Position numbers and translations under genes: made by a program. From Novosphingobium sp. 28-62-57 (GTDB lineage Bacteria; Pseudomonadota; Alphaproteobacteria; Sphingomonadales; Sphingomonadaceae), in NCBI GenBank assembly GCA_002256985.1, contig NCGO01000010.1, positions 60,470 to 124,469 of the forward strand: a DNA stretch of 64,000 nucleotides, in the 5' to 3' direction. Positions 1-64,000 of this stretch are shown in pieces. Numbering within the stretch: position 1 is the stretch's first letter; the number at the start of each line of letters is the position of its first letter. Under the pieces are notes generated by a model. It saw only the letters and a list, made by a program, of their open reading frames with translations, was not told the origin of the DNA and made no database searches.

Positions 1-624
1 CACCACATCATCGCCATCGCCAATGATCCGTGTCACCAGCGGCACCGGGCGCGGTGTTGTCGTCGCCACCAGCCGGGGATCTTCACCCAGCCGCAGCCCC
101 ATCAGCAGGTTGTCCCACACCGCCATCGCGCGGTTTGAACTGTTGTCCCACTTGGCAATCTCGTCGCACCAGGCGTGGCTATGCTGCGGGCCGCGCAAAC
201 TTTCGGGCTCCCCTGCGGAATAGAGGAACGCCTGCGCCCCGTTCGGCCACACCACCCGGCGCACCGAACTTTCCAACACCGGCCGCTGCCACGGCGCCCC
301 GATGGAAAGCAGCCCGCTTTCCCCTTCCACCATCACACTGCGCGCCTCGTGCAGCGATGCCCCCACCAGCGCGATGCGCGCATCGGGGTGGGCCTCGGCC
401 ACTTTGCGCACCCATTCGGCACCCAGCCGCGTCTTGCCAAACCCGCGCCCCGCCATGACCAGCCACACACGCCAGTCCCCTGCCGGAGCCTGCTGGCTCG
501 TCCGCCCCCAGACCTTCCAGTCATAGGGCCATTGTTCGATCTCCTGTTCGGGAATGCGCTTCATCAGCGCGGCGATCTGCTCGTGGCTGGCCTCGGCCAG
601 CCACGTTAGAAATCCCTCAGTCAC
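1..624 (-). CDS. Terminase large subunit (gene transfer agent / phage type), 3' end outside window
   Basis: ATP-driven DNA-packaging motor and nuclease of tailed phages and gene transfer agents. Only the N-terminal 208 codons are visible; the frame stays open to the left edge. The ATPase core is clear: Walker A MAGRGFGKT (about residues 57-65), Walker B-like AWCDE (151-155) and an ATTTPRP coupling segment (188-194). The GTG start at 624 overlaps the stop of the upstream gene by 8 bases (GTGACTGA), which suggests coupled translation. The pairing with a small DNA-binding protein, with no integrase or repressor nearby, fits a domesticated RcGTA-like cluster continuing leftward. A prophage cannot be excluded from this fragment. 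Confidence 0.85.
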   Translation of the reverse strand, partial: MTEGFLTWLAEASHEQIAALMKRIPEQEIEQWPYDWKVWGRTSQQAPAGDWRVWLVMAGRGFGKTRLGAEWVRKVAEAHPDARIALVGASLHEARSVMVEGESGLLSIGAPWQRPVLESSVRRVVWPNGAQAFLYSAGEPESLRGPQHSHAWCDEIAKWDNSSNRAMAVWDNLLMGLRLGEDPRLVATTTPRPVPLVTRIIGDGDDVV

Positions 625-1114
625 CTGATTGGCCTTCGCTCAAAACGGCCCTGCGGCTCGCCAGCACCTCGTCGCGCATGTCCAGCAACCGCTTGTGCAG
701 CGATGCGCGTACCTCTTCCACATCGGCATTGTCGCGGATCGCCCGCTCCTTGGCTACCGTCTCGCGGTGCTGCGAAAGCAGCCGCAGCGCGGTCGCATTA
801 TCAAATTTGGCATCCCCGTCCTTGGGTTCGCCAAAGCGCAACCGGTGCAGCACTTCCATTTCCAGCAGGTCGTATCCCTCGCACAGCGCACCGCGCCATT
901 GCGTCGCGAATTCGTGCTCGGTTCGCTTCAGCTTGTAGGCGTGGCTGGGGTCGATCTTGGCGACCCGGGCGGCGGCGGTCACATTTGATGTCTCGGCCAG
1001 CGCAGCCAGAAAATGCGTCCGCCAATGGCGGTTGTTCGGTTTATCCGATGTCCTGTGCGCAGCAGAAATCCGCGTCCGGCTTGCGCCAGACTTGGACGGA
1101 GTCGATCCGGCCAT
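617..1114 (-). CDS. Small-terminase-like protein upstream of TerL (GTA gp1 position)
   Basis: About 165 residues, very charged, with an HTH-like N-terminal segment (FLAALAETSNVTAAARVAKI) resembling the DNA-binding helices of small terminase subunits. The C-terminal half is predicted to be helical. It lies directly upstream of, and overlaps, the large terminase gene, which is where small terminases or GTA gp1 genes sit. I chose the ATG at 1114 because AAGGA lies about 9 bases before it. An upstream GTG at 1156 would add 14 residues and has GGAGGA about 11 bases away. The role is inferred from position and the HTH-like pattern; the family was not recognised with certainty. Confidence 0.6.
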   Translation of the reverse strand: MAGSTPSKSGASRTRISAAHRTSDKPNNRHWRTHFLAALAETSNVTAAARVAKIDPSHAYKLKRTEHEFATQWRGALCEGYDLLEMEVLHRLRFGEPKDGDAKFDNATALRLLSQHRETVAKERAIRDNADVEEVRASLHKRLLDMRDEVLASRRAVLSEGQSGD

Positions 1115-1343
1115 GCGTGCCCATCCTTGATTTTGGGTGAACTGGTCAAAAGGCACTTCGCAGCCCGTCCTCCGTATCCCCGGAGCGACTCGGTCTTTCG
1201 CGATGTTCCTGTTATGTACCGAATGAGCGTGACGATGTCAACCAGAAAGTGCCAAATAGGTTCGCGGCAATTCCGCTGGCAGAAGTCGCGCCACTCCCCT
1301 AAATGCCACGCCATACCGCAGTGCAACAACGAACGGGTGCCCG

Positions 1344-1985
1344 ATGCTCCGCCGCCTCTACGAATGGACCATGGCCAAGGCCGCGCACCCCCACGCCGAA
1401 TGGTGGCTGGCGCTGTTCGCGTTCCTGGAAGCGAGCTTCTTCCCGATCCCGCCGCACCCGCTGCTCGGCCTGATGTGCCTGGCCGAACCCAAAAAGGCTG
1501 TCCGTTTCGCCGCCATCGCCACGATCGCCTCGGTCATGGGCGGCATGCTCGGCTATGCTATCGGCTATGGCCTCTACGATACCGTCGGCACGCAATTGCT
1601 CGCCGCATTGGGCCTTGCCGAAAGCTTCCCCAAGGCCGCGTGCTACTTGCGCGAATACGGGGCAGAGATCATCATGCTCAAGGGCGCCACGCCCATCCCG
1701 TTCAAACTGCTGACGATCACCGCAGGCTTCATCCAGATGCCGCTGGTCCCTTTCATTCTGGCCAGCGTGGTCAGCCGCTCGATCAGCTTCATGATCGTAG
1801 GCGTGCTGTTCCGTCTGTTCGGGGCCCCGATCAAGCGCTTCATCGACAAATACCTGGGCCTTGTCACCATCGGCTTCGTGCTGCTCGTGGTCGGCGGCTT
1901 CCTCGCCGTCACCATGCTCGGCGGCGGCGAATCGGCGGAAACCAAGGCCAAGTGTGAATTGGCCGCGCCGCTTAACCCAGCTTAA
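1344..1985 (+). CDS. DedA/YqaA family (VTT domain) inner-membrane protein
   Basis: A 213-residue polytopic membrane protein of the SNARE-associated/DedA superfamily, YqaA-like branch. Visible features are the early amphipathic segment with EASFFPIPPHPLLG (about 29-42), a glycine-rich GGMLGYAIGYGLYD membrane segment, the KGATPIPFKLLTITAGF motif (the family's conserved Gly-Pro-Phe region, about 112-128) and a C-terminal hydrophobic helix. The family is linked to lipid scrambling/undecaprenyl-phosphate recycling and envelope homeostasis; the substrate of this member is unknown. Its stop overlaps the stop of the convergent mipA-like gene by four bases. Confidence 0.85.
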   Translation: MLRRLYEWTMAKAAHPHAEWWLALFAFLEASFFPIPPHPLLGLMCLAEPKKAVRFAAIATIASVMGGMLGYAIGYGLYDTVGTQLLAALGLAESFPKAACYLREYGAEIIMLKGATPIPFKLLTITAGFIQMPLVPFILASVVSRSISFMIVGVLFRLFGAPIKRFIDKYLGLVTIGFVLLVVGGFLAVTMLGGGESAETKAKCELAAPLNPA

Positions 1986-2857
1986 AGCCCGAAGCGGAAG
2001 CCGTATCCCAGTCCAACCGTAAACTGCGTGCGTTGCCCGCGCTCGCGGATCAGCGATGATCCGGCGGGCTCCCCGCCCAGCCGGTCCACGCCCGCAAACA
2101 GCGTCACCACGCGCCGCCGGTCGAGCGGGCGAATCACGTTGCCGCCAATGCCATAGGACACGAGCCCGCCATCAGGCCGCGAAACGGCAAGGCCAGTCCG
2201 CACAGCCTGTCCTGCGTCCACCCCGAAATAGGTCTGCATATAATCCGCTGTGGCAAACGTCGCGCGCGGTCCCACCGAATAGAGCACTTTGCCCGTGCGC
2301 CCGGAATACGTGGCCTGAACATCACCAACCACGCCGTCGTGCGCACCAAAGCCTTGCCGCACCTCGGCCCGCGCGCGCCACTGCTGCTTGGTGCCATAGC
2401 GCTTTTCCACAAAGCCGCCCGCTTCGCCCGCCACGCCAATATCGCCCATGCCGATCAAAGCATCACTGCCGCCTGCCAGCTGAAAGGGCGATCCGCCGTT
2501 GCTCTCATTGCGGCCAAAGCGCAGCTTCACCAGCGGCCCGGCCTTCCAGCCATCGGCATTCACTGCGTTCCAGCCCAGCCCGTCGGGCACGGAGAGGAAC
2601 AGCGTGTCTTTGTAATTGATGCGCAAATCGGGAAAAATCGAAAGCGCGGTGTCTTTTGATCCCTGCCACGCCATCCCGAACACTGGGGCCACGCCCACCG
2701 TCATCGTCCAACCCTGCGGCTGCATCGGCGGCCCTGCTGGTCGCGCGCCCGCCGCTGCAGGAGCGCCTGCAGGCAAGGCAGGGGCGGTCTGTGCCAGAAC
2801 CGGTTGCGTCATGGCCAATGCCAGCAGTGGCGCAATTGCTGCCTGAACCAAACGCAT
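1982..2857 (-). CDS. MipA/OmpV family outer-membrane protein
   Basis: 291 residues with a Sec signal peptide (MRLVQAAIAPLLALAMTQPV, cleavage expected after LAQ) and a Pro/Ala-rich linker. A beta-rich body follows with the alternating pattern typical of a 12-strand barrel. It contains the family-like segments GVAPVFGMAWQGSKD and FPDLRINYKD and ends in a C-terminal aromatic/leucine strand (GYGFRFGL). MipA/OmpV proteins sit in the outer membrane and have been tied to murein-synthesising complexes (MipA scaffold for MltA/PBP1B) and to adhesion or antibiotic uptake. It is monocistronic and convergent with the DedA gene. The family call is fairly firm; the function is open. Confidence 0.85.
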   Translation of the reverse strand: MRLVQAAIAPLLALAMTQPVLAQTAPALPAGAPAAAGARPAGPPMQPQGWTMTVGVAPVFGMAWQGSKDTALSIFPDLRINYKDTLFLSVPDGLGWNAVNADGWKAGPLVKLRFGRNESNGGSPFQLAGGSDALIGMGDIGVAGEAGGFVEKRYGTKQQWRARAEVRQGFGAHDGVVGDVQATYSGRTGKVLYSVGPRATFATADYMQTYFGVDAGQAVRTGLAVSRPDGGLVSYGIGGNVIRPLDRRRVVTLFAGVDRLGGEPAGSSLIRERGQRTQFTVGLGYGFRFGL

Positions 2858-3031
2858 GCCTTATTCTCCCTGATGTCAGTAAGACCCGAGCCCGCGCTAT
2901 GCACCGGGCAACCTGAACGAGACTTGTCGTCTCTGTATCGAAACATGGCTAGGGCCTCCAGCAAGCCCCGCCCGCTGTAAAGCCTCTTCCGGCGCGATTG
3001 CCGCACCACATCTGGCCGCCTATGCAGCGCC

Positions 3032-3577
3032 ATGGCCCTTATCGCATTCAACAAACCCTTCGGCGTCCTGTGCCAGTTCACCGATGAACGCACCGGCCCG
3101 CCGCGCCCCACGCTGGCAGATTTCATAGACTACCCCGGCGTATACCCCGCAGGCCGTCTCGATCACGACAGCGAAGGCCTGCTCCTCCTGACCGACGATG
3201 GCCGCCTCCAGGCCCGCATCGCAGACCCGCGCTTCAAACTGCCCAAAACCTACCTCGCCCAAGTCGAAGGCGCGCCCGATGACGCTGCCCTGAACGCCCT
3301 GCGCAAAGGCGTCCGCCTCAAAGACGGCCTCACGCTTCCCGCCGAGGCCGACCTGATCGAAGACCCCGCCCTGTGGCCGCGCGATCCGCCGATCCGCGTG
3401 CGCAAATCCATTCCGGACACGTGGGTGCGCCTCACCATCCGCGAAGGCCGCAACCGCCAGGTCCGCCGCATGACCGCCGCCGTGGGCCACCCCACCTTGC
3501 GCCTCGTCCGCTGGCAAATCGGCGATTGGTCGCTCGAAGGCCTTGCGCCGGGCGAATGGCGCGAAATCAGCCTCTGA
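3032..3577 (+). CDS. rluE: RluE/RsuA-type rRNA large-subunit pseudouridine synthase
   Basis: 181 residues, the short single-domain form without an S4 domain, as in E. coli RluE, which makes pseudouridine 2457 in 23S rRNA. The catalytic motif [10 protein letters not shown] places the nucleophilic aspartate at D44. N-terminal [11 protein letters not shown] and the later KTYLAQVEG and [11 protein letters not shown] segments are RsuA/RluE family blocks. It starts with ATG shortly downstream of the divergent MipA gene and appears monocistronic. The exact target uridine is inferred from length and family only. Confidence 0.88.
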
Positions 3578-3656
3578 ACGCAAAATCGTCTTTCATTTTC
3601 CGAAGGACAATCGGGGAGGGGGACCGCCCGCGTAGCGGGTGGTGGAGGGGCAACGT

Positions 3657-4436
3657 TTAGCGCTTCACCGACGCCTTCTCCGCCTCGGCAATTGCTGCGC
3701 GTGCAATCGGCTCCATCACGGTATAGCCCTTCGCGTTCGGGTGAATGCCATCAGGCGCAACATCCGGATTCATCCCACCCTCGGCATTGACCAGTGCTGC
3801 GTGATAATCAGCAAACACCGCGCCGCGCAGCTTGGCAAAGTCCTTTAGCCAGGCGTTCAGCATCACCACTTGCTTTGCCGGGGCCAGTTGCGGCTTCCAT
3901 GGAAACTTGGCGGCTGGCAGAATGCTGCCGATCACCACGGCAATGCCATTGGCCCGCGCGATATCGACCATCGCAGCGATATGGTTGGTATACATTTCGG
4001 CGCTGCTGGGGCCGCTATTGCCTGCGATATCGTTGGTGCCGATCATGATGTGCACCACCTTGGGTCGCAGCCGCACCACGTCCTGATAGAAGCGCACCAG
4101 AATCTGCGGGCTGGTCTGCCCGCTGATCCCGCGCCCCACCGCGCCGCTGACGAACAGCGATGGCGCAAGGCCCACCCAGCGTTCGGTAATCGAATCGCCG
4201 ATGAACACCACGCGTGGCGCTTGCGCCAATTGCTTGTCGGCTTCGGCAAAGCGGCACTGCCACGCCCAGTCATACTGCCGCACATACGGATGGGCAAAGT
4301 TCAGCCCGCGCTGGTCGGCGAGGCAGGGCTTGTCCATCATGCCTTCGTCAGGCGGCGTCACCACCGCAGGCGGGCCATTCTGCGCCATCGCCGGGCTCGC
4401 CAGCAGCGCCAGAACAGCCGCCAATACCTGCCGCAT
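3657..4436 (-). CDS. Exported SGNH/GDSL-family esterase or lipase
   Basis: 259 residues with a cleavable signal peptide (LLASPAMA). It has the SGNH catalytic blocks: GDS with nucleophile S82 (FIGDSITERW), block III GTND (N135) and block V DGIH (D229, H232). It therefore hydrolyses an ester or deacetylates a sugar or lipid in the periplasm; the substrate cannot be read from sequence. Its ATG overlaps the stop of the serine palmitoyltransferase gene by one base (TGATG), so the two are probably co-translated. A role in sphingolipid or envelope-glycan tailoring is a reasonable guess, not shown. The frame stays open upstream inside the spt gene, but the signal peptide fixes the start at 4436. Confidence 0.85.
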   Translation of the reverse strand: MRQVLAAVLALLASPAMAQNGPPAVVTPPDEGMMDKPCLADQRGLNFAHPYVRQYDWAWQCRFAEADKQLAQAPRVVFIGDSITERWVGLAPSLFVSGAVGRGISGQTSPQILVRFYQDVVRLRPKVVHIMIGTNDIAGNSGPSSAEMYTNHIAAMVDIARANGIAVVIGSILPAAKFPWKPQLAPAKQVVMLNAWLKDFAKLRGAVFADYHAALVNAEGGMNPDVAPDGIHPNAKGYTVMEPIARAAIAEAEKASVKR

Positions 4437-5635
4437 CAGATGATCCCCACGGCCTTTCCGGCGCGCTCGAACATGCCGATGATCGTCTGCACCTGATCGG
4501 CGGTGTGCTCTGCGCACAGCGAACAGCGCAGCAGCGTCATCCCCGCAGGCGTTGCCGGTGGGCGGGCCAGATTCACGTAAAGGCCTTCGTGCAGGAGCGC
4601 TTCCCACATCGCTGCGCCGCGCTCCAGATCGGGCATGATCACCGCAATGATCGCGCTCTGCGCTTCGGGCGTGCCCAGCGAAAAGCCCTTGTCGCGCAAG
4701 CCCTGATGCAGGGTGCGCGAATTTTCCCACAAATGCGCGCGCTTGGCCTCGCCGTGCATCAGCTTGCGGATGCTGGTGGTGGCGGTGTGCATCACGCTGG
4801 GCGGCAGGGAAGCTGTGAACACATAAGGGCGGCATACCAGCCGCAGGATTTCAAACTTCGGGTGGTTCGAAACACAAAAGCCGCCCACCGTGCCGACCGA
4901 CTTCGAGAACGTGCCGATCACGAAGTCCACCTGATCAAGGCAGCCCTGATCTTCAGCCACGCCGCGCCCGTTGGGGCCGATGAAGCCCATCGAATGCGCC
5001 TCGTCCACCAGCACCATCGCGCCATGTTCCTTGGCCACGCGGATCATCTCCTTCAGCGGGGCAATATCGCCCAGCATCGAATAGACGCCTTCCAGGATCA
5101 CCAGCTTGCCCGCGCCTTCGGGCACGCGCTTAAGGCGCTTTTCCATCGCCACGATGTCGTTGTGCTTGAACGGCACCACCTCGGCATCGCCCATCTTGCA
5201 GCCGTCCCAGATGGAGGCGTGGCTGTCGATGTCGAGGATGATGTAATCGCCCTTGCCTGCCATCGTGCTGATGATGCCAAGATTGGCCTGATAGCCGGTG
5301 GAAAAGACCATCGCATGGTCCATCCCATAGAACTCCTTGAGCGCCTGTTCGCAGGCGCGGTGCCCGGCATAAGTGCCGTTCAGCACGCGGCTGCCGGTCG
5401 TGCCCGATCCGTAATCGTCAAGCGCCTGCTTGCCCGCCGCGATCACGTCCGGATCAAAGGTCATGCCCATGTAGTTGTAGGTGCCCAGCAGGATCGTCTC
5501 GCGCCCGTTGCACACTGCCACCGTGGGGCTCAGCACCCGCTCCATCACCAGATTGAACGGGTCTTCCACCCCGCCCGCCAGCAATGCACGGCGCTGTTCA
5601 ATCAGCGGGTCGAACTTTGAAAAAAGGTCGGTCAT
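4436..5635 (-). CDS. spt: Serine palmitoyltransferase (sphingolipid biosynthesis)
   Basis: 399-residue PLP enzyme of the alpha-oxoamine synthase family that condenses L-serine with palmitoyl-CoA or an acyl-ACP to 3-ketodihydrosphingosine, the first step of sphingolipid synthesis. Visible are the substrate-binding NYMGM segment (54-58), GSGTTGSRVLNGT (76-88), DEAHSMG (211-217, cofactor-stacking histidine nearby) and the Schiff-base lysine K245 in GTFSKSVGTVGG. Length and motifs match the soluble Sphingomonas SPT better than ALAS or BioF; a true BioF lies at 45.7 kb. A dedicated ACP gene is upstream on the same strand and an SGNH hydrolase is coupled downstream. Confidence 0.92.
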   Translation of the reverse strand: MTDLFSKFDPLIEQRRALLAGGVEDPFNLVMERVLSPTVAVCNGRETILLGTYNYMGMTFDPDVIAAGKQALDDYGSGTTGSRVLNGTYAGHRACEQALKEFYGMDHAMVFSTGYQANLGIISTMAGKGDYIILDIDSHASIWDGCKMGDAEVVPFKHNDIVAMEKRLKRVPEGAGKLVILEGVYSMLGDIAPLKEMIRVAKEHGAMVLVDEAHSMGFIGPNGRGVAEDQGCLDQVDFVIGTFSKSVGTVGGFCVSNHPKFEILRLVCRPYVFTASLPPSVMHTATTSIRKLMHGEAKRAHLWENSRTLHQGLRDKGFSLGTPEAQSAIIAVIMPDLERGAAMWEALLHEGLYVNLARPPATPAGMTLLRCSLCAEHTADQVQTIIGMFERAGKAVGII

Positions 5636-5663
5636 CTTCGATCTCTTGTCCTGAAATCTACCC

Positions 5664-5770
5664 CGATCCGCTCATCCTGAGCCTGTCGAAGGGCGCTCGT
5701 CCTGAGCCTGTCGAAGGACGCTTGGGCAGCGCCGGATGTTTCGACAGGCTCAGGACCAGCGGGTTTGGGC
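5664..5770. repeat. Palindromic intergenic repeat cluster (GAGCCTGTCGAAGG family)
   Basis: Two direct copies of a TCCTGAGCCTGTCGAAGG core (about 5674-5692 and 5700-5717) and an inverted copy (5740-5755) lie between the ACP and SPT genes. The same family recurs at 24733-24910 and, in frame, inside coaBC at 29738-29813. Transcript from the ACP gene would fold here, so it may attenuate or stabilise the message. Confidence 0.85.
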
Positions 5771-5783
5771 GGCCGTAACTGTC

Positions 5784-6023
5784 TTATCCCTGAAGCTTTG
5801 TCACCGCATCGACCAGCTGACCGTAATTCTCGATCTCGGCCTGCTGGTTCATGCTTATGATAATGTCGAATTCGTCTTCGATTGCCGCCACAAAGTCCAT
5901 CACGGTCAGGCTGTCCCATTCAAGGTCGCCTGCAAAAGTGATCGCATCGGTCACCTCGATGCCCTTCTTGTTGAAGGGGCCGATCAGTTCGGCGATCTTT
6001 TCGGCGGTTGCGGCGCGATCCAT
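5784..6023 (-). CDS. Acyl carrier protein, SPT-associated
   Basis: 79-residue acidic carrier protein with the phosphopantetheine attachment motif WDSLTVMDF, attachment serine S38. It lies about 150 bases upstream of spt on the same strand, separated by a repeat cluster. In Caulobacter-type sphingolipid loci a specialised ACP is encoded next to spt and delivers the acyl group, so this is most likely that ACP rather than the housekeeping fatty-acid AcpP. It differs from typical AcpP in having DSL preceded by Trp and in its short N-terminus. Confidence 0.9.
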   Translation of the reverse strand: MDRAATAEKIAELIGPFNKKGIEVTDAITFAGDLEWDSLTVMDFVAAIEDEFDIIISMNQQAEIENYGQLVDAVTKLQG

Positions 6024-6169
6024 TACGTGTTCTCCATCGGGCGATCAAAAGCGCCCCTGCCAGACGATTAAGGCCGAAAAGCGGCCAATGGGCTTGCTTG
6101 TCAAGCGTTCGCCCCTTGTGCCATGCGGTTTATCCGCCAAAGATGCTACGAAGCGCGTGTGGGGGAATC

Positions 6170-6793
6170 ATGCCAGTCAATGAAACGCAGGCCGAACGTC
6201 AGGTCGTCCAGTTGCCTGACCCGGCACCTGAGAAGCCCGTGGTCCGCCCCGTGGCAACACCATCGGTGCCTTCGCCCTCAGGCTTTTCCAACCACGCCAT
6301 CCAGCTGATCCGCACCACGCAGCAGGCCAATCTGTCGCTCAGCCGCATGGCGGATTCAAAAGCATCGATCCTGATGGGTGCCACGTTCGTGGTGTTCACG
6401 ATTGCGGTGGGGCAGTCCAAGAACGGGGCGATGCCGTGGTCGCTGGCGGTTCTGGCATTTTTCGCCTTCATCTCGGCAATTTGTGCAATGCTCACCGTGC
6501 TGCCCTCGATCGGCGGCACCCGCACCGCCAAGGTCAATCAGGTCAGGCCGAACAAGCTGTTCTTCGGCTTCTTCGCGCAGATGGATGAAGACGATTGGAC
6601 GGATTCGATCCTGACCGACCTGCGCAGCGACGAGGCCATCTTCCGCACGATGCTCCACGATATCTACCAGAACGGCCAAGTCCTGCAGAGCAAGAAATAT
6701 CGCTATCTTTCGATGGCCTATCGCATCTTCATGCTGGGTCTGTGCCTGACCGCCATTTCGTTCATCATCGAATATGTGGTGCGTTACACTTGA
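6170..6793 (+). CDS. Pycsar-effector-like (DUF5706) membrane protein, orphan
   Basis: 207 residues: a disordered Pro-rich N-terminus, a helix carrying LSRMADSKASILMG (about 59-72), two adjacent membrane helices (about 68-85 and 93-115), a polar middle region (DEDDWTDSIL) and a C-terminal membrane helix (about 182-201). The (A)D-x-KASIL-helix followed by two membrane spans matches the PycTM/DUF5706 effector family, which in Pycsar immunity opens membrane pores on binding cCMP or cUMP. No adjacent nucleotidyl cyclase is present, so it is an orphan or has a housekeeping role. The ATG at 6170 is preceded by GGGGGAA. Family call by pattern only. Confidence 0.6.
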   Translation: MPVNETQAERQVVQLPDPAPEKPVVRPVATPSVPSPSGFSNHAIQLIRTTQQANLSLSRMADSKASILMGATFVVFTIAVGQSKNGAMPWSLAVLAFFAFISAICAMLTVLPSIGGTRTAKVNQVRPNKLFFGFFAQMDEDDWTDSILTDLRSDEAIFRTMLHDIYQNGQVLQSKKYRYLSMAYRIFMLGLCLTAISFIIEYVVRYT

Positions 6794-6851
6794 GCTTGGT
6801 GGCGTTCTCTCATGGCAACGTGTCATGGCCGCGCAAGCCATTGTTCCAAAC

Positions 6852-6939
6852 GTCATCCTGAACTTGGTTCAGGATCCATTTCTCACATCACGCGGCAGTC
6901 TGATCCGCAAGATGGATCCTGAAACAAGTTCAGGATGAC
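6852..6939. repeat. Inverted repeat (GTCATCCTGAAC...GTTCAGGATGAC)
   Basis: Two 28-base arms, 6852-6879 and 6912-6939, are near-perfect inverted copies separated by 32 bases. They lie between the convergent ends of the DUF5706 gene and the divK-like gene, and could act as a bidirectional transcription stop or a REP element. Confidence 0.85.
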
Positions 6940-6990
6940 GAATGAGCTTCGTGACCAGCGCCGATCATGAACCAACCTACAGAAAATCCA

Positions 6991-7359
6991 TCACACCAGC
7001 GCATTCACCGCCACCATGAACGGCGCAATCGACACTGGCTTGGCCAGATATCCCTCGGCCCCCGCATCGCGGATCGCCTCTTCGTCGCCCTTTCCGGCAT
7101 AGGCGGTGACGGCGAGGATCGGGATGGCTTTCAGCTCCTCGTCCGCCTTCAACTGTTCGATCAGATCCATGCCCGAAATGTCGGGCAGCTGGATATCCAT
7201 GATGACAAGGTGTGGCATGAACAGGCGCGTGCGTTCGATCGCTACGCGTCCATCGGCCACCGGCTCCACCTCGAATCCCTTGGCGCGCAGCAGGTCGCAG
7301 AACAGCTTGCGGTTGAGGTCGTTGTCCTCGACAACCAGAATTCTTTTTGCCACTGACAC
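6991..7359 (-). CDS. divK: DivK-like single-domain response regulator
   Basis: 122-residue stand-alone receiver domain. Acidic pocket ED (11-12), phospho-acceptor D55 (IMDIQLPD), switch threonine T85 (AVTAYAGKG) and K107 (LAKPVS) are all present, and there is no output domain. Length and the VEDNDLNRKLF start resemble Caulobacter DivK, which relays cell-cycle phosphorylation to DivL/CckA and PleC/DivJ. I prefer the GTG at 7359 because GGGAAA lies about 6 bases before it; a longer start at 7389 would add ten unlikely residues. The usual neighbour PleD is not here. A short GCACCT repeat lies just upstream (7371-7408). Confidence 0.8.
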   Translation of the reverse strand: MSVAKRILVVEDNDLNRKLFCDLLRAKGFEVEPVADGRVAIERTRLFMPHLVIMDIQLPDISGMDLIEQLKADEELKAIPILAVTAYAGKGDEEAIRDAGAEGYLAKPVSIAPFMVAVNALV

Positions 7360-7370
7360 GCCTGTTTCCC

Positions 7371-7408
7371 GAACTGCACCTAGAAGCACCTGACAGCACC
7401 TAAACGCC
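7371..7408. repeat. GCACCT triple-repeat element, copy 1
   Basis: Three imperfect 10-base direct units starting GCACCT lie between the divK-like gene and the DUF3572 gene. It aligns with copy 2 at 28464-28500 over about 32 bases and with copy 3 inside a glycosyltransferase gene at 56671-56694. Confidence 0.6.
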
Positions 7409-7429
7409 CCTTATGCCCCGCGAAAGGCC

Positions 7430-7705
7430 CTGACAATCATCCGCGAGCCTTCCTCCACGCCAGATGCCGCCGCCATCGCGCTGCAAGCGCTCGGCTGGGT
7501 CCTGTCCGATGGCCCCCGCGCCGAACGCTTTCTGGGATTGACCGGCCTTAGCCCGGACGAATTGCGCGCCGGGCTGGGTGATCCCGCCATTTTGGGTGCA
7601 GTTCTCGAATTTCTCGCCAATCACGAAGCAGACCTTGTCAACGCGGCCTTCGCGCTCGACATCTCGCCCGAGGCGATCATCGCCGCCCGAAAGGAATTGT
7701 CATGA
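7430..7705 (+). CDS. DUF3572 family protein with a non-standard start
   Basis: About 91 residues. The frame is clear (ALQALGWVLSD, RFLGLTGLSPDELRAGL, FLANHEADLV, AFALDISPEA) and matches the small helical DUF3572 family of Alphaproteobacteria, of unknown function. No ATG, GTG or TTG precedes the conserved part in frame; the first plausible initiator is CTG at 7430, with AAAGG only 2 bases before it. ATC at 7436 would be better spaced. The stop overlaps the ATG of the HAD gene (ATGA), so translation of this frame probably feeds the downstream genes. Start uncertain, gene likely real. Confidence 0.65.
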   Translation: MTIIREPSSTPDAAAIALQALGWVLSDGPRAERFLGLTGLSPDELRAGLGDPAILGAVLEFLANHEADLVNAAFALDISPEAIIAARKELS

Positions 7706-8331
7706 GCCGCCCCCTGATCGTCAGCGATTGTGACGAGGTGCTGCTGCACATGGTCGCCCCCTTCCGCGATTGGCTGGGGGAGAAGGAGGGCATCACCTTC
7801 AAGATGGATAGCGCCGATTTTTCCAAGGCGATGCGCTTTGCCAAGGACGGCTCTCTGGTGCCGACCGAACAGATATGGAGCCTGCTCAACAAGTTCTTCG
7901 ATACCGAAATGTATCGCCAGCAGGCCATCGCAGGCGCAGTGGCGGGGATCAACACAGTGGCGGAAGGTGCCGATGTGGTGATCCTGACCAACCTCAACGA
8001 TCACCGCCGCGAAACCCGCGCCAAGCAACTGGCCGATGTCGGCATCAATGCCCGCGTCTTCACCAATCAGGGGCCGAAAGGCCCGGCGCTCAAGGCGATC
8101 CTCGATGAGTACAACCCTAGCCGCGCGCTGTTCATCGACGATCTGCCGCAGCACCACGATTCGGTTTCACAACTGACGCCGGACGTGATCCGCCTACACT
8201 TGTGCGGCGAACCGCTGCTTGCCCCGCACATCGATTGCGCGCATCAGGCGGGCCATGCCCATGCGCGGATTGACGATTGGGAAGCGGCACTGCCCTGGAT
8301 TATTGAACAGATTCATGGAGAAGATGCGTGA
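7702..8331 (+). CDS. HAD-superfamily phosphohydrolase
   Basis: 209 residues with the HAD catalytic motifs: motif I SDCDEV (nucleophile D9, acid D11), motif II ILTNL (about 93-97), a GPKGPALK lysine loop (motif III) and motif IV LFIDDLP (about 148-154). The helical cap lies between motifs I and II. Such enzymes hydrolyse small phosphate esters; the substrate is not identifiable. The gene starts in ATGA overlap with the DUF3572 gene and ends in GTGA overlap with the RidA gene, so the genes form a tightly coupled operon. Confidence 0.8.
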   Translation: MSRPLIVSDCDEVLLHMVAPFRDWLGEKEGITFKMDSADFSKAMRFAKDGSLVPTEQIWSLLNKFFDTEMYRQQAIAGAVAGINTVAEGADVVILTNLNDHRRETRAKQLADVGINARVFTNQGPKGPALKAILDEYNPSRALFIDDLPQHHDSVSQLTPDVIRLHLCGEPLLAPHIDCAHQAGHAHARIDDWEAALPWIIEQIHGEDA

Positions 8332-8795
8332 GCGATAGCGTTGAGGCCCGGCTGGCTGACCTTGGCCATACTTTGCCTGCGGCTGCCGCGCCGGTGGCCG
8401 CCTATGTGCCCACTGTGCTGGCAGGCGGATTGCTGCACGTGTCGGGCCAGTTGCCGTTCATTGATGGCCAGCTGGCGACGGGCCGTTTGGGTGAGGACGT
8501 GAGCCTTGAACAGGGCACCGCCGCCGCTCAGGCCTGCGCGCTGATGATCCTCGCGCAGGTCAAAGCGGCATTGGGCTCGCTCGACCGGGTGGAGCGCGTG
8601 GTAAAGCTGGGCGCGTTCATCTCTTCAACCGGCACCTTCACCGATCAGCCCAAGGTCGCCAACGGCGCGTCCGAACTGATGGTGGCCGCTTTTGGCGATG
8701 CCGGAAAACATGCGCGCAGCGCGGTGGGCGTGCCGGTGCTGCCGCTTGGCGCTGCGGTGGAAGTCGATGCTATCCTTGCCATTCGCCCTGCTTGA
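8328..8795 (+). CDS. RidA/YjgF family protein
   Basis: 155 residues of the RidA (YjgF/YER057c/UK114) family, trimeric proteins that deaminate reactive enamine/imine intermediates of PLP enzymes. Visible are LLHVSGQLPF (about 36-45), RVERVVKLGAFIS (about 85-97) and a conserved C-terminal HARSAVGVPVLPLGAAVEVDAI block containing the family arginine. This longer form with an N-terminal ADLGH-type segment resembles the cytoplasmic COG0251 subgroup common in Alphaproteobacteria. It starts with GTG in a 4-base overlap with the HAD gene. Confidence 0.85.
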   Translation: MSDSVEARLADLGHTLPAAAAPVAAYVPTVLAGGLLHVSGQLPFIDGQLATGRLGEDVSLEQGTAAAQACALMILAQVKAALGSLDRVERVVKLGAFISSTGTFTDQPKVANGASELMVAAFGDAGKHARSAVGVPVLPLGAAVEVDAILAIRPA

Positions 8796-9543
8796 CCGCT
8801 TCCTCGTCCCCGCGCCAAAGGACGCGCGGGTCGGCTGGTTGAAGGGGCGCAGCTATGCCCATCGCGGGCTGCATGGGTCCGGCGTGCCGGAGAATTCGCC
8901 CAAGGCTTTCGCGCTTGCCATCGAACGCGGCCTTGGCATCGAATGCGATGTGCAGCGCACGGTCGATGGGCAGGCGGTGGTCTTCCACGATTGGGAGCTT
9001 GACCGCCTGACCGGTGAGACCGGCGCAGTGATAGACCGCCGCGCCGATGATCTGGCCAAGATCCCGCTGACCGGCAGCACCGATTGCATCCCCACCTTGC
9101 GCGCGTTCCTCGATCAGGTGGCGGGTCAGGTTCCGGTCCTGATCGAGCTGAAATCAAAGGCGGAAATCCGCGTCGCACCCCTATGCCTCGCCGTGCGCCG
9201 CGCGCTGGAGGGCTATCAGGGCCAGGTGGCGGTGATGAGCTTCGACCCGCGCGTCAGCCGCTGGTTCGCGCGCCATTCGCCGCATATCGTCCACGGGCTT
9301 GTGGTGACGGAGAACGGCAGCCGCACGCTGCCTGCCACGCTCAAACTGCACATGGCCTTCTGGCAGGCCCGCCCGCTGTTCCTCGCATGGGACGTGCGCG
9401 ATCTGCCCAGCAAGTTCGTTGCCACGCAGCGCTGGCGCGGGTTCCCGGTGCTGACATGGACCGTCCGCTCGCCCGATCACGCCGCGCGCGCTGCAGACTG
9501 TGCCGATGGACCTATTGCCGAAGGCCCGGGCATCGGGGCATGA
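8767..9543 (+). CDS. Glycerophosphodiester phosphodiesterase family protein
   Basis: 258 residues with a GDPD TIM-barrel pattern: AHRGLHG (catalytic His-Arg), ENSPKAF, IECDVQRTVDGQAVVFHDWELDRLTG split over beta-2/3 (metal-binding Glu/Asp and second His) and ELKSK near the middle. It cleaves glycerophosphodiesters to glycerol-3-phosphate and an alcohol. No signal peptide is evident, so it is probably cytoplasmic. The ATG at 8767 overlaps the end of the RidA gene by 29 bases; the longer open frame is a shadow of that gene. Confidence 0.87.
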   Translation: MLSLPFALLDRFLVPAPKDARVGWLKGRSYAHRGLHGSGVPENSPKAFALAIERGLGIECDVQRTVDGQAVVFHDWELDRLTGETGAVIDRRADDLAKIPLTGSTDCIPTLRAFLDQVAGQVPVLIELKSKAEIRVAPLCLAVRRALEGYQGQVAVMSFDPRVSRWFARHSPHIVHGLVVTENGSRTLPATLKLHMAFWQARPLFLAWDVRDLPSKFVATQRWRGFPVLTWTVRSPDHAARAADCADGPIAEGPGIGA

Positions 9544-9550
9544 CCCCTGC

Positions 9551-10681
9551 GTGACTTACACCGCGCGCATCCACAAATCGGTCTCGGAGATCGCTCCTGA
9601 AGATTGGGACCGGCTGGCCGGTGATGGCAACCCTTTCGTTTCCCACGCTTTCCTGAAGCTGCTGGAAGACTCCGGCTCAGTCGGTGGCCGCTCCGGCTGG
9701 TCACCGCTGCCCATCGTGATCGAAGGCGAAGATGGGCGTCCTGCCGCCGCGCTTCCCGCCTATCTGAAAAGCCACAGCCAGGGCGAATACGTGTTCGACC
9801 ATTCCTGGGCGGACGCATGGCACCGCGCGGGCGGGGACTATTACCCCAAGCTGCAAATCGCCGCGCCCTTCACCCCCGCCACCGGCCCGCGCCTGCTGCT
9901 GGGAGGCCGTCCTGACCTTGCGACGCCCTTGCTGCGCGCGGCAGAGCAACTGTGCGATACCAATGGCTTATCGTCCGCCCACGCGACTTTCATCACGCCC
10001 GAACAGATGCCGCTGTTCGAAGCCGCTGGCTGGCTCCCGCGCAGCGATATCCAGTTCCACTGGACCAATCGCGGCTACGCCAGCTTCGCCGATTTCCTTG
10101 GGCAGTTGTCCTCCGACAAGCGCAAGAACCTGCGCAAGGAGCGCGCCAAGGCGCAGGACGGCGTGGAAATCCGCCAGTTGACCGGCGATCAAATCCGCCC
10201 CGAACACTGGGACGCCTTCTGGCTGTTCTATCAGGACACCGGCCTGCGCAAATGGGGCCGCCCCTACCTGACGCGCGCCGCGTTTGACCTGATCGGTGAA
10301 CGCATGGCCGACAAGGTGCTGCTGGTGCTGGCGTTTCTCGATGATCAACCGGTGGCAGGCGCGATCAACTTCATCGGCAAAGACGCGCTCTATGGCCGCT
10401 ACTGGGGCGCACTGGTGGAGAAGCCCTTCCTCCACTTCGAACTGTGCTATTATCAGGCAATAGACGCCGCCATCGCACTGGGCCTCGCGCGCGTTGAGGC
10501 AGGCGCGCAGGGCGGCCACAAACTGGCGCGCGGCTACGAACCCGTCCAGACCCTTTCGGCCCACTACATCGCCGACCCGAACTTCCGTCGCGCCGTGGCC
10601 GATTTTCTGGAACGCGAACGGGCAGGGGTGGCTCAGGACCAACTGGTGCTGGGCACGCGGACGCCGTTCAAGAAGGGGTGA
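9551..10681 (+). CDS. FemAB-like GNAT acyltransferase (DUF482, peptidoglycan biosynthesis/recognition)
   Basis: About 376 residues beginning at GTG 9551, seven bases after the GDPD stop. Features: NPFVSHAFLKLLEDSGSVG near the N-terminus, HSWADAWHRAGGDYYPKLQ (about 79-97), LSSDKRKNLRKERAKA in the middle and a C-terminal GNAT-like half with GRYWGALVEKPFLHFELCYY and GAQGGHKLARGYEP. These are hallmarks of the DUF482/COG3146 family, annotated as peptidoglycan biosynthesis/recognition and structurally a double-GNAT fold. The substrate is unknown. It is the last gene of the DUF3572-HAD-RidA-GDPD run and is followed by a palindromic repeat. Confidence 0.8.
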   Translation: MTYTARIHKSVSEIAPEDWDRLAGDGNPFVSHAFLKLLEDSGSVGGRSGWSPLPIVIEGEDGRPAAALPAYLKSHSQGEYVFDHSWADAWHRAGGDYYPKLQIAAPFTPATGPRLLLGGRPDLATPLLRAAEQLCDTNGLSSAHATFITPEQMPLFEAAGWLPRSDIQFHWTNRGYASFADFLGQLSSDKRKNLRKERAKAQDGVEIRQLTGDQIRPEHWDAFWLFYQDTGLRKWGRPYLTRAAFDLIGERMADKVLLVLAFLDDQPVAGAINFIGKDALYGRYWGALVEKPFLHFELCYYQAIDAAIALGLARVEAGAQGGHKLARGYEPVQTLSAHYIADPNFRRAVADFLERERAGVAQDQLVLGTRTPFKKG

Positions 10682-10715
10682 GGGGGTGAATTTTCGCTAC
10701 CACCCCACTATCCTC

Positions 10716-10819
10716 GTCACCCCGGGCTTGACCCGGGGTCCCGCTTTTTCATGCACCACCCGATCAAACCGCACCGTCGCGCAAAAGGCAGCGGGACCCC
10801 GGGTCAAGCCCGGGGTGAC
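10716..10819. repeat. Inverted repeat (GTCACCCCGGGCTTGACCCGG)
   Basis: Arms 10716-10744 and 10791-10819 are near-identical inverted copies. This is a REP-like element common in sphingomonads, lying in the 287-base gap between the FemAB-like and DUF2946 genes. The rest of that gap shows no gene. Confidence 0.85.
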
Positions 10820-10968
10820 GGCAGGTTTTGGGAGAGGGTGGGGCGAACTGGGACGGCGGAAAGTGGGTGGGAAGGCGAATAGCGGCTTTCCCCCCCATCT
10901 TCCGGATCAGGGAGCGCCAATGATACAAGATGACTTGGCGATTTCTCTGCGCTAGAGGCGCGTCCGCA

Positions 10969-11385
10969 ATGTCCAGCCTTCGCGCCCTTAGCCATAGATA
11001 TGCCCGGCTCACGCTAGTGCTCGTGGTGCTTGCCCTGGCGGTAAAGGCGCTGGTGCCAGCAGGCTACATGATCTCGTCCAATGGCGAGCGCTTTCTGACG
11101 GTGACGATCTGCGCCGATGCCAGCGGCACGCCGAAGCAGATGCGGATTGCTATTCCGGACAAGAATGAAAAGGGCGGCGACCATTCCGAGGCGGCAGACA
11201 AGTCTCAGCCTTGCGCCTTTTCCGGGCTTGGCCATGCGGCGCTCGGCGGGGCCGATCAACTTTTGCTGGCCGCTGCACTGGCGTTCATCCTGCTGGTCGG
11301 GCTTGCGCCGCTCCGGGGGCCGCCTGCTCGTGACCTTGCCTTCCTCCGCCCGCCACTGCGTGGGCCGCCCTCCCTTTCCGTCTGA
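10969..11385 (+). CDS. DUF2946 family membrane-anchored protein
   Basis: 138 residues: an N-terminal membrane anchor (LTLVLVVLALAVKALVPAGY), a periplasmic stretch with two cysteines and histidines (TICAD, PCAFSGLGH) and a second hydrophobic helix (about 97-113), then a Pro/Arg tail. The PAGYM motif and spaced Cys/His are typical of DUF2946, often found beside copper and TonB genes. It lies upstream of a TonB receptor and a PepSY protein on the same strand, so a metal-handling role is inferred. I chose ATG 10969 over the longer start because the anchor then begins near the N-terminus. Confidence 0.75.
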   Translation: MSSLRALSHRYARLTLVLVVLALAVKALVPAGYMISSNGERFLTVTICADASGTPKQMRIAIPDKNEKGGDHSEAADKSQPCAFSGLGHAALGGADQLLLAAALAFILLVGLAPLRGPPARDLAFLRPPLRGPPSLSV

Positions 11386-11513
11386 TCGTCAGGCTTTGCG
11401 CAGGGGTGTCTGACCCCGGCGCGTAAAGCCGCTTCGCTCACTGACCCGCCAAGGCAGGGTCGATGGCGCTCCGCCGCATCACAGGCGCGCGCCGACGGAA
11501 ATTGGGATACATC

Positions 11514-13655
11514 ATGCAAATCAACACTGTGAAGCGCGCTCTCATGGGCGCAACCATGCTTGCCGCAACGACTGGCGCTTTCAACGCCCCGCTTCAGGCC
11601 CAGGGCATCGGCCAGCGGCAGGACGAGATCATCGTCACCGCCAGCCTTCAGGGCAACCCCACGGCGCCTACGCCTGAAGCCGCCCGCAAGGAGCTGGAAC
11701 GCGTCCCCGGGGCAACCGGCCTGGTGGAGGACGAAGGCTTTGCCGACATCTTCGCCCAGTCGATCGGCGATGTGCTGGAACTGACCCCCGGCGTCTTCGC
11801 CGATACCAGCGCCCAGCGCGAAAGCCGCATCTCGATCCGAGGCTCGGGCCTCAATTCGAGCTTCGAGCGCCGCGGCCTCACCGTGCTGCGCGACGGGGTG
11901 CCGATCAGCCGCGCATCGGGGGCGACCGAGTTTCAGGAGGTAGACCCGCTCACCATCCGCTACATGGAGGTGTTCAAGGGCGCCAACGGCTTGCGCTACG
12001 GGGCGGCATCGCTCGGCGGGGCGGTCAATATCGTAAGCCCGACCGGCCGCACTGCTCGCGCGCCCATCGCCCTGCGCGCCGAGGGTGGCAGCTTCTCCAC
12101 CTTCCGCGGCAATGCCTCGCTGTCGGGCAAGAGCGGGGATATTGACTATTGGGGCGGAATTACTGGCCTCACCAGCGACGGCTATCGCGAACACAGCGAG
12201 GTGCGCAGCCTTTATGGCCACGGCAACCTCGGCTGGCGGGTGTCGGACAATATCGAGACGCGGTTCTATGTCACCGCGCTGTCGGACAATTTCGAGCTGG
12301 CAGGCAGCTTGCGCCTTGCCGACGCGCTCGCCAATCCGCGCGCGGCAGGGCGGCCTGTGACGGTCGGACCGTTCTTCCCCGGCGGGCCGGTTACCGTGCT
12401 CGACCCCGGCCCCGTCGCCGACGACTGGGATCGCAATCTTGACGTCTACCGCGTGTCGAATCTGACCGTGCTCGACTTGGGCAGCACTGATCTTGAATTC
12501 GGCGCATGGTATGCGCGCCGCAATCTCGACCACGCGATCACCCGCTTTGCCGGGATCATCGTGCAGGGCGAGGACGAGGTCGGCGTATCGACCCGCCTGT
12601 CCGGCAGCCTCCCCTTCCTCACCGATCAGAGCCGCTGGCAGGTTGGGGCGATCTATGCCTTCTCCAGCAATGACGCCAAGACCTTCGCGAATGAGTCGGG
12701 CGTGCGCGGGGCGCTCAGAACTCAGTCGGATCAGGACTCGGACACGCTCACCGTCTATGGCCAGGCCGATCTCGGGCTGACCGACGCCGTCACGCTGATC
12801 GCAGGCGGGCAATATGCCCGCGCCACCCGCGATGTCACCGCGATCCTCAATGCGGTGACGGGCCGAGGCGAATATGACCAGTTCAATCCGCGCCTCGGCC
12901 TGCTGGTGGATGCGGCCGAGGACATCCAGTTCTTTGGCAATATCAGCCGCAGCTTCGAGGCGCCCAGCCTTGCCGATCTCACCAGCGGCGGGGCCTTCCC
13001 CTTCGCGCCATTGGATCCCCAGCGCGCGACCGTGTTCGAGGTGGGCACGCGCGGGCAGGCGGGGATCGTTTCGTGGGACATCGCGCTTTACCGGGCGGAA
13101 CTCGAGAACGAGTTTCTCGACCTCGCCGTACCGGGCGCGCGCGGACTCATTACGGTGACCACCAACGGGGACCGTACGATCCATCAGGGCCTCGAATTCG
13201 GGCTCGATGTGCGACCCTTCAAGGCGGCACTGGAGAAGAACGGACAAGCCTTGCGGCTGAGCGCGGCCTACACGTTCAACGATTTCACCTTCGATGATGA
13301 CGCAGTTTATGGCGACAACCAGCTCGCCGGCGTCCCGCGCCATGTGCTGATTGCCGAGGCACGGTTCGATCAGCTCGACAAGTTCTACCTCTCCACCACC
13401 CTGCGCTGGATTCCGGACGGTCCGTGGGCGGATTATGCCAACACCGAAAGGGCTCCCGGTTACGAGACCGTCCAGATCACCGCCGGGGTCACGCTGACCG
13501 AAGGCATCGAGCTGTTCGGTTCGGTCGAGAACCTGTTCGACACGGTGTTCATCTCCAACGTCACCACCAACGCCAACCAGCGCCTCACCAACGAGGCGAT
13601 CTACACCCCCGGCCAAGGGCGCGCCGTCTTCGGCGGCCTGCGCGCGCGGTTCTGA
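11514..13655 (+). CDS. TonB-dependent outer-membrane receptor
   Basis: 713 residues with a signal peptide (ALMGATMLAATTGAFNAPL, cut near QAQ), a TonB-box-like DEIIVTA just after it, and a plug domain with ISIRGSG and the VEVFKGANGLRYGA-type block (read as MEVFKGANGLRYGAASLGGA). A 22-strand barrel follows, ending in a C-terminal FGGLRARF strand. It takes up a metal complex across the outer membrane using TonB energy. It is followed 11 bases downstream by a PepSY protein and preceded by DUF2946, which suggests copper or ferric-siderophore transport; the ligand cannot be assigned. A long antisense ORF over this gene is a GC-driven shadow. Confidence 0.93.
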   Translation: MQINTVKRALMGATMLAATTGAFNAPLQAQGIGQRQDEIIVTASLQGNPTAPTPEAARKELERVPGATGLVEDEGFADIFAQSIGDVLELTPGVFADTSAQRESRISIRGSGLNSSFERRGLTVLRDGVPISRASGATEFQEVDPLTIRYMEVFKGANGLRYGAASLGGAVNIVSPTGRTARAPIALRAEGGSFSTFRGNASLSGKSGDIDYWGGITGLTSDGYREHSEVRSLYGHGNLGWRVSDNIETRFYVTALSDNFELAGSLRLADALANPRAAGRPVTVGPFFPGGPVTVLDPGPVADDWDRNLDVYRVSNLTVLDLGSTDLEFGAWYARRNLDHAITRFAGIIVQGEDEVGVSTRLSGSLPFLTDQSRWQVGAIYAFSSNDAKTFANESGVRGALRTQSDQDSDTLTVYGQADLGLTDAVTLIAGGQYARATRDVTAILNAVTGRGEYDQFNPRLGLLVDAAEDIQFFGNISRSFEAPSLADLTSGGAFPFAPLDPQRATVFEVGTRGQAGIVSWDIALYRAELENEFLDLAVPGARGLITVTTNGDRTIHQGLEFGLDVRPFKAALEKNGQALRLSAAYTFNDFTFDDDAVYGDNQLAGVPRHVLIAEARFDQLDKFYLSTTLRWIPDGPWADYANTERAPGYETVQITAGVTLTEGIELFGSVENLFDTVFISNVTTNANQRLTNEAIYTPGQGRAVFGGLRARF

Positions 13656-13666
13656 GGGAGGCTGCA

Positions 13667-15310
13667 ATGAGCGTTAAGACCAAGACCGCGCGCTGGTCAT
13701 ACTCCAAGCACCAGTGGCTGGGGTTGATCGGCGGGATCAGTCTGTTGGTGTGGGGCCTTAGCGGCCTCACCCATATCGCCATGGTGCTGTTCGGCCCGCA
13801 GCAGGCGCAGTTCATGCCGCCTGCTGCGTCGGTCGCGCTCGAAGGGGCGCGGCCGATTGCCGAAACCCTTGCGAAAGAAGGCATTGCCGAAGCGGCGGCG
13901 GTGAAGACCGTCCCCGCCCCCGGCGGCGGGGTGCTGTGGCAGGTCACCCCGGCAGCAGACGGCGCGCGCCGTTACTTCCGCCCGGCCGACGGCAGCGAAG
14001 TGACCGGCGGCGACCGGGCGCAGGCCGAATTCCTCGCCCGCCACTACCTCGCGACCGATCGGGCGATCAGCTCGGCTAAGCTCCAAACGGAGTTCGATGC
14101 CGACTATCCCTGGGTCAACCGCCTGCTGCCGGTATGGAAGCTGGAATTCGCAGGCGAGGATGGCCTCACCGCCTATGTCCACACCGAAACCTCGAGCCTT
14201 GCGGCGGTGAACAACACCACCAAGACCCGCCTGCAATCGGTGTTCCGTGCGCTGCACACCTGGGAATGGGTGCCGCCGGGGATGGACTGGCTGCGTGTCG
14301 TGGTGATCGCCCTGATGGTCGGGAGCCTGCTGGCGCTCGGCCTGACCGGCGCGGCGATGCTCGTGACGGTGCGGCGCAAGAAGCGGCTGCCGGGAGCGCG
14401 GGGGTGGCATCGGATGGCGGGCTATGCGCTGGCGCTGCCGCTGGTCATGTTCTCGGCCTCGGGGATCTATCACCTGATCCAGTCGGCGCTGGTGCCGCCG
14501 GTGAGCCAGCTCAAGATGGGCCGCCCCGTCAATGTCGCGAGCGGCAAGTGGCCGGTCGAGGCCGACTGGGCGCTGATCGCCAAAGGGCGCGATATTGCCT
14601 CGGTCGCGCTGGTCGAGGGGGGCGAGGGGCAGCCGCTCTACCGCATCGGCCTTGCACCGAAAGCCCCGATGGGCGGAGGGGAGCATGATCACGGCCCCGC
14701 CAAGGCAGCGGCGGATCATGGCATGGCGGGCCACGATCACGCCGCAATGATGGCGGCGCAGGCGAAGACCCCTTCGACCGACGCCGAAATCCGCGAGGCA
14801 CGCTTCGCCGGTATCAAGCCTGATGGCCCGGCAATCTACCTCGATGCCGCGACAGGTGCGGTGGAGGCGTCAGGGGACAAAGACCTCGCCCGCGCGATCG
14901 CCCGCCGCTTCACCGGTGCGCCCGACAGCGCGGTGACGGGAGTGGAACTGGTCACCCGCTTCAGCCACGAATACGACTTCCGCAACAAGCGTCTTCCGGT
15001 CTGGCGGGTGGACTATGCCGAACCGGTGAAGGCCAGCCTGTTTGTCGATACCGGCACGGGCGTGCTGGTTGACCGTGTGGCCGACCACGAAAAGCCCGAA
15101 AGGCTGGTGTTTAGCTTCATTCACAAGTGGAACTTCCTGTTCCCGGTTGGAAGGCTTGCGCAGAACGTGCTGGTCGGGGCATTTGCCATTGCCCTGATCG
15201 GCTTCATGGCCGTGCTGGGGCTACGGATGGACCTTGTCCGCCGCCTTCGCGCAAGCCGGAATGGGCTGAAGCGGGAGGAACAATCAGCCACTGCATTCAC
15301 CCACGAATGA
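13667..15310 (+). CDS. PepSY-associated membrane protein with His/Met-rich insert
   Basis: 547 residues with four membrane helices (about 17-42, 208-234, 252-272 and 508-530) and PepSY domains in the two periplasmic loops. This is the architecture of the PiuB/YpfB-type proteins that partner TonB receptors and may reduce or process imported ferric or cupric complexes at the inner membrane. Histidines near the helices (H15, H36, H197, H248, H269) could bind haem. An unusual insert at about 340-362 is rich in His and Met (EHDHG, HGMAGHDHAAMM), pointing to metal binding, perhaps copper. GGGAGG precedes the ATG by about 5 bases. Confidence 0.85.
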   Translation: MSVKTKTARWSYSKHQWLGLIGGISLLVWGLSGLTHIAMVLFGPQQAQFMPPAASVALEGARPIAETLAKEGIAEAAAVKTVPAPGGGVLWQVTPAADGARRYFRPADGSEVTGGDRAQAEFLARHYLATDRAISSAKLQTEFDADYPWVNRLLPVWKLEFAGEDGLTAYVHTETSSLAAVNNTTKTRLQSVFRALHTWEWVPPGMDWLRVVVIALMVGSLLALGLTGAAMLVTVRRKKRLPGARGWHRMAGYALALPLVMFSASGIYHLIQSALVPPVSQLKMGRPVNVASGKWPVEADWALIAKGRDIASVALVEGGEGQPLYRIGLAPKAPMGGGEHDHGPAKAAADHGMAGHDHAAMMAAQAKTPSTDAEIREARFAGIKPDGPAIYLDAATGAVEASGDKDLARAIARRFTGAPDSAVTGVELVTRFSHEYDFRNKRLPVWRVDYAEPVKASLFVDTGTGVLVDRVADHEKPERLVFSFIHKWNFLFPVGRLAQNVLVGAFAIALIGFMAVLGLRMDLVRRLRASRNGLKREEQSATAFTHE

Positions 15311-15325
15311 GACGCCGCACACGGT

Positions 15326-15364
15326 ATGCCGCCATTCGCAAGGGTCTTTTGCGAATGGCGGCAT
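15326..15364 (+). terminator. Perfect 16-bp stem-loop after the PepSY gene
   Basis: Arms 15326-15341 and 15349-15364 pair perfectly around a 7-base loop, 15 bases after the PepSY stop and before the convergent parE. There is no long T-tract, so it may be a bidirectional or Rho-aided stop. Confidence 0.7.
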
Positions 15365-15481
15365 TGGGGTCGTGTCCTGAACGGCAGCTTTCGGCGCCCA
15401 AGGTGTCATTACAGCCGAAGAAATACGCATCAATTCCACACAAGCTATCGGTGGCCAGTGAACATCACGCGACGCGCCCCC

Positions 15482-15778
15482 TCAATTCAGCCCCAAAGCC
15501 GAATCATGATCCTGCCCCGGCCCGATAATCCGGTGAATGAAAACCCTATCCGGCTCTACCGAATAGAGAATCCCATACCCCTTCCATGATCGCCGCCGGA
15601 TGCCATGCTGTTCGTAGCGGGGGACCAGCGGAAAGGCGCGGGGCATATCGGCGAGGCGCTTGGCGATGTTGCGCAGTTCTTCGATGAACGAGATCGCGCG
15701 GGCCGGGTTGTCTTTTTCGATGAAGGTTCGGATCGCTTCAAGATTACGCAATGCCCGCGAGGACAGCGCAATTTTCAC
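15482..15778 (-). CDS. parE: ParE/RelE-superfamily toxin
   Basis: 98 residues with the ParE fold pattern: N-terminal LSSRALRNLEAIRTFIEK helix pair, a RRSWKGYGILYSVEPDRVFIHRI sheet region and a basic surface. ParE toxins poison DNA gyrase. The gene overlaps the upstream antitoxin by four bases (ATGA), the standard antitoxin-first arrangement. The sequence looks intact. Confidence 0.88.
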   Translation of the reverse strand: MKIALSSRALRNLEAIRTFIEKDNPARAISFIEELRNIAKRLADMPRAFPLVPRYEQHGIRRRSWKGYGILYSVEPDRVFIHRIIGPGQDHDSALGLN

Positions 15779-16053
15779 GCGCGCGCTGCACCGGTGGCTT
15801 GTGCGATGTCGGCAATCAACGCGTTACAGGCATCGCCTAAATCATGACCGCCACCCGCCTTCATCTCCTGAAGGCTTTCGTCAATCGATGCGTCGAGTTC
15901 CTTCAGCCAGCGTTCTTCATCGATGATCGCGCTTTGATCGCGGCGGATCAGGTCGCGCACATAGTCGCTGACGCTGGCGTATTGGCCGCTGTCGATGCGC
16001 TGCTGAACATAGTCCCGCATCGGATCGGGCAGCGAAACATTCATCGTGGCCAT
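15775..16053 (-). CDS. parD: ParD-like ribbon-helix-helix antitoxin
   Basis: 92 residues beginning MATMNVSLPDPMRDYVQQRI, the ribbon-helix-helix DNA-binding segment of ParD/CC2985-type antitoxins. A flexible acidic C-terminal region (DEERWLKELDASIDESLQEM) wraps the toxin. The ATG at 16053 has GGAGG about 10 bases upstream; the longer frame upstream would include the operator. It neutralises ParE and should autorepress the operon through the palindrome at 16077-16095. Confidence 0.9.
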   Translation of the reverse strand: MATMNVSLPDPMRDYVQQRIDSGQYASVSDYVRDLIRRDQSAIIDEERWLKELDASIDESLQEMKAGGGHDLGDACNALIADIAQATGAARA

Positions 16054-16076
16054 CGGCTGGATCCTCCAGCCGCTTA

Positions 16077-16095
16077 TATGGCAAAAATTGCCATA
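16077..16095. promoter_or_regulatory. Palindromic operator upstream of parDE
   Basis: A perfect 19-base palindrome, TATGGCAA-AAA-TTGCCATA, 23 bases before the parD start. The symmetry and position fit a ParD autorepression site overlapping the promoter. Confidence 0.7.
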
Positions 16096-16099
16096 AACT

Positions 16100-16444
16100 T
16101 CAAGCAGCCGCCCGGCCACTGCGCAGCCATTCACGCGCCCGGCGCTGGGCTTCGGCAATCTCGCGTGCGGTCATTTCATCGGCCACATCGGCGCGGCAGT
16201 GTGCGGCTTCCTCGTGCCCGCCCACGGCGGCAAGGTTGAACCACTTGTGCGCTTCGATCATGTCGCACTCCACGCCGTGGCTGCCGGTGGAATAAGCAAC
16301 GCCCAGATCGAACAGTGCGTTGGCATCGCCGTTGGCGGCGGCGGCAAGGCACGTGGCGACCAGCAGGTCGGCTGCTTCATGTGATTCGGCAATAACGGCT
16401 GGCGCGCACTCGTCGGCCACCAGCTTGATCCATGCTTGCGTCAT
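16100..16444 (-). CDS. Small Sel1-repeat protein
   Basis: 114 residues. The middle (AAANGDANALFDLGVAYSTGSHGV and EAHKWFNLAAVGGHEEAA) contains a Sel1-like repeat pair of the TPR-related solenoid type. The C-terminal part is a charged helix (REIAEAQRRAREWL). There is no signal peptide. Small SEL1 proteins of this kind are common in sphingomonads and are presumed protein-protein adaptors; the partner is unknown. The stop lies a few bases upstream of the parDE operator, so the two units are separate though on the same strand. Confidence 0.75.
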   Translation of the reverse strand: MTQAWIKLVADECAPAVIAESHEAADLLVATCLAAAANGDANALFDLGVAYSTGSHGVECDMIEAHKWFNLAAVGGHEEAAHCRADVADEMTAREIAEAQRRAREWLRSGRAAA

Positions 16445-16763
16445 AACCCCAAACCCCCTTCAGGAAGCCATTCCCCAAGCCCTTTGCGGGGGAGCCTCCG
16501 ACAGGGGTGAAAGTCACAATTCTTGGTCAATAAATGGTTAACGGCAAAGCAGATGTGTTTCCTGCCAAGACAGGTGCTCGATAACGCAGATGACCGTGCA
16601 CGCTTCACCCCGCCTTAATGCGCGATATGCGCCTAATCGCTTGTGCGGTTCACGGGCCAATCCTATAGGCGCGCCAGCACAAGAGTCTGCGCGCTGACCG
16701 GCGGAATCCGGTGGGATGAATGCAGGCCGGGAGGGGCGGATAGCTTGTTTTGCGGAGGGCCGT
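16445..16763. other. 319-base intergenic region, no gene seen
   Basis: Lies between the divergent Sel1 and dksA genes and probably holds both promoters. I find no convincing ORF, RNA gene or strong hairpin. The only clear signal is GGAGG just before the dksA start. Confidence 0.5.
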
Positions 16764-17222
16764 ATGGCTGGGGTTTTGAGTGACGAGATTGACGTTCTTG
16801 CCAAGGCACGACGCGCTCTTCCGGGCGACTATGTGCCAAGCGATGACGAACCCTATATGAATGAAGCGCAGCAGGATTATTTTCGCCGCCTGCTGCTCGA
16901 ATGGAAGCGGTCGATCCTGTCCGCCGCTGCCGGAACGCTTTCGGCGCTCCAGGATGGCCCGATTCGCGAACCCGATCTTAACGATCGCGCATCCAGCGAA
17001 ACCGATTGGGGCATCGAACTGCGCACCCGTGATCGCCAGCGCAAACTGATCGCCAAGATTGATTCTGCAATGCGCCGAATCGATGAAGGCGAATATGGTT
17101 ACTGTGAAGTGACCGGAGAGCCGATCGGCCTTGGCCGCCTGATCGCGCGGCCCATCGCCACGATGACCGTCGAAGCGCAGGAAGCCCATGAACGCAGAGA
17201 GAAAATTTCTCGCGACATGTGA
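16764..17222 (+). CDS. dksA: DksA/TraR family RNA polymerase-binding factor, single-Cys type
   Basis: 152 residues. The coiled-coil/secondary channel part runs from DYFRRLLLEWKRSIL to RRIDEGEYG, followed by a degenerate zinc finger: only one Cys (GYCEVTGEPIG) remains where classical DksA has four, with Thr in the second place. This one-Cys form is normal in Alphaproteobacteria (for example Rhodobacter) and still modulates initiation with ppGpp at rRNA and amino-acid promoters. The ATG at 16764 has GGAGG about 6 bases upstream, which is better than the upstream start at 16716. Confidence 0.9.
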   Translation: MAGVLSDEIDVLAKARRALPGDYVPSDDEPYMNEAQQDYFRRLLLEWKRSILSAAAGTLSALQDGPIREPDLNDRASSETDWGIELRTRDRQRKLIAKIDSAMRRIDEGEYGYCEVTGEPIGLGRLIARPIATMTVEAQEAHERREKISRDM

Positions 17223-17379
17223 TTTGTGCAGTGCCGAAAAGCCGGTTCAGGCGCGCCTGAAAGGCGGTTAACAGGTGCCGGGGGTAACGCCAGATTAACC
17301 CTGCCCGTTTACGCAACGGGGAGGAATTGGTGCGATAACCCGTCGTAGGGGCAGGTTTTGCCTTGCGGGTAGTGCATTC

Positions 17380-17760
17380 ATGGGATTGGCGGAACCTCTG
17401 GTGACTGAGATCGACCATCGGCATATCGGGCGTGACAGCCTGTTCCTCATGGCAGAGGTGCGCATGCCCGGTTCTGATGCGGAACACCGGGTGAAAGTGC
17501 GCAACCTGTCTGCTGGCGGGATGATGGCCGAAGGCACGGTCAAAGTGCTGCGCGGTACGCAGATCGAAATCAACTTGCGCAATATCGGCTGGATTGAAGG
17601 CGTGGTGGCCTGGATTCAGGACAACCGTTTCGGCATCGCCTTTCACAAGGAAATCGATCCGAAGCTGGCACGTGCGCCGGTTGGCGTGGGCGAATCCACC
17701 CCCCGCTTTGTCAAGCCGGCGGTCCGCTCTGTTCCGGTCGGGCCTCTCCGCAAGATCTGA
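17380..17760 (+). CDS. PilZ-domain c-di-GMP-binding protein
   Basis: 126 residues, a stand-alone PilZ domain. Both ligand motifs are present: RxxxR as RHIGR (14-18) and NxSxxG as NLSAGG (42-47), followed by the beta-barrel (INLRNIGWIEGVVAWIQDNRFGIAF). It should bind c-di-GMP; the output is unknown. The basic, Pro/Val-rich tail ends in LRKI, and the last codons are the first unit of a 14-base tandem repeat that continues past the stop. A GGDEF-EAL protein is encoded 20 kb away in this window. Confidence 0.88.
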   Translation: MGLAEPLVTEIDHRHIGRDSLFLMAEVRMPGSDAEHRVKVRNLSAGGMMAEGTVKVLRGTQIEINLRNIGWIEGVVAWIQDNRFGIAFHKEIDPKLARAPVGVGESTPRFVKPAVRSVPVGPLRKI

Positions 17761-17802
17761 GGCGCAAGATCTGAGGCGCAAGATCTGAGCCGCAAGATCT
17801 GA
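17747..17802 (+). repeat. Four tandem 14-base units at the 3' end of the PilZ gene
   Basis: Units at 17747, 17761, 17775 and 17789 share the core CGCAAGATCTGA. The first contains the gene's final codons and stop; the others repeat the same segment after it. The two inner units are identical, pointing to recent slippage. Confidence 0.9.
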
Positions 17803-17876
17803 CTTTTCCTGCCAAATCCGCCTCAGGCACCGCTCACTTCTAGACGCCTGCGTTCCGCTGCCCTAGGCTTGGTCTG

Positions 17877-19358
17877 ATGGCTGGCTGGCGTGCCTCAATC
17901 CCCTTGTTCGCATTGCTGCTGTCCTCCTGCGGGAAGGGCGGCGACGGGACGCTGGGTGTGGCCGTGATCGGCGATGCCGCCGCGCTGAAGGAGCGTGGGT
18001 TCCGTCTGTCGGCCCCGGCCCAATTGACCCGCGCGGCCACGCACGAAGGGCTGGTCGGCTTTGATGAAGCCGGGCGCGTCGTCCCGGCGCTGGCCGACCG
18101 CTGGATCGTGACCGACAATGGTCAAAGCTATATCTTCCGCCTGCGCGATGGAACCTGGCCCGATGGCAAGCGAATCGGCGCAGATGCCGCTGCGGCCCTG
18201 CTGCGCAAAGCTATCGCCGGGCTGAAAGGCACCGCGCTTGGCCTTGATCTGGCGGCCATCGATGAAGTGCGCGTGATGGCAGACCGGGTGATAGAGATCG
18301 ATCTTGTTGCCCCGGTGCCCGAACTGTTGATCCTGCTCGCCCAGCCCGAACTGGCGCTGCCATGGCAATCGGCCAAAGGCAAACAGGCAGGAACCGGACC
18401 GATGAAGATTGCTCCGGCCGAAGATGGTGCCCGCATTTTCAGCCTGATTCCCCCGGCGCAGCGCGGCTTGCCTGAACAAGCCGATTTTGCCCGGCGCGCG
18501 CGTCCGCTGTCCGTCAACTTTGCCACGCCCGCCAAGGCCGTGGAGATGTTCGATGCCGGTGATGTCGATGTGCTGCTGGGCGGAAAGATCGATACGGTGC
18601 CCTTGGCCGGGCGCATCGGGTTGACGCGCGGCAATGTGCAGCTGGATCCGGTTACCGGGCTGTTCGGGCTGCTGATTACCCGCACCGAGGGCTTCCTTGG
18701 CGATGCCGCCAATCGCGAGGCGCTGGCCATGGCGATTGATCGCGATGCCTTGCTGGGCAGCTTCAACATTGGTGGCTGGCAGCCGACCACGCGGATCGTC
18801 TCGCCCGATGCCGAAGATGATCTGGGTACGATCGGTGAACGCTGGCAGGGGATGAGCCTCGAAGACCGGCAGGCGCAGGCCGCCTCGCGCGTGGTAGCTT
18901 GGAAGGGCGCTGGGCGGACCTTGCCCACGCTGAACGTATCCATGCCCGATGGCGTGGGATCATCGCTGGTTTTCGATGCCTTGCGCCGGGATTTTGCGCG
19001 GATCGGCATTGCCGTGCGCCGCGTGCCGGAACAGGACCGGGGTGATCTGCGGCTTATCGACGTGGCCGCGCGCTATGGCCGCGCCACGTGGTTCCTCAAC
19101 CAGCTTTCGTGCACGGTGCAAAAGGCCGTGTGCAGCCCGGTGGGCGATGAGCGCGTGGCCGAAGCGCGCCGCGCGCTTGATCCTGCCGTCCGCGCGGCCT
19201 TGCTGGCCGAGGCTGAGGCCGAGATTACCGCTGCCAATGGCTTTATTCCCATCGCCCGCCCGCTGCGCTGGTCGATGCTGCGCTCTGGCACCACCGGCTT
19301 TGCGCAGAACCCGTGGGGCTGGCATCCCTTGCCGCCGCTGGCATGGCTCCCCAGATAA
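17877..19358 (+). CDS. ABC transporter substrate-binding lipoprotein, family 5 (peptide/nickel type)
   Basis: 493 residues with a lipoprotein signal peptide ending in lipobox LLSSC (Cys18). The body follows the SBP_bac_5 plan: THEGLVGFDEAGRVVPALADRW near the N-terminus, YIFRLRDGTWPDGKRI, IDRDALL in the middle and a C-terminal lobe. It would capture oligopeptides or similar ligands at the membrane. No permease or ATPase genes are adjacent; it is an orphan followed six bases later by a DUF4112 gene. The ligand cannot be predicted. Confidence 0.82.
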   Translation: MAGWRASIPLFALLLSSCGKGGDGTLGVAVIGDAAALKERGFRLSAPAQLTRAATHEGLVGFDEAGRVVPALADRWIVTDNGQSYIFRLRDGTWPDGKRIGADAAAALLRKAIAGLKGTALGLDLAAIDEVRVMADRVIEIDLVAPVPELLILLAQPELALPWQSAKGKQAGTGPMKIAPAEDGARIFSLIPPAQRGLPEQADFARRARPLSVNFATPAKAVEMFDAGDVDVLLGGKIDTVPLAGRIGLTRGNVQLDPVTGLFGLLITRTEGFLGDAANREALAMAIDRDALLGSFNIGGWQPTTRIVSPDAEDDLGTIGERWQGMSLEDRQAQAASRVVAWKGAGRTLPTLNVSMPDGVGSSLVFDALRRDFARIGIAVRRVPEQDRGDLRLIDVAARYGRATWFLNQLSCTVQKAVCSPVGDERVAEARRALDPAVRAALLAEAEAEITAANGFIPIARPLRWSMLRSGTTGFAQNPWGWHPLPPLAWLPR

Positions 19359-19363
19359 GAGCG

Positions 19364-19795
19364 ATGAACGACCCCCAGCCGCGCCTTGCCCGCCCTCAAC
19401 CTCTCAGGGCCGAAATCCCCGGCCTTGGCACCGATGCTGCATCAGTGCGCCAGCGGATCGAGATGATGGAGCGTCTGCTCGAACGCAGCTTTACGATCCC
19501 GATCCTGCGCCGCGATGTCGGGCTTGATGCGATTGCGGGGCTGGTGCCGGTGCTGGGCGATGTGCTGACCGCGGCCATGGGCGCCTATGTGGTGTGGGAA
19601 GCGCGCAACCTTGGCCTGCCCAAGTGGAAGCTGTGGCGCATGGGCGCAAACGTCGCGTTCGATACGGCCATCGGCGCGGTCCCGCTGGTCGGCGATGCCT
19701 TCGACCTGTTCTTCCGCTCGAACACACGCAACCTGAAGATCCTGCGCAAGCATCTCGACAAGCATCACCCGCAGGCGCGCGTGATCGAGGGCTAA
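19364..19795 (+). CDS. DUF4112 domain protein
   Basis: 143 residues. The core reads LLERSFTIPILRRDVGLDAIAGLVPVLGD, then a membrane-like segment and FDTAIGAVPLVGDAFDLFFRSN, the duplicated VPxxGD pattern of DUF4112, a small membrane-associated family of unknown function found widely in bacteria. The ATG at 19364 is six bases past the binding-protein stop, so the two genes may be cotranscribed. It ends near a palindromic repeat. Confidence 0.82.
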   Translation: MNDPQPRLARPQPLRAEIPGLGTDAASVRQRIEMMERLLERSFTIPILRRDVGLDAIAGLVPVLGDVLTAAMGAYVVWEARNLGLPKWKLWRMGANVAFDTAIGAVPLVGDAFDLFFRSNTRNLKILRKHLDKHHPQARVIEG

Positions 19796-19824
19796 GGTTT
19801 CAAAGTTCCTCAGTTTCAAAGTTC

Positions 19825-19901
19825 GTCATTCCCGCGAAGGCGGGAATCCAGCCCCATAACAGGCGTTTTCTCCGCTGGATTCCCGCCTTCGCGGGAATGA
19901 C
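19825..19901. repeat. Inverted repeat (GTCATTCCCGCGAAGGCGGG)
   Basis: Arms 19825-19852 and 19874-19901 pair almost perfectly around 21 bases. A REP-like element between the convergent DUF4112 and DUF1674 genes. Confidence 0.88.
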
Positions 19902-19922
19902 GAGCCAGAGCCGGAATAGGTC

Positions 19923-20099
19923 CTAAAAGTCTATCGCGATCCCGTTCTTCTCCCAATCGCCAAACCGGGTGGGATCGATGCCGTCGGGATCGTCGCCGCG
20001 CTCAATGGCCTTGGGTGCAGGTGCCGGGTCGTTGGTCCAGTGCTCGGGCCGGGCGAAGGTCTCTGGTCGCTTGGTCGCGCGGGGTGTGGGCTTGTCCAT
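19923..20099 (-). CDS. DUF1674 / SDHAF4-like succinate dehydrogenase assembly factor
   Basis: 58 residues ending in the family signature DPTRFGDWEKNGIAIDF. The human and yeast homologue SDHAF4 binds flavinated SDHA and aids complex II assembly. A short basic, Pro-rich N-terminus precedes the motif. The start at ATG 20099 gives the usual small size. It is divergent from rsmB, an arrangement I know from other Alphaproteobacteria. The sdh genes themselves are not in the window. Confidence 0.87.
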   Translation of the reverse strand: MDKPTPRATKRPETFARPEHWTNDPAPAPKAIERGDDPDGIDPTRFGDWEKNGIAIDF

Positions 20100-20172
20100 G
20101 GATAAGCAAATGGGCGCTGCGTCGCGCGGTTGCAATTGCATATTGGGGCACAAGCGCCGATAGGCCGCTGCC

Positions 20173-21435
20173 ATGGCTCGATCTTCTGCTCCCGACGATG
20201 AAATCCCCGGCGTACCCGCCCGCCGCGCTGCGTTGCGTCTGCTCGATGCGGTGCTCCGCCGGGGCGACCCGCTCGATCAGGCCGCGCCCCCCATCCTGCG
20301 AGGGATCGAACGCGGCGATGACCGCGCATTGGCCCTTGCCATCGCGCACGAAGCGCTGCGCTGGATGGCCGATCTTGATGCGCTGATCGATGCCGCAACC
20401 GCGCAGCCCTTGCCCGAAGACGCCAAGGCCCGCGCCGTGCTGCGCATCATGCTGGCCCAGGCCCTGCGGCTGAACCTGCCCGGCCACGCCGTCGTCGCCA
20501 CCGGCCTGCCGCTGCTGACCGGAGGCCCGCGCCGATTGGCCCACGGCGTGTTCTCGGCGGTGACCAAGGGCGCGGCCAAGCTGCCCGCGGCCCCCACGCT
20601 GCCCCCCGCTGCCGCCATCCGCTGGCAAGCCTCGTGGTCCGACCGGGTCGAAGCGATCAGCGCAGGCCTTGCCGTCCCGCCCCCGCTCGATCTCACCTTG
20701 CGCGATGCGTCGCAAACCGCGCTGTGGGCAGAGCGGCTGGGTGGCCACTCGTTGGCCCACGGCCACATCCGCCTTGCCCGCGCTGGCGCTATCGAGGCGC
20801 TTGATGGCTTTGCCGAGGGCGCATGGTGGGTGCAGGACCTTGCCGCCAGCGTGCCTGCGCGCTTGCTGGGTGAAGGAAAGGGCCGTCGCGCCCTTGATCT
20901 GTGCGCCGCGCCGGGAGGCAAGACGCTGCAACTCGCCGCCGCCGGGTGGACCGTCACCGCGCTCGACAAATCCGCCCGCCGCAATGAACGGCTGGCCGAA
21001 AATCTTGAGCGCAGCGGCCTGTCCGCCGATGTCGTAGTGGCCGATGTGCTGACGTGGACGCCAGACGCGCCGTTCGATGCGATCCTGCTCGATGCCCCCT
21101 GCAGCGCCACCGGCACCTGCCGCCGCCATCCTGATGTGCTGCACCGCCACGCCGCGATGGCCGATCTCACCGCGCTTCAGTCCGCGATGCTCGAACGTGC
21201 CGCCACATGGCTCGCGCCCGGTGGAACTCTAGTCTACGCGGTGTGCTCGCTGGAGCGGGAAGAGGGCGAGGCGCAGGCCGCAGCTTTCACCGGCCTCACG
21301 CCTTCACCCATCAGCGATGCCGAACTGCCCGAAGGCCTGACCGCCAGCGAAGGCCATTTCCGCTCGGACCCCGGCATGCTGGCCGGCCACGGCGGCATCG
21401 ACGGCTTCTTCGCCGGCCGCTGGACCAAGAGCTAG
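20173..21435 (+). CDS. rsmB: 16S rRNA (cytosine-C5) methyltransferase RsmB
   Basis: 420 residues: an N-terminal NusB-like helical RNA-binding domain (about 15-135) and a C-terminal Rossmann methyltransferase. SAM-binding motif I is DLCAAPGGKTLQLA (about 241-254); the m5C catalytic pair is present as DAPCSATG (motif IV) and AVCSLEREEGE (motif VI). It methylates C967 of 16S rRNA with SAM. It converges with the Smr gene (stops overlap). Confidence 0.93.
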   Translation: MARSSAPDDEIPGVPARRAALRLLDAVLRRGDPLDQAAPPILRGIERGDDRALALAIAHEALRWMADLDALIDAATAQPLPEDAKARAVLRIMLAQALRLNLPGHAVVATGLPLLTGGPRRLAHGVFSAVTKGAAKLPAAPTLPPAAAIRWQASWSDRVEAISAGLAVPPPLDLTLRDASQTALWAERLGGHSLAHGHIRLARAGAIEALDGFAEGAWWVQDLAASVPARLLGEGKGRRALDLCAAPGGKTLQLAAAGWTVTALDKSARRNERLAENLERSGLSADVVVADVLTWTPDAPFDAILLDAPCSATGTCRRHPDVLHRHAAMADLTALQSAMLERAATWLAPGGTLVYAVCSLEREEGEAQAAAFTGLTPSPISDAELPEGLTASEGHFRSDPGMLAGHGGIDGFFAGRWTKS

Positions 21436-22007
21436 CGCGGCCGCTTCAGGATGATGTAAACCGCGCCCGCGCCGCCATGGCGAGGTTGCGCCGGGCGCAC
21501 GGCGGCGATGCGGCTGGCATGCGGGCTATGCGCCAGCCAATCGAGCAGCCGCGCCCGGATCACCCCACGCTGGTTTCCCCGGGCGTCTGTCGCATCATGC
21601 GGGCGCGGCTTGCCCGCGATCAGCAGCATCACCCGCGCGCCCATCGCCAGTGCTTGGGCAATGCTGGCGTTGAGCCGGGCATGCGCGGCGTCCAGCCCCA
21701 TGCCGTGCAGATCAATCGTCACATCCGGCGCAATCGCCCCGCGCGCCAGCTTGCGCTCCCAGCTTGAATCCAGCCCATGCGCTTCCAGTGGGCGCTTGGC
21801 CGCAGTCGGGGAGGGTGCAGGTGCGGGCAGTGGCGGCGGAACGCGGCCCTTGATGCGCTTTGGCGGGGGTGAAGGCACTGGCGGAGCCAAGGCGATCACG
21901 TCGGTGGCTTTCGCCTTGGGCCGCACCGGATGGATCGGCGTGATAGTGGCCGCCACTTTCTGCCACAGTTCCGCCTCTGCCGCAGACAAGCCCCTCGGCG
22001 CACGCAT
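21432..22007 (-). CDS. Smr-domain protein
   Basis: 191 residues. A low-complexity Pro/Ala linker (about 38-72) separates an N-terminal LSAAEAELWQKVA helix from a C-terminal Smr domain with the signature TIDLHGMGLDAAH (about 97-109) and GVIRARLLDWL. Smr domains bind or nick DNA/RNA; small stand-alone ones are proposed endonucleases, including a role in ribosome rescue. It begins one base inside the stop of the mltA gene (TGATG), so it is translationally coupled to it. Confidence 0.88.
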   Translation of the reverse strand: MRAPRGLSAAEAELWQKVAATITPIHPVRPKAKATDVIALAPPVPSPPPKRIKGRVPPPLPAPAPSPTAAKRPLEAHGLDSSWERKLARGAIAPDVTIDLHGMGLDAAHARLNASIAQALAMGARVMLLIAGKPRPHDATDARGNQRGVIRARLLDWLAHSPHASRIAAVRPAQPRHGGAGAVYIILKRPR

Positions 22008-23224
22008 CAGCGCTGCTCCAGCCGCGCCAGCACACCCTTTGGCAGCAGGATCAGCGCCCGCCCGCGCGCGCTCATGCCGCCTGCAATGCGCCGCGCCTCG
22101 GCCCCGGCGCCCCAGAACGTGTCAAACCGGTTGGCCCCCTTGATCGCCCCGCCGGTGTCCTGGGCCACCCACAGCCCGTTGGCTTCCTTGCGGTCCACCT
22201 GCAGCCACACCGGCGCGCCCAGCGGCACAAAGGCCGGGTCCACCGCCACGGTCGATTGCCCGGTCACCGGCACATTCAGCGCCCCCACAGGCCCCGGCCC
22301 GCTCAATTCGCGAAAGAACACGAAGCTGCGGTTCTGCTGCATCAAGCGGCGGCCTTCGGCAGGCTTTTCCCGCAAATAGCGCTGAATGCCCTGCAGCGAC
22401 CCGTCATATTGCCCCGGCCCACCGCCAATCAGCCCGCGTTCGCGCATCAGCGTGCCGATACCGGTATAGGGATAGCCGTTCTGCCCGGCAAAGCCGATGC
22501 GGATCACGCTGCCATCGGGCGCGCGCAACCGGCCAGACCCCTGAATTTGCAGGAAGAACATCTCCACCGGATCAGCCGCCCAGCCGATTTCCAGCCCCTT
22601 GCCCGCCAGCGCGCCCGCCTCAATCTGTGCGCGGTCCCAGTATGCGGTGAACACGCCTGCTTCGTCATAGCGGCCCAAAGGCATGCGGCCATCGGGCAGG
22701 ACTTGCGCATCGCCGGGCCGTGCCCGCACCAGATCGGGCGGCAGGGCATAGACCGGCACGTCATATCCGGGACGCCGCGCGCGCACGCCAGCGATTTCCG
22801 GTTCGAAGTATCCGGTGGCAAAGGCCTCACCACCCGCCACTTCGGCGCTTTCGAAATAGGTGGCAAAGAACCGCGCCGCCTCGCTCACCGGCCACCCGCT
22901 GGCAGCCGCGCAGGCCGGTGCCCAATCAGACGGCTGCGTCAAACCCGAGGTATCGCTGCGCTTGGTCAGCCGCGGACACGACACCACAAAACTGCGCAAG
23001 GCCGCGGCGGCATTTTCGCCCTTGAAGCCAAGCCCTGAAACCACAGGCCCGCGCGAAACTCCGGCCAGCGCAGCTGTTGGCGCAGTCGTGCCGGGGCGGG
23101 GCGGCACCACCGGGCGCGGCCCTTGCGCTTCGGGCACCAGCCGCAAGCACCCGCCAAGCAGAAAGAGCGCCGCGATAACCGCAGCGCTCTTGCTTGTGTA
23201 ACCCTGTGAAAAAATGCCCGCCAC
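22007..23224 (-). CDS. mltA: Membrane-bound lytic murein transglycosylase A (MltA) lipoprotein
   Basis: 405 residues. Lipoprotein signal with lipobox LLGGC (about 22-26), then MltA domain with FATGYFEPEIAGVRAR, EIGWAADPVEMFFLQIQGSG and a C-terminal 3D domain (VDPAFVPLGAPVW, VAQDTGGAIKGANRFDTFWG) holding the catalytic and structural aspartates. It cleaves peptidoglycan with 1,6-anhydro product formation in the periplasm. It is downstream of a Tim44-like gene (15-base gap) and coupled to Smr, an mltA-smr pair known from other Alphaproteobacteria. Confidence 0.92.
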   Translation of the reverse strand: MAGIFSQGYTSKSAAVIAALFLLGGCLRLVPEAQGPRPVVPPRPGTTAPTAALAGVSRGPVVSGLGFKGENAAAALRSFVVSCPRLTKRSDTSGLTQPSDWAPACAAASGWPVSEAARFFATYFESAEVAGGEAFATGYFEPEIAGVRARRPGYDVPVYALPPDLVRARPGDAQVLPDGRMPLGRYDEAGVFTAYWDRAQIEAGALAGKGLEIGWAADPVEMFFLQIQGSGRLRAPDGSVIRIGFAGQNGYPYTGIGTLMRERGLIGGGPGQYDGSLQGIQRYLREKPAEGRRLMQQNRSFVFFRELSGPGPVGALNVPVTGQSTVAVDPAFVPLGAPVWLQVDRKEANGLWVAQDTGGAIKGANRFDTFWGAGAEARRIAGGMSARGRALILLPKGVLARLEQR

Positions 23225-23239
23225 GATCTGCGTCGAGGC

Positions 23240-23923
23240 TCAGGCCTCGTCGGTTTCGTCGAGCAGCCAGTCAGGATCGCGGGCGGTGATATCGCGGCGG
23301 AACGTCCACAGATCACGCGTTTCCACTGCGTCATCCAGCGAGCCTGCAATCACATGACCTTCGGCATCGCGGGTGACTGATGCGATGTCGGCAAGGAAGC
23401 GCACGGTGATGCGCGCGGTCTTGGCTTCGATCGAAGCGGCAACGATGCGCGCTTCTTCGATGCGAATCACGCGCGCGGTAATCGCTTCGCCGGCTGCTAC
23501 GCGGGCATCGATGGCCGCTTCGAACCCGGCGTAAACATCGTCATCGCAAAGCTGGCGCAGCTCTTCCTTGTCACCGCGCCAGAACGCTTCGAGCACCATC
23601 GCATAAGCCGCCTTCGATCCGGCAAGGAACTGCGCTAGATCAAACCGGCGGTCGGCTGCGATGATCGCGCGCACGCCCGCTTCTGCGCTGTTGTCAAAGG
23701 TATTGGGTTCGGGCTGCGCCAGATCACGCGGACGCGGGGCCAGTTGGCCTCCTTCGGCACCACGCGAAACTGGCGGTTGCCGATTTTGCGAAGAAGGATC
23801 GGGCTGCTCGATCCGGCGACGCATCGGTTCCTCGTCATGCTCGGGCCTGCGGCCGAGGACGGAGTAGAGTCGCAAGCCCAAAAAGGCCGCAATCATCGCC
23901 AGGATCACAATCTGAACAATCAC
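23240..23923 (-). CDS. Tim44/TimA-like domain protein
   Basis: About 227 residues: N-terminal membrane anchor (IVQIVILAMIAAFLGLRLYS), a polar Pro/Gln linker, then a Tim44-like domain with FDLAQFLAGSKAAYAMVLEAFWRGD, VRIEEARIV-type segments and ITVRFLADIASVTRD. Mitochondrial Tim44 tethers Hsp70 to the translocon; bacterial relatives (TimA) are inner-membrane proteins of unclear function. I prefer GTG 23923 (GGGAA 7 bases upstream) because the anchor starts at once; ATG 23974 would add 17 residues. It is divergent from secB and upstream of mltA. Confidence 0.85.
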   Translation of the reverse strand: MIVQIVILAMIAAFLGLRLYSVLGRRPEHDEEPMRRRIEQPDPSSQNRQPPVSRGAEGGQLAPRPRDLAQPEPNTFDNSAEAGVRAIIAADRRFDLAQFLAGSKAAYAMVLEAFWRGDKEELRQLCDDDVYAGFEAAIDARVAAGEAITARVIRIEEARIVAASIEAKTARITVRFLADIASVTRDAEGHVIAGSLDDAVETRDLWTFRRDITARDPDWLLDETDEA

Positions 23924-24203
23924 GTGCAAGTTCCCGATACTGCCCGCTCGCCCGCTTTGGACGATGAGCGTCATGCCAACCTGCCTCAAATAAGTACGGA
24001 TTACAAATGAACAACGTGTGCATGGCCCTTTGGGCGGATCACGTGGGCAAATTTCTGGCCGAGTTGTTGCCTTTACGCTGCAAACAAGGGTGGCGGGCAC
24101 GCCGTCAGGGGCATGAACCCACATGGCAATGGCGGATTGCGACGGAAACGCCACGGTGCTAGGCGCGCCGCTTAAGCAAAACCCGATCAGAAAGCGCTCT
24201 CAC

Positions 24204-24722
24204 ATGGCCGACGAAGGCAACATCATCTCGAATCTCAACCTTGATGGTCCCGTTCCCAACGGCGAAGATACCTCGCCTGCGATCGGCCTGATCTCGCAAT
24301 ATGTGAAGGACCTCTCGGTCGAAAACCCGAATGCGCCGGAATCCTATCAGTGGACCGATGTCCCTGAAATGGCGGTGGATTTCAACATTTCGGCACGTGC
24401 GATCCAGCCCGAAATTCACGAAATCGAACTGAAGATCAACATCACCTCGAAGGGCCCGCAGGGCACCGCTTTCATCGTGGAACTGGCCTATTGCGGCCTC
24501 ATCGGCATGCGCAATGTGCCCGAAGAGCAGGCCCACCCGTTCCTGTTCGCCGAAGGCCCGCGCATCCTGTTCCCGTTTGCCCGCCGCGTCATCGCCGATG
24601 CCGTGCGCGATCTGGGCTATCCGCCGCTGCTGCTCGAACCGATCGATTTCAACGGCTTGTACATTCAGCAACTGGCGCAGGCACAGGCCACGGCTGAAGC
24701 CACTCCGGCAGGTCAGGCCTGA
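24204..24722 (+). CDS. secB: Protein-export chaperone SecB
   Basis: 172 residues. Cytosolic tetrameric chaperone that keeps preproteins unfolded and hands them to SecA. Visible family segments are LISQYVKDLSVENPNAP, EIHEIELKINITSK, the aromatic-rich YCGLIGMRNV and PFARRVIADAVRDLGYPPLLLEPIDF. It is slightly longer than E. coli SecB because of N- and C-terminal tails. Start at ATG 24204, since the upstream open frame lacks family residues. Divergent from the Tim44-like gene, and followed by repeats. Confidence 0.95.
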   Translation: MADEGNIISNLNLDGPVPNGEDTSPAIGLISQYVKDLSVENPNAPESYQWTDVPEMAVDFNISARAIQPEIHEIELKINITSKGPQGTAFIVELAYCGLIGMRNVPEEQAHPFLFAEGPRILFPFARRVIADAVRDLGYPPLLLEPIDFNGLYIQQLAQAQATAEATPAGQA

Positions 24723-24732
24723 TTCCGTCCCG

Positions 24733-24910
24733 AACCCGCTCATGCTGAGCTTGTCGAAGCACCCGCTGCGCCTTGTGACAGGCGCAGCGCCAGCGCCCTT
24801 CGACAGGCTCAGGGCGAGCGGGCTTGGTAATAGGGCGCAAGGTGCGCTTAGCCTGAGCCCCATAAAGGCTTCCACCCCCGGTCCGCTCATCCTGAGCCTG
24901 TCGAAGGATG
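24733..24910. repeat. Palindromic repeat cluster between secB and murJ
   Basis: At least three copies of the CTGAGCNTGTCGAAG core, two direct (about 24743-24759 and 24890-24907) and one inverted (about 24797-24812). The last copy ends 13 bases before the murJ start. Same family as 5664-5770 and the in-gene copy at 29738-29813. Confidence 0.85.
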
Positions 24911-24923
24911 CAAGCCAAGCGCC

Positions 24924-26495
24924 ATGAACCTCGTCAAGGCCATCGGCTCCATCGGCAGCCTTACGCTCGCCAGCCGCATCCTCGGCCTGGTGCGCGACAG
25001 TCTGTTTGCGCGCTATGTTGGCGCTGGCTTTGCGTCCGACGCGTTTCTCGTCGCGTTCCGCCTGCCCAACATGTTCCGCGCGCTCTTTGCCGAAGGCGCG
25101 TTTTCCTCAGCCTTCATCCCGATGTTCAACAAGCGCGTGGCCGATCCTGAGGGGAAGGGCCTGCGCGATGGGCTGGACTTTGCCGAAGCGGCGCTGGCCG
25201 TGTTGCTGCCGGTGCTGCTGGTGATGACCGTCCTGCTTGAGGTCTTCGCCTGGCCGGTTACGCTCGTGCTGTCGGGCCGGTTCAACGGGGTGAGCGAGGC
25301 GCAATTTGCCTATGCGGTGGAACTTTCGCGCTGGACGATCCCCTATCTGATGCTGATCAGCCTGGTGTCGTTGCTGGGCGGCATTTTGAATTCGCTGCAG
25401 AAATTCTGGGTCAATGCCGCCGCGCCGATTCTGCTGAATGTCACGCTGATCGTGGCGCTGCTGGGCTTCCATTCAGACGATCCGCTGGTCACCGCGCGCA
25501 ATCAGGCAATTGGCGTTTCGGTTTCGGGCGCATTGCAACTGGCATGGCTCATGTGGGCCTGCCGCCGCAATGGCGTGAGCCTGAAGCTGCGGTTCCCACG
25601 CCTCTCGCCCGAAGTGCGCGCCTTGCTCAAACTGATCCTGCCCGCTGCGGCAGGGGCAGGCGCGGTGCAGATCAACCTCGTTGTCTCCACGGCCCTTGCC
25701 GCATCGCTGCTCGATGCAGGCTCGGTCACCTATATCTATATGGCGGACCGGCTGAACCAGTTGCCCTTGGGCCTGATCGGCATCGGCCTTGGCACCGTGC
25801 TCCTGCCCACAATCTCGCGCCAGTTGGGCGGCGGCGAGGATGCTGCGGCGATGGATACGCAAAACCGCGGCATGGAACTCGCCCTGCTGCTCACGCTGCC
25901 GGCCACCGTGGCACTGGTGCTGTGCGGTGTGCCGATCACGGCGGCGCTGTTCGGCTATGGCAAGTTTGACGCGACCGACACATTCTATACCGCGCAGGCG
26001 CTGGCAGCCTTCTCCATTGGCCTGCCCAGCTACATTCTGGTCAAAGTCCTGACGCCGGGTTTCTATGCGCGGCAGGATACGAAAACGCCGTTGCGCTTTG
26101 CGATGATTTCGATGGCGGTGAACCTTGTCGGCAACCTGTTGCTGATCGTGCCGCTGCGCCACATGGGCCCACCGCTGGCCACGGCGCTGGCTTCCACGGT
26201 CAATGTCGCGCTGCTCTATATCACGCTGGCAAAGCGCGGGCATTTCGTGGCTGATGCGCGGTTGAAGCGCCGGGTCTGGCGGCTGGCGTTGGCCGCTGTG
26301 GCGATGGGCGCGGTGCTGTGGGCAGGGCAGGGACTGGTCATGCCCTATGTTCAGGGCACGTGGGTCATCCGCCTTGCCGCCATGGCCGCACTGGTCAGCA
26401 GCGGGGGCGTCGTCTATGGCCTCGCCGCTGTCGTCACCGGGGCTTTCCGGGTGAGCGACCTCAAGCTCCTCCTGCGGCGTCGCCGCGCAAACTGA
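24924..26495 (+). CDS. murJ: Lipid II flippase MurJ
   Basis: 523 residues of the MOP superfamily with about 14 membrane helices. N-terminal [19 protein letters not shown] (17-35), [22 protein letters not shown] and the [11 protein letters not shown] loop are MurJ/MviN signatures, including the conserved arginines of the central cavity. It flips undecaprenyl-linked peptidoglycan precursor outward. The gene is ten bases upstream of trpS and probably cotranscribed. Confidence 0.95.
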
Positions 26496-26505
26496 AGGCA
26501 CTGCA

Positions 26506-27525
26506 ATGCGTATCGTCTCCGGCATTCAGCCCACCGGCAATCTGCACCTTGGCAATTACCTTGGCGCGATTCGCAATTGGGTGCGCATGCAGGACGAATG
26601 GTCGGCCAAGGGTGCGCAGTGCCTCTATTTTCTGGCGGATCTCCACGCCATTTCGATGCCCCATAATCCGGCCGAGCTGGCAGCGAACACGCGCGAAATG
26701 GTCGCCGCGCTGGTCAGTTGCGGGATCGATCCCGACAAGTCGATCCTGTTCAATCAGGCGCAGGTTCCCGCCCATGTCGAACTGCAATGGCTGCTCAATG
26801 GCACCGCGCGCATGGGCTGGCTGAACCGGATGACGCAGTGGAAGGACAAGGCCGGCAAGAACCGCGAAGGCGCGTCCGTCGCGCTGTTCACCTACCCGGT
26901 GCTGCAGGCGGCTGACGTGCTGCTCTATCAGGCCACCCACGTTCCGGTGGGTGAGGATCAGAAGCAGCATCTGGAGCTGGCGCGCGATATTGCCCAGAAA
27001 TTCAACAACGATTTCTGTGCAGAAGGCGCAGCCCTGTTCACCCTGCCCGATCCGATCATCCCACCCGAAGCTGCGCGGATCATGAGCCTGCGCGATGGCA
27101 GCGCCAAGATGAGCAAGTCCGATCCTTCGGACATGAGCCGTATCAACCTGACCGATGATGCCGATGCGATCATGCAAAAGGTGAAGAAGGCCAAGACCGA
27201 TCCCGAACCTTTGCCCGCCACGGTCGAGGGGCTGGCAGGCCGCCCGGAAGCCAACAACCTCGTCGGGATTTATGCGGCGATGGCAGGGACTTCCCCGGCG
27301 CAAGTGCTGGCGCAGTTCGAAGGCAAGGGCTTCGGCCAGTTCAAGCCAGCGCTTGGCGAACTGCTGGTCGAAACCCTGTCCCCGATGGCGGCGCGCTATC
27401 GCGAATTGCGCGAGGATGGTGAGGCGCTGGATGCGATTCTGGCCAAGGGTGCGCTGAAGGCGCGCGATCTGGCCGCGCCCACTCTGGCCCGCACATATCA
27501 GGCGCTCGGCCTTGTAAGGGGCTGA
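26506..27525 (+). CDS. trpS: Tryptophanyl-tRNA synthetase
   Basis: 339 residues, class Ic synthetase that charges tRNA-Trp. ATP-binding HIGH-type motif appears as HLGNYLGA (about 14-21) after SGIQPTGN, and the mobile loop is KMSKSDPSD (about 202-210). Length is standard for bacterial TrpRS. Located directly after murJ. Confidence 0.96.
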
Positions 27526-27715
27526 TTTGCGGAGAATTTGTTGCAAAACATTACGGACGCGCAACATTTGGTGCAGGCACCATTCAACGTGCATTCAGCA
27601 CTTCCTGTCCAGAAAGACGGCATGCTAAGCACAGTTGCGTCCGGCATGTTCGTTGGCAGACCAAGGGGTCCGCAGCGAACCATGGGGCGGCGGACCGCAC
27701 GATAGGAGTCGCAGG

Positions 27716-28459
27716 ATGGAATCCGTAATGCAAAACAATCCACGTTCGCCCGCCCGCCGTTCTCTGGCAGGGCGCAGATTGCTCGGGCTATCGGCAGTCT
27801 CGCTCATGATGGTCACGCTGGCCGGCTGCACCACGCCGTTCAAGGCCGATGTGAAGCGCTTTCAGGCGCAGCTTCCCGCGCCCACCGGCCAAACCTTTGC
27901 GGTTGTGGCCGATGATCCGCGCGATGCGGGCGGGCTCGAATTCGCGCAATATGCCTCGGTTGTGGGCAAGCAGATGGAAAAGCTGGGTTATCGCCCAGCC
28001 AATGCCGATGTCGCCGATCTGATCGTCAAGTTCGATTACGGCATCGATGGCGGACGTGACCGCGTTCGCAACACCGGCTTCAACGACCCGTTCTGGGGCG
28101 GTTGGGGTGCTTGGGGTGGCTGGGGTCCCGGTTGGGGACGCGGTGGCTGGGGCCGTCGCGGCTTTGGCGGCTGGGGCTGGGGTTGGAACGATCCGTTCTT
28201 CTTCGGCGGTGGCGGCTGGGGCGGCGGTGTTGATGTCGTCACCGTCTACACCTCTGGCATCGACCTGAAGATCGATCGCCGCGCCGATGGACAGCGCCTG
28301 TTCGAAGGCAAGGCTGAAGCCGCATCGCAGTCCAACCGCCTGTCCTATGTGGTGCCCAACCTTGTCGAAGCGATGTTCACCGATTTCCCCGGGAACAACG
28401 GGGAAACCGTAAGGATTTCAATCGCTCCCGAAAAGAAGACGGTGAAGAAGATCGACTGA
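27716..28459 (+). CDS. DUF4136 lipoprotein with Gly/Trp-rich insert
   Basis: About 247 residues: lipoprotein signal with lipobox LAGC (about 36-39) and a DUF4136 domain (FAVVADD..., EFAQYASVVGKQMEKLGY, DLIVKFDYGID), interrupted by a Gly/Trp/Phe-rich tract of about 50 residues (about 122-175), then a C-terminal beta part (GIDLKIDRRADGQRLFEGKAEA). DUF4136 proteins are envelope lipoproteins of unknown function. AGGAG lies 7 bases upstream of ATG 27716. The glycine-tryptophan tract could be a flexible or adhesive surface loop. Confidence 0.82.
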   Translation: MESVMQNNPRSPARRSLAGRRLLGLSAVSLMMVTLAGCTTPFKADVKRFQAQLPAPTGQTFAVVADDPRDAGGLEFAQYASVVGKQMEKLGYRPANADVADLIVKFDYGIDGGRDRVRNTGFNDPFWGGWGAWGGWGPGWGRGGWGRRGFGGWGWGWNDPFFFGGGGWGGGVDVVTVYTSGIDLKIDRRADGQRLFEGKAEAASQSNRLSYVVPNLVEAMFTDFPGNNGETVRISIAPEKKTVKKID

Positions 28460-28463
28460 TCCT

Positions 28464-28500
28464 GAAGTGCACCTAGATGCACCTAGCAGCACCTAAGCGC
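28464..28500. repeat. GCACCT triple-repeat element, copy 2
   Basis: Three 10-base direct units (GCACCTAGAT, GCACCTAGCA, GCACCTAAGC) start five bases after the DUF4136 stop. A 24-base stretch (28464-28487) is identical, in reverse orientation, to 56671-56694 inside the glycosyltransferase gene. Confidence 0.75.
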
Positions 28501-28606
28501 ACAGAGAGTGGGCTTGCAGCGATGCAGGGCCCCTTTTGCTTGAAGCGAGACGTCGCAGGCCCACCCCGCTGCGACTAACGCTTGCTGCGCAAGCGCAAGT
28601 CTCGCT

Positions 28607-28628
28607 CCCCTCCCGCAAGCGGGAGGGG
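28607..28628. terminator. GC-rich hairpin between DUF4136 and dut
   Basis: Perfect 10-base arms (CCCCTCCCGC / GCGGGAGGGG) around a 2-base centre, in the gap between two convergent genes. Likely a bidirectional stop or REP half-site. Confidence 0.55.
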
Positions 28629-28640
28629 TTGGGGGTGGGT

Positions 28641-29108
28641 TTACCCTTTCAACGCGGCGAGTCCGCCGGTCGATCCGAACCCGCCTTCACCGCGCGCGGT
28701 GGCGTCGAGTTCTTCGACTTCCAGCCAAGTCCCGCGCGTGACCGGTGCGAGGACAAGCTGGGCCACGCGGTCTCCCCGGCGGATCGAGAAGCTCTCGTGG
28801 CCGAGGTTGATCATGATGACTTTCAATTCGCCGCGATAATCGCTGTCGATGGTGCCCGGCGTGTTGGGAACGGTGACGCCGTGCTTGAGCGCGAGCCCTG
28901 AACGGGGCCGCACCTGAATTTCGTAACCCGCTGGAATCGCGATGGAAAGCCCCGTGGCCACGGCATGGCGCGCGCCCGGAGCTAGGTCCAGATCCTCCGC
29001 CGCAACCACGTCCATCCCGGCAGCGCCATCGGTAGCGTAGGCGGGCAGGGGCAGGCCCTCCCCGTGGGGCAGGCGCTTTACGAGGACGGGGACTTCAGGC
29101 GAGTGCAT
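28641..29108 (-). CDS. dut: dUTP diphosphatase
   Basis: 155-residue trimeric dUTPase that converts dUTP to dUMP and PPi. All key motifs are seen: [10 protein letters not shown] (I), [11 protein letters not shown] (II), [10 protein letters not shown] (III, with catalytic Asp), [13 protein letters not shown] (IV) and the C-terminal P-loop-like [10 protein letters not shown] (V). The start overlaps the 3' end of coaBC by 14 bases, the usual coaBC-dut operon. Confidence 0.96.
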
Positions 29109-30369
29109 GGGCGATTCTTTCGATCAGGGCAGCAGCCGCTGCGGCCTTGGGCAGTTCGGGCAGGCTTTCGACGCCGCTGGCGCTGACGATGTGCAAGCCG
29201 TTGATTTCCCCGCCCATTGCATGGGTTGCAACATCGTTGGCGACGATCCAGTCCGCCCCCTTGCGGGCCAGCTTGGCGCGGGCGTGGTCCAACACGTCGT
29301 TGGTCTCCGCCGCGAAGCCGACAACCAGCGCGGGGCGGCGGTCAGACTTGCAGAGCGTGGCCAGAATATCCGGGTTTTCAACCAGTTGCAGCGGCGGGAC
29401 TTGCCCGCTTCCATCCTTCTTGATCTTTTGCGCGGCCTCTCCCGCGCTGCGCCAGTCCGCCACGGCGGCGACCATGATGGCCACATCGGCGGGGAGCGCG
29501 GCGTCCACCGCTGTCGCCATCTGCCGTGCGGTTTCCACGTCTACGCGGGTAACCCCTTGTGGAGTATCAAGATTTACCGGGCCTGCGATGAGTGTGACCT
29601 GCGCGCCAGCCTTCGCGGCCGCAGCGGCTATGGCGAAGCCTTGCTTCCCGCTCGATCGGTTGGCGATGTAGCGCACCGGGTCGATGGGTTCGTGGGTGGG
29701 GCCTGCGGTGATCAGGATATGCTTGCCGGAGAGGCATCCTTCGACAAGCTCAGGATGAGCGGGTTTTTTAACGGCGCTTACCCCAACGGCCGCTCGTGCT
29801 GAGCTTGTCGAAGCACCATGCGCCAACATTCGCGCAATTTCATCAACGATCACAGCAGGTTCCGGCAACCGTCCCGGCCCAAACTCACCGCACGCCATCG
29901 CGCCTTCATCCGGCTCCATCACCGCAACGCCATCCCCCCGCAGCGTGGCGACATTGCGCACGGTGGCAGGGTGCTGCCACATGCGCACGTTCATGGCGGG
30001 CACGGCCAGCACCGGCTTGTCGGTGGCGAGCAGCAGCGTGGTGGCAAGGTCATTGGCACTGCCGCCTGCCATGCGCGCCATCAGGTCTGCCGTGGCGGGG
30101 CAGACGACGACCAGATCGGCCTGCCGCGAAAGCTGGATGTGGCCCATTTCGACCTCGTTCTTGAGGTCCCACAGCGTTGTATGGACGGGATTTTCGCTGA
30201 GCGCCGCCAGCGTCATCGCGGTGACGAAGTGCGCGCCGCCTTCGGTCAGCACGCAAGTCACATCGCCCCCCTGCTTGCGGATCAGCCGCACCAGTTCGCA
30301 CGACTTGTAGGCCGCGATGCCGCCGCCGATGATGAGCAGGAAGCGCTTGCCATTGAAGGTGCCGTTCAT
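29095..30369 (-). CDS. coaBC: Bifunctional CoaBC (phosphopantothenoylcysteine decarboxylase / phosphopantothenate-cysteine ligase) with in-frame repeat insert
   Basis: 424 residues. The N-terminal CoaC flavoprotein has catalytic H77 in MGHIQL, the PAMNVRMW asparagine segment and [13 protein letters not shown] substrate flap. The C-terminal CoaB has [23 protein letters not shown] and a KIKKD lysine motif. It makes 4'-phosphopantetheine from phosphopantothenate and Cys for CoA. Between the domains lies about 30 residues ([10 protein letters not shown]... HPELVEG) encoded by a palindromic repeat that recurs in intergenic regions. The start is ATG 30369 followed by the flavin-binding [11 protein letters not shown]; the longer frame upstream is noise. 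Confidence 0.94.
29738..29813. repeat. Palindromic repeat inserted in frame within coaBC
   Basis: Inverted arms 29738-29763 and 29790-29813 carry the CTTCGACAAGCTCAGGATGAGCGG-type core of the family seen at 5664-5770 and 24733-24910. Here it is inside coaBC, adds about 25-30 codons without frameshift or stop, and sits in the linker between the two enzyme domains. Confidence 0.85.
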
Positions 30370-30472
30370 GGATGGGGCTTGTGCAATGACGGGGGCTTTG
30401 GCGCAATCCTTTTGCGCAAGGGCGGCGGTTGAGGCACAGTCTGGCAACACATCAAAAAGCGAGGACCTGCAC

Positions 30473-30871
30473 ATGCGACTGATCCTGACGGCGCTCGTAT
30501 TCGTGGCGGGCATGTTCGACCTGTTCCTGGCGATCAGTTTCCTGACTGGGCCGGAGGATGCCGCAACCGGCTTCGGCATTGCGGCAACCGGAGTAGGCGG
30601 AATTTCGACGATCCGGGCAGATTTCACCTCCTTCTTCGGCGTGGCCGCGTTCTGCATGATGTGGGGCGCGTGGCGACGCAACGCCGACCTGCTGCTGGTG
30701 CCCGCGCTGCTGTTCGGCACCTCGTTTGTCGGGCGCGCGATCAATATTGCGCTGGAGGGAGCCTATCCCGGCTGGCCCATGCCGATGGTGGTGGAGGCGG
30801 GGCACGTGATGCTGATGCTGGCGGCTTGGCGAATGCTGCCGCATCACAAGCTGGGCGAGATTGCGGGTTAG
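30473..30871 (+). CDS. DUF4345-like small membrane protein
   Basis: 132 residues with four membrane helices (about 3-22, 50-66, 71-90 and 104-119). The spacing and the GISTIRADFTSFFGVAAFCMMWGAW segment fit DUF4345, a four-helix family of unknown function. GAGGACC precedes ATG 30473. The gene is divergent from coaBC, and its stop overlaps the convergent acyltransferase gene by four bases. Confidence 0.72.
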   Translation: MRLILTALVFVAGMFDLFLAISFLTGPEDAATGFGIAATGVGGISTIRADFTSFFGVAAFCMMWGAWRRNADLLLVPALLFGTSFVGRAINIALEGAYPGWPMPMVVEAGHVMLMLAAWRMLPHHKLGEIAG

Positions 30872-31968
30872 GCGCGGCGCGCTTTCCACCTCGTCCACAG
30901 CGTCAGCACGGCGCGCTGGGCGGGGCGTTCGAATTTGGCGTGGCTGATGAAGCCTGCGGCAATGGCGAGGGTTACGTAGAAGATCAGGAACCACGGTTCG
31001 CGCGCGATGTTGCGGCTGTTGCCGGTGGAATCGATCAGCAGGACCAGCGCAAGCTGGATCGGAATGTGCCAGAGATAGATGCCATAGGAGGCATCGCCCA
31101 GCTTTTGCCCGAATTTCAGGCGGCCTTTTTCGTCCGACAGATCGAGCGTGAGCGTGAGGAACAGGACGGCGAAAGTGCCCGCGATGGTGGCGGCATCGCC
31201 TGCGCGGTAGGTCGCCTTGAACCAGAATGCGCCGACCAGCAGCGCCGCGCCCAATGTCAGGAGCGTGGCCGGGCGCAGCCAGCCTTTGAGCAGGGCGCCA
31301 TAGGCCGCGCAGCCGAGGAAGAAATAGCCGAGGCAGGACAGGACGTCCTTGTTGGGGCCTTCGATCAGCATCACCCAGAGGAACAATGTGCCCAGCACAG
31401 TGGCCAGCACCAGCGGCGCGCGGCGCAGGGTGGGGAGCATCACGAAGAACGCGAGGTAGGCAAGAATTTCCGTCGAGAGCGACCATGAGGGGCCGTTGAA
31501 CGACTGGTTTTCCTGCCAGCCCCAGTAATGCATCAGCGGGATCGAGAGCAGGAAGTGCTTCAAATCGTTGGTGTGGTAGATGAATTCGGTGCCGCTGCGG
31601 GCGAAGTAGAGGCTTTGCAGGATGGCCATGAGGCCGAGCGTCAGCAGATGCAGCGGCCACAGTCGGGCAATGCGCGCAGGCCAGAAGCGGGCCTTGTAGT
31701 GGGCGTCCGCCAGATAGACGTGGGCGAACACAAAGCCCGAGACGGCCCAGAAATACTGCACGGCGGTGTGGCCGTGGTTGTAGAACCACGAGAGCGTTTC
31801 GTACCACGGCTGGATCGCGCGGTTGACGTTCACATGGTAGGGGACGGGGGGCACGAAGATGTGCTGATAATGCCAGAACAGCACCATGATCGCGGCGAGC
31901 AGGCGCGACAGATCGAGCGCGTGGAAGTGGCGCTTTGGCGCGCGCAGGTGGGTGAGGTCGGCTGGCAA
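30868..31968 (-). CDS. Acyltransferase family 3 (OafA/OpgC-like) membrane protein
   Basis: 366 residues with about ten membrane helices. N-terminal ALDLSRLLAAIMVLFWHYQH (about 17-36) carries the family's conserved R and H; a second conserved block is FFAVSG-like FWAVSGFVFAHVYL with RIARLWPLHLL. Such enzymes transfer acyl (often acetyl or succinyl) groups to glycans or lipids at the inner membrane. The target is unknown. Its 3' end overlaps DUF4345; a palindromic repeat lies upstream. Confidence 0.88.
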   Translation of the reverse strand: MPADLTHLRAPKRHFHALDLSRLLAAIMVLFWHYQHIFVPPVPYHVNVNRAIQPWYETLSWFYNHGHTAVQYFWAVSGFVFAHVYLADAHYKARFWPARIARLWPLHLLTLGLMAILQSLYFARSGTEFIYHTNDLKHFLLSIPLMHYWGWQENQSFNGPSWSLSTEILAYLAFFVMLPTLRRAPLVLATVLGTLFLWVMLIEGPNKDVLSCLGYFFLGCAAYGALLKGWLRPATLLTLGAALLVGAFWFKATYRAGDAATIAGTFAVLFLTLTLDLSDEKGRLKFGQKLGDASYGIYLWHIPIQLALVLLIDSTGNSRNIAREPWFLIFYVTLAIAAGFISHAKFERPAQRAVLTLWTRWKARRA

Positions 31969-31992
31969 CTAGGCTTCAACTCAGAATAAGTC

Positions 31993-32065
31993 CCGTTCGT
32001 GTCGAGCGAAGTCGAGACACGCTGGACCGGTGCTTATGTGTCTCGACTTCGCTCGACACGAACGG
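31993..32065. repeat. Inverted repeat (CCGTTCGTGTCGAGCGAAG), copy 1
   Basis: Perfect 28-base arms 31993-32020 and 32038-32065 around 17 bases. The same arms recur at 44954-45027 with a different centre, so the two are one mobile or REP-like family. Confidence 0.9.
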
Positions 32066-32101
32066 AGGTGGGGTTTGGGTGGGCTTTGGGGCAAGCGGGT
32101 G

Positions 32102-33664
32102 TCAGCCCCACCAGCCGAGCGCGTGGGTGCCGATGACGAGCGCGCTGCCTGCGAGGAAGGTGACGAGCTGGCCCAGCAGGCCCGGACCGCGCTTGCGGCG
32201 TTTGCGTTCCCACATCAACTCGACTTTGGGCAGGGGTGCGGCTTCGGGCGCGCCGCCTTTGGCCGGGAAGCGGTCTTCGATGCGGCGGATCAGGTCGGGG
32301 ATGCGCAGCAGGGTTTGCGTGTCTTCGCGGATGCGGTCAGAAATTGCGGCTTCGGGCCCGAGTTCATCGCGCACCCAGCTGCGCACGAAGGGCGCTGCGG
32401 TTTCCCACATGTTGATCGCGGGATCGAGCTGCGTGGCGATGCCTTCGACCATGACCATGGTCTTCTGCAGCAGCAGCAAATGCGGCTGGGTCTGCATGTC
32501 AAAATCGCGGGTGATGGCAAACAGCCCATCGAGCATCTGGCCAACCGACAGTTCGGACACCGGCTTGCCGCGCATCGGTTCACCCACCGCGCGCAGGGCC
32601 GTGGCGAATTCACCGACAGAGTGGTAACTGGGCACATACTGCGCTTCGAAATGGATTTCGGCGACGCGGCGATAGTTGCCGGTGGTCAGGCCATAGAGAA
32701 TCTCGGCAAGCCACTGGCGCGCGCGCCGATCAATCCGGCCCATGATGCCGAAATCGATGGCGACGATGGTGCCTTCCTTGTCGACGAACAGGTTGCCCTG
32801 ATGCATGTCGGCATGGAAATAGCCGCCGTTGATGGCCTGGGTGAGGAAGGCGAGAACGAGGCGCTGGGCCAGATCGGCGCGATCAAAGCCCGCTGCGTCT
32901 AGCGCGGCGGTATCGCTGATCTTGATGCCATCGATCCAATCGAGCGTCATCACGCGGCCATTGGTGCGGTCCCAATCAATCGCCGGGATGCGGTATCCGG
33001 CGTGGGCGCGCATCGTGTCGGCCAGTTCGGATGCCGAGGCGGCCTCGCGGCGCAGATCGAGTTCGCGCACGGTCCAGCGTTTGAAATTGGCGATGACCAT
33101 GCGCGGGCGCAGACGGCTGACTTCGGCACCGCCTAGGGCTTCCAAGTGGGCGGCGGCCCATTCGTAAGTCTCGATATCGCGGGTGAACTTTTCACGCACG
33201 CCGGGGCGCAGGATCTTGACCGCGACCTTGCGGCCATCGGTGGTGACGGCGCTGTGGACTTGCGCGACGGAGGCCGCACCGATGGGATCGGGATCGAACG
33301 AGGCGAACAGCGATTCGAGCGGCTTGCCGAAGGTGCTTTCTATCTCGCGCCGGATCAGCGCGAAATCAACAGGCGGCAGTTTGTCCTGCAGGGCGAGCAG
33401 ATTGTGCGCGGCTTCCTCACCCACCAGATCGGGACGGGTGGCCAGCGTTTGGCCGAGCTTGATGGCGGCGGGGCCGATGGCGCGGAAGGCTCCGGCGTAG
33501 TCGGGCGTCTTGGGCTGGATCGTGCCGAAGCGCGCAACCTTGCACAGCGTGCGCACGGGGGCAGGCGTGTTGGGATCATTCTCGATCCCGCGCAGTGCGC
33601 CGTGGCGGGCAAGCGTTCGGCCCCACCCGAGCAGGCGGCGAATATGCGTGGCGGGGAGAGTCAT
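32102..33664 (-). CDS. ubiB: UbiB ABC1-type atypical kinase/ATPase for ubiquinone synthesis
   Basis: 520 residues of the UbiB/COQ8 family, which is needed for ubiquinone assembly and extracts or organises lipid intermediates by ATPase activity. Motifs: AAIKLGQTLATRPDL (KxGQ, about 69-83), VAVKILRPGV (catalytic Lys), HADMHQGNLFVD (about 285-296) and AIDFGIMG (DFG). Two C-terminal membrane helices are suggested by LLGQLVTFLAGSALVIGTHAL. It follows ubiE on the same strand, the normal order, with repeats between them. Confidence 0.93.
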   Translation of the reverse strand: MTLPATHIRRLLGWGRTLARHGALRGIENDPNTPAPVRTLCKVARFGTIQPKTPDYAGAFRAIGPAAIKLGQTLATRPDLVGEEAAHNLLALQDKLPPVDFALIRREIESTFGKPLESLFASFDPDPIGAASVAQVHSAVTTDGRKVAVKILRPGVREKFTRDIETYEWAAAHLEALGGAEVSRLRPRMVIANFKRWTVRELDLRREAASASELADTMRAHAGYRIPAIDWDRTNGRVMTLDWIDGIKISDTAALDAAGFDRADLAQRLVLAFLTQAINGGYFHADMHQGNLFVDKEGTIVAIDFGIMGRIDRRARQWLAEILYGLTTGNYRRVAEIHFEAQYVPSYHSVGEFATALRAVGEPMRGKPVSELSVGQMLDGLFAITRDFDMQTQPHLLLLQKTMVMVEGIATQLDPAINMWETAAPFVRSWVRDELGPEAAISDRIREDTQTLLRIPDLIRRIEDRFPAKGGAPEAAPLPKVELMWERKRRKRGPGLLGQLVTFLAGSALVIGTHALGWWG

Positions 33665-33684
33665 GCGATGGCGGCGAGCTTAAG

Positions 33685-33850
33685 CCCCATCCTCTTCAGA
33701 GGAGGGGGTTTGGGGGTGGTGCGGGGTGTGGCGATTTGCTTGGCGATGTTCTGGGCGATGTGCGTGGACGCCACCACCCCCCGGCCCCCTCCTCTAAAGA
33801 GGAGGGGGAAAAACCGGGCAAGGGCGCCCCCTCCTCTAAAGAGGAGGGGG
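33685..33850. repeat. Repeat cluster (CCCCCTCCTCTAAAGAGGAGG) between ubiE and ubiB
   Basis: The 208-base gap holds two perfect palindromes CCCCCTCCTCT-AA-AGAGGAGGGGG-type (33785-33808 and 33827-33850) plus a half-site and an inverted GGGGGTGG/CCACCCCC pair (33700-33720 with 33768-33785). No ORF is seen. The same family occurs at 51040-51147. Confidence 0.85.
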
Positions 33851-33872
33851 AGATACTGCGCGGAAGGCATGT

Positions 33873-34622
33873 TCACACTTTCCACCCCGAATGGATGGCG
33901 ACGAGGCCGCCGAGAATCGGTTCGACCTTCGTGCGCTTGAACCCGGCATCGCGGATCATGGCTTCGAATTCGGGCATCGTGGGGAAGCGGCGGATCGATT
34001 CGATCAGGTAGCGGTAGGAATCTTCGTCGCCCGCAATCATCTGGCCCAGTTTGGGCACCAGCTTGTGCGAATAGGCGTCGTAGATTTCGGAAAAGCCGGG
34101 CCACTGTGTGGTTGAAAATTCGAGGCAGAAGAAGCGGCCGCCGAACTTCAGCACGCGGTGGGCTTCGGCCAGAGCACGGTCGATGTGCGTGACGTTGCGG
34201 ATGCCGAAAGCGATGGTGTAGGCATCGAACACGCGATCGGGGAAGCTCAGTTCCTCGGCGTTCTGGCGCGACCATTCGAGGCCCTCAGGACCATTGGCGA
34301 TCCCACGCTTGGCCGCACGTTCGATGCCGACGTCGAGCATGTCCTGATTGATGTCCGACACGGTGATGGCCGCGCCCGATGGGGCCATGCGGAAGGCAAT
34401 GTCGCCGGTGCCGCCGGCCATGTCGAGAATCGTCTCACCGCTTTGCGGGCGCACGCGGCGGACGAACTTGTCTTTCCACAGCCGGTGCATGCCGACCGAC
34501 ATGGCATCGTTCATCACGTCATACTTGCGCGCAACGCCCGAGAAGATTGCGCCGACGCGCTCTTCCTTCTCTTCTGCCGGGATGTCTTCATAGCCGAATG
34601 ATGCTGTTTCAGATGTCGTCAT
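33873..34622 (-). CDS. ubiE: Demethylmenaquinone / 2-methoxy-6-polyprenyl-1,4-benzoquinol methyltransferase UbiE
   Basis: 249 residues, SAM-dependent methyltransferase of ubiquinone and menaquinone synthesis. Family block IFSGVARKYDVMNDAMSVGMH (about 27-47), motif I ILDMAGGTGDIAF (about 65-77), VSDINQDML and the C-terminal ILGGLVAIHSGWK are characteristic. ATG 34622 has AAAGGG about 7 bases upstream. The gene is divergent from mutM, with ubiB downstream. Confidence 0.95.
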   Translation of the reverse strand: MTTSETASFGYEDIPAEEKEERVGAIFSGVARKYDVMNDAMSVGMHRLWKDKFVRRVRPQSGETILDMAGGTGDIAFRMAPSGAAITVSDINQDMLDVGIERAAKRGIANGPEGLEWSRQNAEELSFPDRVFDAYTIAFGIRNVTHIDRALAEAHRVLKFGGRFFCLEFSTTQWPGFSEIYDAYSHKLVPKLGQMIAGDEDSYRYLIESIRRFPTMPEFEAMIRDAGFKRTKVEPILGGLVAIHSGWKV

Positions 34623-34682
34623 ACATTGGCCCTTTAGTGGGGAATTGCCCGAACGGCAAAGCCTGTTAGGGGTTATCGGGAT

Positions 34683-35495
34683 ATGCCCGAATTGCCCGAA
34701 GTAGAGACGACCGTCCGTGGCCTTGCAACCGTGCTTGACGGGCAGGTTATTAGCCGTGTGCAAATGAACCGGGCCGATCTGCGGCGGCCGTTCCCGGTTG
34801 ATCTGGCGCAGGCGCTGACCGGGGCGCGGGTGACAGGGATGGGGCGGCGGGCGAAGTATGGGCTGATCCATACCGATCGGGCGCGGACGATGGTGTTCCA
34901 TCTGGGCATGTCCGGGCGCTGGCGAATCGATCCTGAAGAGATCGGCAAGCATGATCATCTGGTGCTGGAGACGGCTGGCGGTCGCGTGCTGGCGCTGAAC
35001 GATGCGCGGCGGTTTGGCTCAGTCGATCTGGTGGATAGCGATGCGCTGGACGCGTGGGGGCCGTTTGCGGCGCTGGGGCCTGAGCCTTTGGGCGAGGGGT
35101 TGAGCGCGAAGCATCTGGCCACCGCGTTTGCAGGCCGGATTGCGGCGGTGAAGCTGTTGTTGCTGGACCAGCGGATCGTGGCGGGGCTGGGCAATATCTA
35201 TGTGTGCGAGGCGCTGAACCGGGCGGGGATTCATCCTGAGCGTGAGGGCGGCAAGGTGAGCCGCAAGGCGCTTGACCGGCTGGTGCCATTCATCCGCGAG
35301 GTGCTGAACGAGGCGATTGCGGCGGGCGGATCAACCTTGCGCGATTATGTCCAGCCCGATGGCGAGCTGGGCTATTTTGCCAAGGACTGGCGCGTTTATG
35401 GGCGCGAGGGTGAGGCTTGCGTCTGTGGGGGCACGGTGGCGCGGATTGCGCAGGGTGGGCGGTCAAGCTTCTTTTGCGCGAAGTGCCAGAAGTAA
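34683..35495 (+). CDS. mutM: Formamidopyrimidine-DNA glycosylase MutM/Fpg
   Basis: 270 residues. Removes 8-oxoguanine and formamidopyrimidines, with AP lyase activity. N-terminal PELPEVET supplies catalytic Pro2/Glu3; RRAKYGL carries the catalytic lysine; the helix-two-turn-helix region has LGNIYVCEALNRAGIHPER. The C-terminal zinc finger is intact with four cysteines (CVCGGTV... FCAKCQK). Monocistronic and divergent from ubiE. Confidence 0.96.
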   Translation: MPELPEVETTVRGLATVLDGQVISRVQMNRADLRRPFPVDLAQALTGARVTGMGRRAKYGLIHTDRARTMVFHLGMSGRWRIDPEEIGKHDHLVLETAGGRVLALNDARRFGSVDLVDSDALDAWGPFAALGPEPLGEGLSAKHLATAFAGRIAAVKLLLLDQRIVAGLGNIYVCEALNRAGIHPEREGGKVSRKALDRLVPFIREVLNEAIAAGGSTLRDYVQPDGELGYFAKDWRVYGREGEACVCGGTVARIAQGGRSSFFCAKCQK

Positions 35496-35498
35496 GTT

Positions 35499-36050
35499 TC
35501 AGCGCTCCACGATATCCCGATCCATGGGGGCAAGCTTCGCCAGCAGGCGGTTTTGCGCGGGGAAGGGCACTTTGGCTTCACGCATGGCCTGTTGCAGGTT
35601 TTCGACCAGCGCGTTGAGATCGGCGCGGGTGACGCCGAGGTCCTTGTGCGAGGACTTCATGTCGCGCCCAGTGTAGGTGCAGCCAGCATCGAGCAGGTAG
35701 CAGAACTGTTCCGACAGGGTGCGGCGCAGGCGGACGGTGTCTTGATTCTTGAAGATGTCTGAGATGCGCGGGTCGGTTTCGCTGAGGTCAACAAGGCGGC
35801 CCACGATCTTGCGGATGCCGTCTTGCCCGCCGAATGCCTTGGCCATGCTTTCCCCGTTGAACGGGGTTGCGCCCGCGTTGGCGGGGCTTTGGGTGTAGGG
35901 ATCGACGGGGAGTTCGCCGGTCACGGGATCGCGCACCTTCTTTTCGACGCCGAACTCCTTTTCCCAATCGATGGTGGAGGGGTCTTCCTGCGGGGCGGCG
36001 TCAGCGACAGGCTGGGCGGCGAGCAGGGCGAAGGCGAGGGCGAAGGGCAT
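35499..36050 (-). CDS. Exported group 1 truncated haemoglobin (trHbN-like)
   Basis: 183 residues. Signal peptide (FALAFALLAAQPVADAA), then about 45 polar residues, then a 2-on-2 globin: FGGQDGIRKIVGRLVDLSETDPRISDIF (split over helices A-C), LSEQFCYLLDAGCTYTGRDM (E helix region) and the proximal F8 histidine H135 in SSHKDLGV. Group 1 truncated globins detoxify NO or sense and bind O2; a periplasmic one is unusual. AAGGAGG lies 7 bases before ATG 36050. It is 13 bases downstream of the DUF3034 gene and probably in one operon with it. Confidence 0.85.
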   Translation of the reverse strand: MPFALAFALLAAQPVADAAPQEDPSTIDWEKEFGVEKKVRDPVTGELPVDPYTQSPANAGATPFNGESMAKAFGGQDGIRKIVGRLVDLSETDPRISDIFKNQDTVRLRRTLSEQFCYLLDAGCTYTGRDMKSSHKDLGVTRADLNALVENLQQAMREAKVPFPAQNRLLAKLAPMDRDIVER

Positions 36051-36063
36051 GTGTGAGCCTCCT

Positions 36064-36999
36064 TCAGAATGCAAACTGGAGCGAGACGAGGCCGCCGCGC
36101 TGGCCATCGAACGTGGCGACCGAGCCGACATCGGCATAGGCGGCCGTCAGCGTGGCGTTGCGGGTGAAGGCCCAGGCCACGAACAGGTCATGCGCATCGT
36201 CCTCGCGCGCGATGGCAAGGTTGCTGGGGCGCGTGCGGTATTCGCCGCCGATCACAAGGCGCGGGGTGAGCATGTAGGCGACCGAGCCTTCGAACTGCAG
36301 CGTGCGGCCTGCTTGGTTCGGGCCGCCAAAGCCCAGCAGGCCGAACTGGTTGGCATTGGTCAGCCGCGCGGTGGCGTTTACCAGCACGCTTTTGGACAGG
36401 ACCAGCTTGGTGGCGCTGGCGGTGAAATCGGTGCCTTCGGATGAGGCCGCGCCCACGGCCCGCACGATGGCACCATCAAGGCTACGCTTGTGCTGCACGC
36501 CCACGCTGATCTGCGGCAACAAGGGAGAGCCATAGACGGTATCGCCCACCAGCCGCACTTTGGCGCCGAAGATGTCCTGATTGAAGCGGTAGCCTTCGCC
36601 AAGGCCCAATGCTGCGCCCACTTTGCGCGTATCGAAATTCTGGCGGGCATAGGACAGCTCGATCCGGTCCTTGATGCCGACGGACACGCCGTGGCTTTGC
36701 CAGCCGTAATCGGCCAGTTCGATGCCGGTGAGATGGGCGGACACGCCAACGCCGCGGTCGGTTTCCATACCTGCGATCGTTGCCCAACTGGCAAGGCCGC
36801 CGCCGCTGGCACCTTCGAGGGTGCTGATGCCGTTGGTCAGCACCAGCTTGCCGCCATCGAGCAGCGGATCGGCATGGGCGGTTGTGGCCAGGGCCAGACC
36901 AGCCACCGCCATCGACAGTGCGCCACATCTGGCAAAGCGCCGTGTTGAGCAAAGCGCCGCACCTGAGTTTACGGTGTTGAGCGCGGGTTGAGGGGGCAT
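36064..36999 (-). CDS. DUF3034 outer-membrane-like protein
   Basis: About 311 residues: signal peptide (SMAVAGLALATTAHA) then a beta-rich body with the DUF3034 opening GGKLVLTNGISTLEGASGGGLASWA (split) and a run of alternating strands ending in the aromatic LQFAF typical of outer-membrane barrels. Function unknown. Start chosen at ATG 36999; GTG 37011 is also open. It is divergent from the cupredoxin gene and upstream of the truncated haemoglobin gene. Confidence 0.8.
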   Translation of the reverse strand: MPPQPALNTVNSGAALCSTRRFARCGALSMAVAGLALATTAHADPLLDGGKLVLTNGISTLEGASGGGLASWATIAGMETDRGVGVSAHLTGIELADYGWQSHGVSVGIKDRIELSYARQNFDTRKVGAALGLGEGYRFNQDIFGAKVRLVGDTVYGSPLLPQISVGVQHKRSLDGAIVRAVGAASSEGTDFTASATKLVLSKSVLVNATARLTNANQFGLLGFGGPNQAGRTLQFEGSVAYMLTPRLVIGGEYRTRPSNLAIAREDDAHDLFVAWAFTRNATLTAAYADVGSVATFDGQRGGLVSLQFAF

Positions 37000-37055
37000 A
37001 GAGAGTTGCACCGAAAATGACAGTCTTTGGTTGGGGTTAACCTTGATTCGTTAGA

Positions 37056-37101
37056 ATTTCCTAAACATCCCAAGTGGTTGATTTTGATTTTCTTAGGAAA
37101 T
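37056..37101. promoter_or_regulatory. AT-rich inverted repeat upstream of the cupredoxin gene
   Basis: ATTTCCTAA (37056-37064) and TTAGGAAAT (37093-37101) flank 28 AT-rich bases in the divergent promoter region between DUF3034 and the cupredoxin-like gene. Could bind a regulator of both units. Confidence 0.4.
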
Positions 37102-37119
37102 GTCAGGCAAGCCGGAACC

Positions 37120-37764
37120 ATGCCATTTGCCTTTCCTTGTCGAGTCGCGATCCCAGCGCTACCTTCTGGCCTGCTGGTTGCTGCACCGCTGCTGCTATCG
37201 GCAGCGCCTCCTGTGGTTCTGTCGGTGCAAGTGGTTGATCAGGCAGGCATGCCGGTGCGCGATGCGGTGGTTGAGATTGTGGCTCCGGCAGGCGATACGC
37301 GCCGCCTGGCCTTCCCGTGGCGCAATGCGATGGCGCAGAAAAACCAGACATTTGTGCCCGGCACGCTGATCGTGCCCAAAGGTGCTGTGGTGGCCTTTCC
37401 CAATTTCGACAGCGTGCGCCATTCAATCTACAGCTTTTCCAAGCCGGGTCCGTTCAAGATCGACCTTTATGGACAGGATCAGACCCGAACGCAGCAGTTC
37501 AAGCTGGCAGGCACCATCGCGCTGGGCTGCAATATCCACGACAAGATGCAGGGCTACATCCGCGTGACCGATACCCCTTATGCCGCGCGCACCGATCTGA
37601 ATGGTCTGGCCGATGTCGAAGGGCTGGGCCGGGGTGGCTATGACGTGGTGGTCTGGCACCCGCGCATCCGCGGCGCAGGCGGCGAATGGCGCGGGAAGCT
37701 GGTAATGCAGCCCGGAACCCGTCTGAAAGTGGTGGTGCCTGTGCGCCCGGGAGCGGGCAAGTGA
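37120..37764 (+). CDS. Cupredoxin-like periplasmic protein (methylamine-utilisation MauL type)
   Basis: 214 residues: signal peptide (about 1-30), a beta-domain with GTLIVPKGAVVAFPNFDSVRHSIYSF and a C-terminal GCNIHDKMQGYI. The arrangement H101, C137, H140, M143 is a type-1 copper site as in plastocyanin, so the protein should bind copper in the periplasm. Proteins of this kind are annotated as methylamine utilisation proteins, but no mau cluster is here. The gene overlaps the downstream GGDEF-EAL gene by four bases (GTGA), so the two products are probably made together. Confidence 0.8.
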   Translation: MPFAFPCRVAIPALPSGLLVAAPLLLSAAPPVVLSVQVVDQAGMPVRDAVVEIVAPAGDTRRLAFPWRNAMAQKNQTFVPGTLIVPKGAVVAFPNFDSVRHSIYSFSKPGPFKIDLYGQDQTRTQQFKLAGTIALGCNIHDKMQGYIRVTDTPYAARTDLNGLADVEGLGRGGYDVVVWHPRIRGAGGEWRGKLVMQPGTRLKVVVPVRPGAGK

Positions 37765-40109
37765 ACGCGGTAAGCCACAACGGGGCACAGCAGTTGCTGA
37801 AGCGGGCCCGCGTTTTCGTGGGCAAGCGCTCGCGCACGCTCGGCAGCAGGATTGCGCTGCTTTACGTGGCGCTGCTGACGCTGGTCATGGGCACGACGAT
37901 TGTCGTGGCAAGTTCGGGCATCAGTCTGTTTGCACGCGAAACGGCTGAGCGTGATCTGGCCGCCAATGCTCGCGTGTTCGACAAGATCATCGACACCCGC
38001 CAGAACCAGATGGACGATGCCGGCGAAGTGCTGGCGCGCGATTTTGGTTTCCGCGAAGCCTTTGCCATTGGTGATGCCCCCACGCTGGCTTCGGCCCTGC
38101 AAAGCTTGCGTGATCGTGCGCGGGTGAGCGAGGTGGCCATCGTGCAGCTTGATGGCAGCGTGATCACGTCGGGAACGGGCAGCAAGATCGACGGCGTAGC
38201 CATGCTTTCACGCCTTGAAGATGGGCAGGATCGTGGCGTCGTGGCGCTGGATGGGGCCGAGGCGCTGGCGGCCGCCGTGCCGATCAAGATGCCGGACCTT
38301 GCGGGCTGGCTCGTGCTGGTCAACCGGCTTGGCCCGGATGATATGGCGCAATTGGCCCGGCTTTCGGCTGTGCCGGTGGAAGCGCGGGTGGTTGACCGGT
38401 CGGGCCTGAGCGCAAAGCTGGCCAGTGTGGCGCTGGGCAAGATTACCGAAGTGGATGGCAGCAACGGCGAAAAGCTGGTGCGGGTTTCTGCCGTGGCCAG
38501 TTTGCAGGACGGGCGCGAGCCGCGGCTGGTGCTGGCCCATTCGCTGAGCGCGGCATTGGCGCGCTATTCTGGATTGCGTATCGCTCTGCTGCTGATCAGC
38601 GCCATCGGGGTGCTGGCCGGAGCCTGGGCCGCGGTCCGCCTTTCGCGCGGCATCGCGCGCCCGCTGCAATCGCTGGCCGAGGCAGCGCGTGCTTACGGCG
38701 GTGGTGCGGTCTCGAAGGTCAAGGTCGAAGGCGCAATCGAAGTGCGTTCGCTGGCCGTCAGTTTCAACGCGATGGTCGATGCGGTGGAAGAGCGCGAACG
38801 GCAGATCATGCATGCCTCGCTGCATGATGCGCTGACCGGTCTGCCCAACCGCCGATTCTTCATCGAAAAACTGGATCGGGCCGTGGTGCGGCAGAATGAG
38901 AGCAATCGCACGATGGTGGCCTTCATCGATGTCGATGATTTCAAGGCGATCAACGATGCGATGGGGCACCCCTTTGGTGATGAACTGCTGCGCAGCGTGG
39001 CGCAAGGGCTGCAGGATCATTTCCCCGAAGCCATGGTGGCGCGGTTTGGCGGTGATGAATTCGGTCTGCTGCTCGACGGGCTCGATCCGGCGACCGACTT
39101 TACCGCGCTGGCGCGCTTGCTGGAAACCACGCTGAACCGCGAAATGACCATCGATGGACGCAGCATTCTGGTTTCGGCCAGTGTGGGCATTGCCATTGGC
39201 CCCAATGATGCCGACACAGCCGATGCCCTGCTGAAAAGCGCCGATCTTGCGCTCTATCGGGCCAAGAGCGATGGCAAGGGTGCCTATCACTTCTTCGAAC
39301 CCGAACTTGATGCCGAAGCCAGCCGCCGTCGCCGGATGGAAATTGATCTGCGCCGCGCGATCCGCGACGGCGATTTTGAACTCTATTTTCAGCCGCTGTT
39401 CTCGATCTCGCAAAACCGGGTGAAGGGCTTCGAGGCGCTGATGCGCTGGCCGCACAAGGAACACGGGATGATCAGCCCGGTCAACTTCATCCCGATTGCC
39501 GAGGAATCGGGGATGATCGTGCAACTGGGCGAATGGGCCGTGCGCGAGGCGTGCCGTCAGGCGGCGCAATGGCCCGATGACATATCGGTAGCGGTCAATA
39601 TCTCGCCCCGGCAGCTTGTGGCCGATGGTCTGGCCACGTGCGTGGCGCAGGCACTGGCGAATAGCGGGCTTCCGGCGTCACGGCTGGAACTGGAAATCAC
39701 CGAAAGCGTGTTCATCGGCAACGTGGAGCGGACGCTGAAAATCCTGCACTCGTTGCAGTCGCTCGGCGTGCGGGTGGCGCTCGATGATTTCGGCACGGGC
39801 TATTCCTCGCTCAGCTACCTGCGGTCCTTCCCGTTCGACAAGATCAAGATCGACCAGAGCTTCGTCCGCGCGCTGGAAGAGGGCGGCAGCGCCCATGCCA
39901 TCATCCGCGCCATCACCACGCTGGCCGAGGCGCTGGGCATGGAAACGCTGGCCGAAGGCGTGGAAACGCAGGAACTGTCAGACGCGCTGAAGGCCGAAGG
40001 CTGCGACATGATTCAGGGTTATCTGATCAGCCGCCCGATTCCCGGTGGCGATGTGCAGCGCCTGCTGGGCACGCTTCAGCCGCAGACTGCGGCTGTCATC
40101 GCAGCGTAG
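37761..40109 (+). CDS. Membrane GGDEF-EAL c-di-GMP turnover protein
   Basis: 782 residues. N-terminal membrane helix (about 40-60), a periplasmic sensor region (about 65-270), second helix (about 275-300), HAMP (PLQSLAEAARAYGGG to FNAMVDAVEERE), then GGDEF domain with intact FGGDEF (430-434) and no RxxD inhibitory site, then EAL domain with FEALMRW (E558), NISPRQL, ELEITESV, DDFGTGYSSL and AEGVET intact. Both synthase and phosphodiesterase chemistry look possible. GTG start at 37761 sits in the stop of the cupredoxin gene. Confidence 0.9.
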   Translation: MNAVSHNGAQQLLKRARVFVGKRSRTLGSRIALLYVALLTLVMGTTIVVASSGISLFARETAERDLAANARVFDKIIDTRQNQMDDAGEVLARDFGFREAFAIGDAPTLASALQSLRDRARVSEVAIVQLDGSVITSGTGSKIDGVAMLSRLEDGQDRGVVALDGAEALAAAVPIKMPDLAGWLVLVNRLGPDDMAQLARLSAVPVEARVVDRSGLSAKLASVALGKITEVDGSNGEKLVRVSAVASLQDGREPRLVLAHSLSAALARYSGLRIALLLISAIGVLAGAWAAVRLSRGIARPLQSLAEAARAYGGGAVSKVKVEGAIEVRSLAVSFNAMVDAVEERERQIMHASLHDALTGLPNRRFFIEKLDRAVVRQNESNRTMVAFIDVDDFKAINDAMGHPFGDELLRSVAQGLQDHFPEAMVARFGGDEFGLLLDGLDPATDFTALARLLETTLNREMTIDGRSILVSASVGIAIGPNDADTADALLKSADLALYRAKSDGKGAYHFFEPELDAEASRRRRMEIDLRRAIRDGDFELYFQPLFSISQNRVKGFEALMRWPHKEHGMISPVNFIPIAEESGMIVQLGEWAVREACRQAAQWPDDISVAVNISPRQLVADGLATCVAQALANSGLPASRLELEITESVFIGNVERTLKILHSLQSLGVRVALDDFGTGYSSLSYLRSFPFDKIKIDQSFVRALEEGGSAHAIIRAITTLAEALGMETLAEGVETQELSDALKAEGCDMIQGYLISRPIPGGDVQRLLGTLQPQTAAVIAA

Positions 40110-40448
40110 CGCGCTATTTTCGCCAAACGCGAAGGCGAGACCGTTTAATCCCTGATCTTGCACCGCGATCTGACGACCTGGTCGAGCTTGGGGATCGCGG
40201 CCGCGGGGGCTGCTTGGGTTGCGGGTATCGCCGCGAAAGCCACCAGCGAAAAACCGTCGCATTTCGCTGAACGGCCTCACCTGCCGCAGGGTCTGCCGGG
40301 GTAGCCGCAGCCATGAATTTGGCAAATGGTTCTGTATCAAAAATACTTGTTTTGTTAATTGGACGGCATCTTCTAATTCTCCAACCCGCATGAGGTGCCG
40401 TTTTGCTTCAAAAGGCATTTCGCAAGGATAGGATGCGTTGATAAAACA
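40110..40448. other. 339-base region without a gene, AT-rich 3' part
   Basis: Between the GGDEF-EAL gene and the aromatic degradation cluster. The first 200 bases are GC-rich with no convincing ORF. From about 40310 to 40448 it turns AT-rich (runs such as TATCAAAAATACTTGTTTTG), which is where the promoter of the catabolic operon would be expected. No hairpin or clear operator stands out. Confidence 0.5.
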
Positions 40449-41564
40449 ATGAAAAGTCTTGATATTCTTGTGGTGGGTGCCGGTATCGGCGGCCTGTCTG
40501 CGGCCATTGCCTTGTCTCGCAAGGGGTTTGCGGTCACCGCGATTGAGCGGGATGCTTCGTGGTCGGTCTATGGCGTGGGCATCATCCAGCAATCCAATGT
40601 GATCCGCGCGATGGAGCAGTTGGGCGTGCTCGACAGCTTCCTTGATGCGGCCTGCGGCTTTGATGCTGTGGAGATTTTCACGCCCGATGGCACCAAGGTG
40701 GCGCGCGTGCCCACGCCGCGTCTGGTGGAGGGTCGTCCGTCCAATGTCGGCATTGGCCGCCGCGCCTTGCAAAAGGTGCTGGGCGATAGCGCCAAGGCGC
40801 TGGGCACGCAGCTGCGGCTGGGCGTGACGGCGCAGACTTTTGATGACGATGGCACCAAGGTCCAAGTAACCTTCTCTGACGGCACGACCGGCAGCTATGA
40901 TGCGGTGATCGGGGCAGACGGCGTCTATTCGCAAACCCGCGCGGCGATCCTGCCCGATGCCGAAAAGCCCGAATTCACCGGCCAGGCGGTGTGGCGCTAC
41001 AACTTCCCGCGCACTGATGGGCTGGATGCGTTGCAGGTCTATAACGGGCCAACCGGCGTGGGCCTTGTGCCGATGAGCGCCGAGGTGATGTACATGTATG
41101 TCACCACGCCCGAACCGGACAATCCGCGCTATCCCAAGCAAGGCATTGCTGCCGCGATGCGCGCCAAGGTGGCTGCCTGTTCGCCGCAGATCCGCGAACT
41201 GGGCGAACAGATCACTGATGACGAAGGCGTCGTCTATCGTCCGCTTGAGGCGATGATGCTGCATGGAGACTGGAGCCGTGGCCGCATCGGCCTGATGGGC
41301 GATGCCGTTCACGCCACCACGCCGCATCTGGGGCAGGGCGCAGGCATGGCGATCGAAGATGCCATCGTGCTGGCCGAAGAGCTTGAACGCGCAGACAATG
41401 TTGAGGACGCGTTCAAGACCTATCGCGCCCGCCGGTACGAACGGTGCCGCTACATCGTCGAGAGCAGCCTTGCCATCTGCCACGGCCAATTGGGCAAGGG
41501 CCCGATGGTCGACAATCACAAGGCCACGGCAGAAATGTTCGCCGTGGTCGCGCAACCCATCTGA
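40449..41564 (+). CDS. FAD-dependent aromatic hydroxylase (UbiH/salicylate hydroxylase-like)
   Basis: 371 residues. N-terminal dinucleotide fold LDILVVGAGIGGLSAAIALS (4-23), the second FAD/NADH motif region VIGADGVYSQTR (about 154-165) and the third motif GLMGDAVHATTPHLGQGAGM (about 281-300) define a class A flavoprotein monooxygenase that uses NAD(P)H and O2 to hydroxylate an aromatic ring. It is the first of five same-strand genes with ring cleavage and hydrolase functions. The exact substrate (phenolic or pyridine) is not readable. Confidence 0.87.
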   Translation: MKSLDILVVGAGIGGLSAAIALSRKGFAVTAIERDASWSVYGVGIIQQSNVIRAMEQLGVLDSFLDAACGFDAVEIFTPDGTKVARVPTPRLVEGRPSNVGIGRRALQKVLGDSAKALGTQLRLGVTAQTFDDDGTKVQVTFSDGTTGSYDAVIGADGVYSQTRAAILPDAEKPEFTGQAVWRYNFPRTDGLDALQVYNGPTGVGLVPMSAEVMYMYVTTPEPDNPRYPKQGIAAAMRAKVAACSPQIRELGEQITDDEGVVYRPLEAMMLHGDWSRGRIGLMGDAVHATTPHLGQGAGMAIEDAIVLAEELERADNVEDAFKTYRARRYERCRYIVESSLAICHGQLGKGPMVDNHKATAEMFAVVAQPI

Positions 41565-41587
41565 AATCGTATCCAAGGACGACACAT

Positions 41588-42490
41588 ATGAGCCGCGTTA
41601 CCGAAATCCGCTATGTCGGGTATGGCGTCAAGGAATTCGACGCCGAAAAGACGTTCTATGCCGATGTCTGGGGTCTGGAGCCTGTGGGCGAGGACGCGAG
41701 CCAGGCATGGTTCAAGGCCCAAGGGCATGACGAGCACCATGTGGTGCAACTGCGCCGGGCCGACGAAAACCGCGTGGACGTGATTGCGCTGGCCGCCGAC
41801 AGCCGCGCCGATGTCGATGGCTTGCGCGCCAAAGTGGAAGCCGCCGGTTGCCGCATCGCCAGCGAGCCGGCTGAGCTGACCTCACCGGGCGGGGGCTATG
41901 GCTTCCGCTTCTTCTCGCCCGACGGGCTGCTGTTCGAAATTTCGAGCGACGTGGCGCGCGGCAGCAAGCGCGACATCGCGCATTGGGACGGCGTGCCGGT
42001 AAAGATCAGCCACATCGTGCTGCATTCGCCAAACCATCAGGACGCGGTGAAGTTTTTCACCGATGTGCTGGGCATGAAAGTTTCGGACTGGCTGGGCGAT
42101 TTCATGTGCTTCCTGCGCTGCAACTCGGCGCACCACCGCATCGCCATCCTGCCAGGGCCCCCGTGCCTGAACCACGTGGCCTATGACATGCTGGGCGTGG
42201 ATGACATGATGCGCGGCATTCACCGGTTGAAGGTGAAGGGCATGGACATCGGCTGGGGACCGGGGCGGCACACCGCTGGCAACAACACCTTCAGCTATTT
42301 CGTGACGCCAGGCGGCTTCACTGTGGAATATACCTCGGAGCTGGAAGAGGTCGATTTCGAAACGCACGAGCACAAGGTCCACGTGCCAGCGCCGATGGTC
42401 ATGGACCAGTGGGGCATTGGCACCGGTGGCCCGCAAACGCTGCCGCATCCCCATGCCAATCCCGGCCTGTTCCAGACAGTTGAGGCCTGA
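41588..42490 (+). CDS. Two-domain extradiol ring-cleavage dioxygenase (VOC family)
   Basis: 300 residues, duplicated VOC domains as in type I extradiol dioxygenases. Iron ligands in the C-terminal half are plausible as H (KISHIVLHS), H (CLNHVAYD) and E (FTVEYTSE), with HHRIAI supplying second-sphere histidines. It would open a catecholic or similar dihydroxylated ring beside one hydroxyl using Fe(II) and O2. It follows the FAD hydroxylase by 23 bases and precedes the hydrolase by 3, so it belongs to one pathway operon. Confidence 0.87.
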   Translation: MSRVTEIRYVGYGVKEFDAEKTFYADVWGLEPVGEDASQAWFKAQGHDEHHVVQLRRADENRVDVIALAADSRADVDGLRAKVEAAGCRIASEPAELTSPGGGYGFRFFSPDGLLFEISSDVARGSKRDIAHWDGVPVKISHIVLHSPNHQDAVKFFTDVLGMKVSDWLGDFMCFLRCNSAHHRIAILPGPPCLNHVAYDMLGVDDMMRGIHRLKVKGMDIGWGPGRHTAGNNTFSYFVTPGGFTVEYTSELEEVDFETHEHKVHVPAPMVMDQWGIGTGGPQTLPHPHANPGLFQTVEA

Positions 42491-42493
42491 TCC

Positions 42494-43651
42494 ATGGCGC
42501 TTTACGAACCTTTTCCGAACTACATCTGGAACCTGTCGGTCTCGATCGCGATGGAAAGCGGCGGGCGGATTGGCGAAATCGTCGACATGTGCCAGCCGAT
42601 TATCGAGGCGGCGGCCAATGGCGGCGATGCGGGCACTCCGCAGTTCATGAAGCAGTGGGCCGCCTATGGCGACAAGCTGATTGAACTGGCCGCAGAGGAC
42701 GAGGCCAAAGGCCGCGCGTTCTCCGCATCGGACAAGCTGGAGCGCGCATCGCTCTATCTGCTGGTTGCCGAACGCATGCAGGGCCACGGCGCACCGGGGC
42801 GCGAGGCGACGTATGCTAAGGCGCTCGATGCCTTTGGCAAGTCCACCGCGCTGGGCAAGATCAACCGTGAGCGCGTGGAAATTCCGTTGGCCACCGGCAC
42901 AATGCCCGCGCTCTATACCCGCGCGGCGGGTGAGGGTCCGCACCCGGTGGTGGTCTATTGCAACGGCCTCGATAGCTGCAAGGAACTGCTCTACTGGAGC
43001 CGCCTGCCCGAAGCGCTGGCACGGCGCGGCATTTCGACGCTGTGTGTGGATCAGCCGGGTTCGGGCGAAACGCTGCGGTTGCAGAACCTGCCCGCCGATC
43101 CGCACAGCGAAAACTGGGCGAGCAAGGCAGTGGACTGGCTGGAAACGCAACCTGATGTTGACCCTGCGCGCATTGGCATGACCGGCATTTCACTTGGCGG
43201 ACACTTTGCCCCGCGCGCCGTCGCTTATGAACCGCGCTTTGCCAGCGGCGCGGTATGGGGGGCCAACCACAACTGGCGCGAGGTTCAGGACAAGCGCATG
43301 AAGCGCGAGGGTGAAAACCCCGTGCCGCATTACTGGGCGCACGTGATGTGGGCATTCGGCGCAAAGGACATGGACGAGTTTCTGGCCAAGAGCACCGACA
43401 TGAACCTCAACGGCCACATGGACCGCATCAAGGTGCCGTTCCTGGTGACGCATGGTGCCAACGACCGGCAGATCAGCGTGTCCTATGCCGATGATCTCTA
43501 TGACCAATTGATCAACTCGCCACGCCGCGAAAAGGTGATCTTCACCGCGCGCGAAGGCGGGGTTGAGCACGTGGGTGCAGACAACATGAGCTTTGGCTGC
43601 GACTGCATTGCCGACTGGTTTGCCGAAACGCTTGGTGGCAAGACGGCCTGA
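42494..43651 (+). CDS. Alpha/beta hydrolase with helical N-terminal domain (C-C bond hydrolase candidate)
   Basis: 385 residues: an N-terminal helical region (about 1-130) followed by an alpha/beta hydrolase with nucleophile elbow GISLGG (about 233-238) and late acid/His (about H359 in GVEHVGAD). The plan is that of the FrsA/DUF1100-like and 2,6-dihydroxypseudooxynicotine hydrolase group, which cleave C-C bonds in ring-fission products or side chains. Position right after the extradiol dioxygenase supports a meta-cleavage product hydrolase role. The substrate is inferred only. Confidence 0.8.
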   Translation: MALYEPFPNYIWNLSVSIAMESGGRIGEIVDMCQPIIEAAANGGDAGTPQFMKQWAAYGDKLIELAAEDEAKGRAFSASDKLERASLYLLVAERMQGHGAPGREATYAKALDAFGKSTALGKINRERVEIPLATGTMPALYTRAAGEGPHPVVVYCNGLDSCKELLYWSRLPEALARRGISTLCVDQPGSGETLRLQNLPADPHSENWASKAVDWLETQPDVDPARIGMTGISLGGHFAPRAVAYEPRFASGAVWGANHNWREVQDKRMKREGENPVPHYWAHVMWAFGAKDMDEFLAKSTDMNLNGHMDRIKVPFLVTHGANDRQISVSYADDLYDQLINSPRREKVIFTAREGGVEHVGADNMSFGCDCIADWFAETLGGKTA

Positions 43652-44110
43652 ATGGACGCAAAGGCCTACATCCGCCGGGAAACCGCCGTCAGCACCGCGA
43701 TCAACGTGGTGTTGAGCGGCGCGTTCTTTCTGGTGGTGTTTGGCCTGCGCGGCCCAGTGCCCGTGTGGAGCGCTGGGGGCTATGTCTTCGATTTCGGGCC
43801 GCAAGGTTTCATGATCGGACTGATGGCCACGCTGGTGCCGGGCCTGCTGGCGCGCAAGGCGCGGGCGAGCGGCAAGGTCAGGCAGATGGACGGGACTTCG
43901 GCCTTGCCAGCAGCGATTGCGGTCCGTGCGATTCTGTGCGGCACAGTGGGGGCGACGGCGGGAATGGGCGGTTCTGCCGTGTTGCTTTGGGCCAGCGGAG
44001 CGGCACAACTTGACTGGCTGACCGCCTTGTTGATCAAGCTGCTGTTCGGGGCTGTGCTGGCCATCATCGTTACGCCTGCAGGCCTGCGCGCCGAACTGAT
44101 AAAGCGCTGA
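43652..44110 (+). CDS. Four-helix membrane protein of unknown function in the catabolic operon
   Basis: 152 residues. Helices at about 15-33, 52-66, 88-113 and 121-140; no recognised motif. The start codon follows the hydrolase stop directly (TGAATG). Not recognised as a known transporter subunit. Its placement inside the operon suggests transport or tolerance of the aromatic substrate or product. Confidence 0.65.
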   Translation: MDAKAYIRRETAVSTAINVVLSGAFFLVVFGLRGPVPVWSAGGYVFDFGPQGFMIGLMATLVPGLLARKARASGKVRQMDGTSALPAAIAVRAILCGTVGATAGMGGSAVLLWASGAAQLDWLTALLIKLLFGAVLAIIVTPAGLRAELIKR

Positions 44111-44144
44111 TCGAGCGCCAAGAACGCCTAGGGGAGAACATGCC

Positions 44145-44924
44145 ATGGCACGCCGTTTCGTTGATCTTTCGATCTATCTTGAAAACGATGTGATCACCGA
44201 TCCGCCGTTTTTGCGGCCGAAGATCGAATACCAGAAGCACGGTGAGACGATGAACGAACTGGGCTTCTTTTTCCCCGGCGTGACGCCGGAGGACACGCCC
44301 GATGGCGCGGGCTTTGCCGCAGTGGAGAACGTCACGCTGACCACGCACAATGGCACGCATCTCGATGCGCCGTGGCATTTTCACCCCACGATGAACGGTG
44401 GCGAGCCGTCGATGACGATCGACGAAGTGCCGCTGGAATGGTGCTTCCAGCCCGGCGTAAAGCTTGATTTCACGCACTTTCCCGATGGCTACGTGGTTAC
44501 CGCGCAAGACGTGGAAGACGAATTGAAGCGCATCGGGCACGAATTGCAGCCGCTGGAAATCGTGCTGGTGAATACCGCCGCGGGCAAGGCCGTGGGCAAT
44601 CCCAACTATGTCAGCATCGGTTGCGGCATGGGATATGAAGCCACGATGTACCTCACCTCACGCGGGGTTCGCGTGACTGGCACCGATGCCTGGAGCTGGG
44701 ATGCGCCGTTTGTCCACACCGCTGAAAAGGTGAAGGAAACCGGCGATACCTCGCTGATCTGGGAAGGCCACAAGGCCGGGCGCGACATCGGCTATTGCCA
44801 CCTGGAAAAGCTGCACAATCTCGAAGTGCTGCCGCCCCATGGCTTCACCGTCAGCTGCTTTCCGCACAAGATCCGCGGTGCATCGGCCGGCTGGACGCGC
44901 GCGGTGGCGATTTTCGAGGATTGA
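44145..44924 (+). CDS. Cyclase / kynurenine-formamidase-like metal-dependent hydrolase
   Basis: 259 residues of the cyclase (PF04199) family. The metal-binding signature HNGTHLDAPWHF (about 67-78) is present, as are the N-terminal VDLSIYLENDV and GYVVTAQDVED. Members hydrolyse amide, lactone or formamide bonds (KynB, isatin hydrolase). As last gene of the FAD hydroxylase - extradiol dioxygenase - hydrolase operon it probably hydrolyses a later intermediate. If it is a formamidase it would release formate, and a formate dehydrogenase operon lies 4 kb downstream; this is speculative. Confidence 0.85.
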   Translation: MARRFVDLSIYLENDVITDPPFLRPKIEYQKHGETMNELGFFFPGVTPEDTPDGAGFAAVENVTLTTHNGTHLDAPWHFHPTMNGGEPSMTIDEVPLEWCFQPGVKLDFTHFPDGYVVTAQDVEDELKRIGHELQPLEIVLVNTAAGKAVGNPNYVSIGCGMGYEATMYLTSRGVRVTGTDAWSWDAPFVHTAEKVKETGDTSLIWEGHKAGRDIGYCHLEKLHNLEVLPPHGFTVSCFPHKIRGASAGWTRAVAIFED

Positions 44925-44953
44925 TAGCCTTCGACATTTGATCCCGTATCTTC

Positions 44954-45027
44954 CCGTTCGTGTCGAGCGAAGTCGAGACACTCAGAGCGCGACGCCAAAG
45001 TGTCTCGACTTCGCTCGACACGAACGG
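44954..45027. repeat. Inverted repeat (CCGTTCGTGTCGAGCGAAG), copy 2
   Basis: Perfect 28-base arms 44954-44981 and 45000-45027 around 18 bases. Identical arms to 31993-32065. It lies in the convergent gap between the cyclase gene and bioD. Confidence 0.9.
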
Positions 45028-45038
45028 TTCTTGGGCGG

Positions 45039-45662
45039 TTAGAGTTTGAAATCTGCCGCACTGAACCCCCGCGCAAAGGCGATGGCCAAACTTTGCTGGT
45101 CCAGCCTTTGCAACATCGGCAGGCGGCCAAGGCGTTTCACCCCGCCCATTGCGCAGATCGTGGCTTCGCTGTCTTCATTGGCATCGCCAACAAAGGCTAC
45201 GCCACGGATCGTCACGCCGCGCGACCGCAACGCTTCGAACGTCAGCAGCGAGTGGTTGATCGTGCCGAGCGCAGTGCGCGCGACGACGATGACCGGCAGG
45301 TTCCACCACGCAAAGACATCGGCATAAGTCGTGCTGCGCGTAACCGGCACGAGCGCGCCGCCTGCCCCTTCGATCACGAGCGGGCGCTGCGGCGGCAGGG
45401 CTAGGTTGGCCAGATCAATGGCCACGCCATCAAGCTCTGCAGCGCGGTGCGGCGAGCAGGGTGTGTTCAGGCGATAGGCTTCGGGCAGAATATGATCGGC
45501 GGGCATACCGGACAGGTCAGCGACATGATCGCGGTCCGCGCCATCGTCCAGCCCGGCCTGCACCGGCTTCCAGTAATGCGCGCCCAGTGCACCGGTCAGC
45601 GCGGCGGCGAACACGGTCTTGCCGATGCCGGTGTCGGTGCCGGTGACGACGAAGGCGGTCAT
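45039..45662 (-). CDS. bioD: Dethiobiotin synthetase
   Basis: 207 residues. ATP-dependent ring closure of 7,8-diaminopelargonate with CO2 to dethiobiotin. P-loop GTDTGIGKT (about 8-16), KPVQAG (about 32-37) and [12 protein letters not shown] (about 95-106) are standard. Start overlaps the stop of bioF by four bases. Confidence 0.94.
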
Positions 45663-46807
45663 TGCAACGCCTGCTTCAGTGCCGCACCCAGCGCGTCCAC
45701 ATCATCGCGCGTGGCGTTGAGCGTGAGCGAGATGCGCAAGCGGCTGGTGCCCTGCGGCACGGTGGGCGGGCGGATGCCGCGCACGTCAAAACCCTGGGCC
45801 TGAAGCGCGGCGGCAACGGCCATCGTGCGCGCGTCCTCGTGCAGGACCAGCGGCAGGATCTGCGATCCGCTGATATCAGCGCCTAATGGGGCGAGCACCC
45901 GTTCGGCGTGAGCCACCAGATCGTGCAGCGCCTCGCGCCGCTGCGGTTCATCGGCCAGAATGCGCAGCGCCTCGCGCACGGCGGCGCAGACCAGCGGCGA
46001 AGGGGCCGTGGAGAAGATGAACGGGCGGCCCCGGTTGACGAGGAAATCGCGCACCACGCGGGGGGCGAGCACAAGCGCGCCCTCGCAGCCCAGCGCCTTG
46101 CCACACGTGCGCAGGACGATAGTGTCCGGGCGGCCATCGAGTTCAGCGGCAAGGCCTCGCCCATCTGGGCCGAAAACGCCGGTGGCGTGGGCTTCATCGA
46201 TCAGCATCACCGCCTCGTGGCGCTGCGCCACGCGCGCCATGTCGGCCACCGGGGCCATATCGCCATCCATCGAATAGAGCGTTTCAAAGGCCAGCCACAC
46301 GCGGCCCATGTTGCCTTTGGTGCGCCATTCGCGCGCGGCATCATCAAAGCTTTGCGGATCATTGTGTGCCGCGCTGACCGCAGTGGCGCGGGTCAGGCGC
46401 AGGCCTTCGTGCATCGAGGCGTGGACCAGTTCGTCATAAACGATCAGGTCCCCGCGCTGGGGCAGCGTGGAGAGCAGCGCAACGTTGGCAGCATAGCCGG
46501 CCGAGAAGAACAGCGCGGATTCGCTGCCGAAAAAGCGCGCCGCTTCCTCTTCCAGCAGCTCATGTTCGGGATCGTTGCCGCGCAGCAGGCGCGATCCGCC
46601 CGAACCAAGCGGCACGCCGCGCGCGATGGCGTGCTGCACAGCGGCGGCAAGGCGCGGACTGGAGGACATGGCGAGATAGTCGTTCGAGGCGAAGTCTACC
46701 CCGCGCCGGGGAGCCAGCGCGCGCAGCCGCGCCTTTTCGCCCAGTGCTGCAAGGTCAGCCGTGTGGGCGGACCACAAGTTGCCGGTGCGGGTGGTCGCCT
46801 CGGCCAT
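45659..46807 (-). CDS. bioF: 8-amino-7-oxononanoate synthase
   Basis: 382 residues, PLP alpha-oxoamine synthase joining pimeloyl-ACP/CoA and alanine. [43 protein letters not shown] and the PLP lysine in [12 protein letters not shown] are all seen. Start overlaps the bioB stop by one base (TAATG). Related to SPT at 4.4-5.6 kb, but context fixes it as BioF. Confidence 0.95.
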
Positions 46808-47886
46808 TACGCCGCGCAGCCGCCCGAACAGCCCCCTACCGCCTTCAGGTCATCTGCTTTTTGGGCACGCAGCGGCTCTTCGCCTTCCATCGGCTTCAGG
46901 CCCAGCCGCTTGAACATCGCGGCATCGGCATCATCGCCCGCATTGGCAGCGGTGAGCAGCTTGTCGCCGGTGAAGATCGAATTGGCCCCGGCCATGAAGC
47001 ACAGCGCCTGCGTGGCTTCGGACATCGATTCGCGCCCGGCGGAAAGCCGCACCATCGACAGCGGCATGGTGATCCGTGCAACCGCCACGGTGCGGACGAA
47101 TTCGATATCATCGATCTTGGCCAGCGGCGTATCGGCCAGCATATCGCCCAGCACGGTGCCCTTGACCGGCACCAGCGCGTTGACCGGCACGCTTTCAGGG
47201 TGCTGTTCCAGTGTGGCCAGCGCGTGGACGAAGCCGACGCGATCCGCGCGCGTTTCGCCCATGCCCACGATCCCGCCCGAACAGACGTTGATCCCGGCCT
47301 GCCGCACGTTGTCCAGCGTCTGCAACCGGTCCGCAAAGGTGCGGGTGGTGATCACTTCCTCATAGCGTTCGGGCGAGGTGTCGATGTTGTGGTTGTAGTA
47401 ATCGAGCCCCGCCTCGGCCAGTTGCGCGGCTTGGCCCGGCGTCAGCATCCCCAGAGTCATGCAGGTTTCCATGCCCATTTCGCGCACGCCCTTCACCATG
47501 GCGATGATCGCGGGCATGTCGCGGTCCTTGGGGTTGCGCCAGGCCGCACCCATGCAGAACCGCTTCGAGCCATTGTCTTTGGCCTGCGCGGCGGATTGCA
47601 GCACGCTTTGCACTTCCATCAGCTTGGTCGCTTCGATCCCGCTGTCGGCCTTCACCGATTGCGAGCAATAGCCACAATCTTCGGGGCAGCCGCCGGTCTT
47701 GATCGAAAGCAATGTGCAAAGCTGCACTTCGCCTGCGCGATGGTGGGCCCGGTGGACTTCAGCGGCGCGGAACAGCAGTTCGGTGAAGGGCAGATCAAAC
47801 AGCGCCGCGATTTCCTCCCGCGTCCAGTCTGTACGAACGCCTGCTTGGGCAGTCTCTTCGCGCTGGCGGAGCAGGGTGTCTTGCAC
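46807..47886 (-). CDS. bioB: Biotin synthase
   Basis: 359 residues, radical-SAM enzyme inserting sulfur into dethiobiotin. The CxxxCxxC cluster motif appears in [13 protein letters not shown] (about 66-78), with [12 protein letters not shown] and [16 protein letters not shown]. The C-terminal CSGGC tail is also seen. I chose GTG 47886 because AAGGA lies about 9 bases upstream; an earlier start would add 10 residues. bioA, bioC and bioH are not in the window. Divergent from the LysR gene. Confidence 0.94.
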
Positions 47887-48068
47887 GGCGTTCGTCCTTC
47901 GAAATCGGTGTGGCAAAATCGGTGTTTCTGGCGGCCCTTAACCCAAATCAGGGATAGATGCTCAAGTGAATTCGCAAAGCTGCAAAGCGGGACTTTGCAT
48001 TTCACGCCGTGCAACGGATCATTCGGGTCCGTAGCGGCCCGCGGTTGACAGGCGCGGTCAGGCGGCGT

Positions 48069-48087
48069 TGATAGACAGGCCCTATCA
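48069..48087. promoter_or_regulatory. LysR operator copy 1 (TGATAG-N7-CTATCA)
   Basis: A 19-base palindrome lies 17 bases upstream of the LysR ATG. It matches the site at 48990-49008 before fdsG in both half-sites, so it is the likely autoregulatory binding site. Confidence 0.75.
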
Positions 48088-48104
48088 CCTGAGCAATCTT
48101 GACG

Positions 48105-48992
48105 ATGCATTTGCGACAGCTGCGCTATTTCGTGACCATCGCCCGGCTGCGGCACTTTGCCAATGCGGCGGCGGAATGCGGGGTATCGCAGCCGACGCTT
48201 TCGGCAGGCCTGTCCGCGCTGGAGCAGGACGTGGGGCACAGGCTGGTCGAACGCGACCGGCGCTTTGTCGGGCTAACCGCGCAGGGCGAGGCGATGCTGC
48301 CCTGGGCGGAGCAGATTCTGGGCGCGGTGGCGAGCATGACCAGTTCGGTGGCGGCGCGCTCAGCGCAGATCACTGGCGAGTTCTCGCTCGCCGCGATCCC
48401 GGCGGCGCTGCCTTTGGCGGGTCTGTTTGGCGAGGCTTTGCTGGCGGCCCATCCGGGGCTGACACTGGCAGTGCGGTCCGCCACCTCGCGTGAGATCGAG
48501 CGGGCGCTCAACGCCTTCGAGTGCGATGCCGGGCTGACCTATCTGGACCACGAGCCGCCCGGAAACGTGCTCTCGGTGGCGCTCCACGCAGAGCGCTATC
48601 TGTTTGTGGCGCGAGCGGATAGTGCCTTGGGCACGCTGGCGGAAATCGGCTGGGAACAGGTGGCGCGGCAGCCGCTGTGCCTGCTGCATCAGGGCATGCA
48701 GTTCCGCCGGATACTCGATACCCGGATGCGCGCGCAGGGGCTGGCCATAACGCCGCGCGTGGTGGCCGACAGTTACGTGACGCTGTTCGATCTGGTGCGT
48801 TCTGGCGGGTTCTGCACAATCGTGCCGGACACTTATGCAAGCCTGCTGTCGGGGTTGGACTGGGCGCAGTTCGTGCCTCTGGCCGATAGCGAGCCGCCGC
48901 GCCGCATCGGGCTGGTTGTGGTCAACCGCGTGCCTCTCAGCCCGATGGCCGGAGCGGCGCTGGCAGTGGCAAGGGGACTTGCACCCGACTGA
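48105..48992 (+). CDS. LysR-type regulator of the formate dehydrogenase operon
   Basis: 295 residues. N-terminal winged helix-turn-helix (LRQLRYFVTIARLRHFANAA, VSQPTLSAGLSALEQDVGH) and a periplasmic-binding-like effector domain (about 90-295). It is encoded just before the same-strand fds operon, and the matching palindromes before it and before fdsG point to FdsR-like control by formate or a related signal. ATG 48105 is preferred over TTG 48099. Its stop codon lies inside the second operator. Confidence 0.88.
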   Translation: MHLRQLRYFVTIARLRHFANAAAECGVSQPTLSAGLSALEQDVGHRLVERDRRFVGLTAQGEAMLPWAEQILGAVASMTSSVAARSAQITGEFSLAAIPAALPLAGLFGEALLAAHPGLTLAVRSATSREIERALNAFECDAGLTYLDHEPPGNVLSVALHAERYLFVARADSALGTLAEIGWEQVARQPLCLLHQGMQFRRILDTRMRAQGLAITPRVVADSYVTLFDLVRSGGFCTIVPDTYASLLSGLDWAQFVPLADSEPPRRIGLVVVNRVPLSPMAGAALAVARGLAPD

Positions 48993-49008
48993 TAGATAAG
49001 TCCTATCA
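48990..49008. promoter_or_regulatory. LysR operator copy 2 upstream of fdsG (TGATAG-N7-CTATCA)
   Basis: Identical half-sites to 48069-48087 with a different centre (ATAAGTC). The first three bases are the LysR stop codon. Sits about 55 bases before fdsG. Confidence 0.78.
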
Positions 49009-49063
49009 GGCTTCGGCTTTTTCAATTTGACCTATGCAGGCTTTCAGGGAAGGCAGGACAGCC

Positions 49064-49477
49064 ATGGAACGATTGCAAGACATCATCGCCGCACACGCTG
49101 GACGTGAAGGTCCGCTCCTGCCCATCCTGCACGATGTGCAGGCCGAATACGGGCACGTTTCCGAGGATTCTGTGCGCGCGATTGCGCAGGCGCTGAACCT
49201 CAGCCGCGCCGAAGTGCATGGGGTGGTCAGCTTCTATCATGATTTCCATTCCGAACCCGATGCGAGGCCGGTGCTGAAACTGTGTCGCGCCGAGGCGTGT
49301 CAGGCGCGCGGGGTTGAGGCGCTGGCAGCGGGGCTGGCGGAACATTCGCGCGTAAAGGTGGAGGCGGTCTATTGCCTCGGCCTGTGCGCGGTCGGGCCCA
49401 ATGCGATGGTCGGCAGCAAGGTCCACGCGCGGCTCGATGCGGCCAAGCTGGTCGCACTGGTGGAGGCGCTGGCATGA
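49064..49477 (+). CDS. fdsG: NAD-dependent formate dehydrogenase gamma subunit (NuoE-like)
   Basis: 137 residues, thioredoxin-like 2Fe-2S protein related to NuoE. The four cluster cysteines lie in KLCRAEACQARG (about 72-83) and VYCLGLCAVGPN (about 108-119). Part of the soluble molybdenum formate dehydrogenase that passes electrons from formate to NAD+. AGGA precedes ATG 49064 by about 6 bases. Stop overlaps the fdsB ATG (ATGA). Confidence 0.93.
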   Translation: MERLQDIIAAHAGREGPLLPILHDVQAEYGHVSEDSVRAIAQALNLSRAEVHGVVSFYHDFHSEPDARPVLKLCRAEACQARGVEALAAGLAEHSRVKVEAVYCLGLCAVGPNAMVGSKVHARLDAAKLVALVEALA

Positions 49478-51027
49478 CGCTCAACGTTTCAAGAGTCGTG
49501 CGGATCAGTGATGACGCGCTGGCGCTGGCGTGCGAGGCGGATGAAGTAGCAGCGGCCTTTGCGGCGGCAGGCTGCACAGTGGAGCGGGTGTCCTCGTGGG
49601 GCATGCAGTGGCTGGAACCGCTGGCCGAGATTGACGGACAGGGTTTCGGCCCGCTCGATCCCGAAGACGTTGCCGATGTGCTGGCCGGGACCAGCGCCAA
49701 GGCGATTGGCCGCATCGAAGATCACCCCTTCATCGCCAAGCAACAGCGCTTCACCTTTGCGCGGGCTGGCAAGACACGGCCCCTGAGCCTTGAGGACTAC
49801 GCCGCCAACGGTGGCTGGCAAGGGATGGAAAAGGCGCGCGAAATCGGGCCCGAAGCCACCATCGCGCAAGTGACCGAATCCGGCTTGCGCGGGCGCGGCG
49901 GGGCGGGCTTCCCGGCGGGGATCAAGTGGACCACTGTCGCCAAGGCCGCAGGGTCCCAGAAATACATCGTCTGCAACGCCGACGAGGGCGACAGCGCCAC
50001 TTTTGCCGACCGCATGGTGATGGAGGGCGATCCCTTCATGCTGGTCGAAGGCATGGCGATTGCTGCACTCGCGGTGGGGGCGCACCGGGGCTATGTCTAT
50101 ATCCGCAGCGAATATCCGCATGCGATTGCCAAGATGGAAGCGGCGATCCGGGCCAGCGCGCATCTGGTCGCGCCGTTCGAATTGGAAGTGCGGGTTGGCG
50201 CGGGGGCCTATGTGTGCGGCGAGGAAACCTCGCTGCTGAACAGCCTTGAAGGCAAGCGCGGCGAAGTGCGGGCCAAGCCGCCCCTGCCCGCGCTCGAAGG
50301 CCTGTTCGGCAAGCCGACCGTGGTCAACAACGTGCTGACGCTGGCCGCTGTGCCATGGATCCTGGCCAATGGCGCGGAAGCCTATGCGCAGGTCGGCTAT
50401 GGCCGGTCCAAGGGCACGATGCCGATCCAGATTGCCGGCAATGTGAAGCACGGTGGGCTTTACGAAGTCGGCTTTGGCGTCACGCTGGGCGAGTTGGTGA
50501 TGACCGTGGGCGGTGGCACGGCATCGGGCCGCCCGGTGCGCGCGGTGCAAGTGGGCGGGCCGCTGGGGGCCTATCACACGCCCGCCGAATTCCACCTGCC
50601 GTTCGATTACGAAACCTTTGCCGCCAACGATGGCCTGATCGGCCACGCCGGGATCACGGTGTTCGATGATACCGTGGACATGAGCCGCCAGGCGCGCTTT
50701 GCGATGGAATTCTGCGCGGTGGAATCGTGCGGCAAATGCACGCCCTGCCGCATTGGCTCGACCCGCGGCGTGGAACTGATCGACCGCATCCGCGCCCGCT
50801 CCGCGCGCCAGCCCGACCGGGTCGAGGCGCTTCCGCAGATGCACAATGCGCGCAAGGTGGAGCGTTCGCTGGCCGATGAAATCACGCTGCTTGAAGACTT
50901 GTGCGAGACGATGAAGTTCGGCTCACTCTGCGCGCTGGGCGGGTTTACGCCCTATCCGGTGCTGTCGGCGCTGCGCAATTTCCCTGAGGATTTCGGGGTC
51001 GATGCAGCCAAAGAGGCTGCGGAGTGA
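49474..51027 (+). CDS. fdsB: NAD-dependent formate dehydrogenase beta subunit (NuoF-like)
   Basis: 517 residues, FMN/NADH-binding diaphorase subunit. The N-terminal 90 residues form the extra domain of FdsB. FMN/NADH loop is GLRGRGGAGFPAG (about 133-145), the family block CNADEGDSATF follows, and the 4Fe-4S ligands lie in ESCGKCTPCRIG (about 417-428) with a later Cys in GSLCALGG. Reduces NAD+ with electrons from FdsA. Confidence 0.95.
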   Translation: MTLNVSRVVRISDDALALACEADEVAAAFAAAGCTVERVSSWGMQWLEPLAEIDGQGFGPLDPEDVADVLAGTSAKAIGRIEDHPFIAKQQRFTFARAGKTRPLSLEDYAANGGWQGMEKAREIGPEATIAQVTESGLRGRGGAGFPAGIKWTTVAKAAGSQKYIVCNADEGDSATFADRMVMEGDPFMLVEGMAIAALAVGAHRGYVYIRSEYPHAIAKMEAAIRASAHLVAPFELEVRVGAGAYVCGEETSLLNSLEGKRGEVRAKPPLPALEGLFGKPTVVNNVLTLAAVPWILANGAEAYAQVGYGRSKGTMPIQIAGNVKHGGLYEVGFGVTLGELVMTVGGGTASGRPVRAVQVGGPLGAYHTPAEFHLPFDYETFAANDGLIGHAGITVFDDTVDMSRQARFAMEFCAVESCGKCTPCRIGSTRGVELIDRIRARSARQPDRVEALPQMHNARKVERSLADEITLLEDLCETMKFGSLCALGGFTPYPVLSALRNFPEDFGVDAAKEAAE

Positions 51028-51039
51028 TGTCGCTTTTTC

Positions 51040-51147
51040 CTCTTCCCCCCTCCACTTTAGGGGAGGGGCCGGGGGTGGGGGGCTTCCGGCACAGACAGTG
51101 TTTGCCGATAGCCCCCACCCCAACCCCTCCCCTGAAGAGGAGGGGCT
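51040..51147. repeat. GC-rich palindromic repeat between fdsB and mobA
   Basis: CCCCTCC.../GGAGGGG arms (about 51047-51070 and 51118-51147) plus GGGGGTGGGG/CCCCACCCC, the same sort of element as 33685-33850. It interrupts an otherwise tightly packed operon. Confidence 0.75.
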
Positions 51148-51151
51148 TTGC

Positions 51152-51685
51152 ATGATCCTCGGCGCGGTCCTTGCAGGGGGCCGGTCCACCCGCTTCGGCA
51201 GCGACAAAGCGCTGGCCGAACTCGGCGGGCGCACGTTGCTGGCCCGCGCAGTGGAGGCCTTGGCGGCGCATTGCGAGGCCGTGGTGGTCATAGGGCGCGA
51301 AACGGCCCCGGCCCCGACCATCCCCGATTGGCCCCGCGCCGATATGGGCCCACTAGGCGGGATCGCCGCCGCGCTCCATCACGCGCGCGATGCAGGCTAT
51401 GCGCAAGTGCTGACCTGTTCAGTCGATAGCGTGGGCCTTGCAGGCGACCTGCTAACCCAATTGCAACCGGCCCCCGCCTATTGTGAAAGCCAGCCGGTGA
51501 TTGGCCTCTGGCCCGCCAGCGCTTCGGCCACACTGGACGCGATGCTGACCAGCGAAGGCCGTCATTCGATGCTGGCCTTTGCGACAAGCATCGGCGCGCG
51601 GGCGGTGCGCTTTGAGACGATTCCTGATAACATCAATACACCGGCGGATTTGTTGGCCGCCGAGGAGCGATCGCATGGGCTATGA
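51152..51685 (+). CDS. mobA: Molybdenum cofactor guanylyltransferase
   Basis: 177 residues. Transfers GMP to molybdopterin to make MGD for enzymes such as FdsA. Nucleotidyltransferase motif LAGGRSTRFGSDKA (about 7-20), PLGGIAAAL (about 68-76) and metal-binding Asp in CSVDSVG are visible. It is inserted between fdsB and fdsA, and its end overlaps the fdsA start by 11 bases, so cofactor supply is tied to the enzyme. Confidence 0.9.
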   Translation: MILGAVLAGGRSTRFGSDKALAELGGRTLLARAVEALAAHCEAVVVIGRETAPAPTIPDWPRADMGPLGGIAAALHHARDAGYAQVLTCSVDSVGLAGDLLTQLQPAPAYCESQPVIGLWPASASATLDAMLTSEGRHSMLAFATSIGARAVRFETIPDNINTPADLLAAEERSHGL

Positions 51686-54533
51686 ACGTCAGGCAGATTT
51701 CGGCACTCCGGAAGTCCGCAGCGAAACAGCTGTAACCTGCTCCATCGACGGGCGCGAAGTCACCGTGCCCGCAGGCACCACCGTGATGCGCGCCGCTGCG
51801 CTGACCGGCGGGTCGATCCCCAAGCTGTGTGCGACCGACAACCTCAAACAGTTCGGATCGTGCCGCCTGTGCCTTGTTGAGATTGACGGGATGCGCGGCA
51901 CGCCTGCCAGCTGCACCACGCCGGTGGCCGATGGCATGAAGGTCCACACCCAAACGCCCAAGCTGCAGAAGCTGCGCAAGGGCGTGATGGAACTCTACAT
52001 CTCCGATCACCCATTGGATTGCCTCACCTGCAGCGCTAACAACGATTGCGAGTTGCAGGACCAGGCCGCCGCCGTGGGCCTGCGCGATGTGCGCTACGGC
52101 TATGAGGGCGAGAACCATCTTGGCGCAGCGCCAGACGTTTCCAACCCCTATTTCGATTTCGACCCAAGCAAATGCATCGCCTGTTCGCGCTGCGTGCGCG
52201 CCTGTGATGAAGTGCAAGGGACGCTGGCCCTGACCATCGAAGGGCGCGGGTTTGAGAGCAAGGTTTCAGCAGGACTTGCCTCGGACAGCTTCCTGTCGTC
52301 CGAATGCGTATCCTGCGGCGCCTGTGTCTCGGCCTGCCCGACGGCGACCTTGCAGGAAAAGGCAGTCAAGGAAATCGGCAAGCCCGAACGCTCGGTCATC
52401 ACCACGTGCGCCTATTGCGGCGTGGGCTGCACTTTCCGCGCGGAAATGCGCGGCGAGCAGGTTGTGCGCATGGTGCCGTGGAAGGACGGCAAGGCCAATC
52501 GCGGACACTCCTGCGTCAAGGGCCGCTTCGCCTGGGGCTATGCCCAGCATCAGGAGCGGGTGCTTTCGCCGATGATCCGCGAGAGCATCGACCAGCCTTG
52601 GCGCGAGGTTTCGTGGGAAGAGGCGCTGTCCTACACCGCACGCGAGATTAACCGCATCCGCGATACTTATGGCCGCAACGCGCTCGGCGGGATTGTGTCG
52701 AGCCGCTGCACCAATGAGGAGGGCTTCCTCGTCCAAAAGCTGATCCGCGCGGGCTTTGGCACCAACAATGTCGATACCTGCGCGCGGGTGTGCCATTCGC
52801 CCACCGGCTATGGATTGAAGACCACGTTCGGCACCTCGGCGGGCACGCAGGACTTTGACAGCGTTGAAGACAGCGATGTGATGCTGGTGATCGGCGCGAA
52901 CCCGACTGACGGGCACCCTGTGTTTGCCAGCCGCATGAAGCGCCGCCTGCGCAAAGGCGCAAAGCTGATCGTGATCGATCCGCGCCGCACCGATCTGGTG
53001 CGCAGCCCCCATATCGAGGCGGACTTCCACCTGCCGCTGCGCCCCGGCACCAATGTTGCGATCCTGACCGCGCTGGCCCATGTGATCGTCACCGAAGGGC
53101 TGGCCGACGAAGCTTTCATCCGCGAACGCTGCGATTGGGACGAATATCAGCATTGGGCCGAATTTGTTTCGGCAGAGCGGAATAGCCCGGAATTCCTCAG
53201 CCCTGTAATCGGCGTGGATGCCGAGGCGATTCGTGGTGCTGCGCGGCTGTTCGCCACGGGCGGCAACGGTGCCATCTACTACGGTCTTGGCGTGACCGAG
53301 CATTCGCAGGGTTCATCGACCGTCATGGCAATCGCCAATCTGGCGATGGTCACCGGCAATATCGGGCGGCGCGGTGTGGGGGTGAACCCCTTGCGCGGGC
53401 AGAACAATGTTCAGGGTGCCTGCGACATGGGCAGCTTCCCGCACGAGCTTTCCGGCTATCGCCACGTGTCCGATGCAGCCACGCGCGCGCTGTTCGAGGC
53501 CGAGTGGGGTGTGCCCATTGATCCCGAACCGGGCCTGCGCATTCCCAACATGCTCGATGCTGCCACCGATGGCGAATTCAAGGCGATCTACATTCAGGGC
53601 GAAGACATTCTGCAGTCTGACCCTGATACCAAGCATGTCATGGCAGGCCTTGCCGCGATGGAATGCGTGATCGTCCACGACCTGTTCCTGAACGAGACCG
53701 CCAACTACGCGCACGTGTTCCTGCCGGGATCGACCTTCCTTGAAAAGAACGGCACTTTCACCAACGCTGAACGCCGCATTCAGCCGGTGCGCAAAGTGAT
53801 GGAGCCGCTGAACGGGTACGAGGACTGGCAGGTCACGCAGGAACTGGCCCGCGCCGTCGGGCTGGACTGGAACTACACGCACCCGTCTGAAATCATGGAC
53901 GAAATCGCGCGGCTGACGCCTACTTTTGCGGGCGTGAACTATGCGCGGCTCGATGCCGAAGGGTCGCTGCAATGGCCGGTCAATGCGGCTGCACCCGATG
54001 GCTCGCCCATCATGCACGTTGATGGTTTCGTGCGCGGGAAAGGCAAGTTTGTGGTGACCGACTATGTGCCGACGGACGAGCGCACCGGCCCACGCTTCCC
54101 GCTGCTGCTGACGACGGGCCGCATCCTCAGCCAGTACAATGTCGGCGCGCAAACGCGGCGCACGGCCAATGTGATCTGGCACGAGGAAGACCTGCTGGAA
54201 ATCCACCCGACCGATGCGGAAAACCGGGGCCTGAAATCGGGCGACTGGGTAAAGCTCGCCAGCCGTTCGGGCGAGACGACTTTGCGCGCGACGGTGACCG
54301 ACCGCGTTGCGCCCGGCGTGGTCTATACCACGTTCCACCATCCGGCCACGCAGGCCAACGTGGTCACCACCGACTATTCGGATTGGGCCACCAATTGCCC
54401 CGAATACAAGGTGACGGCGGTGCAGATCACGCCCAGCAACGGGCCGACCGAATGGCAGGAAGACTATGACGCGCAGGCCTTGCGCTCGCGGCGGATTGCG
54501 GGCCACGAAGGCGCGATGGAGCCTGCTGAATGA
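51675..54533 (+). CDS. fdsA: NAD-dependent formate dehydrogenase alpha (catalytic) subunit
   Basis: 952 residues. N-terminal 2Fe-2S (KLCATDNLKQFGSCRLC), His/Asp-Cys 4Fe-4S (HPLDCLTCSANNDCELQ), two ferredoxin 4Fe-4S (CIACSRCVRAC, CVSCGACVSACPT), then a molybdopterin oxidoreductase with its own cluster (TCAYCGVGC). The Mo-ligand cysteine is C373 in ARVCHSPTGYGL, so this is the Cys, not selenocysteine, form. A C-terminal MGD-binding domain (LTTGRILSQYN, TTFHHPATQAN) follows. Oxidises formate to CO2 in the cytoplasm. Confidence 0.96.
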   Translation: MGYERQADFGTPEVRSETAVTCSIDGREVTVPAGTTVMRAAALTGGSIPKLCATDNLKQFGSCRLCLVEIDGMRGTPASCTTPVADGMKVHTQTPKLQKLRKGVMELYISDHPLDCLTCSANNDCELQDQAAAVGLRDVRYGYEGENHLGAAPDVSNPYFDFDPSKCIACSRCVRACDEVQGTLALTIEGRGFESKVSAGLASDSFLSSECVSCGACVSACPTATLQEKAVKEIGKPERSVITTCAYCGVGCTFRAEMRGEQVVRMVPWKDGKANRGHSCVKGRFAWGYAQHQERVLSPMIRESIDQPWREVSWEEALSYTAREINRIRDTYGRNALGGIVSSRCTNEEGFLVQKLIRAGFGTNNVDTCARVCHSPTGYGLKTTFGTSAGTQDFDSVEDSDVMLVIGANPTDGHPVFASRMKRRLRKGAKLIVIDPRRTDLVRSPHIEADFHLPLRPGTNVAILTALAHVIVTEGLADEAFIRERCDWDEYQHWAEFVSAERNSPEFLSPVIGVDAEAIRGAARLFATGGNGAIYYGLGVTEHSQGSSTVMAIANLAMVTGNIGRRGVGVNPLRGQNNVQGACDMGSFPHELSGYRHVSDAATRALFEAEWGVPIDPEPGLRIPNMLDAATDGEFKAIYIQGEDILQSDPDTKHVMAGLAAMECVIVHDLFLNETANYAHVFLPGSTFLEKNGTFTNAERRIQPVRKVMEPLNGYEDWQVTQELARAVGLDWNYTHPSEIMDEIARLTPTFAGVNYARLDAEGSLQWPVNAAAPDGSPIMHVDGFVRGKGKFVVTDYVPTDERTGPRFPLLLTTGRILSQYNVGAQTRRTANVIWHEEDLLEIHPTDAENRGLKSGDWVKLASRSGETTLRATVTDRVAPGVVYTTFHHPATQANVVTTDYSDWATNCPEYKVTAVQITPSNGPTEWQEDYDAQALRSRRIAGHEGAMEPAE

Positions 54534-54754
54534 GCGGGCAAATGGCCGAAAAGCTGGCCTATATGGTCAATCAGATCGCGCGCAATCTGGTGCACGATGC
54601 AGCGCCGGTGGCTTCGGTCGCCGATCATATCGTGGCTTTCTGGACACCGCGCATGATCGATACGTTGCTGGCCGAAGGCACCTCGGCGCTCGATCCTGTG
54701 GCGGCAGAAGCGATGGAGCGGGTGAAGGCGGCGCGGGCAGCTCATGCCGGTTGA
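54530..54754 (+). CDS. fdsD: Formate dehydrogenase delta subunit
   Basis: 74 residues with the FdsD pattern: KLAYMVNQIARNL, VADHIVAFWTPRMID, then a charged tail. A small subunit or assembly aid of Fds-type enzymes. Overlaps fdsA by four bases (ATGA) and fdhD by 11 bases. Confidence 0.92.
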   Translation: MSGQMAEKLAYMVNQIARNLVHDAAPVASVADHIVAFWTPRMIDTLLAEGTSALDPVAAEAMERVKAARAAHAG

Positions 54755-55529
54755 GGGCGCGCAGCCCTTCCCGTTCCGTGAACACTTTGCCGATGGCCGC
54801 CCCGCGCAGGGCATAACCCGCGCCTTGGCCGAAGAAGCGCCGATTGCCATCGAGATCAATGGCGTGGGCTATGCCGTGATGATGGCAACGCCGATGGACT
54901 TGCACGACTATGCGTTGGGCTTTTGCCTTTCCGAACAGCTGATTGCCTCAGCGGCTGAGTTCCTGTCCGCCGACGCCGCACCGGTTGAAGCAGGCGGCTG
55001 GATGCTGCGTGTGCAGCTTGCCGCATCGGGCGCGGGGCCGCTGCTCGAACGCGCGCGGCTCCGGCTGGCCGAGGGCAGTTGCGGGCTGTGCGGGATTGAG
55101 AGTCTGGAGCAGGTGATGCGGCCTTTGGCGCCCGTCACCGCCAAGCTTGAGGTTGAAAGCAGAGCACTTTTCCGCGCGGTTGAAGCGTTGGGCGATCATC
55201 AGGTGCTAGGGCGCGAAACGCGCGCGGCGCATGCGGCGGCACTGTGTGCACCCGATGGCACCATCCTGCTGGTCCGCGAAGATGTTGGCCGCCACAATGC
55301 CTTTGACAAGCTGCTGGGCGCAGCGGCGCGGGCCGGGCTTGATCCGGCGGCGCACTTCGTGCTGCTGACCGCGCGGTGCAGCTTTGAACTGGTGCAAAAG
55401 GCGGTGATTGCAGGCGTCCCACTGCTGGCCACGATCTCGGCCGCATCGACGCTGGCGGTGGAGCAGGCAGCAGTGCATGGGTTGCGGCTGGTCAGTCTGG
55501 CGCGGCGGGACAGCTTGCTCGAATCCTGA
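54744..55529 (+). CDS. fdhD: FdhD-type sulfurtransferase for formate dehydrogenase
   Basis: 261 residues. FdhD (FdsC) passes sulfur from IscS to the Mo-bis-MGD site to activate formate dehydrogenase. The family cysteine loop is present as GSCGLCGIES (about 112-121), with VLGRETRAAHAAAL and EDVGRHNAFDKLLG downstream. Last gene of the fds operon. Confidence 0.94.
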   Translation: MPVEGAQPFPFREHFADGRPAQGITRALAEEAPIAIEINGVGYAVMMATPMDLHDYALGFCLSEQLIASAAEFLSADAAPVEAGGWMLRVQLAASGAGPLLERARLRLAEGSCGLCGIESLEQVMRPLAPVTAKLEVESRALFRAVEALGDHQVLGRETRAAHAAALCAPDGTILLVREDVGRHNAFDKLLGAAARAGLDPAAHFVLLTARCSFELVQKAVIAGVPLLATISAASTLAVEQAAVHGLRLVSLARRDSLLES

Positions 55530-55593
55530 GCTAGGTCCGCGTCAGATCATTCGCTTGAAGCCGCTGCCCGCAAACTTGCGCTATGGGCAGCCG

Positions 55594-56334
55594 GTGGAAG
55601 AGGAACAACACGATTCGCAGCGTTATACCGACCAGGCCGGGACCGGGCACAATCGCCTGACCGCCACCGGGTTGGCGGTGGTGCTGCACTTGCTGGTGCT
55701 GTGGGGCGTGGTCCACGGTTTTGGCGGCGTGCCTGTTCTGCCCATGCTGGCAGAAGATCGGGCCACAATTCAAACCTTTGATGTGCCTCTGGAAAAACCC
55801 ACGCCCACAGCCACCCCAACCACACCCGAACCCGCTGGCGCATCCGGCGAGGAGGGTAAGAAGGCGGTGGCCAAGCCGGTTGTCGCCAAGGCCCGCGTTC
55901 CGGCCAAGCCCAAGCCTGCGCCACCGGTTGCTTCCACCGGAAACGCCGATCAATCAGGCGCTGCCGCGCAAGGGCAGGGGACCGGAGGCGGCGGCGAAGG
56001 CATGGGCACAGGCAGCGGCGCCAACGGCAGCGGATCGGGCGGCGGATTGGCGCGCAAGGCGGAGAAGATTGCAGGCGATATCCGCTCTACCCGCGATTAT
56101 CCTGCCGCCAGCCGCGATGCGCGTATCGGCAAGCGCGTGGTTATTCTCCTTACAGTTCAAGCCGATGGGCGCGTGTCGGAATGCAAGGTGTGGCGGGCAA
56201 GCGGCGTGCCCGAGGCCGATGCGATCACCTGCAAGCTGGCGCGTGAGCGATTCCGCTTTCGCCCCGCCACCGATGCTGCTGGCAATCCGGTGACTTCCAG
56301 CTATGGCTGGGAACAGCGCTGGTTCGCACCGTGA
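55594..56334 (+). CDS. TonB-like energy-transducer protein
   Basis: About 246 residues. One N-terminal membrane helix (about 30-50), a long Pro/Ala/Lys and Gly-rich periplasmic linker (about 65-155), and a C-terminal TonB fold (GKRVVILLTVQADGRVSECKV, AITCKLARERFRFRPA). It could energise TonB receptors; the nearest one is 42 kb away at 11.5 kb. The start is uncertain: GTG 55594 or TTG 55576. ExbB/ExbD genes are absent. It follows fdhD after 64 bases. Confidence 0.75.
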   Translation: MEEEQHDSQRYTDQAGTGHNRLTATGLAVVLHLLVLWGVVHGFGGVPVLPMLAEDRATIQTFDVPLEKPTPTATPTTPEPAGASGEEGKKAVAKPVVAKARVPAKPKPAPPVASTGNADQSGAAAQGQGTGGGGEGMGTGSGANGSGSGGGLARKAEKIAGDIRSTRDYPAASRDARIGKRVVILLTVQADGRVSECKVWRASGVPEADAITCKLARERFRFRPATDAAGNPVTSSYGWEQRWFAP

Positions 56335-56503
56335 TAGATGCCTGAATTTACAGGATTTCAACACAGATTTGCGGTGGATCGTACAGAATAATCGACTGTT
56401 TGTTGCAAAGTGTTGCAACCGGGCAGGGCCAGCAGCGTTTGGTCAGTGACGGTCAAGGGCATTGCCAGTGCGGCAGAGCCTGCCTTTTGGAAGACCACTG
56501 TCC

Positions 56504-58951
56504 ATGATTGCCAGCAATGATGCTTCGGGATTCGCCAATGCGGTTGCCGGTGATGTCCTGTCCTTCAGCCGCCATCCCCACGCCAGGGGTGGACGCCGCC
56601 TTGCGCTGATCGGTGGCTTTCGGCCGCGCAAATGTGGCATCGCGACTTTCACAACCGACGTCTATGTGCAGCTAGGTGCATCTAGGTGCACTTCGGAAAT
56701 CGACATGCACGTGATCGACGGTGGGCGGTCCGGGCTGGTCTATGAGGCCGTGCGCAGCGTCATCCGGGCCGATGTTGCCGAGGATTTCATCGCGGCCGCG
56801 CGCACCATCAATGCCGATGGCGTGGACGCGGTGTGGCTGCAGCACGAATATGGCATCTTCGGCGGTGAAGCCGGGGCCATGGTGCTGGAACTGGTGGACC
56901 GCGTGGCCGCGCCGCTGATCGTCACACTGCACACCGTGCTGGCCGAGCCTTCGCCCGCCCAGCGCCGGGTGCTGGAACACATCTTGCGCCGCGCATCGCG
57001 GATCATGGTCATGTCCCGGCATGCGGCATGGTTGCTGAAGGATGTGCATCAGGTTGACCCGAACCGGATTGTGGTGATCCCGCATGGCGCGCCGGACCGC
57101 CCATTTGGCCGCAGCGATGAATTCAAGGCGCGGGCCGGGCTGACCGGGCGCAAGGTGATGATGACCTTTGGCCTGCTGAGCCACGGCAAGGGGTTGGAGA
57201 CGGTGATCGAAGCGCTGCCCGCCATCGTGGCACGCCATCCCGATGCGCTCTATCGCATTGTGGGCGCAACCCATCCGAACCTGCTCGATAGTGAAGGCGA
57301 AGCCTATCGGGAGAGCCTGATAGCGCTTGCCGCCAAGCTGGGCGTGGCCGATCATGTGGAGTGGGACAACCGGTTTGTGGGCAACGATGAACTGCTCGAC
57401 CAGCTGGAAGCCTGCGATGTCTATCTGACGCCTTATCCCAACCTCCAGCAATCGACATCGGGCACGTTGAGCTATGCCGTCGCGCTGGGCAAGGCCGTGG
57501 TTTCAACGCCCTATGTTCATGCGCGCGAACTGTTGGACGATGGTGTGGGCATATTGGTGGAACCGCATTGCGGCGTGCAAATTGCCCATGCGGTGAACGG
57601 GCTGTTTGATGATCCCGGCAGATTGCACACGATGCAGCGGCGGGCGTGGGAAAAGGGGCGCGAGACGATCTGGCCACGCTTTGCCGCAGCGACACAGGCC
57701 TTGGTGGAAAGCGTGGTGGCCCGGCCAGTCCGGCCGATGCCGTTGCTGGCAACGCCGGGCTTTGCGGGCGTTACCGCGATGTCGGATGCCACCGGCATGC
57801 TGCAACATGCGATCGGCACGATCCCTGACCGGCGGCACGGCTATTGTCTGGATGACAATGTGCGCGCGCTGATGCTGATGGGTGTGGCCGATGCCGTGCC
57901 GCTGGCGGAAAGGCAGCGCTGGGCCACGGTCTATGCCGCGTTCATCCAATATGCGTGGAACCCCGATGTGGGCTTGTTCCGCAACTTCATGAATTATGAG
58001 CGCACGTGGTGCGAAAGCATCGGGTCTGAAGACAGCAATGGCCGCGCCATATGGGCGCTGGGCGGTGCAATGAACACCGCGCCTGATGACGGGATGCGGG
58101 CGTGGGCAGCGCAATGGTTCGATATCACTCTGCCATCGGTGGCAGCGCTGAAATCCCCGCGCACAATTGCGTTTACGATGCTGGGCTGCGTAGAAGCGCT
58201 CAAGGCAAATCCTGCACACGAGGATGCGCGCACGGCGCTGATGCTGGGCGGGGCCGAACTGTGCCGATTGCACGAGGCATCGCGCAGCACGGGCTGGGAT
58301 TGGTTCGAGGCGGGGCTGGGATATGACAATGCCCGGATGGCACAGGCGCTGATCGCCGGTGCGGGTACAGTGAACAACGATGAATGGCTTGAACGCGGAC
58401 TGGCCAGCCTTGCCTTTCTGGCTGGACAGCAGAAATCGGCGCAAGGCCATTTCCGCCCGGTGGGGTCAGACACGTTTGGCAAGAGTCACGAGGCCATGCC
58501 CTTTGACCAGCAACCGGTGGAGGCATGGGCCGCGGTTGAGGCAGGCGCAACAGCATGGGCGGCGACGGGCGATGAGGCTTGGCTGAATCATGCCGAGATG
58601 GCCTATCGCTGGTTTCTGGGCAGCAATGACCGGGGTGTGGTGCTGGCCGATTTTGCCAGCGGGCGGTGCCGCGACGGGGTGACGCCGCAGGGTGTGAACC
58701 TCAATTGCGGGGCGGAATCGATCCTGGCCTTCCAACTGGCCCACTATGCGCTGTGCGGTTTGCGCAAACAGACCGGATCGCAGAATGTTTTGGGCCAGAA
58801 TGTTTTGGGCCAAGGTGTTATGGGCCAGAGTGTTATGGGGCAAAGCGCGCTCGGGCAGAACACAGGGGAACCAGCCCCGGCCAAAATGCGTAGTGGTGAA
58901 CAGGCAGACGCGATGACCAAGAAAGGTGCGCACAACCTTGCAGGTGCTTGA
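56504..58951 (+). CDS. GT4 glycosyltransferase fused to a second (alpha/alpha)-barrel-like domain
   Basis: 815 residues. The N-terminal half is a GT-B family 4 transferase: RKCGIATFTTD near the start, LQHEYGIFGGEAG, a PHGAPDRP junction, and a C-lobe with YRIVGATHP and STSGTLSYAVALGKAVVSTPY. The second half (about 430-760) is all-helical with repeated WD/E-rich motifs, like (alpha/alpha)6 glycan enzymes. Five 15-base tandem repeats encode QNVLG/QSVMG-type pentapeptides (about 760-784). Residues about 56-64 come from a GCACCT repeat element. Context of GH130, guanylyltransferase and isomerase suggests mannosyl transfer from GDP-Man. GTG 56468 is an alternative start. Confidence 0.78.
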   Translation: MIASNDASGFANAVAGDVLSFSRHPHARGGRRLALIGGFRPRKCGIATFTTDVYVQLGASRCTSEIDMHVIDGGRSGLVYEAVRSVIRADVAEDFIAAARTINADGVDAVWLQHEYGIFGGEAGAMVLELVDRVAAPLIVTLHTVLAEPSPAQRRVLEHILRRASRIMVMSRHAAWLLKDVHQVDPNRIVVIPHGAPDRPFGRSDEFKARAGLTGRKVMMTFGLLSHGKGLETVIEALPAIVARHPDALYRIVGATHPNLLDSEGEAYRESLIALAAKLGVADHVEWDNRFVGNDELLDQLEACDVYLTPYPNLQQSTSGTLSYAVALGKAVVSTPYVHARELLDDGVGILVEPHCGVQIAHAVNGLFDDPGRLHTMQRRAWEKGRETIWPRFAAATQALVESVVARPVRPMPLLATPGFAGVTAMSDATGMLQHAIGTIPDRRHGYCLDDNVRALMLMGVADAVPLAERQRWATVYAAFIQYAWNPDVGLFRNFMNYERTWCESIGSEDSNGRAIWALGGAMNTAPDDGMRAWAAQWFDITLPSVAALKSPRTIAFTMLGCVEALKANPAHEDARTALMLGGAELCRLHEASRSTGWDWFEAGLGYDNARMAQALIAGAGTVNNDEWLERGLASLAFLAGQQKSAQGHFRPVGSDTFGKSHEAMPFDQQPVEAWAAVEAGATAWAATGDEAWLNHAEMAYRWFLGSNDRGVVLADFASGRCRDGVTPQGVNLNCGAESILAFQLAHYALCGLRKQTGSQNVLGQNVLGQGVMGQSVMGQSALGQNTGEPAPAKMRSGEQADAMTKKGAHNLAGA
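56671..56694. repeat. GCACCT repeat element copy 3, inside the GT4 gene
   Basis: 24 bases identical in reverse orientation to 28464-28487 (core CTAGGTGCATCTAGGTGCAC). It is translated in frame as LGASRCTS-type residues just after the conserved TTDVY segment. Confidence 0.75.
58781..58855 (+). repeat. Five 15-base tandem repeats at the 3' end of the GT4 gene
   Basis: Units at 58781, 58796, 58811, 58826 and 58841 each encode Q-x-V/A-L/M-G. The first two are identical, suggesting active slippage; copy number may vary between strains. Confidence 0.9.
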
Positions 58952-60221
58952 TCTGAGGCTTCATGCCGATCCATCGCGGGTTGTGCTTCGTCCGTTTCAT
59001 CTTGGTTGGCAGGGCATGGGCGGCGACCGTGCCCGCGCGGCCAAGCTGGTTGAGGATGTGATTGCCCTGTCTGATGAGCAGGCGGCGGGCGAATATGCTG
59101 AGGTCTTGCGCGATTTTGCCGAACGGCACTGGCAGACCGAAAAGCTGTTCGAGGATCGCTATGCCGAAATCGAAATCATGCTTGATCTGCAGGAACAGCC
59201 GATTTCGCTGTCACGCAAGCGGTTGATCGGCGCCTATTTCTGCCACGAATATACTTATGCCGCAGCCGCGCTGATGAACCCCAGCATCGTGCCGCATCCT
59301 GACCAATCCGGCATGAACGATGGCGCGGTGCGCTTTGTCATGAGCCTGCGCGCGGTGGGCGAAGGGCACATCAGTTCCATCGCCTTTCGCGAAGGCATTG
59401 CGACGGCTGACGGCAAATTCGATCTTTGGCCGCAAAGCCACTTTGCCACATCGATGTTGCCCGATGACAGCGGCATTGCCTGCAAAGGCGGGGAATGCGC
59501 GGTGACGGTGCATCGTGATCCGGACAGCACGCTTTCGAACAGCGTGATTTTCCCGATTACCGAAAAACAGGCAGGCGGGCTGGAAGACTTGCGCCTTGTC
59601 CGGTTTGATCATGGCGGCGGGGACTATGAATGGATTGGCACTTATACTGCCTATTCCGGATCGGCCATCCGTTCGGAATTGCTGCGCACCCGCGATTTCC
59701 GCAGCATCGCGCTGGAGCCGATCGAGGGCCGGGCCGGGCGCAACAAAGGCATGGCGCTGTTCCCGCAGAAGATTGACGGGCAATATTGCATGGTCGGGCG
59801 GCAGGACGGAAAGAACCTCTTTCTGCTGCGATCAGACAGTCTTGAACGATGGGACGACGAGGGCGTGCTGCTGATGGAGCCGGAGTTTCCGTGGGAATTC
59901 GTGCAGATCGGCAATTGTGGCAGCCCCATCCTGATCGATGAGGGCTGGTTGCTGCTGACACATGGGGTGGGTGCGATGCGCCGTTATGCCGTTGGCTGCG
60001 CCTTGCTTGACCGGGACGATCCATCAAAAGTGATCGCCCGCGCCAACAAACCGTTGCTCACCGCCACCGATGCAGATCGCTTCGGCTATGTGCCGAACGT
60101 GGTTTATACTTGCGGGGCCTTGTTGGTTGGGGAGCAAATACTTGTGCCCTATGGAATTTCTGACAGCGCAGTGGGTTTTGCCACGCAAACGGTGGCAGAA
60201 TTGCTGGATTCGATGCGTTAG
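58926..60221 (+). CDS. GH130-family mannoside phosphorylase/hydrolase-like protein
   Basis: 431 residues, five-bladed beta-propeller glycosidase family 130, which acts on beta-mannosides, mostly by phosphorolysis. Family blocks: RFVMSLRAVGEGHISSI, GGLEDLRLVRF (the GxEDxR motif with catalytic-site residues, about 218-228), RNKGMALFPQKIDGQY, GWLLLTHGV and VPNVVYTCGALLVGEQILVPYG. GTG 58926 or GTG 58944 could start it; the gene overlaps the GT4 gene end by 8-26 bases, so the pair is coupled. The substrate is inferred to be the glycan made by the GT4 neighbour. Confidence 0.82.
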   Translation: MRTTLQVLDLRLHADPSRVVLRPFHLGWQGMGGDRARAAKLVEDVIALSDEQAAGEYAEVLRDFAERHWQTEKLFEDRYAEIEIMLDLQEQPISLSRKRLIGAYFCHEYTYAAAALMNPSIVPHPDQSGMNDGAVRFVMSLRAVGEGHISSIAFREGIATADGKFDLWPQSHFATSMLPDDSGIACKGGECAVTVHRDPDSTLSNSVIFPITEKQAGGLEDLRLVRFDHGGGDYEWIGTYTAYSGSAIRSELLRTRDFRSIALEPIEGRAGRNKGMALFPQKIDGQYCMVGRQDGKNLFLLRSDSLERWDDEGVLLMEPEFPWEFVQIGNCGSPILIDEGWLLLTHGVGAMRRYAVGCALLDRDDPSKVIARANKPLLTATDADRFGYVPNVVYTCGALLVGEQILVPYGISDSAVGFATQTVAELLDSMR

Positions 60222-60317
60222 GGCTCCGACCCTAGTTCACCTAGCGTCCATCTTCGGCTTGTAAAAAAGCAGGACTAACCGCACAGCCAGAAAGTCACAA
60301 CTTTGTCCGGGTCGCAA

Positions 60318-61358
60318 ATGATCGAGATCGTTCCTGTTGTTCTGTGCGGTGGCAGTGGCACGCGCCTCTGGCCCCGGTCGCGCAAGCCCAAGCCCAAGCC
60401 GTTCCTGCAACTGGTGGGCGACAACACGCTGTTTACGGCCACAGTGCTGCGCTGCCCGCCGGAACAGGGATTTTCGCCCCCGATCATCGTCACAGGCGCA
60501 GCGCATCTCGATCATGTCGAGCAGCAGCTTCCCGACCGTGAAAATACCCGGATCATCGTGGAGCCCCAGGGCCGCAACACGGCGGCGGCCATTGCTCTGG
60601 CTGCGCTGTGCCTGCCTGAAGATGCGGTGATGCTGGTATGCCCAAGCGATCATCATATCGGTGATAGCGAAGCGTTTCGCACCGCGGCAAAGGAGGCGGC
60701 GCGGCTGGCCGCAGATGGTTGGCTGGTGTCGTTCGGGATTGTGCCAACTGCGCCCGAAACCGGCTTTGGCTATCTCAAGCAGGGTGAGCCGATTGCTGGA
60801 TCGGACGCATTCAAAGTGGAGCGTTTTGTTGAAAAGCCGGATCTGGCCCATGCGTTGGAGTTTTTGCAAAGCGGTCAATATGCTTGGAATGGCGGTATCT
60901 TCGGGTTCCGTGCGGGCACGTTTCTTGAAGAACTGGGGCGGCACCGCCCCTTGATCCTCGAAGCCGTGCGGGCAGCCGTGGCCGCCGGGCAAAGCGAAGG
61001 ACAGCGCTTCCTTCCCGATGCCGCAGCTTTTGCCACCGTGCCAAGCGAATCGGTGGACTATGCGGTGATGGAAAACACCGACCGCGCAGCAATGGTTCCG
61101 GCGGTGATGGCGTGGTCTGATATCGGCAATTGGCAGGCCCTGCACGAAGCGCTGGAGAGCGATGACGCAGGCAATGCGACCTCCGGCACGGCTGAACTGC
61201 GCGATTGCCGCAATGTGATGGTGATGAGCGATGGGCCGCGCGTTTCGGTGGTGGGCGCTTCGGATCTGATCGTGGTGGTGGATGGCAACGAAGTGCTGGT
61301 CTGCACCCCTGCTGGCGCACAGCATGTGGGCAAGCTTTCAGGGGCGGCCAACCAATGA
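60318..61358 (+). CDS. Mannose-1-phosphate guanylyltransferase
   Basis: 346 residues, single-domain GDP-mannose pyrophosphorylase. Nucleotide signature VVLCGGSGTRLWPRSR (about 6-21), IVEPQGRNTAAAIAL (about 81-95), CPSDHHIGD (about 112-120) and FVEKPD (about 170-175) are intact. Makes GDP-mannose from Man-1-P and GTP. It lacks the fused isomerase domain, which is supplied by the next gene in ATGA overlap. Confidence 0.92.
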   Translation: MIEIVPVVLCGGSGTRLWPRSRKPKPKPFLQLVGDNTLFTATVLRCPPEQGFSPPIIVTGAAHLDHVEQQLPDRENTRIIVEPQGRNTAAAIALAALCLPEDAVMLVCPSDHHIGDSEAFRTAAKEAARLAADGWLVSFGIVPTAPETGFGYLKQGEPIAGSDAFKVERFVEKPDLAHALEFLQSGQYAWNGGIFGFRAGTFLEELGRHRPLILEAVRAAVAAGQSEGQRFLPDAAAFATVPSESVDYAVMENTDRAAMVPAVMAWSDIGNWQALHEALESDDAGNATSGTAELRDCRNVMVMSDGPRVSVVGASDLIVVVDGNEVLVCTPAGAQHVGKLSGAANQ

Positions 61359-62161
61359 CGGCACTGGTCACGAAGATCGTGGAAAAGCCGTGGGGCAAGG
61401 ATGCGCTGCCGCCGCAGTTTGAAGTGCCGCAGGGCAAGCGCATCGGCGAAGTGTGGTTTGAACCGCCGCCTGCACTGCCCGATATTCTGGTGAAATACAT
61501 CTTCACCAGCGAGAAGCTTTCGGTGCAGGTGCATCCCAGCGACGCGCAGGCCAAGGCCTTGGGAGAAAGCGACCGGGGCAAGGAAGAGTGCTGGCTGGTG
61601 ATCGATGCCGAGCCGGACGCCGTACTGGGCATCGGGTTCACGCAGCCGCTGGATACCGAGGCGATGCGCGATTCTGCGCTGGACGGCAGCATCGAGGGTC
61701 TGATGCAATGGCATCCGGTGTCTGCAGGGGACTTTTTCTACATTCCGGCGGGCACCGTTCATGCCATCGGTGCGGGCGTGAGCCTGATCGAAATCCAGCA
61801 GGCCAGCGACATTACCTATCGCCTGTACGATTACGGCCGCCCACGTGAATTGCATCTGGAACGTGGGCTGCAAGTGGCCAAGGGCGAGACGTATGGCGGG
61901 GGCACAAAGCTTTCGTGGCCCGAGCATGGCGCGGCGGCCATTGTGCGGGGGCCCTATTTCTCCGCCGATCTGGTGAGCGGACCGACCGCCGATGGGCCTG
62001 CGCCTGTGGACCATGCGCCGTGCATCGTGATCCCCGTGGTGGGTGAGGCCATTGTCGATGGTCAGACCGTGCAGGCAGGCGAAGCGGCTTATGCCAGCGA
62101 TGCAGCAGCGGTTGTGTTTGGCGCCGGAAGCCAGTGCATTGTGGTGCGCCGGCCTGGCTAG
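61355..62161 (+). CDS. Class I mannose-6-phosphate isomerase
   Basis: 268 residues, zinc cupin enzyme converting fructose-6-P to mannose-6-P. N-terminal KPWGKD, IGEVWFE, zinc-site motifs VQVHPSDAQA (about 49-58) and IPAGTVHAIG (about 130-139), and IEIQQASDITYRLYDYGR are typical. With the guanylyltransferase it feeds GDP-mannose; a phosphomannomutase is still needed and is not in the window. Confidence 0.92.
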   Translation: MTALVTKIVEKPWGKDALPPQFEVPQGKRIGEVWFEPPPALPDILVKYIFTSEKLSVQVHPSDAQAKALGESDRGKEECWLVIDAEPDAVLGIGFTQPLDTEAMRDSALDGSIEGLMQWHPVSAGDFFYIPAGTVHAIGAGVSLIEIQQASDITYRLYDYGRPRELHLERGLQVAKGETYGGGTKLSWPEHGAAAIVRGPYFSADLVSGPTADGPAPVDHAPCIVIPVVGEAIVDGQTVQAGEAAYASDAAAVVFGAGSQCIVVRRPG

Positions 62162-62223
62162 TCGACGATCTTGCCTCTGCCTTCGTCGCCCCACTGGGCG
62201 CCTTTCCGAGTAGCCATTGCCAC

Positions 62224-62287
62224 CGCCAAATCGGATGAGCGCCAAATCGGATGAGCGCCAAATCAGATTAGCGCCAAATCGGATTAG
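62224..62287. repeat. Four tandem 16-base repeats after the isomerase gene
   Basis: Units at 62224, 62240, 62256 and 62272, consensus CGCCAAATCGGATKAG. Units 1 and 2 are identical. They lie in the convergent gap between the isomerase and a small exported-protein gene. Confidence 0.92.
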
Positions 62288-62342
62288 CGCTTTGACCGGA
62301 AGCGTTGATTCGCATTGCTGCCAAGCCTTTCGGATCAGGCTC

Positions 62343-62738
62343 TCACGACGGTCCAAGCCCGAAAGCGGACCGTTCGATGTCGATATAGACCTTGCAGATC
62401 TTGGCCATGGTGATGATGTACATCGCCGATGGTGGCAGGCTTATATAGTCGTTGTTCTTGTACATGAAGGTGATGTTCTCGCCCAGGGTATCGGCCCCGG
62501 TCTTGAGATCGAGCATGCACTTGGTTCGTCCGCGTTTGACCATGGCTTCGGCCAGCGTATCGTCGGCAAAGATAAAGTTCTGGCTGTCGCTCATCCCCTG
62601 GGCATAAGCGGCGCGGGCCTCGGGCTTCATTGAGAGCCACTGCTGGCGATTGTTGACATAGCCTGCCGCGTTGGCGGCGGATGCTCCCAGCAGTGCGGCC
62701 GTTGCGCACAGCACGCGCATCTTGATCATCAATGTCAC
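62343..62738 (-). CDS. Small exported protein, Rap1a/Tai-like pattern
   Basis: 131 residues with a signal peptide (VLCATAALLGASAANA). The mature part has two cysteines (RTKCMLDL and AKICKVYI) that could form a disulfide, and a pattern of AQGMSDSQNF... C ... LGENITFMYKNN ... AKIC resembling the Rap1a/Tai immunity-like family. This match is by eye and tentative. GGAGGA lies about 7 bases before GTG 62738. No T6SS genes are visible. Confidence 0.6.
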   Translation of the reverse strand: MTLMIKMRVLCATAALLGASAANAAGYVNNRQQWLSMKPEARAAYAQGMSDSQNFIFADDTLAEAMVKRGRTKCMLDLKTGADTLGENITFMYKNNDYISLPPSAMYIITMAKICKVYIDIERSAFGLGPS

Positions 62739-63271
62739 AATGGGTTCCTCCCGCTTCTGTCGTGAATGCAGGCAGGGCGGCTGCGGGGCCGCCTGCATCC
62801 GCCCTTTAGGCCGCATGAGGCTGATTGCGCCATGCCTGGCGGCACAGCCGGGTGTGAGAAACTGATCCAGTTTCGAGGTTCTTCTCCCGACCGCCAAGCC
62901 GGATTTGCCGAAAGTTAGGGCGGTTGATGCCGGAATTCCGGGATCCTGCAGCCCGACATTTCCGATCAAAATCCGAAACCGATGAAGTTGCCGCGTTAAT
63001 GACAGCACCTATCGTTGACTTGTAGGCCTAGTGGAGCAAGTTGACTTGACTCAAATGCAAGGGGACATCCAAATTCGACCAAGATCAATCCAATGTGAAT
63101 TGGTGATCTAAGGGCATCAGTGACCTTCATCAATTTGAAAAGAAAAATCGATTTTTAGCTCGTGATGCGTTTTCCAATTTAATAATTGGAGAACTCGCGT
63201 GGCTATTTCCGTCCTTGAACTATTCGCATTCTGCGAAGAGTTCTTTGCGCCCAAATGCCGGGAGGTTAGTT
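62739..63271. promoter_or_regulatory. 533-base leader/promoter region with three palindromes
   Basis: Divergent region between the small exported protein and the repeat protein, with no ORF I can support. From about 63000 it is AT-rich. It holds a near-perfect operator-like palindrome GATCA..CCAAT-GTGA-ATTGGTGATC (63093-63118), a second CCAATT-TAAT-AATTGG (63174-63189) and a leader hairpin with 12-base arms (63217-63228 and 63232-63243, one mismatch), 28 bases before the repeat-protein start. A GC-rich stem (62766-62798) is near the other gene. Confidence 0.6.
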
Positions 63272-64000
63272 ATGGTAAGTTTGAAGATGAAGTTGTTGCG
63301 CAGCACGACGTTGCCCATTGCCGTGGTTCTGGCAGGACCAGCGATGGCGCAGGTGGCAACCACATCCGGAGGTAGCGATTTCACGACCGTGGGTGGTGAT
63401 GTGGTCACCAGTGGCGGCGATGTTCAAACCGGCGGTGGCAATGTCAACACCGGTACTGGCAGTATCAGTACTGGCGGTGGCAATATCAATCTTGGCGGTG
63501 GCACTCTTACCGGCAATGTAACTGGCAATGTGACGGGCAATGTTACCGGTAATGTTACCGGCAATGTTACGGGCAATGTTACGGGCAATGTTACCGGCGA
63601 CGTGACGGGCAACCTGACCGGCAATGTTTCGGGCGCGACCGGCACGTTCACGGGCGATGTTAGCGCAGACAACGTCATTGCCACTGGCGACGTTTCGGGC
63701 GCGACTGGTACGTTTACGGGCGATGTTTCGGGTGCGACCGGCACGTTCACGGGCGATGTTAGCGCAGACAACGTCGTTGCCACTGGCGACATTTCGGGTG
63801 CGACTGGTACGTTTACGGGCGATGTTTCGGGTGCCAGCGCTGTCTTTACCGGCGATCTTGGCGGTGCAACGCTCACCACAACGGGCAACGCCACGGTGGG
63901 CGGCACGCTCGGTGTCACGGGTGCGACGACCACTGCTGGCGTCACCAACACGGGCAACGTCGGCACCGACACGCTGTCGACCACCGGTCTTGCAACGCTG
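63272..64000 (+). CDS. Repetitive exported (adhesin-like) protein, 3' end outside window
   Basis: The first 243 codons are visible and open. Signal peptide (RSTTLPIAVVLAGPAMAQ), then Gly/Thr-rich repeats: TSGGDV/TGGGN units, ten tetrapeptides of TGNV type (TGNV, TGDV, TGNL), then longer units alternating SGATGTFTGDV and SADNVxATGD, and a TTTGNATVGGTL-like segment. Such beta-repeat stalks with Asn/Asp-Val turns resemble large autotransporter or trimeric adhesin passengers. GGAGG lies 7 bases before ATG 63272. Extreme repeats make it prone to length variation. Confidence 0.75.
   Translation, partial: MVSLKMKLLRSTTLPIAVVLAGPAMAQVATTSGGSDFTTVGGDVVTSGGDVQTGGGNVNTGTGSISTGGGNINLGGGTLTGNVTGNVTGNVTGNVTGNVTGNVTGNVTGDVTGNLTGNVSGATGTFTGDVSADNVIATGDVSGATGTFTGDVSGATGTFTGDVSADNVVATGDISGATGTFTGDVSGASAVFTGDLGGATLTTTGNATVGGTLGVTGATTTAGVTNTGNVGTDTLSTTGLATL

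Follow-up and report, generated by a model that had tools for sequence, protein, structure and literature searches.

The window, i.e., the whole stretch of 64,000 nucleotides from Novosphingobium sp. 28-62-57 analyzed here, contains four mannose-related genes between positions 56504 and 62161. All four ORFs are open in the window and lie on the + strand, at the coordinates where a sequence-only reading had placed them. Specifically, the first gene (56504..58951, +) encodes an 815-aa protein in which a GT4-type glycosyltransferase is fused to a C-terminal helical domain, as found from the ORF and its translation, the Pfam GT4 models, AlphaFold, and Foldseek. It is followed by the gene for a long-type GH130 protein of 431 aa with an N-terminal helical insert (58926..60221, +; PF04041, AlphaFold, Foldseek, and residue counts). 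The third gene (60318..61358, +, from the first ATG at 60318, with TTG 60303 as an alternative start) encodes ManC, a single-domain mannose-1-phosphate guanylyltransferase, and the fourth (61355..62161, +) a ManA-like class I mannose-6-phosphate isomerase, both identified by ORF, Pfam, NCBIfam, and PDB match. The overlaps noted earlier, between the GT4 and GH130 genes and between ManC and ManA, amount to 26 nt (given GTG 58926 as the GH130 start) and 4 nt, respectively. These gene identities, as well as the pairing, the helical-domain homology to YPO2471, and the altered active-site residues described below, are computed.

For ManC, the Pfam model NTP_transferase scores 174 bits, the PDB guanylyltransferase 2x5s matches with an E value of 2.5e-59, and TIGR01479, which models the two-domain form, falls short of its 373-bit cut-off with 344 bits; a single domain is present here. 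ManA matches PDB 1qwr (E 3.4e-25), and we call it “ManA-like” because TIGR00218, at 64 bits, does not reach its cut-off of 116.

Domains and active sites of the paired proteins

The GT4 (GT-B) domain covers about residues 32-405 (56597..57718, +). Three GT4 Pfam models score above cut-off in the 815-aa protein, and among the best 50 Foldseek rows the domain resembles MshA, GlgM, and PimA; the Pfam matches and the GT-B fold place it in the GT4 family. GT4 enzymes, as known from MshA and PimA, usually carry an EX7E donor motif and a donor-phosphate Arg. Both are absent from the alignment, with Q316-X7-Y324 and Leu224 in their place, and since these residues replace the usual ones, the protein appears to be GT4-like with an altered donor site. 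Residue counts over the aligned proteins give Q at the Q316 position in 80/80 and Y at the Y324 position in 78/80; the motif register was set by hand, ungapped, and HMMER puts gaps there, which makes the first motif position the less certain. Because the donor motif is unusual, GDP-mannose as the donor is a guess.

The second half of the protein does contain a genuine extra domain, as had been proposed. It spans about residues 421-757 (57764..58774, +), and AlphaFold predicts eleven helices at residues 449-757, with mean block confidence mostly >90 and lower at 591-610 and 651-670. No family was matched by it in Pfam and NCBIfam searches. However, YPO2471 (PDB 7tem) is recovered both by a profile search against PDB sequences (E 2.5e-12) and by Foldseek (E 3.1e-12), as the sole homologue among the best 50 Foldseek rows; further barrel enzymes may lie at lower ranks. 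Two plasmid relatives of YPO2471 both adjoin GH130 and importer genes, and for this reason the helical domain is likely a glycan enzyme. As to the proposed (alpha/alpha)-barrel enzyme, the HMM and structure searches make glycan processing plausible through the YPO2471-family homology. By eye, the S. hankookensis relative of YPO2471 has a signal-like N-terminus.

In the GH130 protein, PF04041 scores 104 bits against a cut-off of 26, and the AlphaFold model has the five-bladed propeller fold. Its closest solved folds are Teth514_1788 (Foldseek E 3.3e-22) and Teth514_1789, and the nearest enzyme is a 1,2-beta-oligomannan phosphorylase. The catalytic-type Asp221 is kept in 78/79 rows, all except an odd one (L133) in which helical and GH130 pieces are merged in one frame. 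These 79 rows leave out one locus with a broken GH130 frame (L112) and one with no GH130 (L092); L133 is counted among them and stands outside the GT4 motif counts and the hand-thinned sets A3 (window plus 57 of the 80 loci) and A4 (window plus 43). At the presumed phosphate site, R292 and H346 are kept, whereas position 327, probably a phosphate residue judging from the alignment and PMC4599007, is Gln in 79/79 rows and Lys or Arg in the five aligned characterized enzymes. The three basic residues of a GH130 phosphorylase phosphate site are therefore incomplete. With Gln at this position, phosphorolysis by the window-type protein is unproven, and we stop its class assignment at GH130. The marker Lys of beta-1,2-mannoside-specific GH130 enzymes is Lys199 of BT3780 (PMC4599007). 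In an alignment without BT3780, K274 of the window's GH130 shares its column with Lys in four beta-1,2-type enzymes and with Arg in TM1225; the NCBIfam model of BT3780, a characterized GH130 hydrolase, finds nothing above cut-off in the window proteins or in 14 controls.

These sites bear on the sequence-only reading that the GT4 product is turned over by GH130 phosphorolysis. GT4 enzymes are retaining, in agreement with the title of the MshA structure in the Foldseek rows, and would make alpha bonds from GDP-alpha-mannose, whereas GH130 enzymes are inverting and act at beta-mannosides; consequently, the two should not build and break the same bond. PMC8950772 likewise describes GH130 enzymes as acting on beta-mannosides. 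A cycle in which GT4 makes mannan from GDP-mannose, GH130 splits those bonds by phosphorolysis, and ManC recycles the resulting Man1P would fit the gene order, the retained R292 and H346, and the precedent of a Thermoanaerobacter cluster in which GH130 genes have guanylyltransferase and GT4 genes as neighbors, as reported in PMC4264767. Given the stereochemical mismatch and Gln327 in place of Lys/Arg, we consider it improbable.

Conservation and surroundings of the pair

We fetched 80 relatives using the helical domain alone as the query. A GH130 match is present in 79/80, so the pairing exceeds chance, and in 76/80 (75 plus L112) it lies directly downstream on the same strand. The full four-gene order of the window recurs in only 8/80, and the view of four genes as one conserved unit has to give way: the conserved unit is two genes, the GT4-type transferase fused to the helical domain and GH130. 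GH130 and the GT4 gene do occur together, contrary to the absence of co-occurrence that the sequence-only reading had named as its refutation. Of 398 genomes from the phylum, the helical domain is encoded in 19 and a GH130 scoring above 300 bits in 17, every one of which belongs to those 19 (p 5e-28, uncorrected for kinship). On plasmids, where copies recur in Rhizobiales and Fusobacteriota, 24 of 25 GT4-helical records have a nearby GH130 matching at least 97% of the window's GH130, and the 25th, from Deinococcus, has a short one.

The two genes also occur apart. Window-type GH130 (match of at least 80% of the query) is found without GT4-helical in 15/39 plasmid records, two of which, from Croceicoccus, encode GT4 and the helical domain in two distinct genes, and in S. 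sp. MM-1 and two further loci (L198 and L199). Three loci (L049, L051, and L092) have GT4-helical with no GH130 in view. The identities correlate at 0.947, a value that kinship alone could produce.

ManC and ManA accompany the pair only optionally, as supply genes: one or both adjoin it in 11/80 relatives (ManC in only 8/80, ManA in 11/80). The S. amiense plasmid copy has the order ManC-ManA-pair-phosphomannomutase, and the source genome has no match to either enzyme besides those in the window, all of which upholds mannose supply as part of the theme. Three Sphingomonas plasmids have ManC beside the pair, Sinorhizobium and Devosia have ManA, Rhizobium SL42 has an AGE epimerase, and G164 has a neighboring GT4 with a mannose-6-phosphate isomerase domain. 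In addition, several plasmid copies sit among heat-shock/stress genes; two Novosphingobium plasmid copies adjoin neither mannose nor stress genes, and the window's own neighbors, by eye, are not stress genes.

A first all-ORF clustering of neighbors in the 80 loci was overwhelmed by false ORFs in high-GC DNA. After a codon-position filter, the pair remains together with what, going by labels given by eye, resembles ordinary synteny; this filter is coarse and missed ManC and the TonB gene of the window. Among the 22 recurrent neighbor families of the 80 loci, with rough gene calls, we recognized no wzx/wzy-like or sugar-transport genes by eye, in line with the earlier remark that no wzx/wzy is adjacent. 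One family, in 23 loci, has an OPT-transporter-like look.

These surroundings bear on the idea that the product of the pair is a surface glycan, a glycolipid, or part of the lipopolysaccharide, with export genes located elsewhere. GDP-mannose commonly feeds surface glycans, and the window's ManC, as the sole match in the genome, must serve any other GDP-mannose use too. However, no export or polymerase gene was recognized by eye beside the pair in the 80 loci (rough gene calls), and the GT4-helical and GH130 proteins are without an export signal by eye, which makes this explanation quite unlikely.

Upstream of the GT4 gene, FNR/FixK-like sites occur in 2/81 loci (0.05 expected), TTGCAA in 21/81 (4.6 expected, window included), and loose EcfG-like sites in 10/81 (0.5 expected); CIRCE and sigma32 -10 sites occur in 0/81. 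We draw no inference from these counts, since the expected values come from plain base shuffling and some of the sequence scanned is coding. No sigma-70-like promoter was found, and terminator-like sites number three, compared with an average of 5.0 in shuffled sequence.

A proposed mannose glycan module

Our leading, though tentative, explanation is a two-gene module, most likely cytoplasmic, for the synthesis and processing of a glycan or glycoside that contains mannose; we infer its substrates, reaction directions, product, location, and role. ManA would convert F6P to Man6P, from which a phosphohexomutase with its gene elsewhere in the genome would form Man1P, and ManC would turn this into GDP-mannose, together supplying activated mannose. 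The GT4 domain may then make an alpha-linked part or primer, GH130 may add or remove beta-mannosyl units, and the helical domain may trim the glycan or set it free, so that each would act on different bonds. The product would probably be a reserve or protectant under stress. Among other possible users of GDP-mannose, GMD was excluded.

A catabolic locus for imported mannosides would accord with the usually catabolic nature of GH130 members, as stated in PMC8950772, with the YPO2471 relatives in importer-GH130 loci, and with one long-type GH130 in a sugar-uptake-like locus (L198, by eye). By contrast, the window locus has no importer by eye, and the transferase and ManC are biosynthetic. In addition, a further GH130 of the source genome (L003) retains the Arg and adjoins a receptor-like ORF (by eye). 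Altogether, we regard a catabolic role as highly improbable.

The two-gene module can also be stated more boldly, in a form that we think rather unlikely: a mannose-based reserve or protectant of the bacterial cytoplasm, made by an undescribed enzyme set, also carried on plasmids as a stress module, from Fusobacteriota to alphaproteobacteria, in which a GT4 with a rebuilt donor site would start or extend the chain, the fused barrel would trim it, and a non-phosphorolytic GH130 would be a beta-mannosyl transferase. 

Apart from this bolder form, GH130 counts mainly as a catabolic family; a widely shared pair that links a GH130 type altered at the phosphate site with a transferase altered at the donor site, and that recurs close to GDP-mannose and stress genes, would point to an unrecognized intracellular mannose glycan in bacteria. 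Among the matches listed from the open-licence literature, we found no paper on the GT4-helical/GH130 pair.

Comparison with known systems

The Thermoanaerobacter Teth514_1788/1789 cluster is similar in grouping its GH130 genes with those for a mannose-1-phosphate guanylyltransferase and a GT4, and differs in its ABC importer and GH5 genes, read as salvage (PMC4264767). Its GH130 proteins keep Arg/Lys where the window's has Gln. The Leishmania GT108 mannogen enzymes (PMC8950772 and PMC8476585) share a GH130-related five-bladed propeller and an intracellular mannose reserve, whereas GT108 acts alone on beta-1,2-mannan and the window couples a separate GT4. The GT108 structure 6q4x is in the Foldseek list for the window's GH130 (E 1.2e-6), and GT108 is not among the matches listed from sequence searches with this protein.

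For the YPO2471 structural family (PDB 7tem), which has a solved structure and for which we found no function described, the pairing would suggest a role. Homology to it spans most of the window's helical domain, whereas YPO2471 is a stand-alone protein, named as exported, and the window's domain is fused to GT4.

The two-gene core of the mannose locus

Four genes lie on the + strand at window positions 56504-62161, which confirms both the existence and the position of the mannose locus proposed by the sequence-only reading. The first (56504-58951) encodes an 815-aa GT4-type protein carrying a helical domain at about residues 421-757 (“GT4-helical”), and the second (58926-60221) a GH130-family protein. 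These are followed by a single-domain ManC (best PDB match 2x5s, E = 2.5e-59) and a ManA-like isomerase (best PDB match 1qwr, E = 3.4e-25), both of which fall under the cut-off of their nearest NCBIfam models. A tandem repeat at 58781-58843 lies within the low-confidence C-terminal tail of the GT4-helical product, and a 16-base repeat unit (4.2 copies, 62224-62290) directly follows ManA. Immediately upstream of the four genes is a TonB C-terminal domain protein (PF03544, 55408-56334), and a TonB-like end is also seen by eye upstream in two fetched loci, L057 and L058. By eye, the genes at 49034-55529 form a formate dehydrogenase set that includes one MobA-like and one FdhD-like gene; at 63215-64000, an ORF built from short repeats (VTGN and longer units) continues past the window end.

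A contig scan with the helical domain gave at least 582 confirmed relatives, and we fetched the best 80 of these. Going by titles, almost all of the best 80 are from Sphingomonadales, with Novosphingobium as the closest named relatives among them. In these loci, which come from related genomes and are not independent evidence, the GT4 domain precedes the helical domain in 80/80, with a GH130 match in 79, ManC in 9, and ManA in 11. GH130 is directly downstream on the same strand in 76 of the 80 (75 plus L112, where the frame is broken); the four exceptions have it on the opposite strand (L079 and L080), lack it (L092), or show an odd junction (L133). At this junction (L133 6409-8769), the helical-domain match stops and GH130 sequence continues in-frame, through either a deletion junction or an assembly fault. 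The window's order of pair-ManC-ManA recurs in 8/80 (L057, L058, L067, L069, L071, L076, L077, and L078). Sixteen further GT4-helical stretches (L037-L052) include GH130 in all except L049 and L051 (14/16). GT4 genes without the helical domain occur in L053, L054, and L197, and separate genes encode the two domains in Croceicoccus and in one sampled genome (G021). The conserved core is two genes, with the mannose supply genes optional. The sequence-only interpretation is partly supported, in that mannose supply belongs to the theme, and needs correcting in its scope: four genes as one conserved unit are not supported, their order being shared by 8 of 80 loci.

Genomic distribution and neighborhoods of the pair

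A sample of 398 genomes from the phylum has the helical domain in 19 and GH130 of whatever type in 37. GH130 matches above 300 bits occur in 17 genomes, all of which also have the helical domain (Fisher p = 5e-28 for this co-occurrence, without kinship correction), close to the GH130 in every case by the listed positions. In the other two helical-domain genomes (G168 and G176), the contigs with the domain measure 6 and 8 kb.

The window's own genome holds a second GT4-helical and GH130 copy on another contig (C12; L006 7392-19461), with 46-47% identity to the window's pair. Its two genes are 8.5 kb apart on opposite strands; between them lie an MCRA-family gene and what looks by eye like an F1Fo-type ATPase operon, with zwf and gnd some 14 kb beyond (by eye). 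The window's ManC and ManA are the only matches to either in this genome, which has four phosphohexomutase-family matches elsewhere. Among GDP-mannose users, the search covered the dehydratase and returned two matches, both far under cut-off.

GT4-helical matches over at least 74% of the query were found in 25 plasmid records, 24 of which have a GH130 within 5 kb that matches at least 97% of the length of the window's GH130; in the 25th, from Deinococcus, the GH130 is short and its annotation reads “hypothetical”. Conversely, GT4-helical is missing from 15 of the 39 plasmid records with a GH130 match of at least 80% of the query (e.g., S. sp. MM-1).

Neighborhoods were inspected in 12 hand-chosen records of the 28 GT4 plasmid records. 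The order in S. amiense is groES-groEL-ManC-ManA-pair-phosphomannomutase. In S. sanxanigenens and S. koreensis, ManC-pair has Hsp20 genes on one side and GrpE, DnaK, Usp, and Dps on the other, and in S. paucimobilis it occurs with GrpE, DnaK, Usp, and Dps; a second S. sanxanigenens copy adjoins tkt, gnd, zwf, and a Crp/Fnr gene. The arrangement is ManA-pair in Sinorhizobium and Devosia and pair-AGE epimerase in Rhizobium SL42. In N. resinovorum and N. pentaromativorans, the pair has neither mannose nor stress genes as neighbors, and no GH130 is in view around the GT4-only gene of R. wittichii. The pair is found in stress-gene neighborhoods elsewhere, but not in this window. Ilyobacter (Fusobacteriota) and G164 share a row of second GT4, short GH130, long GH130 (the window's type), and GT4-helical, and G128 has the last three, with its contig starting there. 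The second GT4 of G164 (L188 11863-13242), which adjoins the two GH130 genes, carries a C-terminal mannose-6-phosphate isomerase domain (PF01050, E = 6.8e-34).

Conserved sites in the GT4, GH130, and helical domains

The GT4 donor site was aligned by hand; HMMER opens gaps in the region. In this alignment, position 316 is Gln in 80/80 rows, and position 324 is Tyr in 78, the remaining 2 having Phe. Lys229 is retained, and Leu224 replaces the Arg of MshA; Ilyobacter and Deinococcus GT4-helical agree at the donor-site positions. Such strict conservation argues for a working, specialized site. In Ilyobacter, Deinococcus, and G164, the second GT4 retains the usual donor motif by eye.

GH130 is modeled as a propeller to which a helical insert is added at the N-terminus, and its closest structure is Teth514_1788 (Foldseek E = 3.3e-22). 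Asp221 and Glu220 are conserved in 78/79 rows, and D294 is invariant throughout the long type. Position 327 is Gln in 79/79 rows and, among 19 additional rows of the long type, in 18 (Lys in L055), while five aligned characterized enzymes (Teth514_1788, 1789, Lin0857, Uhgb_MS, and TM1225) have Lys/Arg, as do eight of nine other GH130 rows (Glu in L201a); L201_7326 has Leu. One L201 protein (5362-7290) contains two tandem GH130 domains. PMC4599007 describes the phosphate as held by three basic residues, whose replacement by acids makes the enzymes hydrolases. Judging from the alignment, position 327 may be one of these basic-residue sites, and K274 would fit a beta-1,2 enzyme without proving it.

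The helical domain, modeled with eleven helices in residues 449-757, has no fitting Pfam or NCBIfam family. Its sole significant match among PDB sequences is YPO2471 (7tem, E = 2.5e-12; next, 0.14), which Foldseek also returns (E = 3.1e-12); we found no publication under the name YPO2471. Residues common to six aligned rows include D428, H435, D450, D451, R454, R514, N609, N708, D709, D724, N734, and E738; Deinococcus differs at position 709. YPO2471 relatives occur in two plasmid records. The S. hankookensis relative, which aligns with the helical domain across 310 columns (probability 98.3%), adjoins LacI, an ABC importer, GH130, and DUF1861; the DUF1861 protein (PF08950, L230 12895-13839) comes directly after GH130 and the importer. 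In Gemmatirosa, the match adjoins two GH130 matches, with ABC transporter genes near. These importer-GH130 cases are few (n = 2), but independent of the GT4 context. The helical domain is likely a glycan-active enzyme.

A proposed division of labor and related systems

The sequence-only reading had GT4 building a mannosyl product that GH130 phosphorolyzes. GT4 enzymes are retaining, as the MshA entry title in the Foldseek list also states for MshA, so alpha bonds are expected from GT4 and GDP-alpha-mannose, and no GH130 is known to cleave alpha bonds. GH130 phosphorylases are described in PMC8950772 as inverting and acting on beta-mannosides. This mismatch makes a simple build-and-phosphorolyze cycle unlikely. 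We favor instead a division of labor, in which GT4 would make an alpha-linked part, GH130 would handle beta-mannosyl units, and the helical domain would do the trimming. Two long-type GH130 rows (L198 and L199) have no GT4 match in view, and by eye the L198 locus looks like sugar uptake; these speak against a strict GH130-GT4 link and temper our confidence.

A cluster related to the window's module has already been described in Thermoanaerobacter, where PMC4264767 interprets it as salvage.
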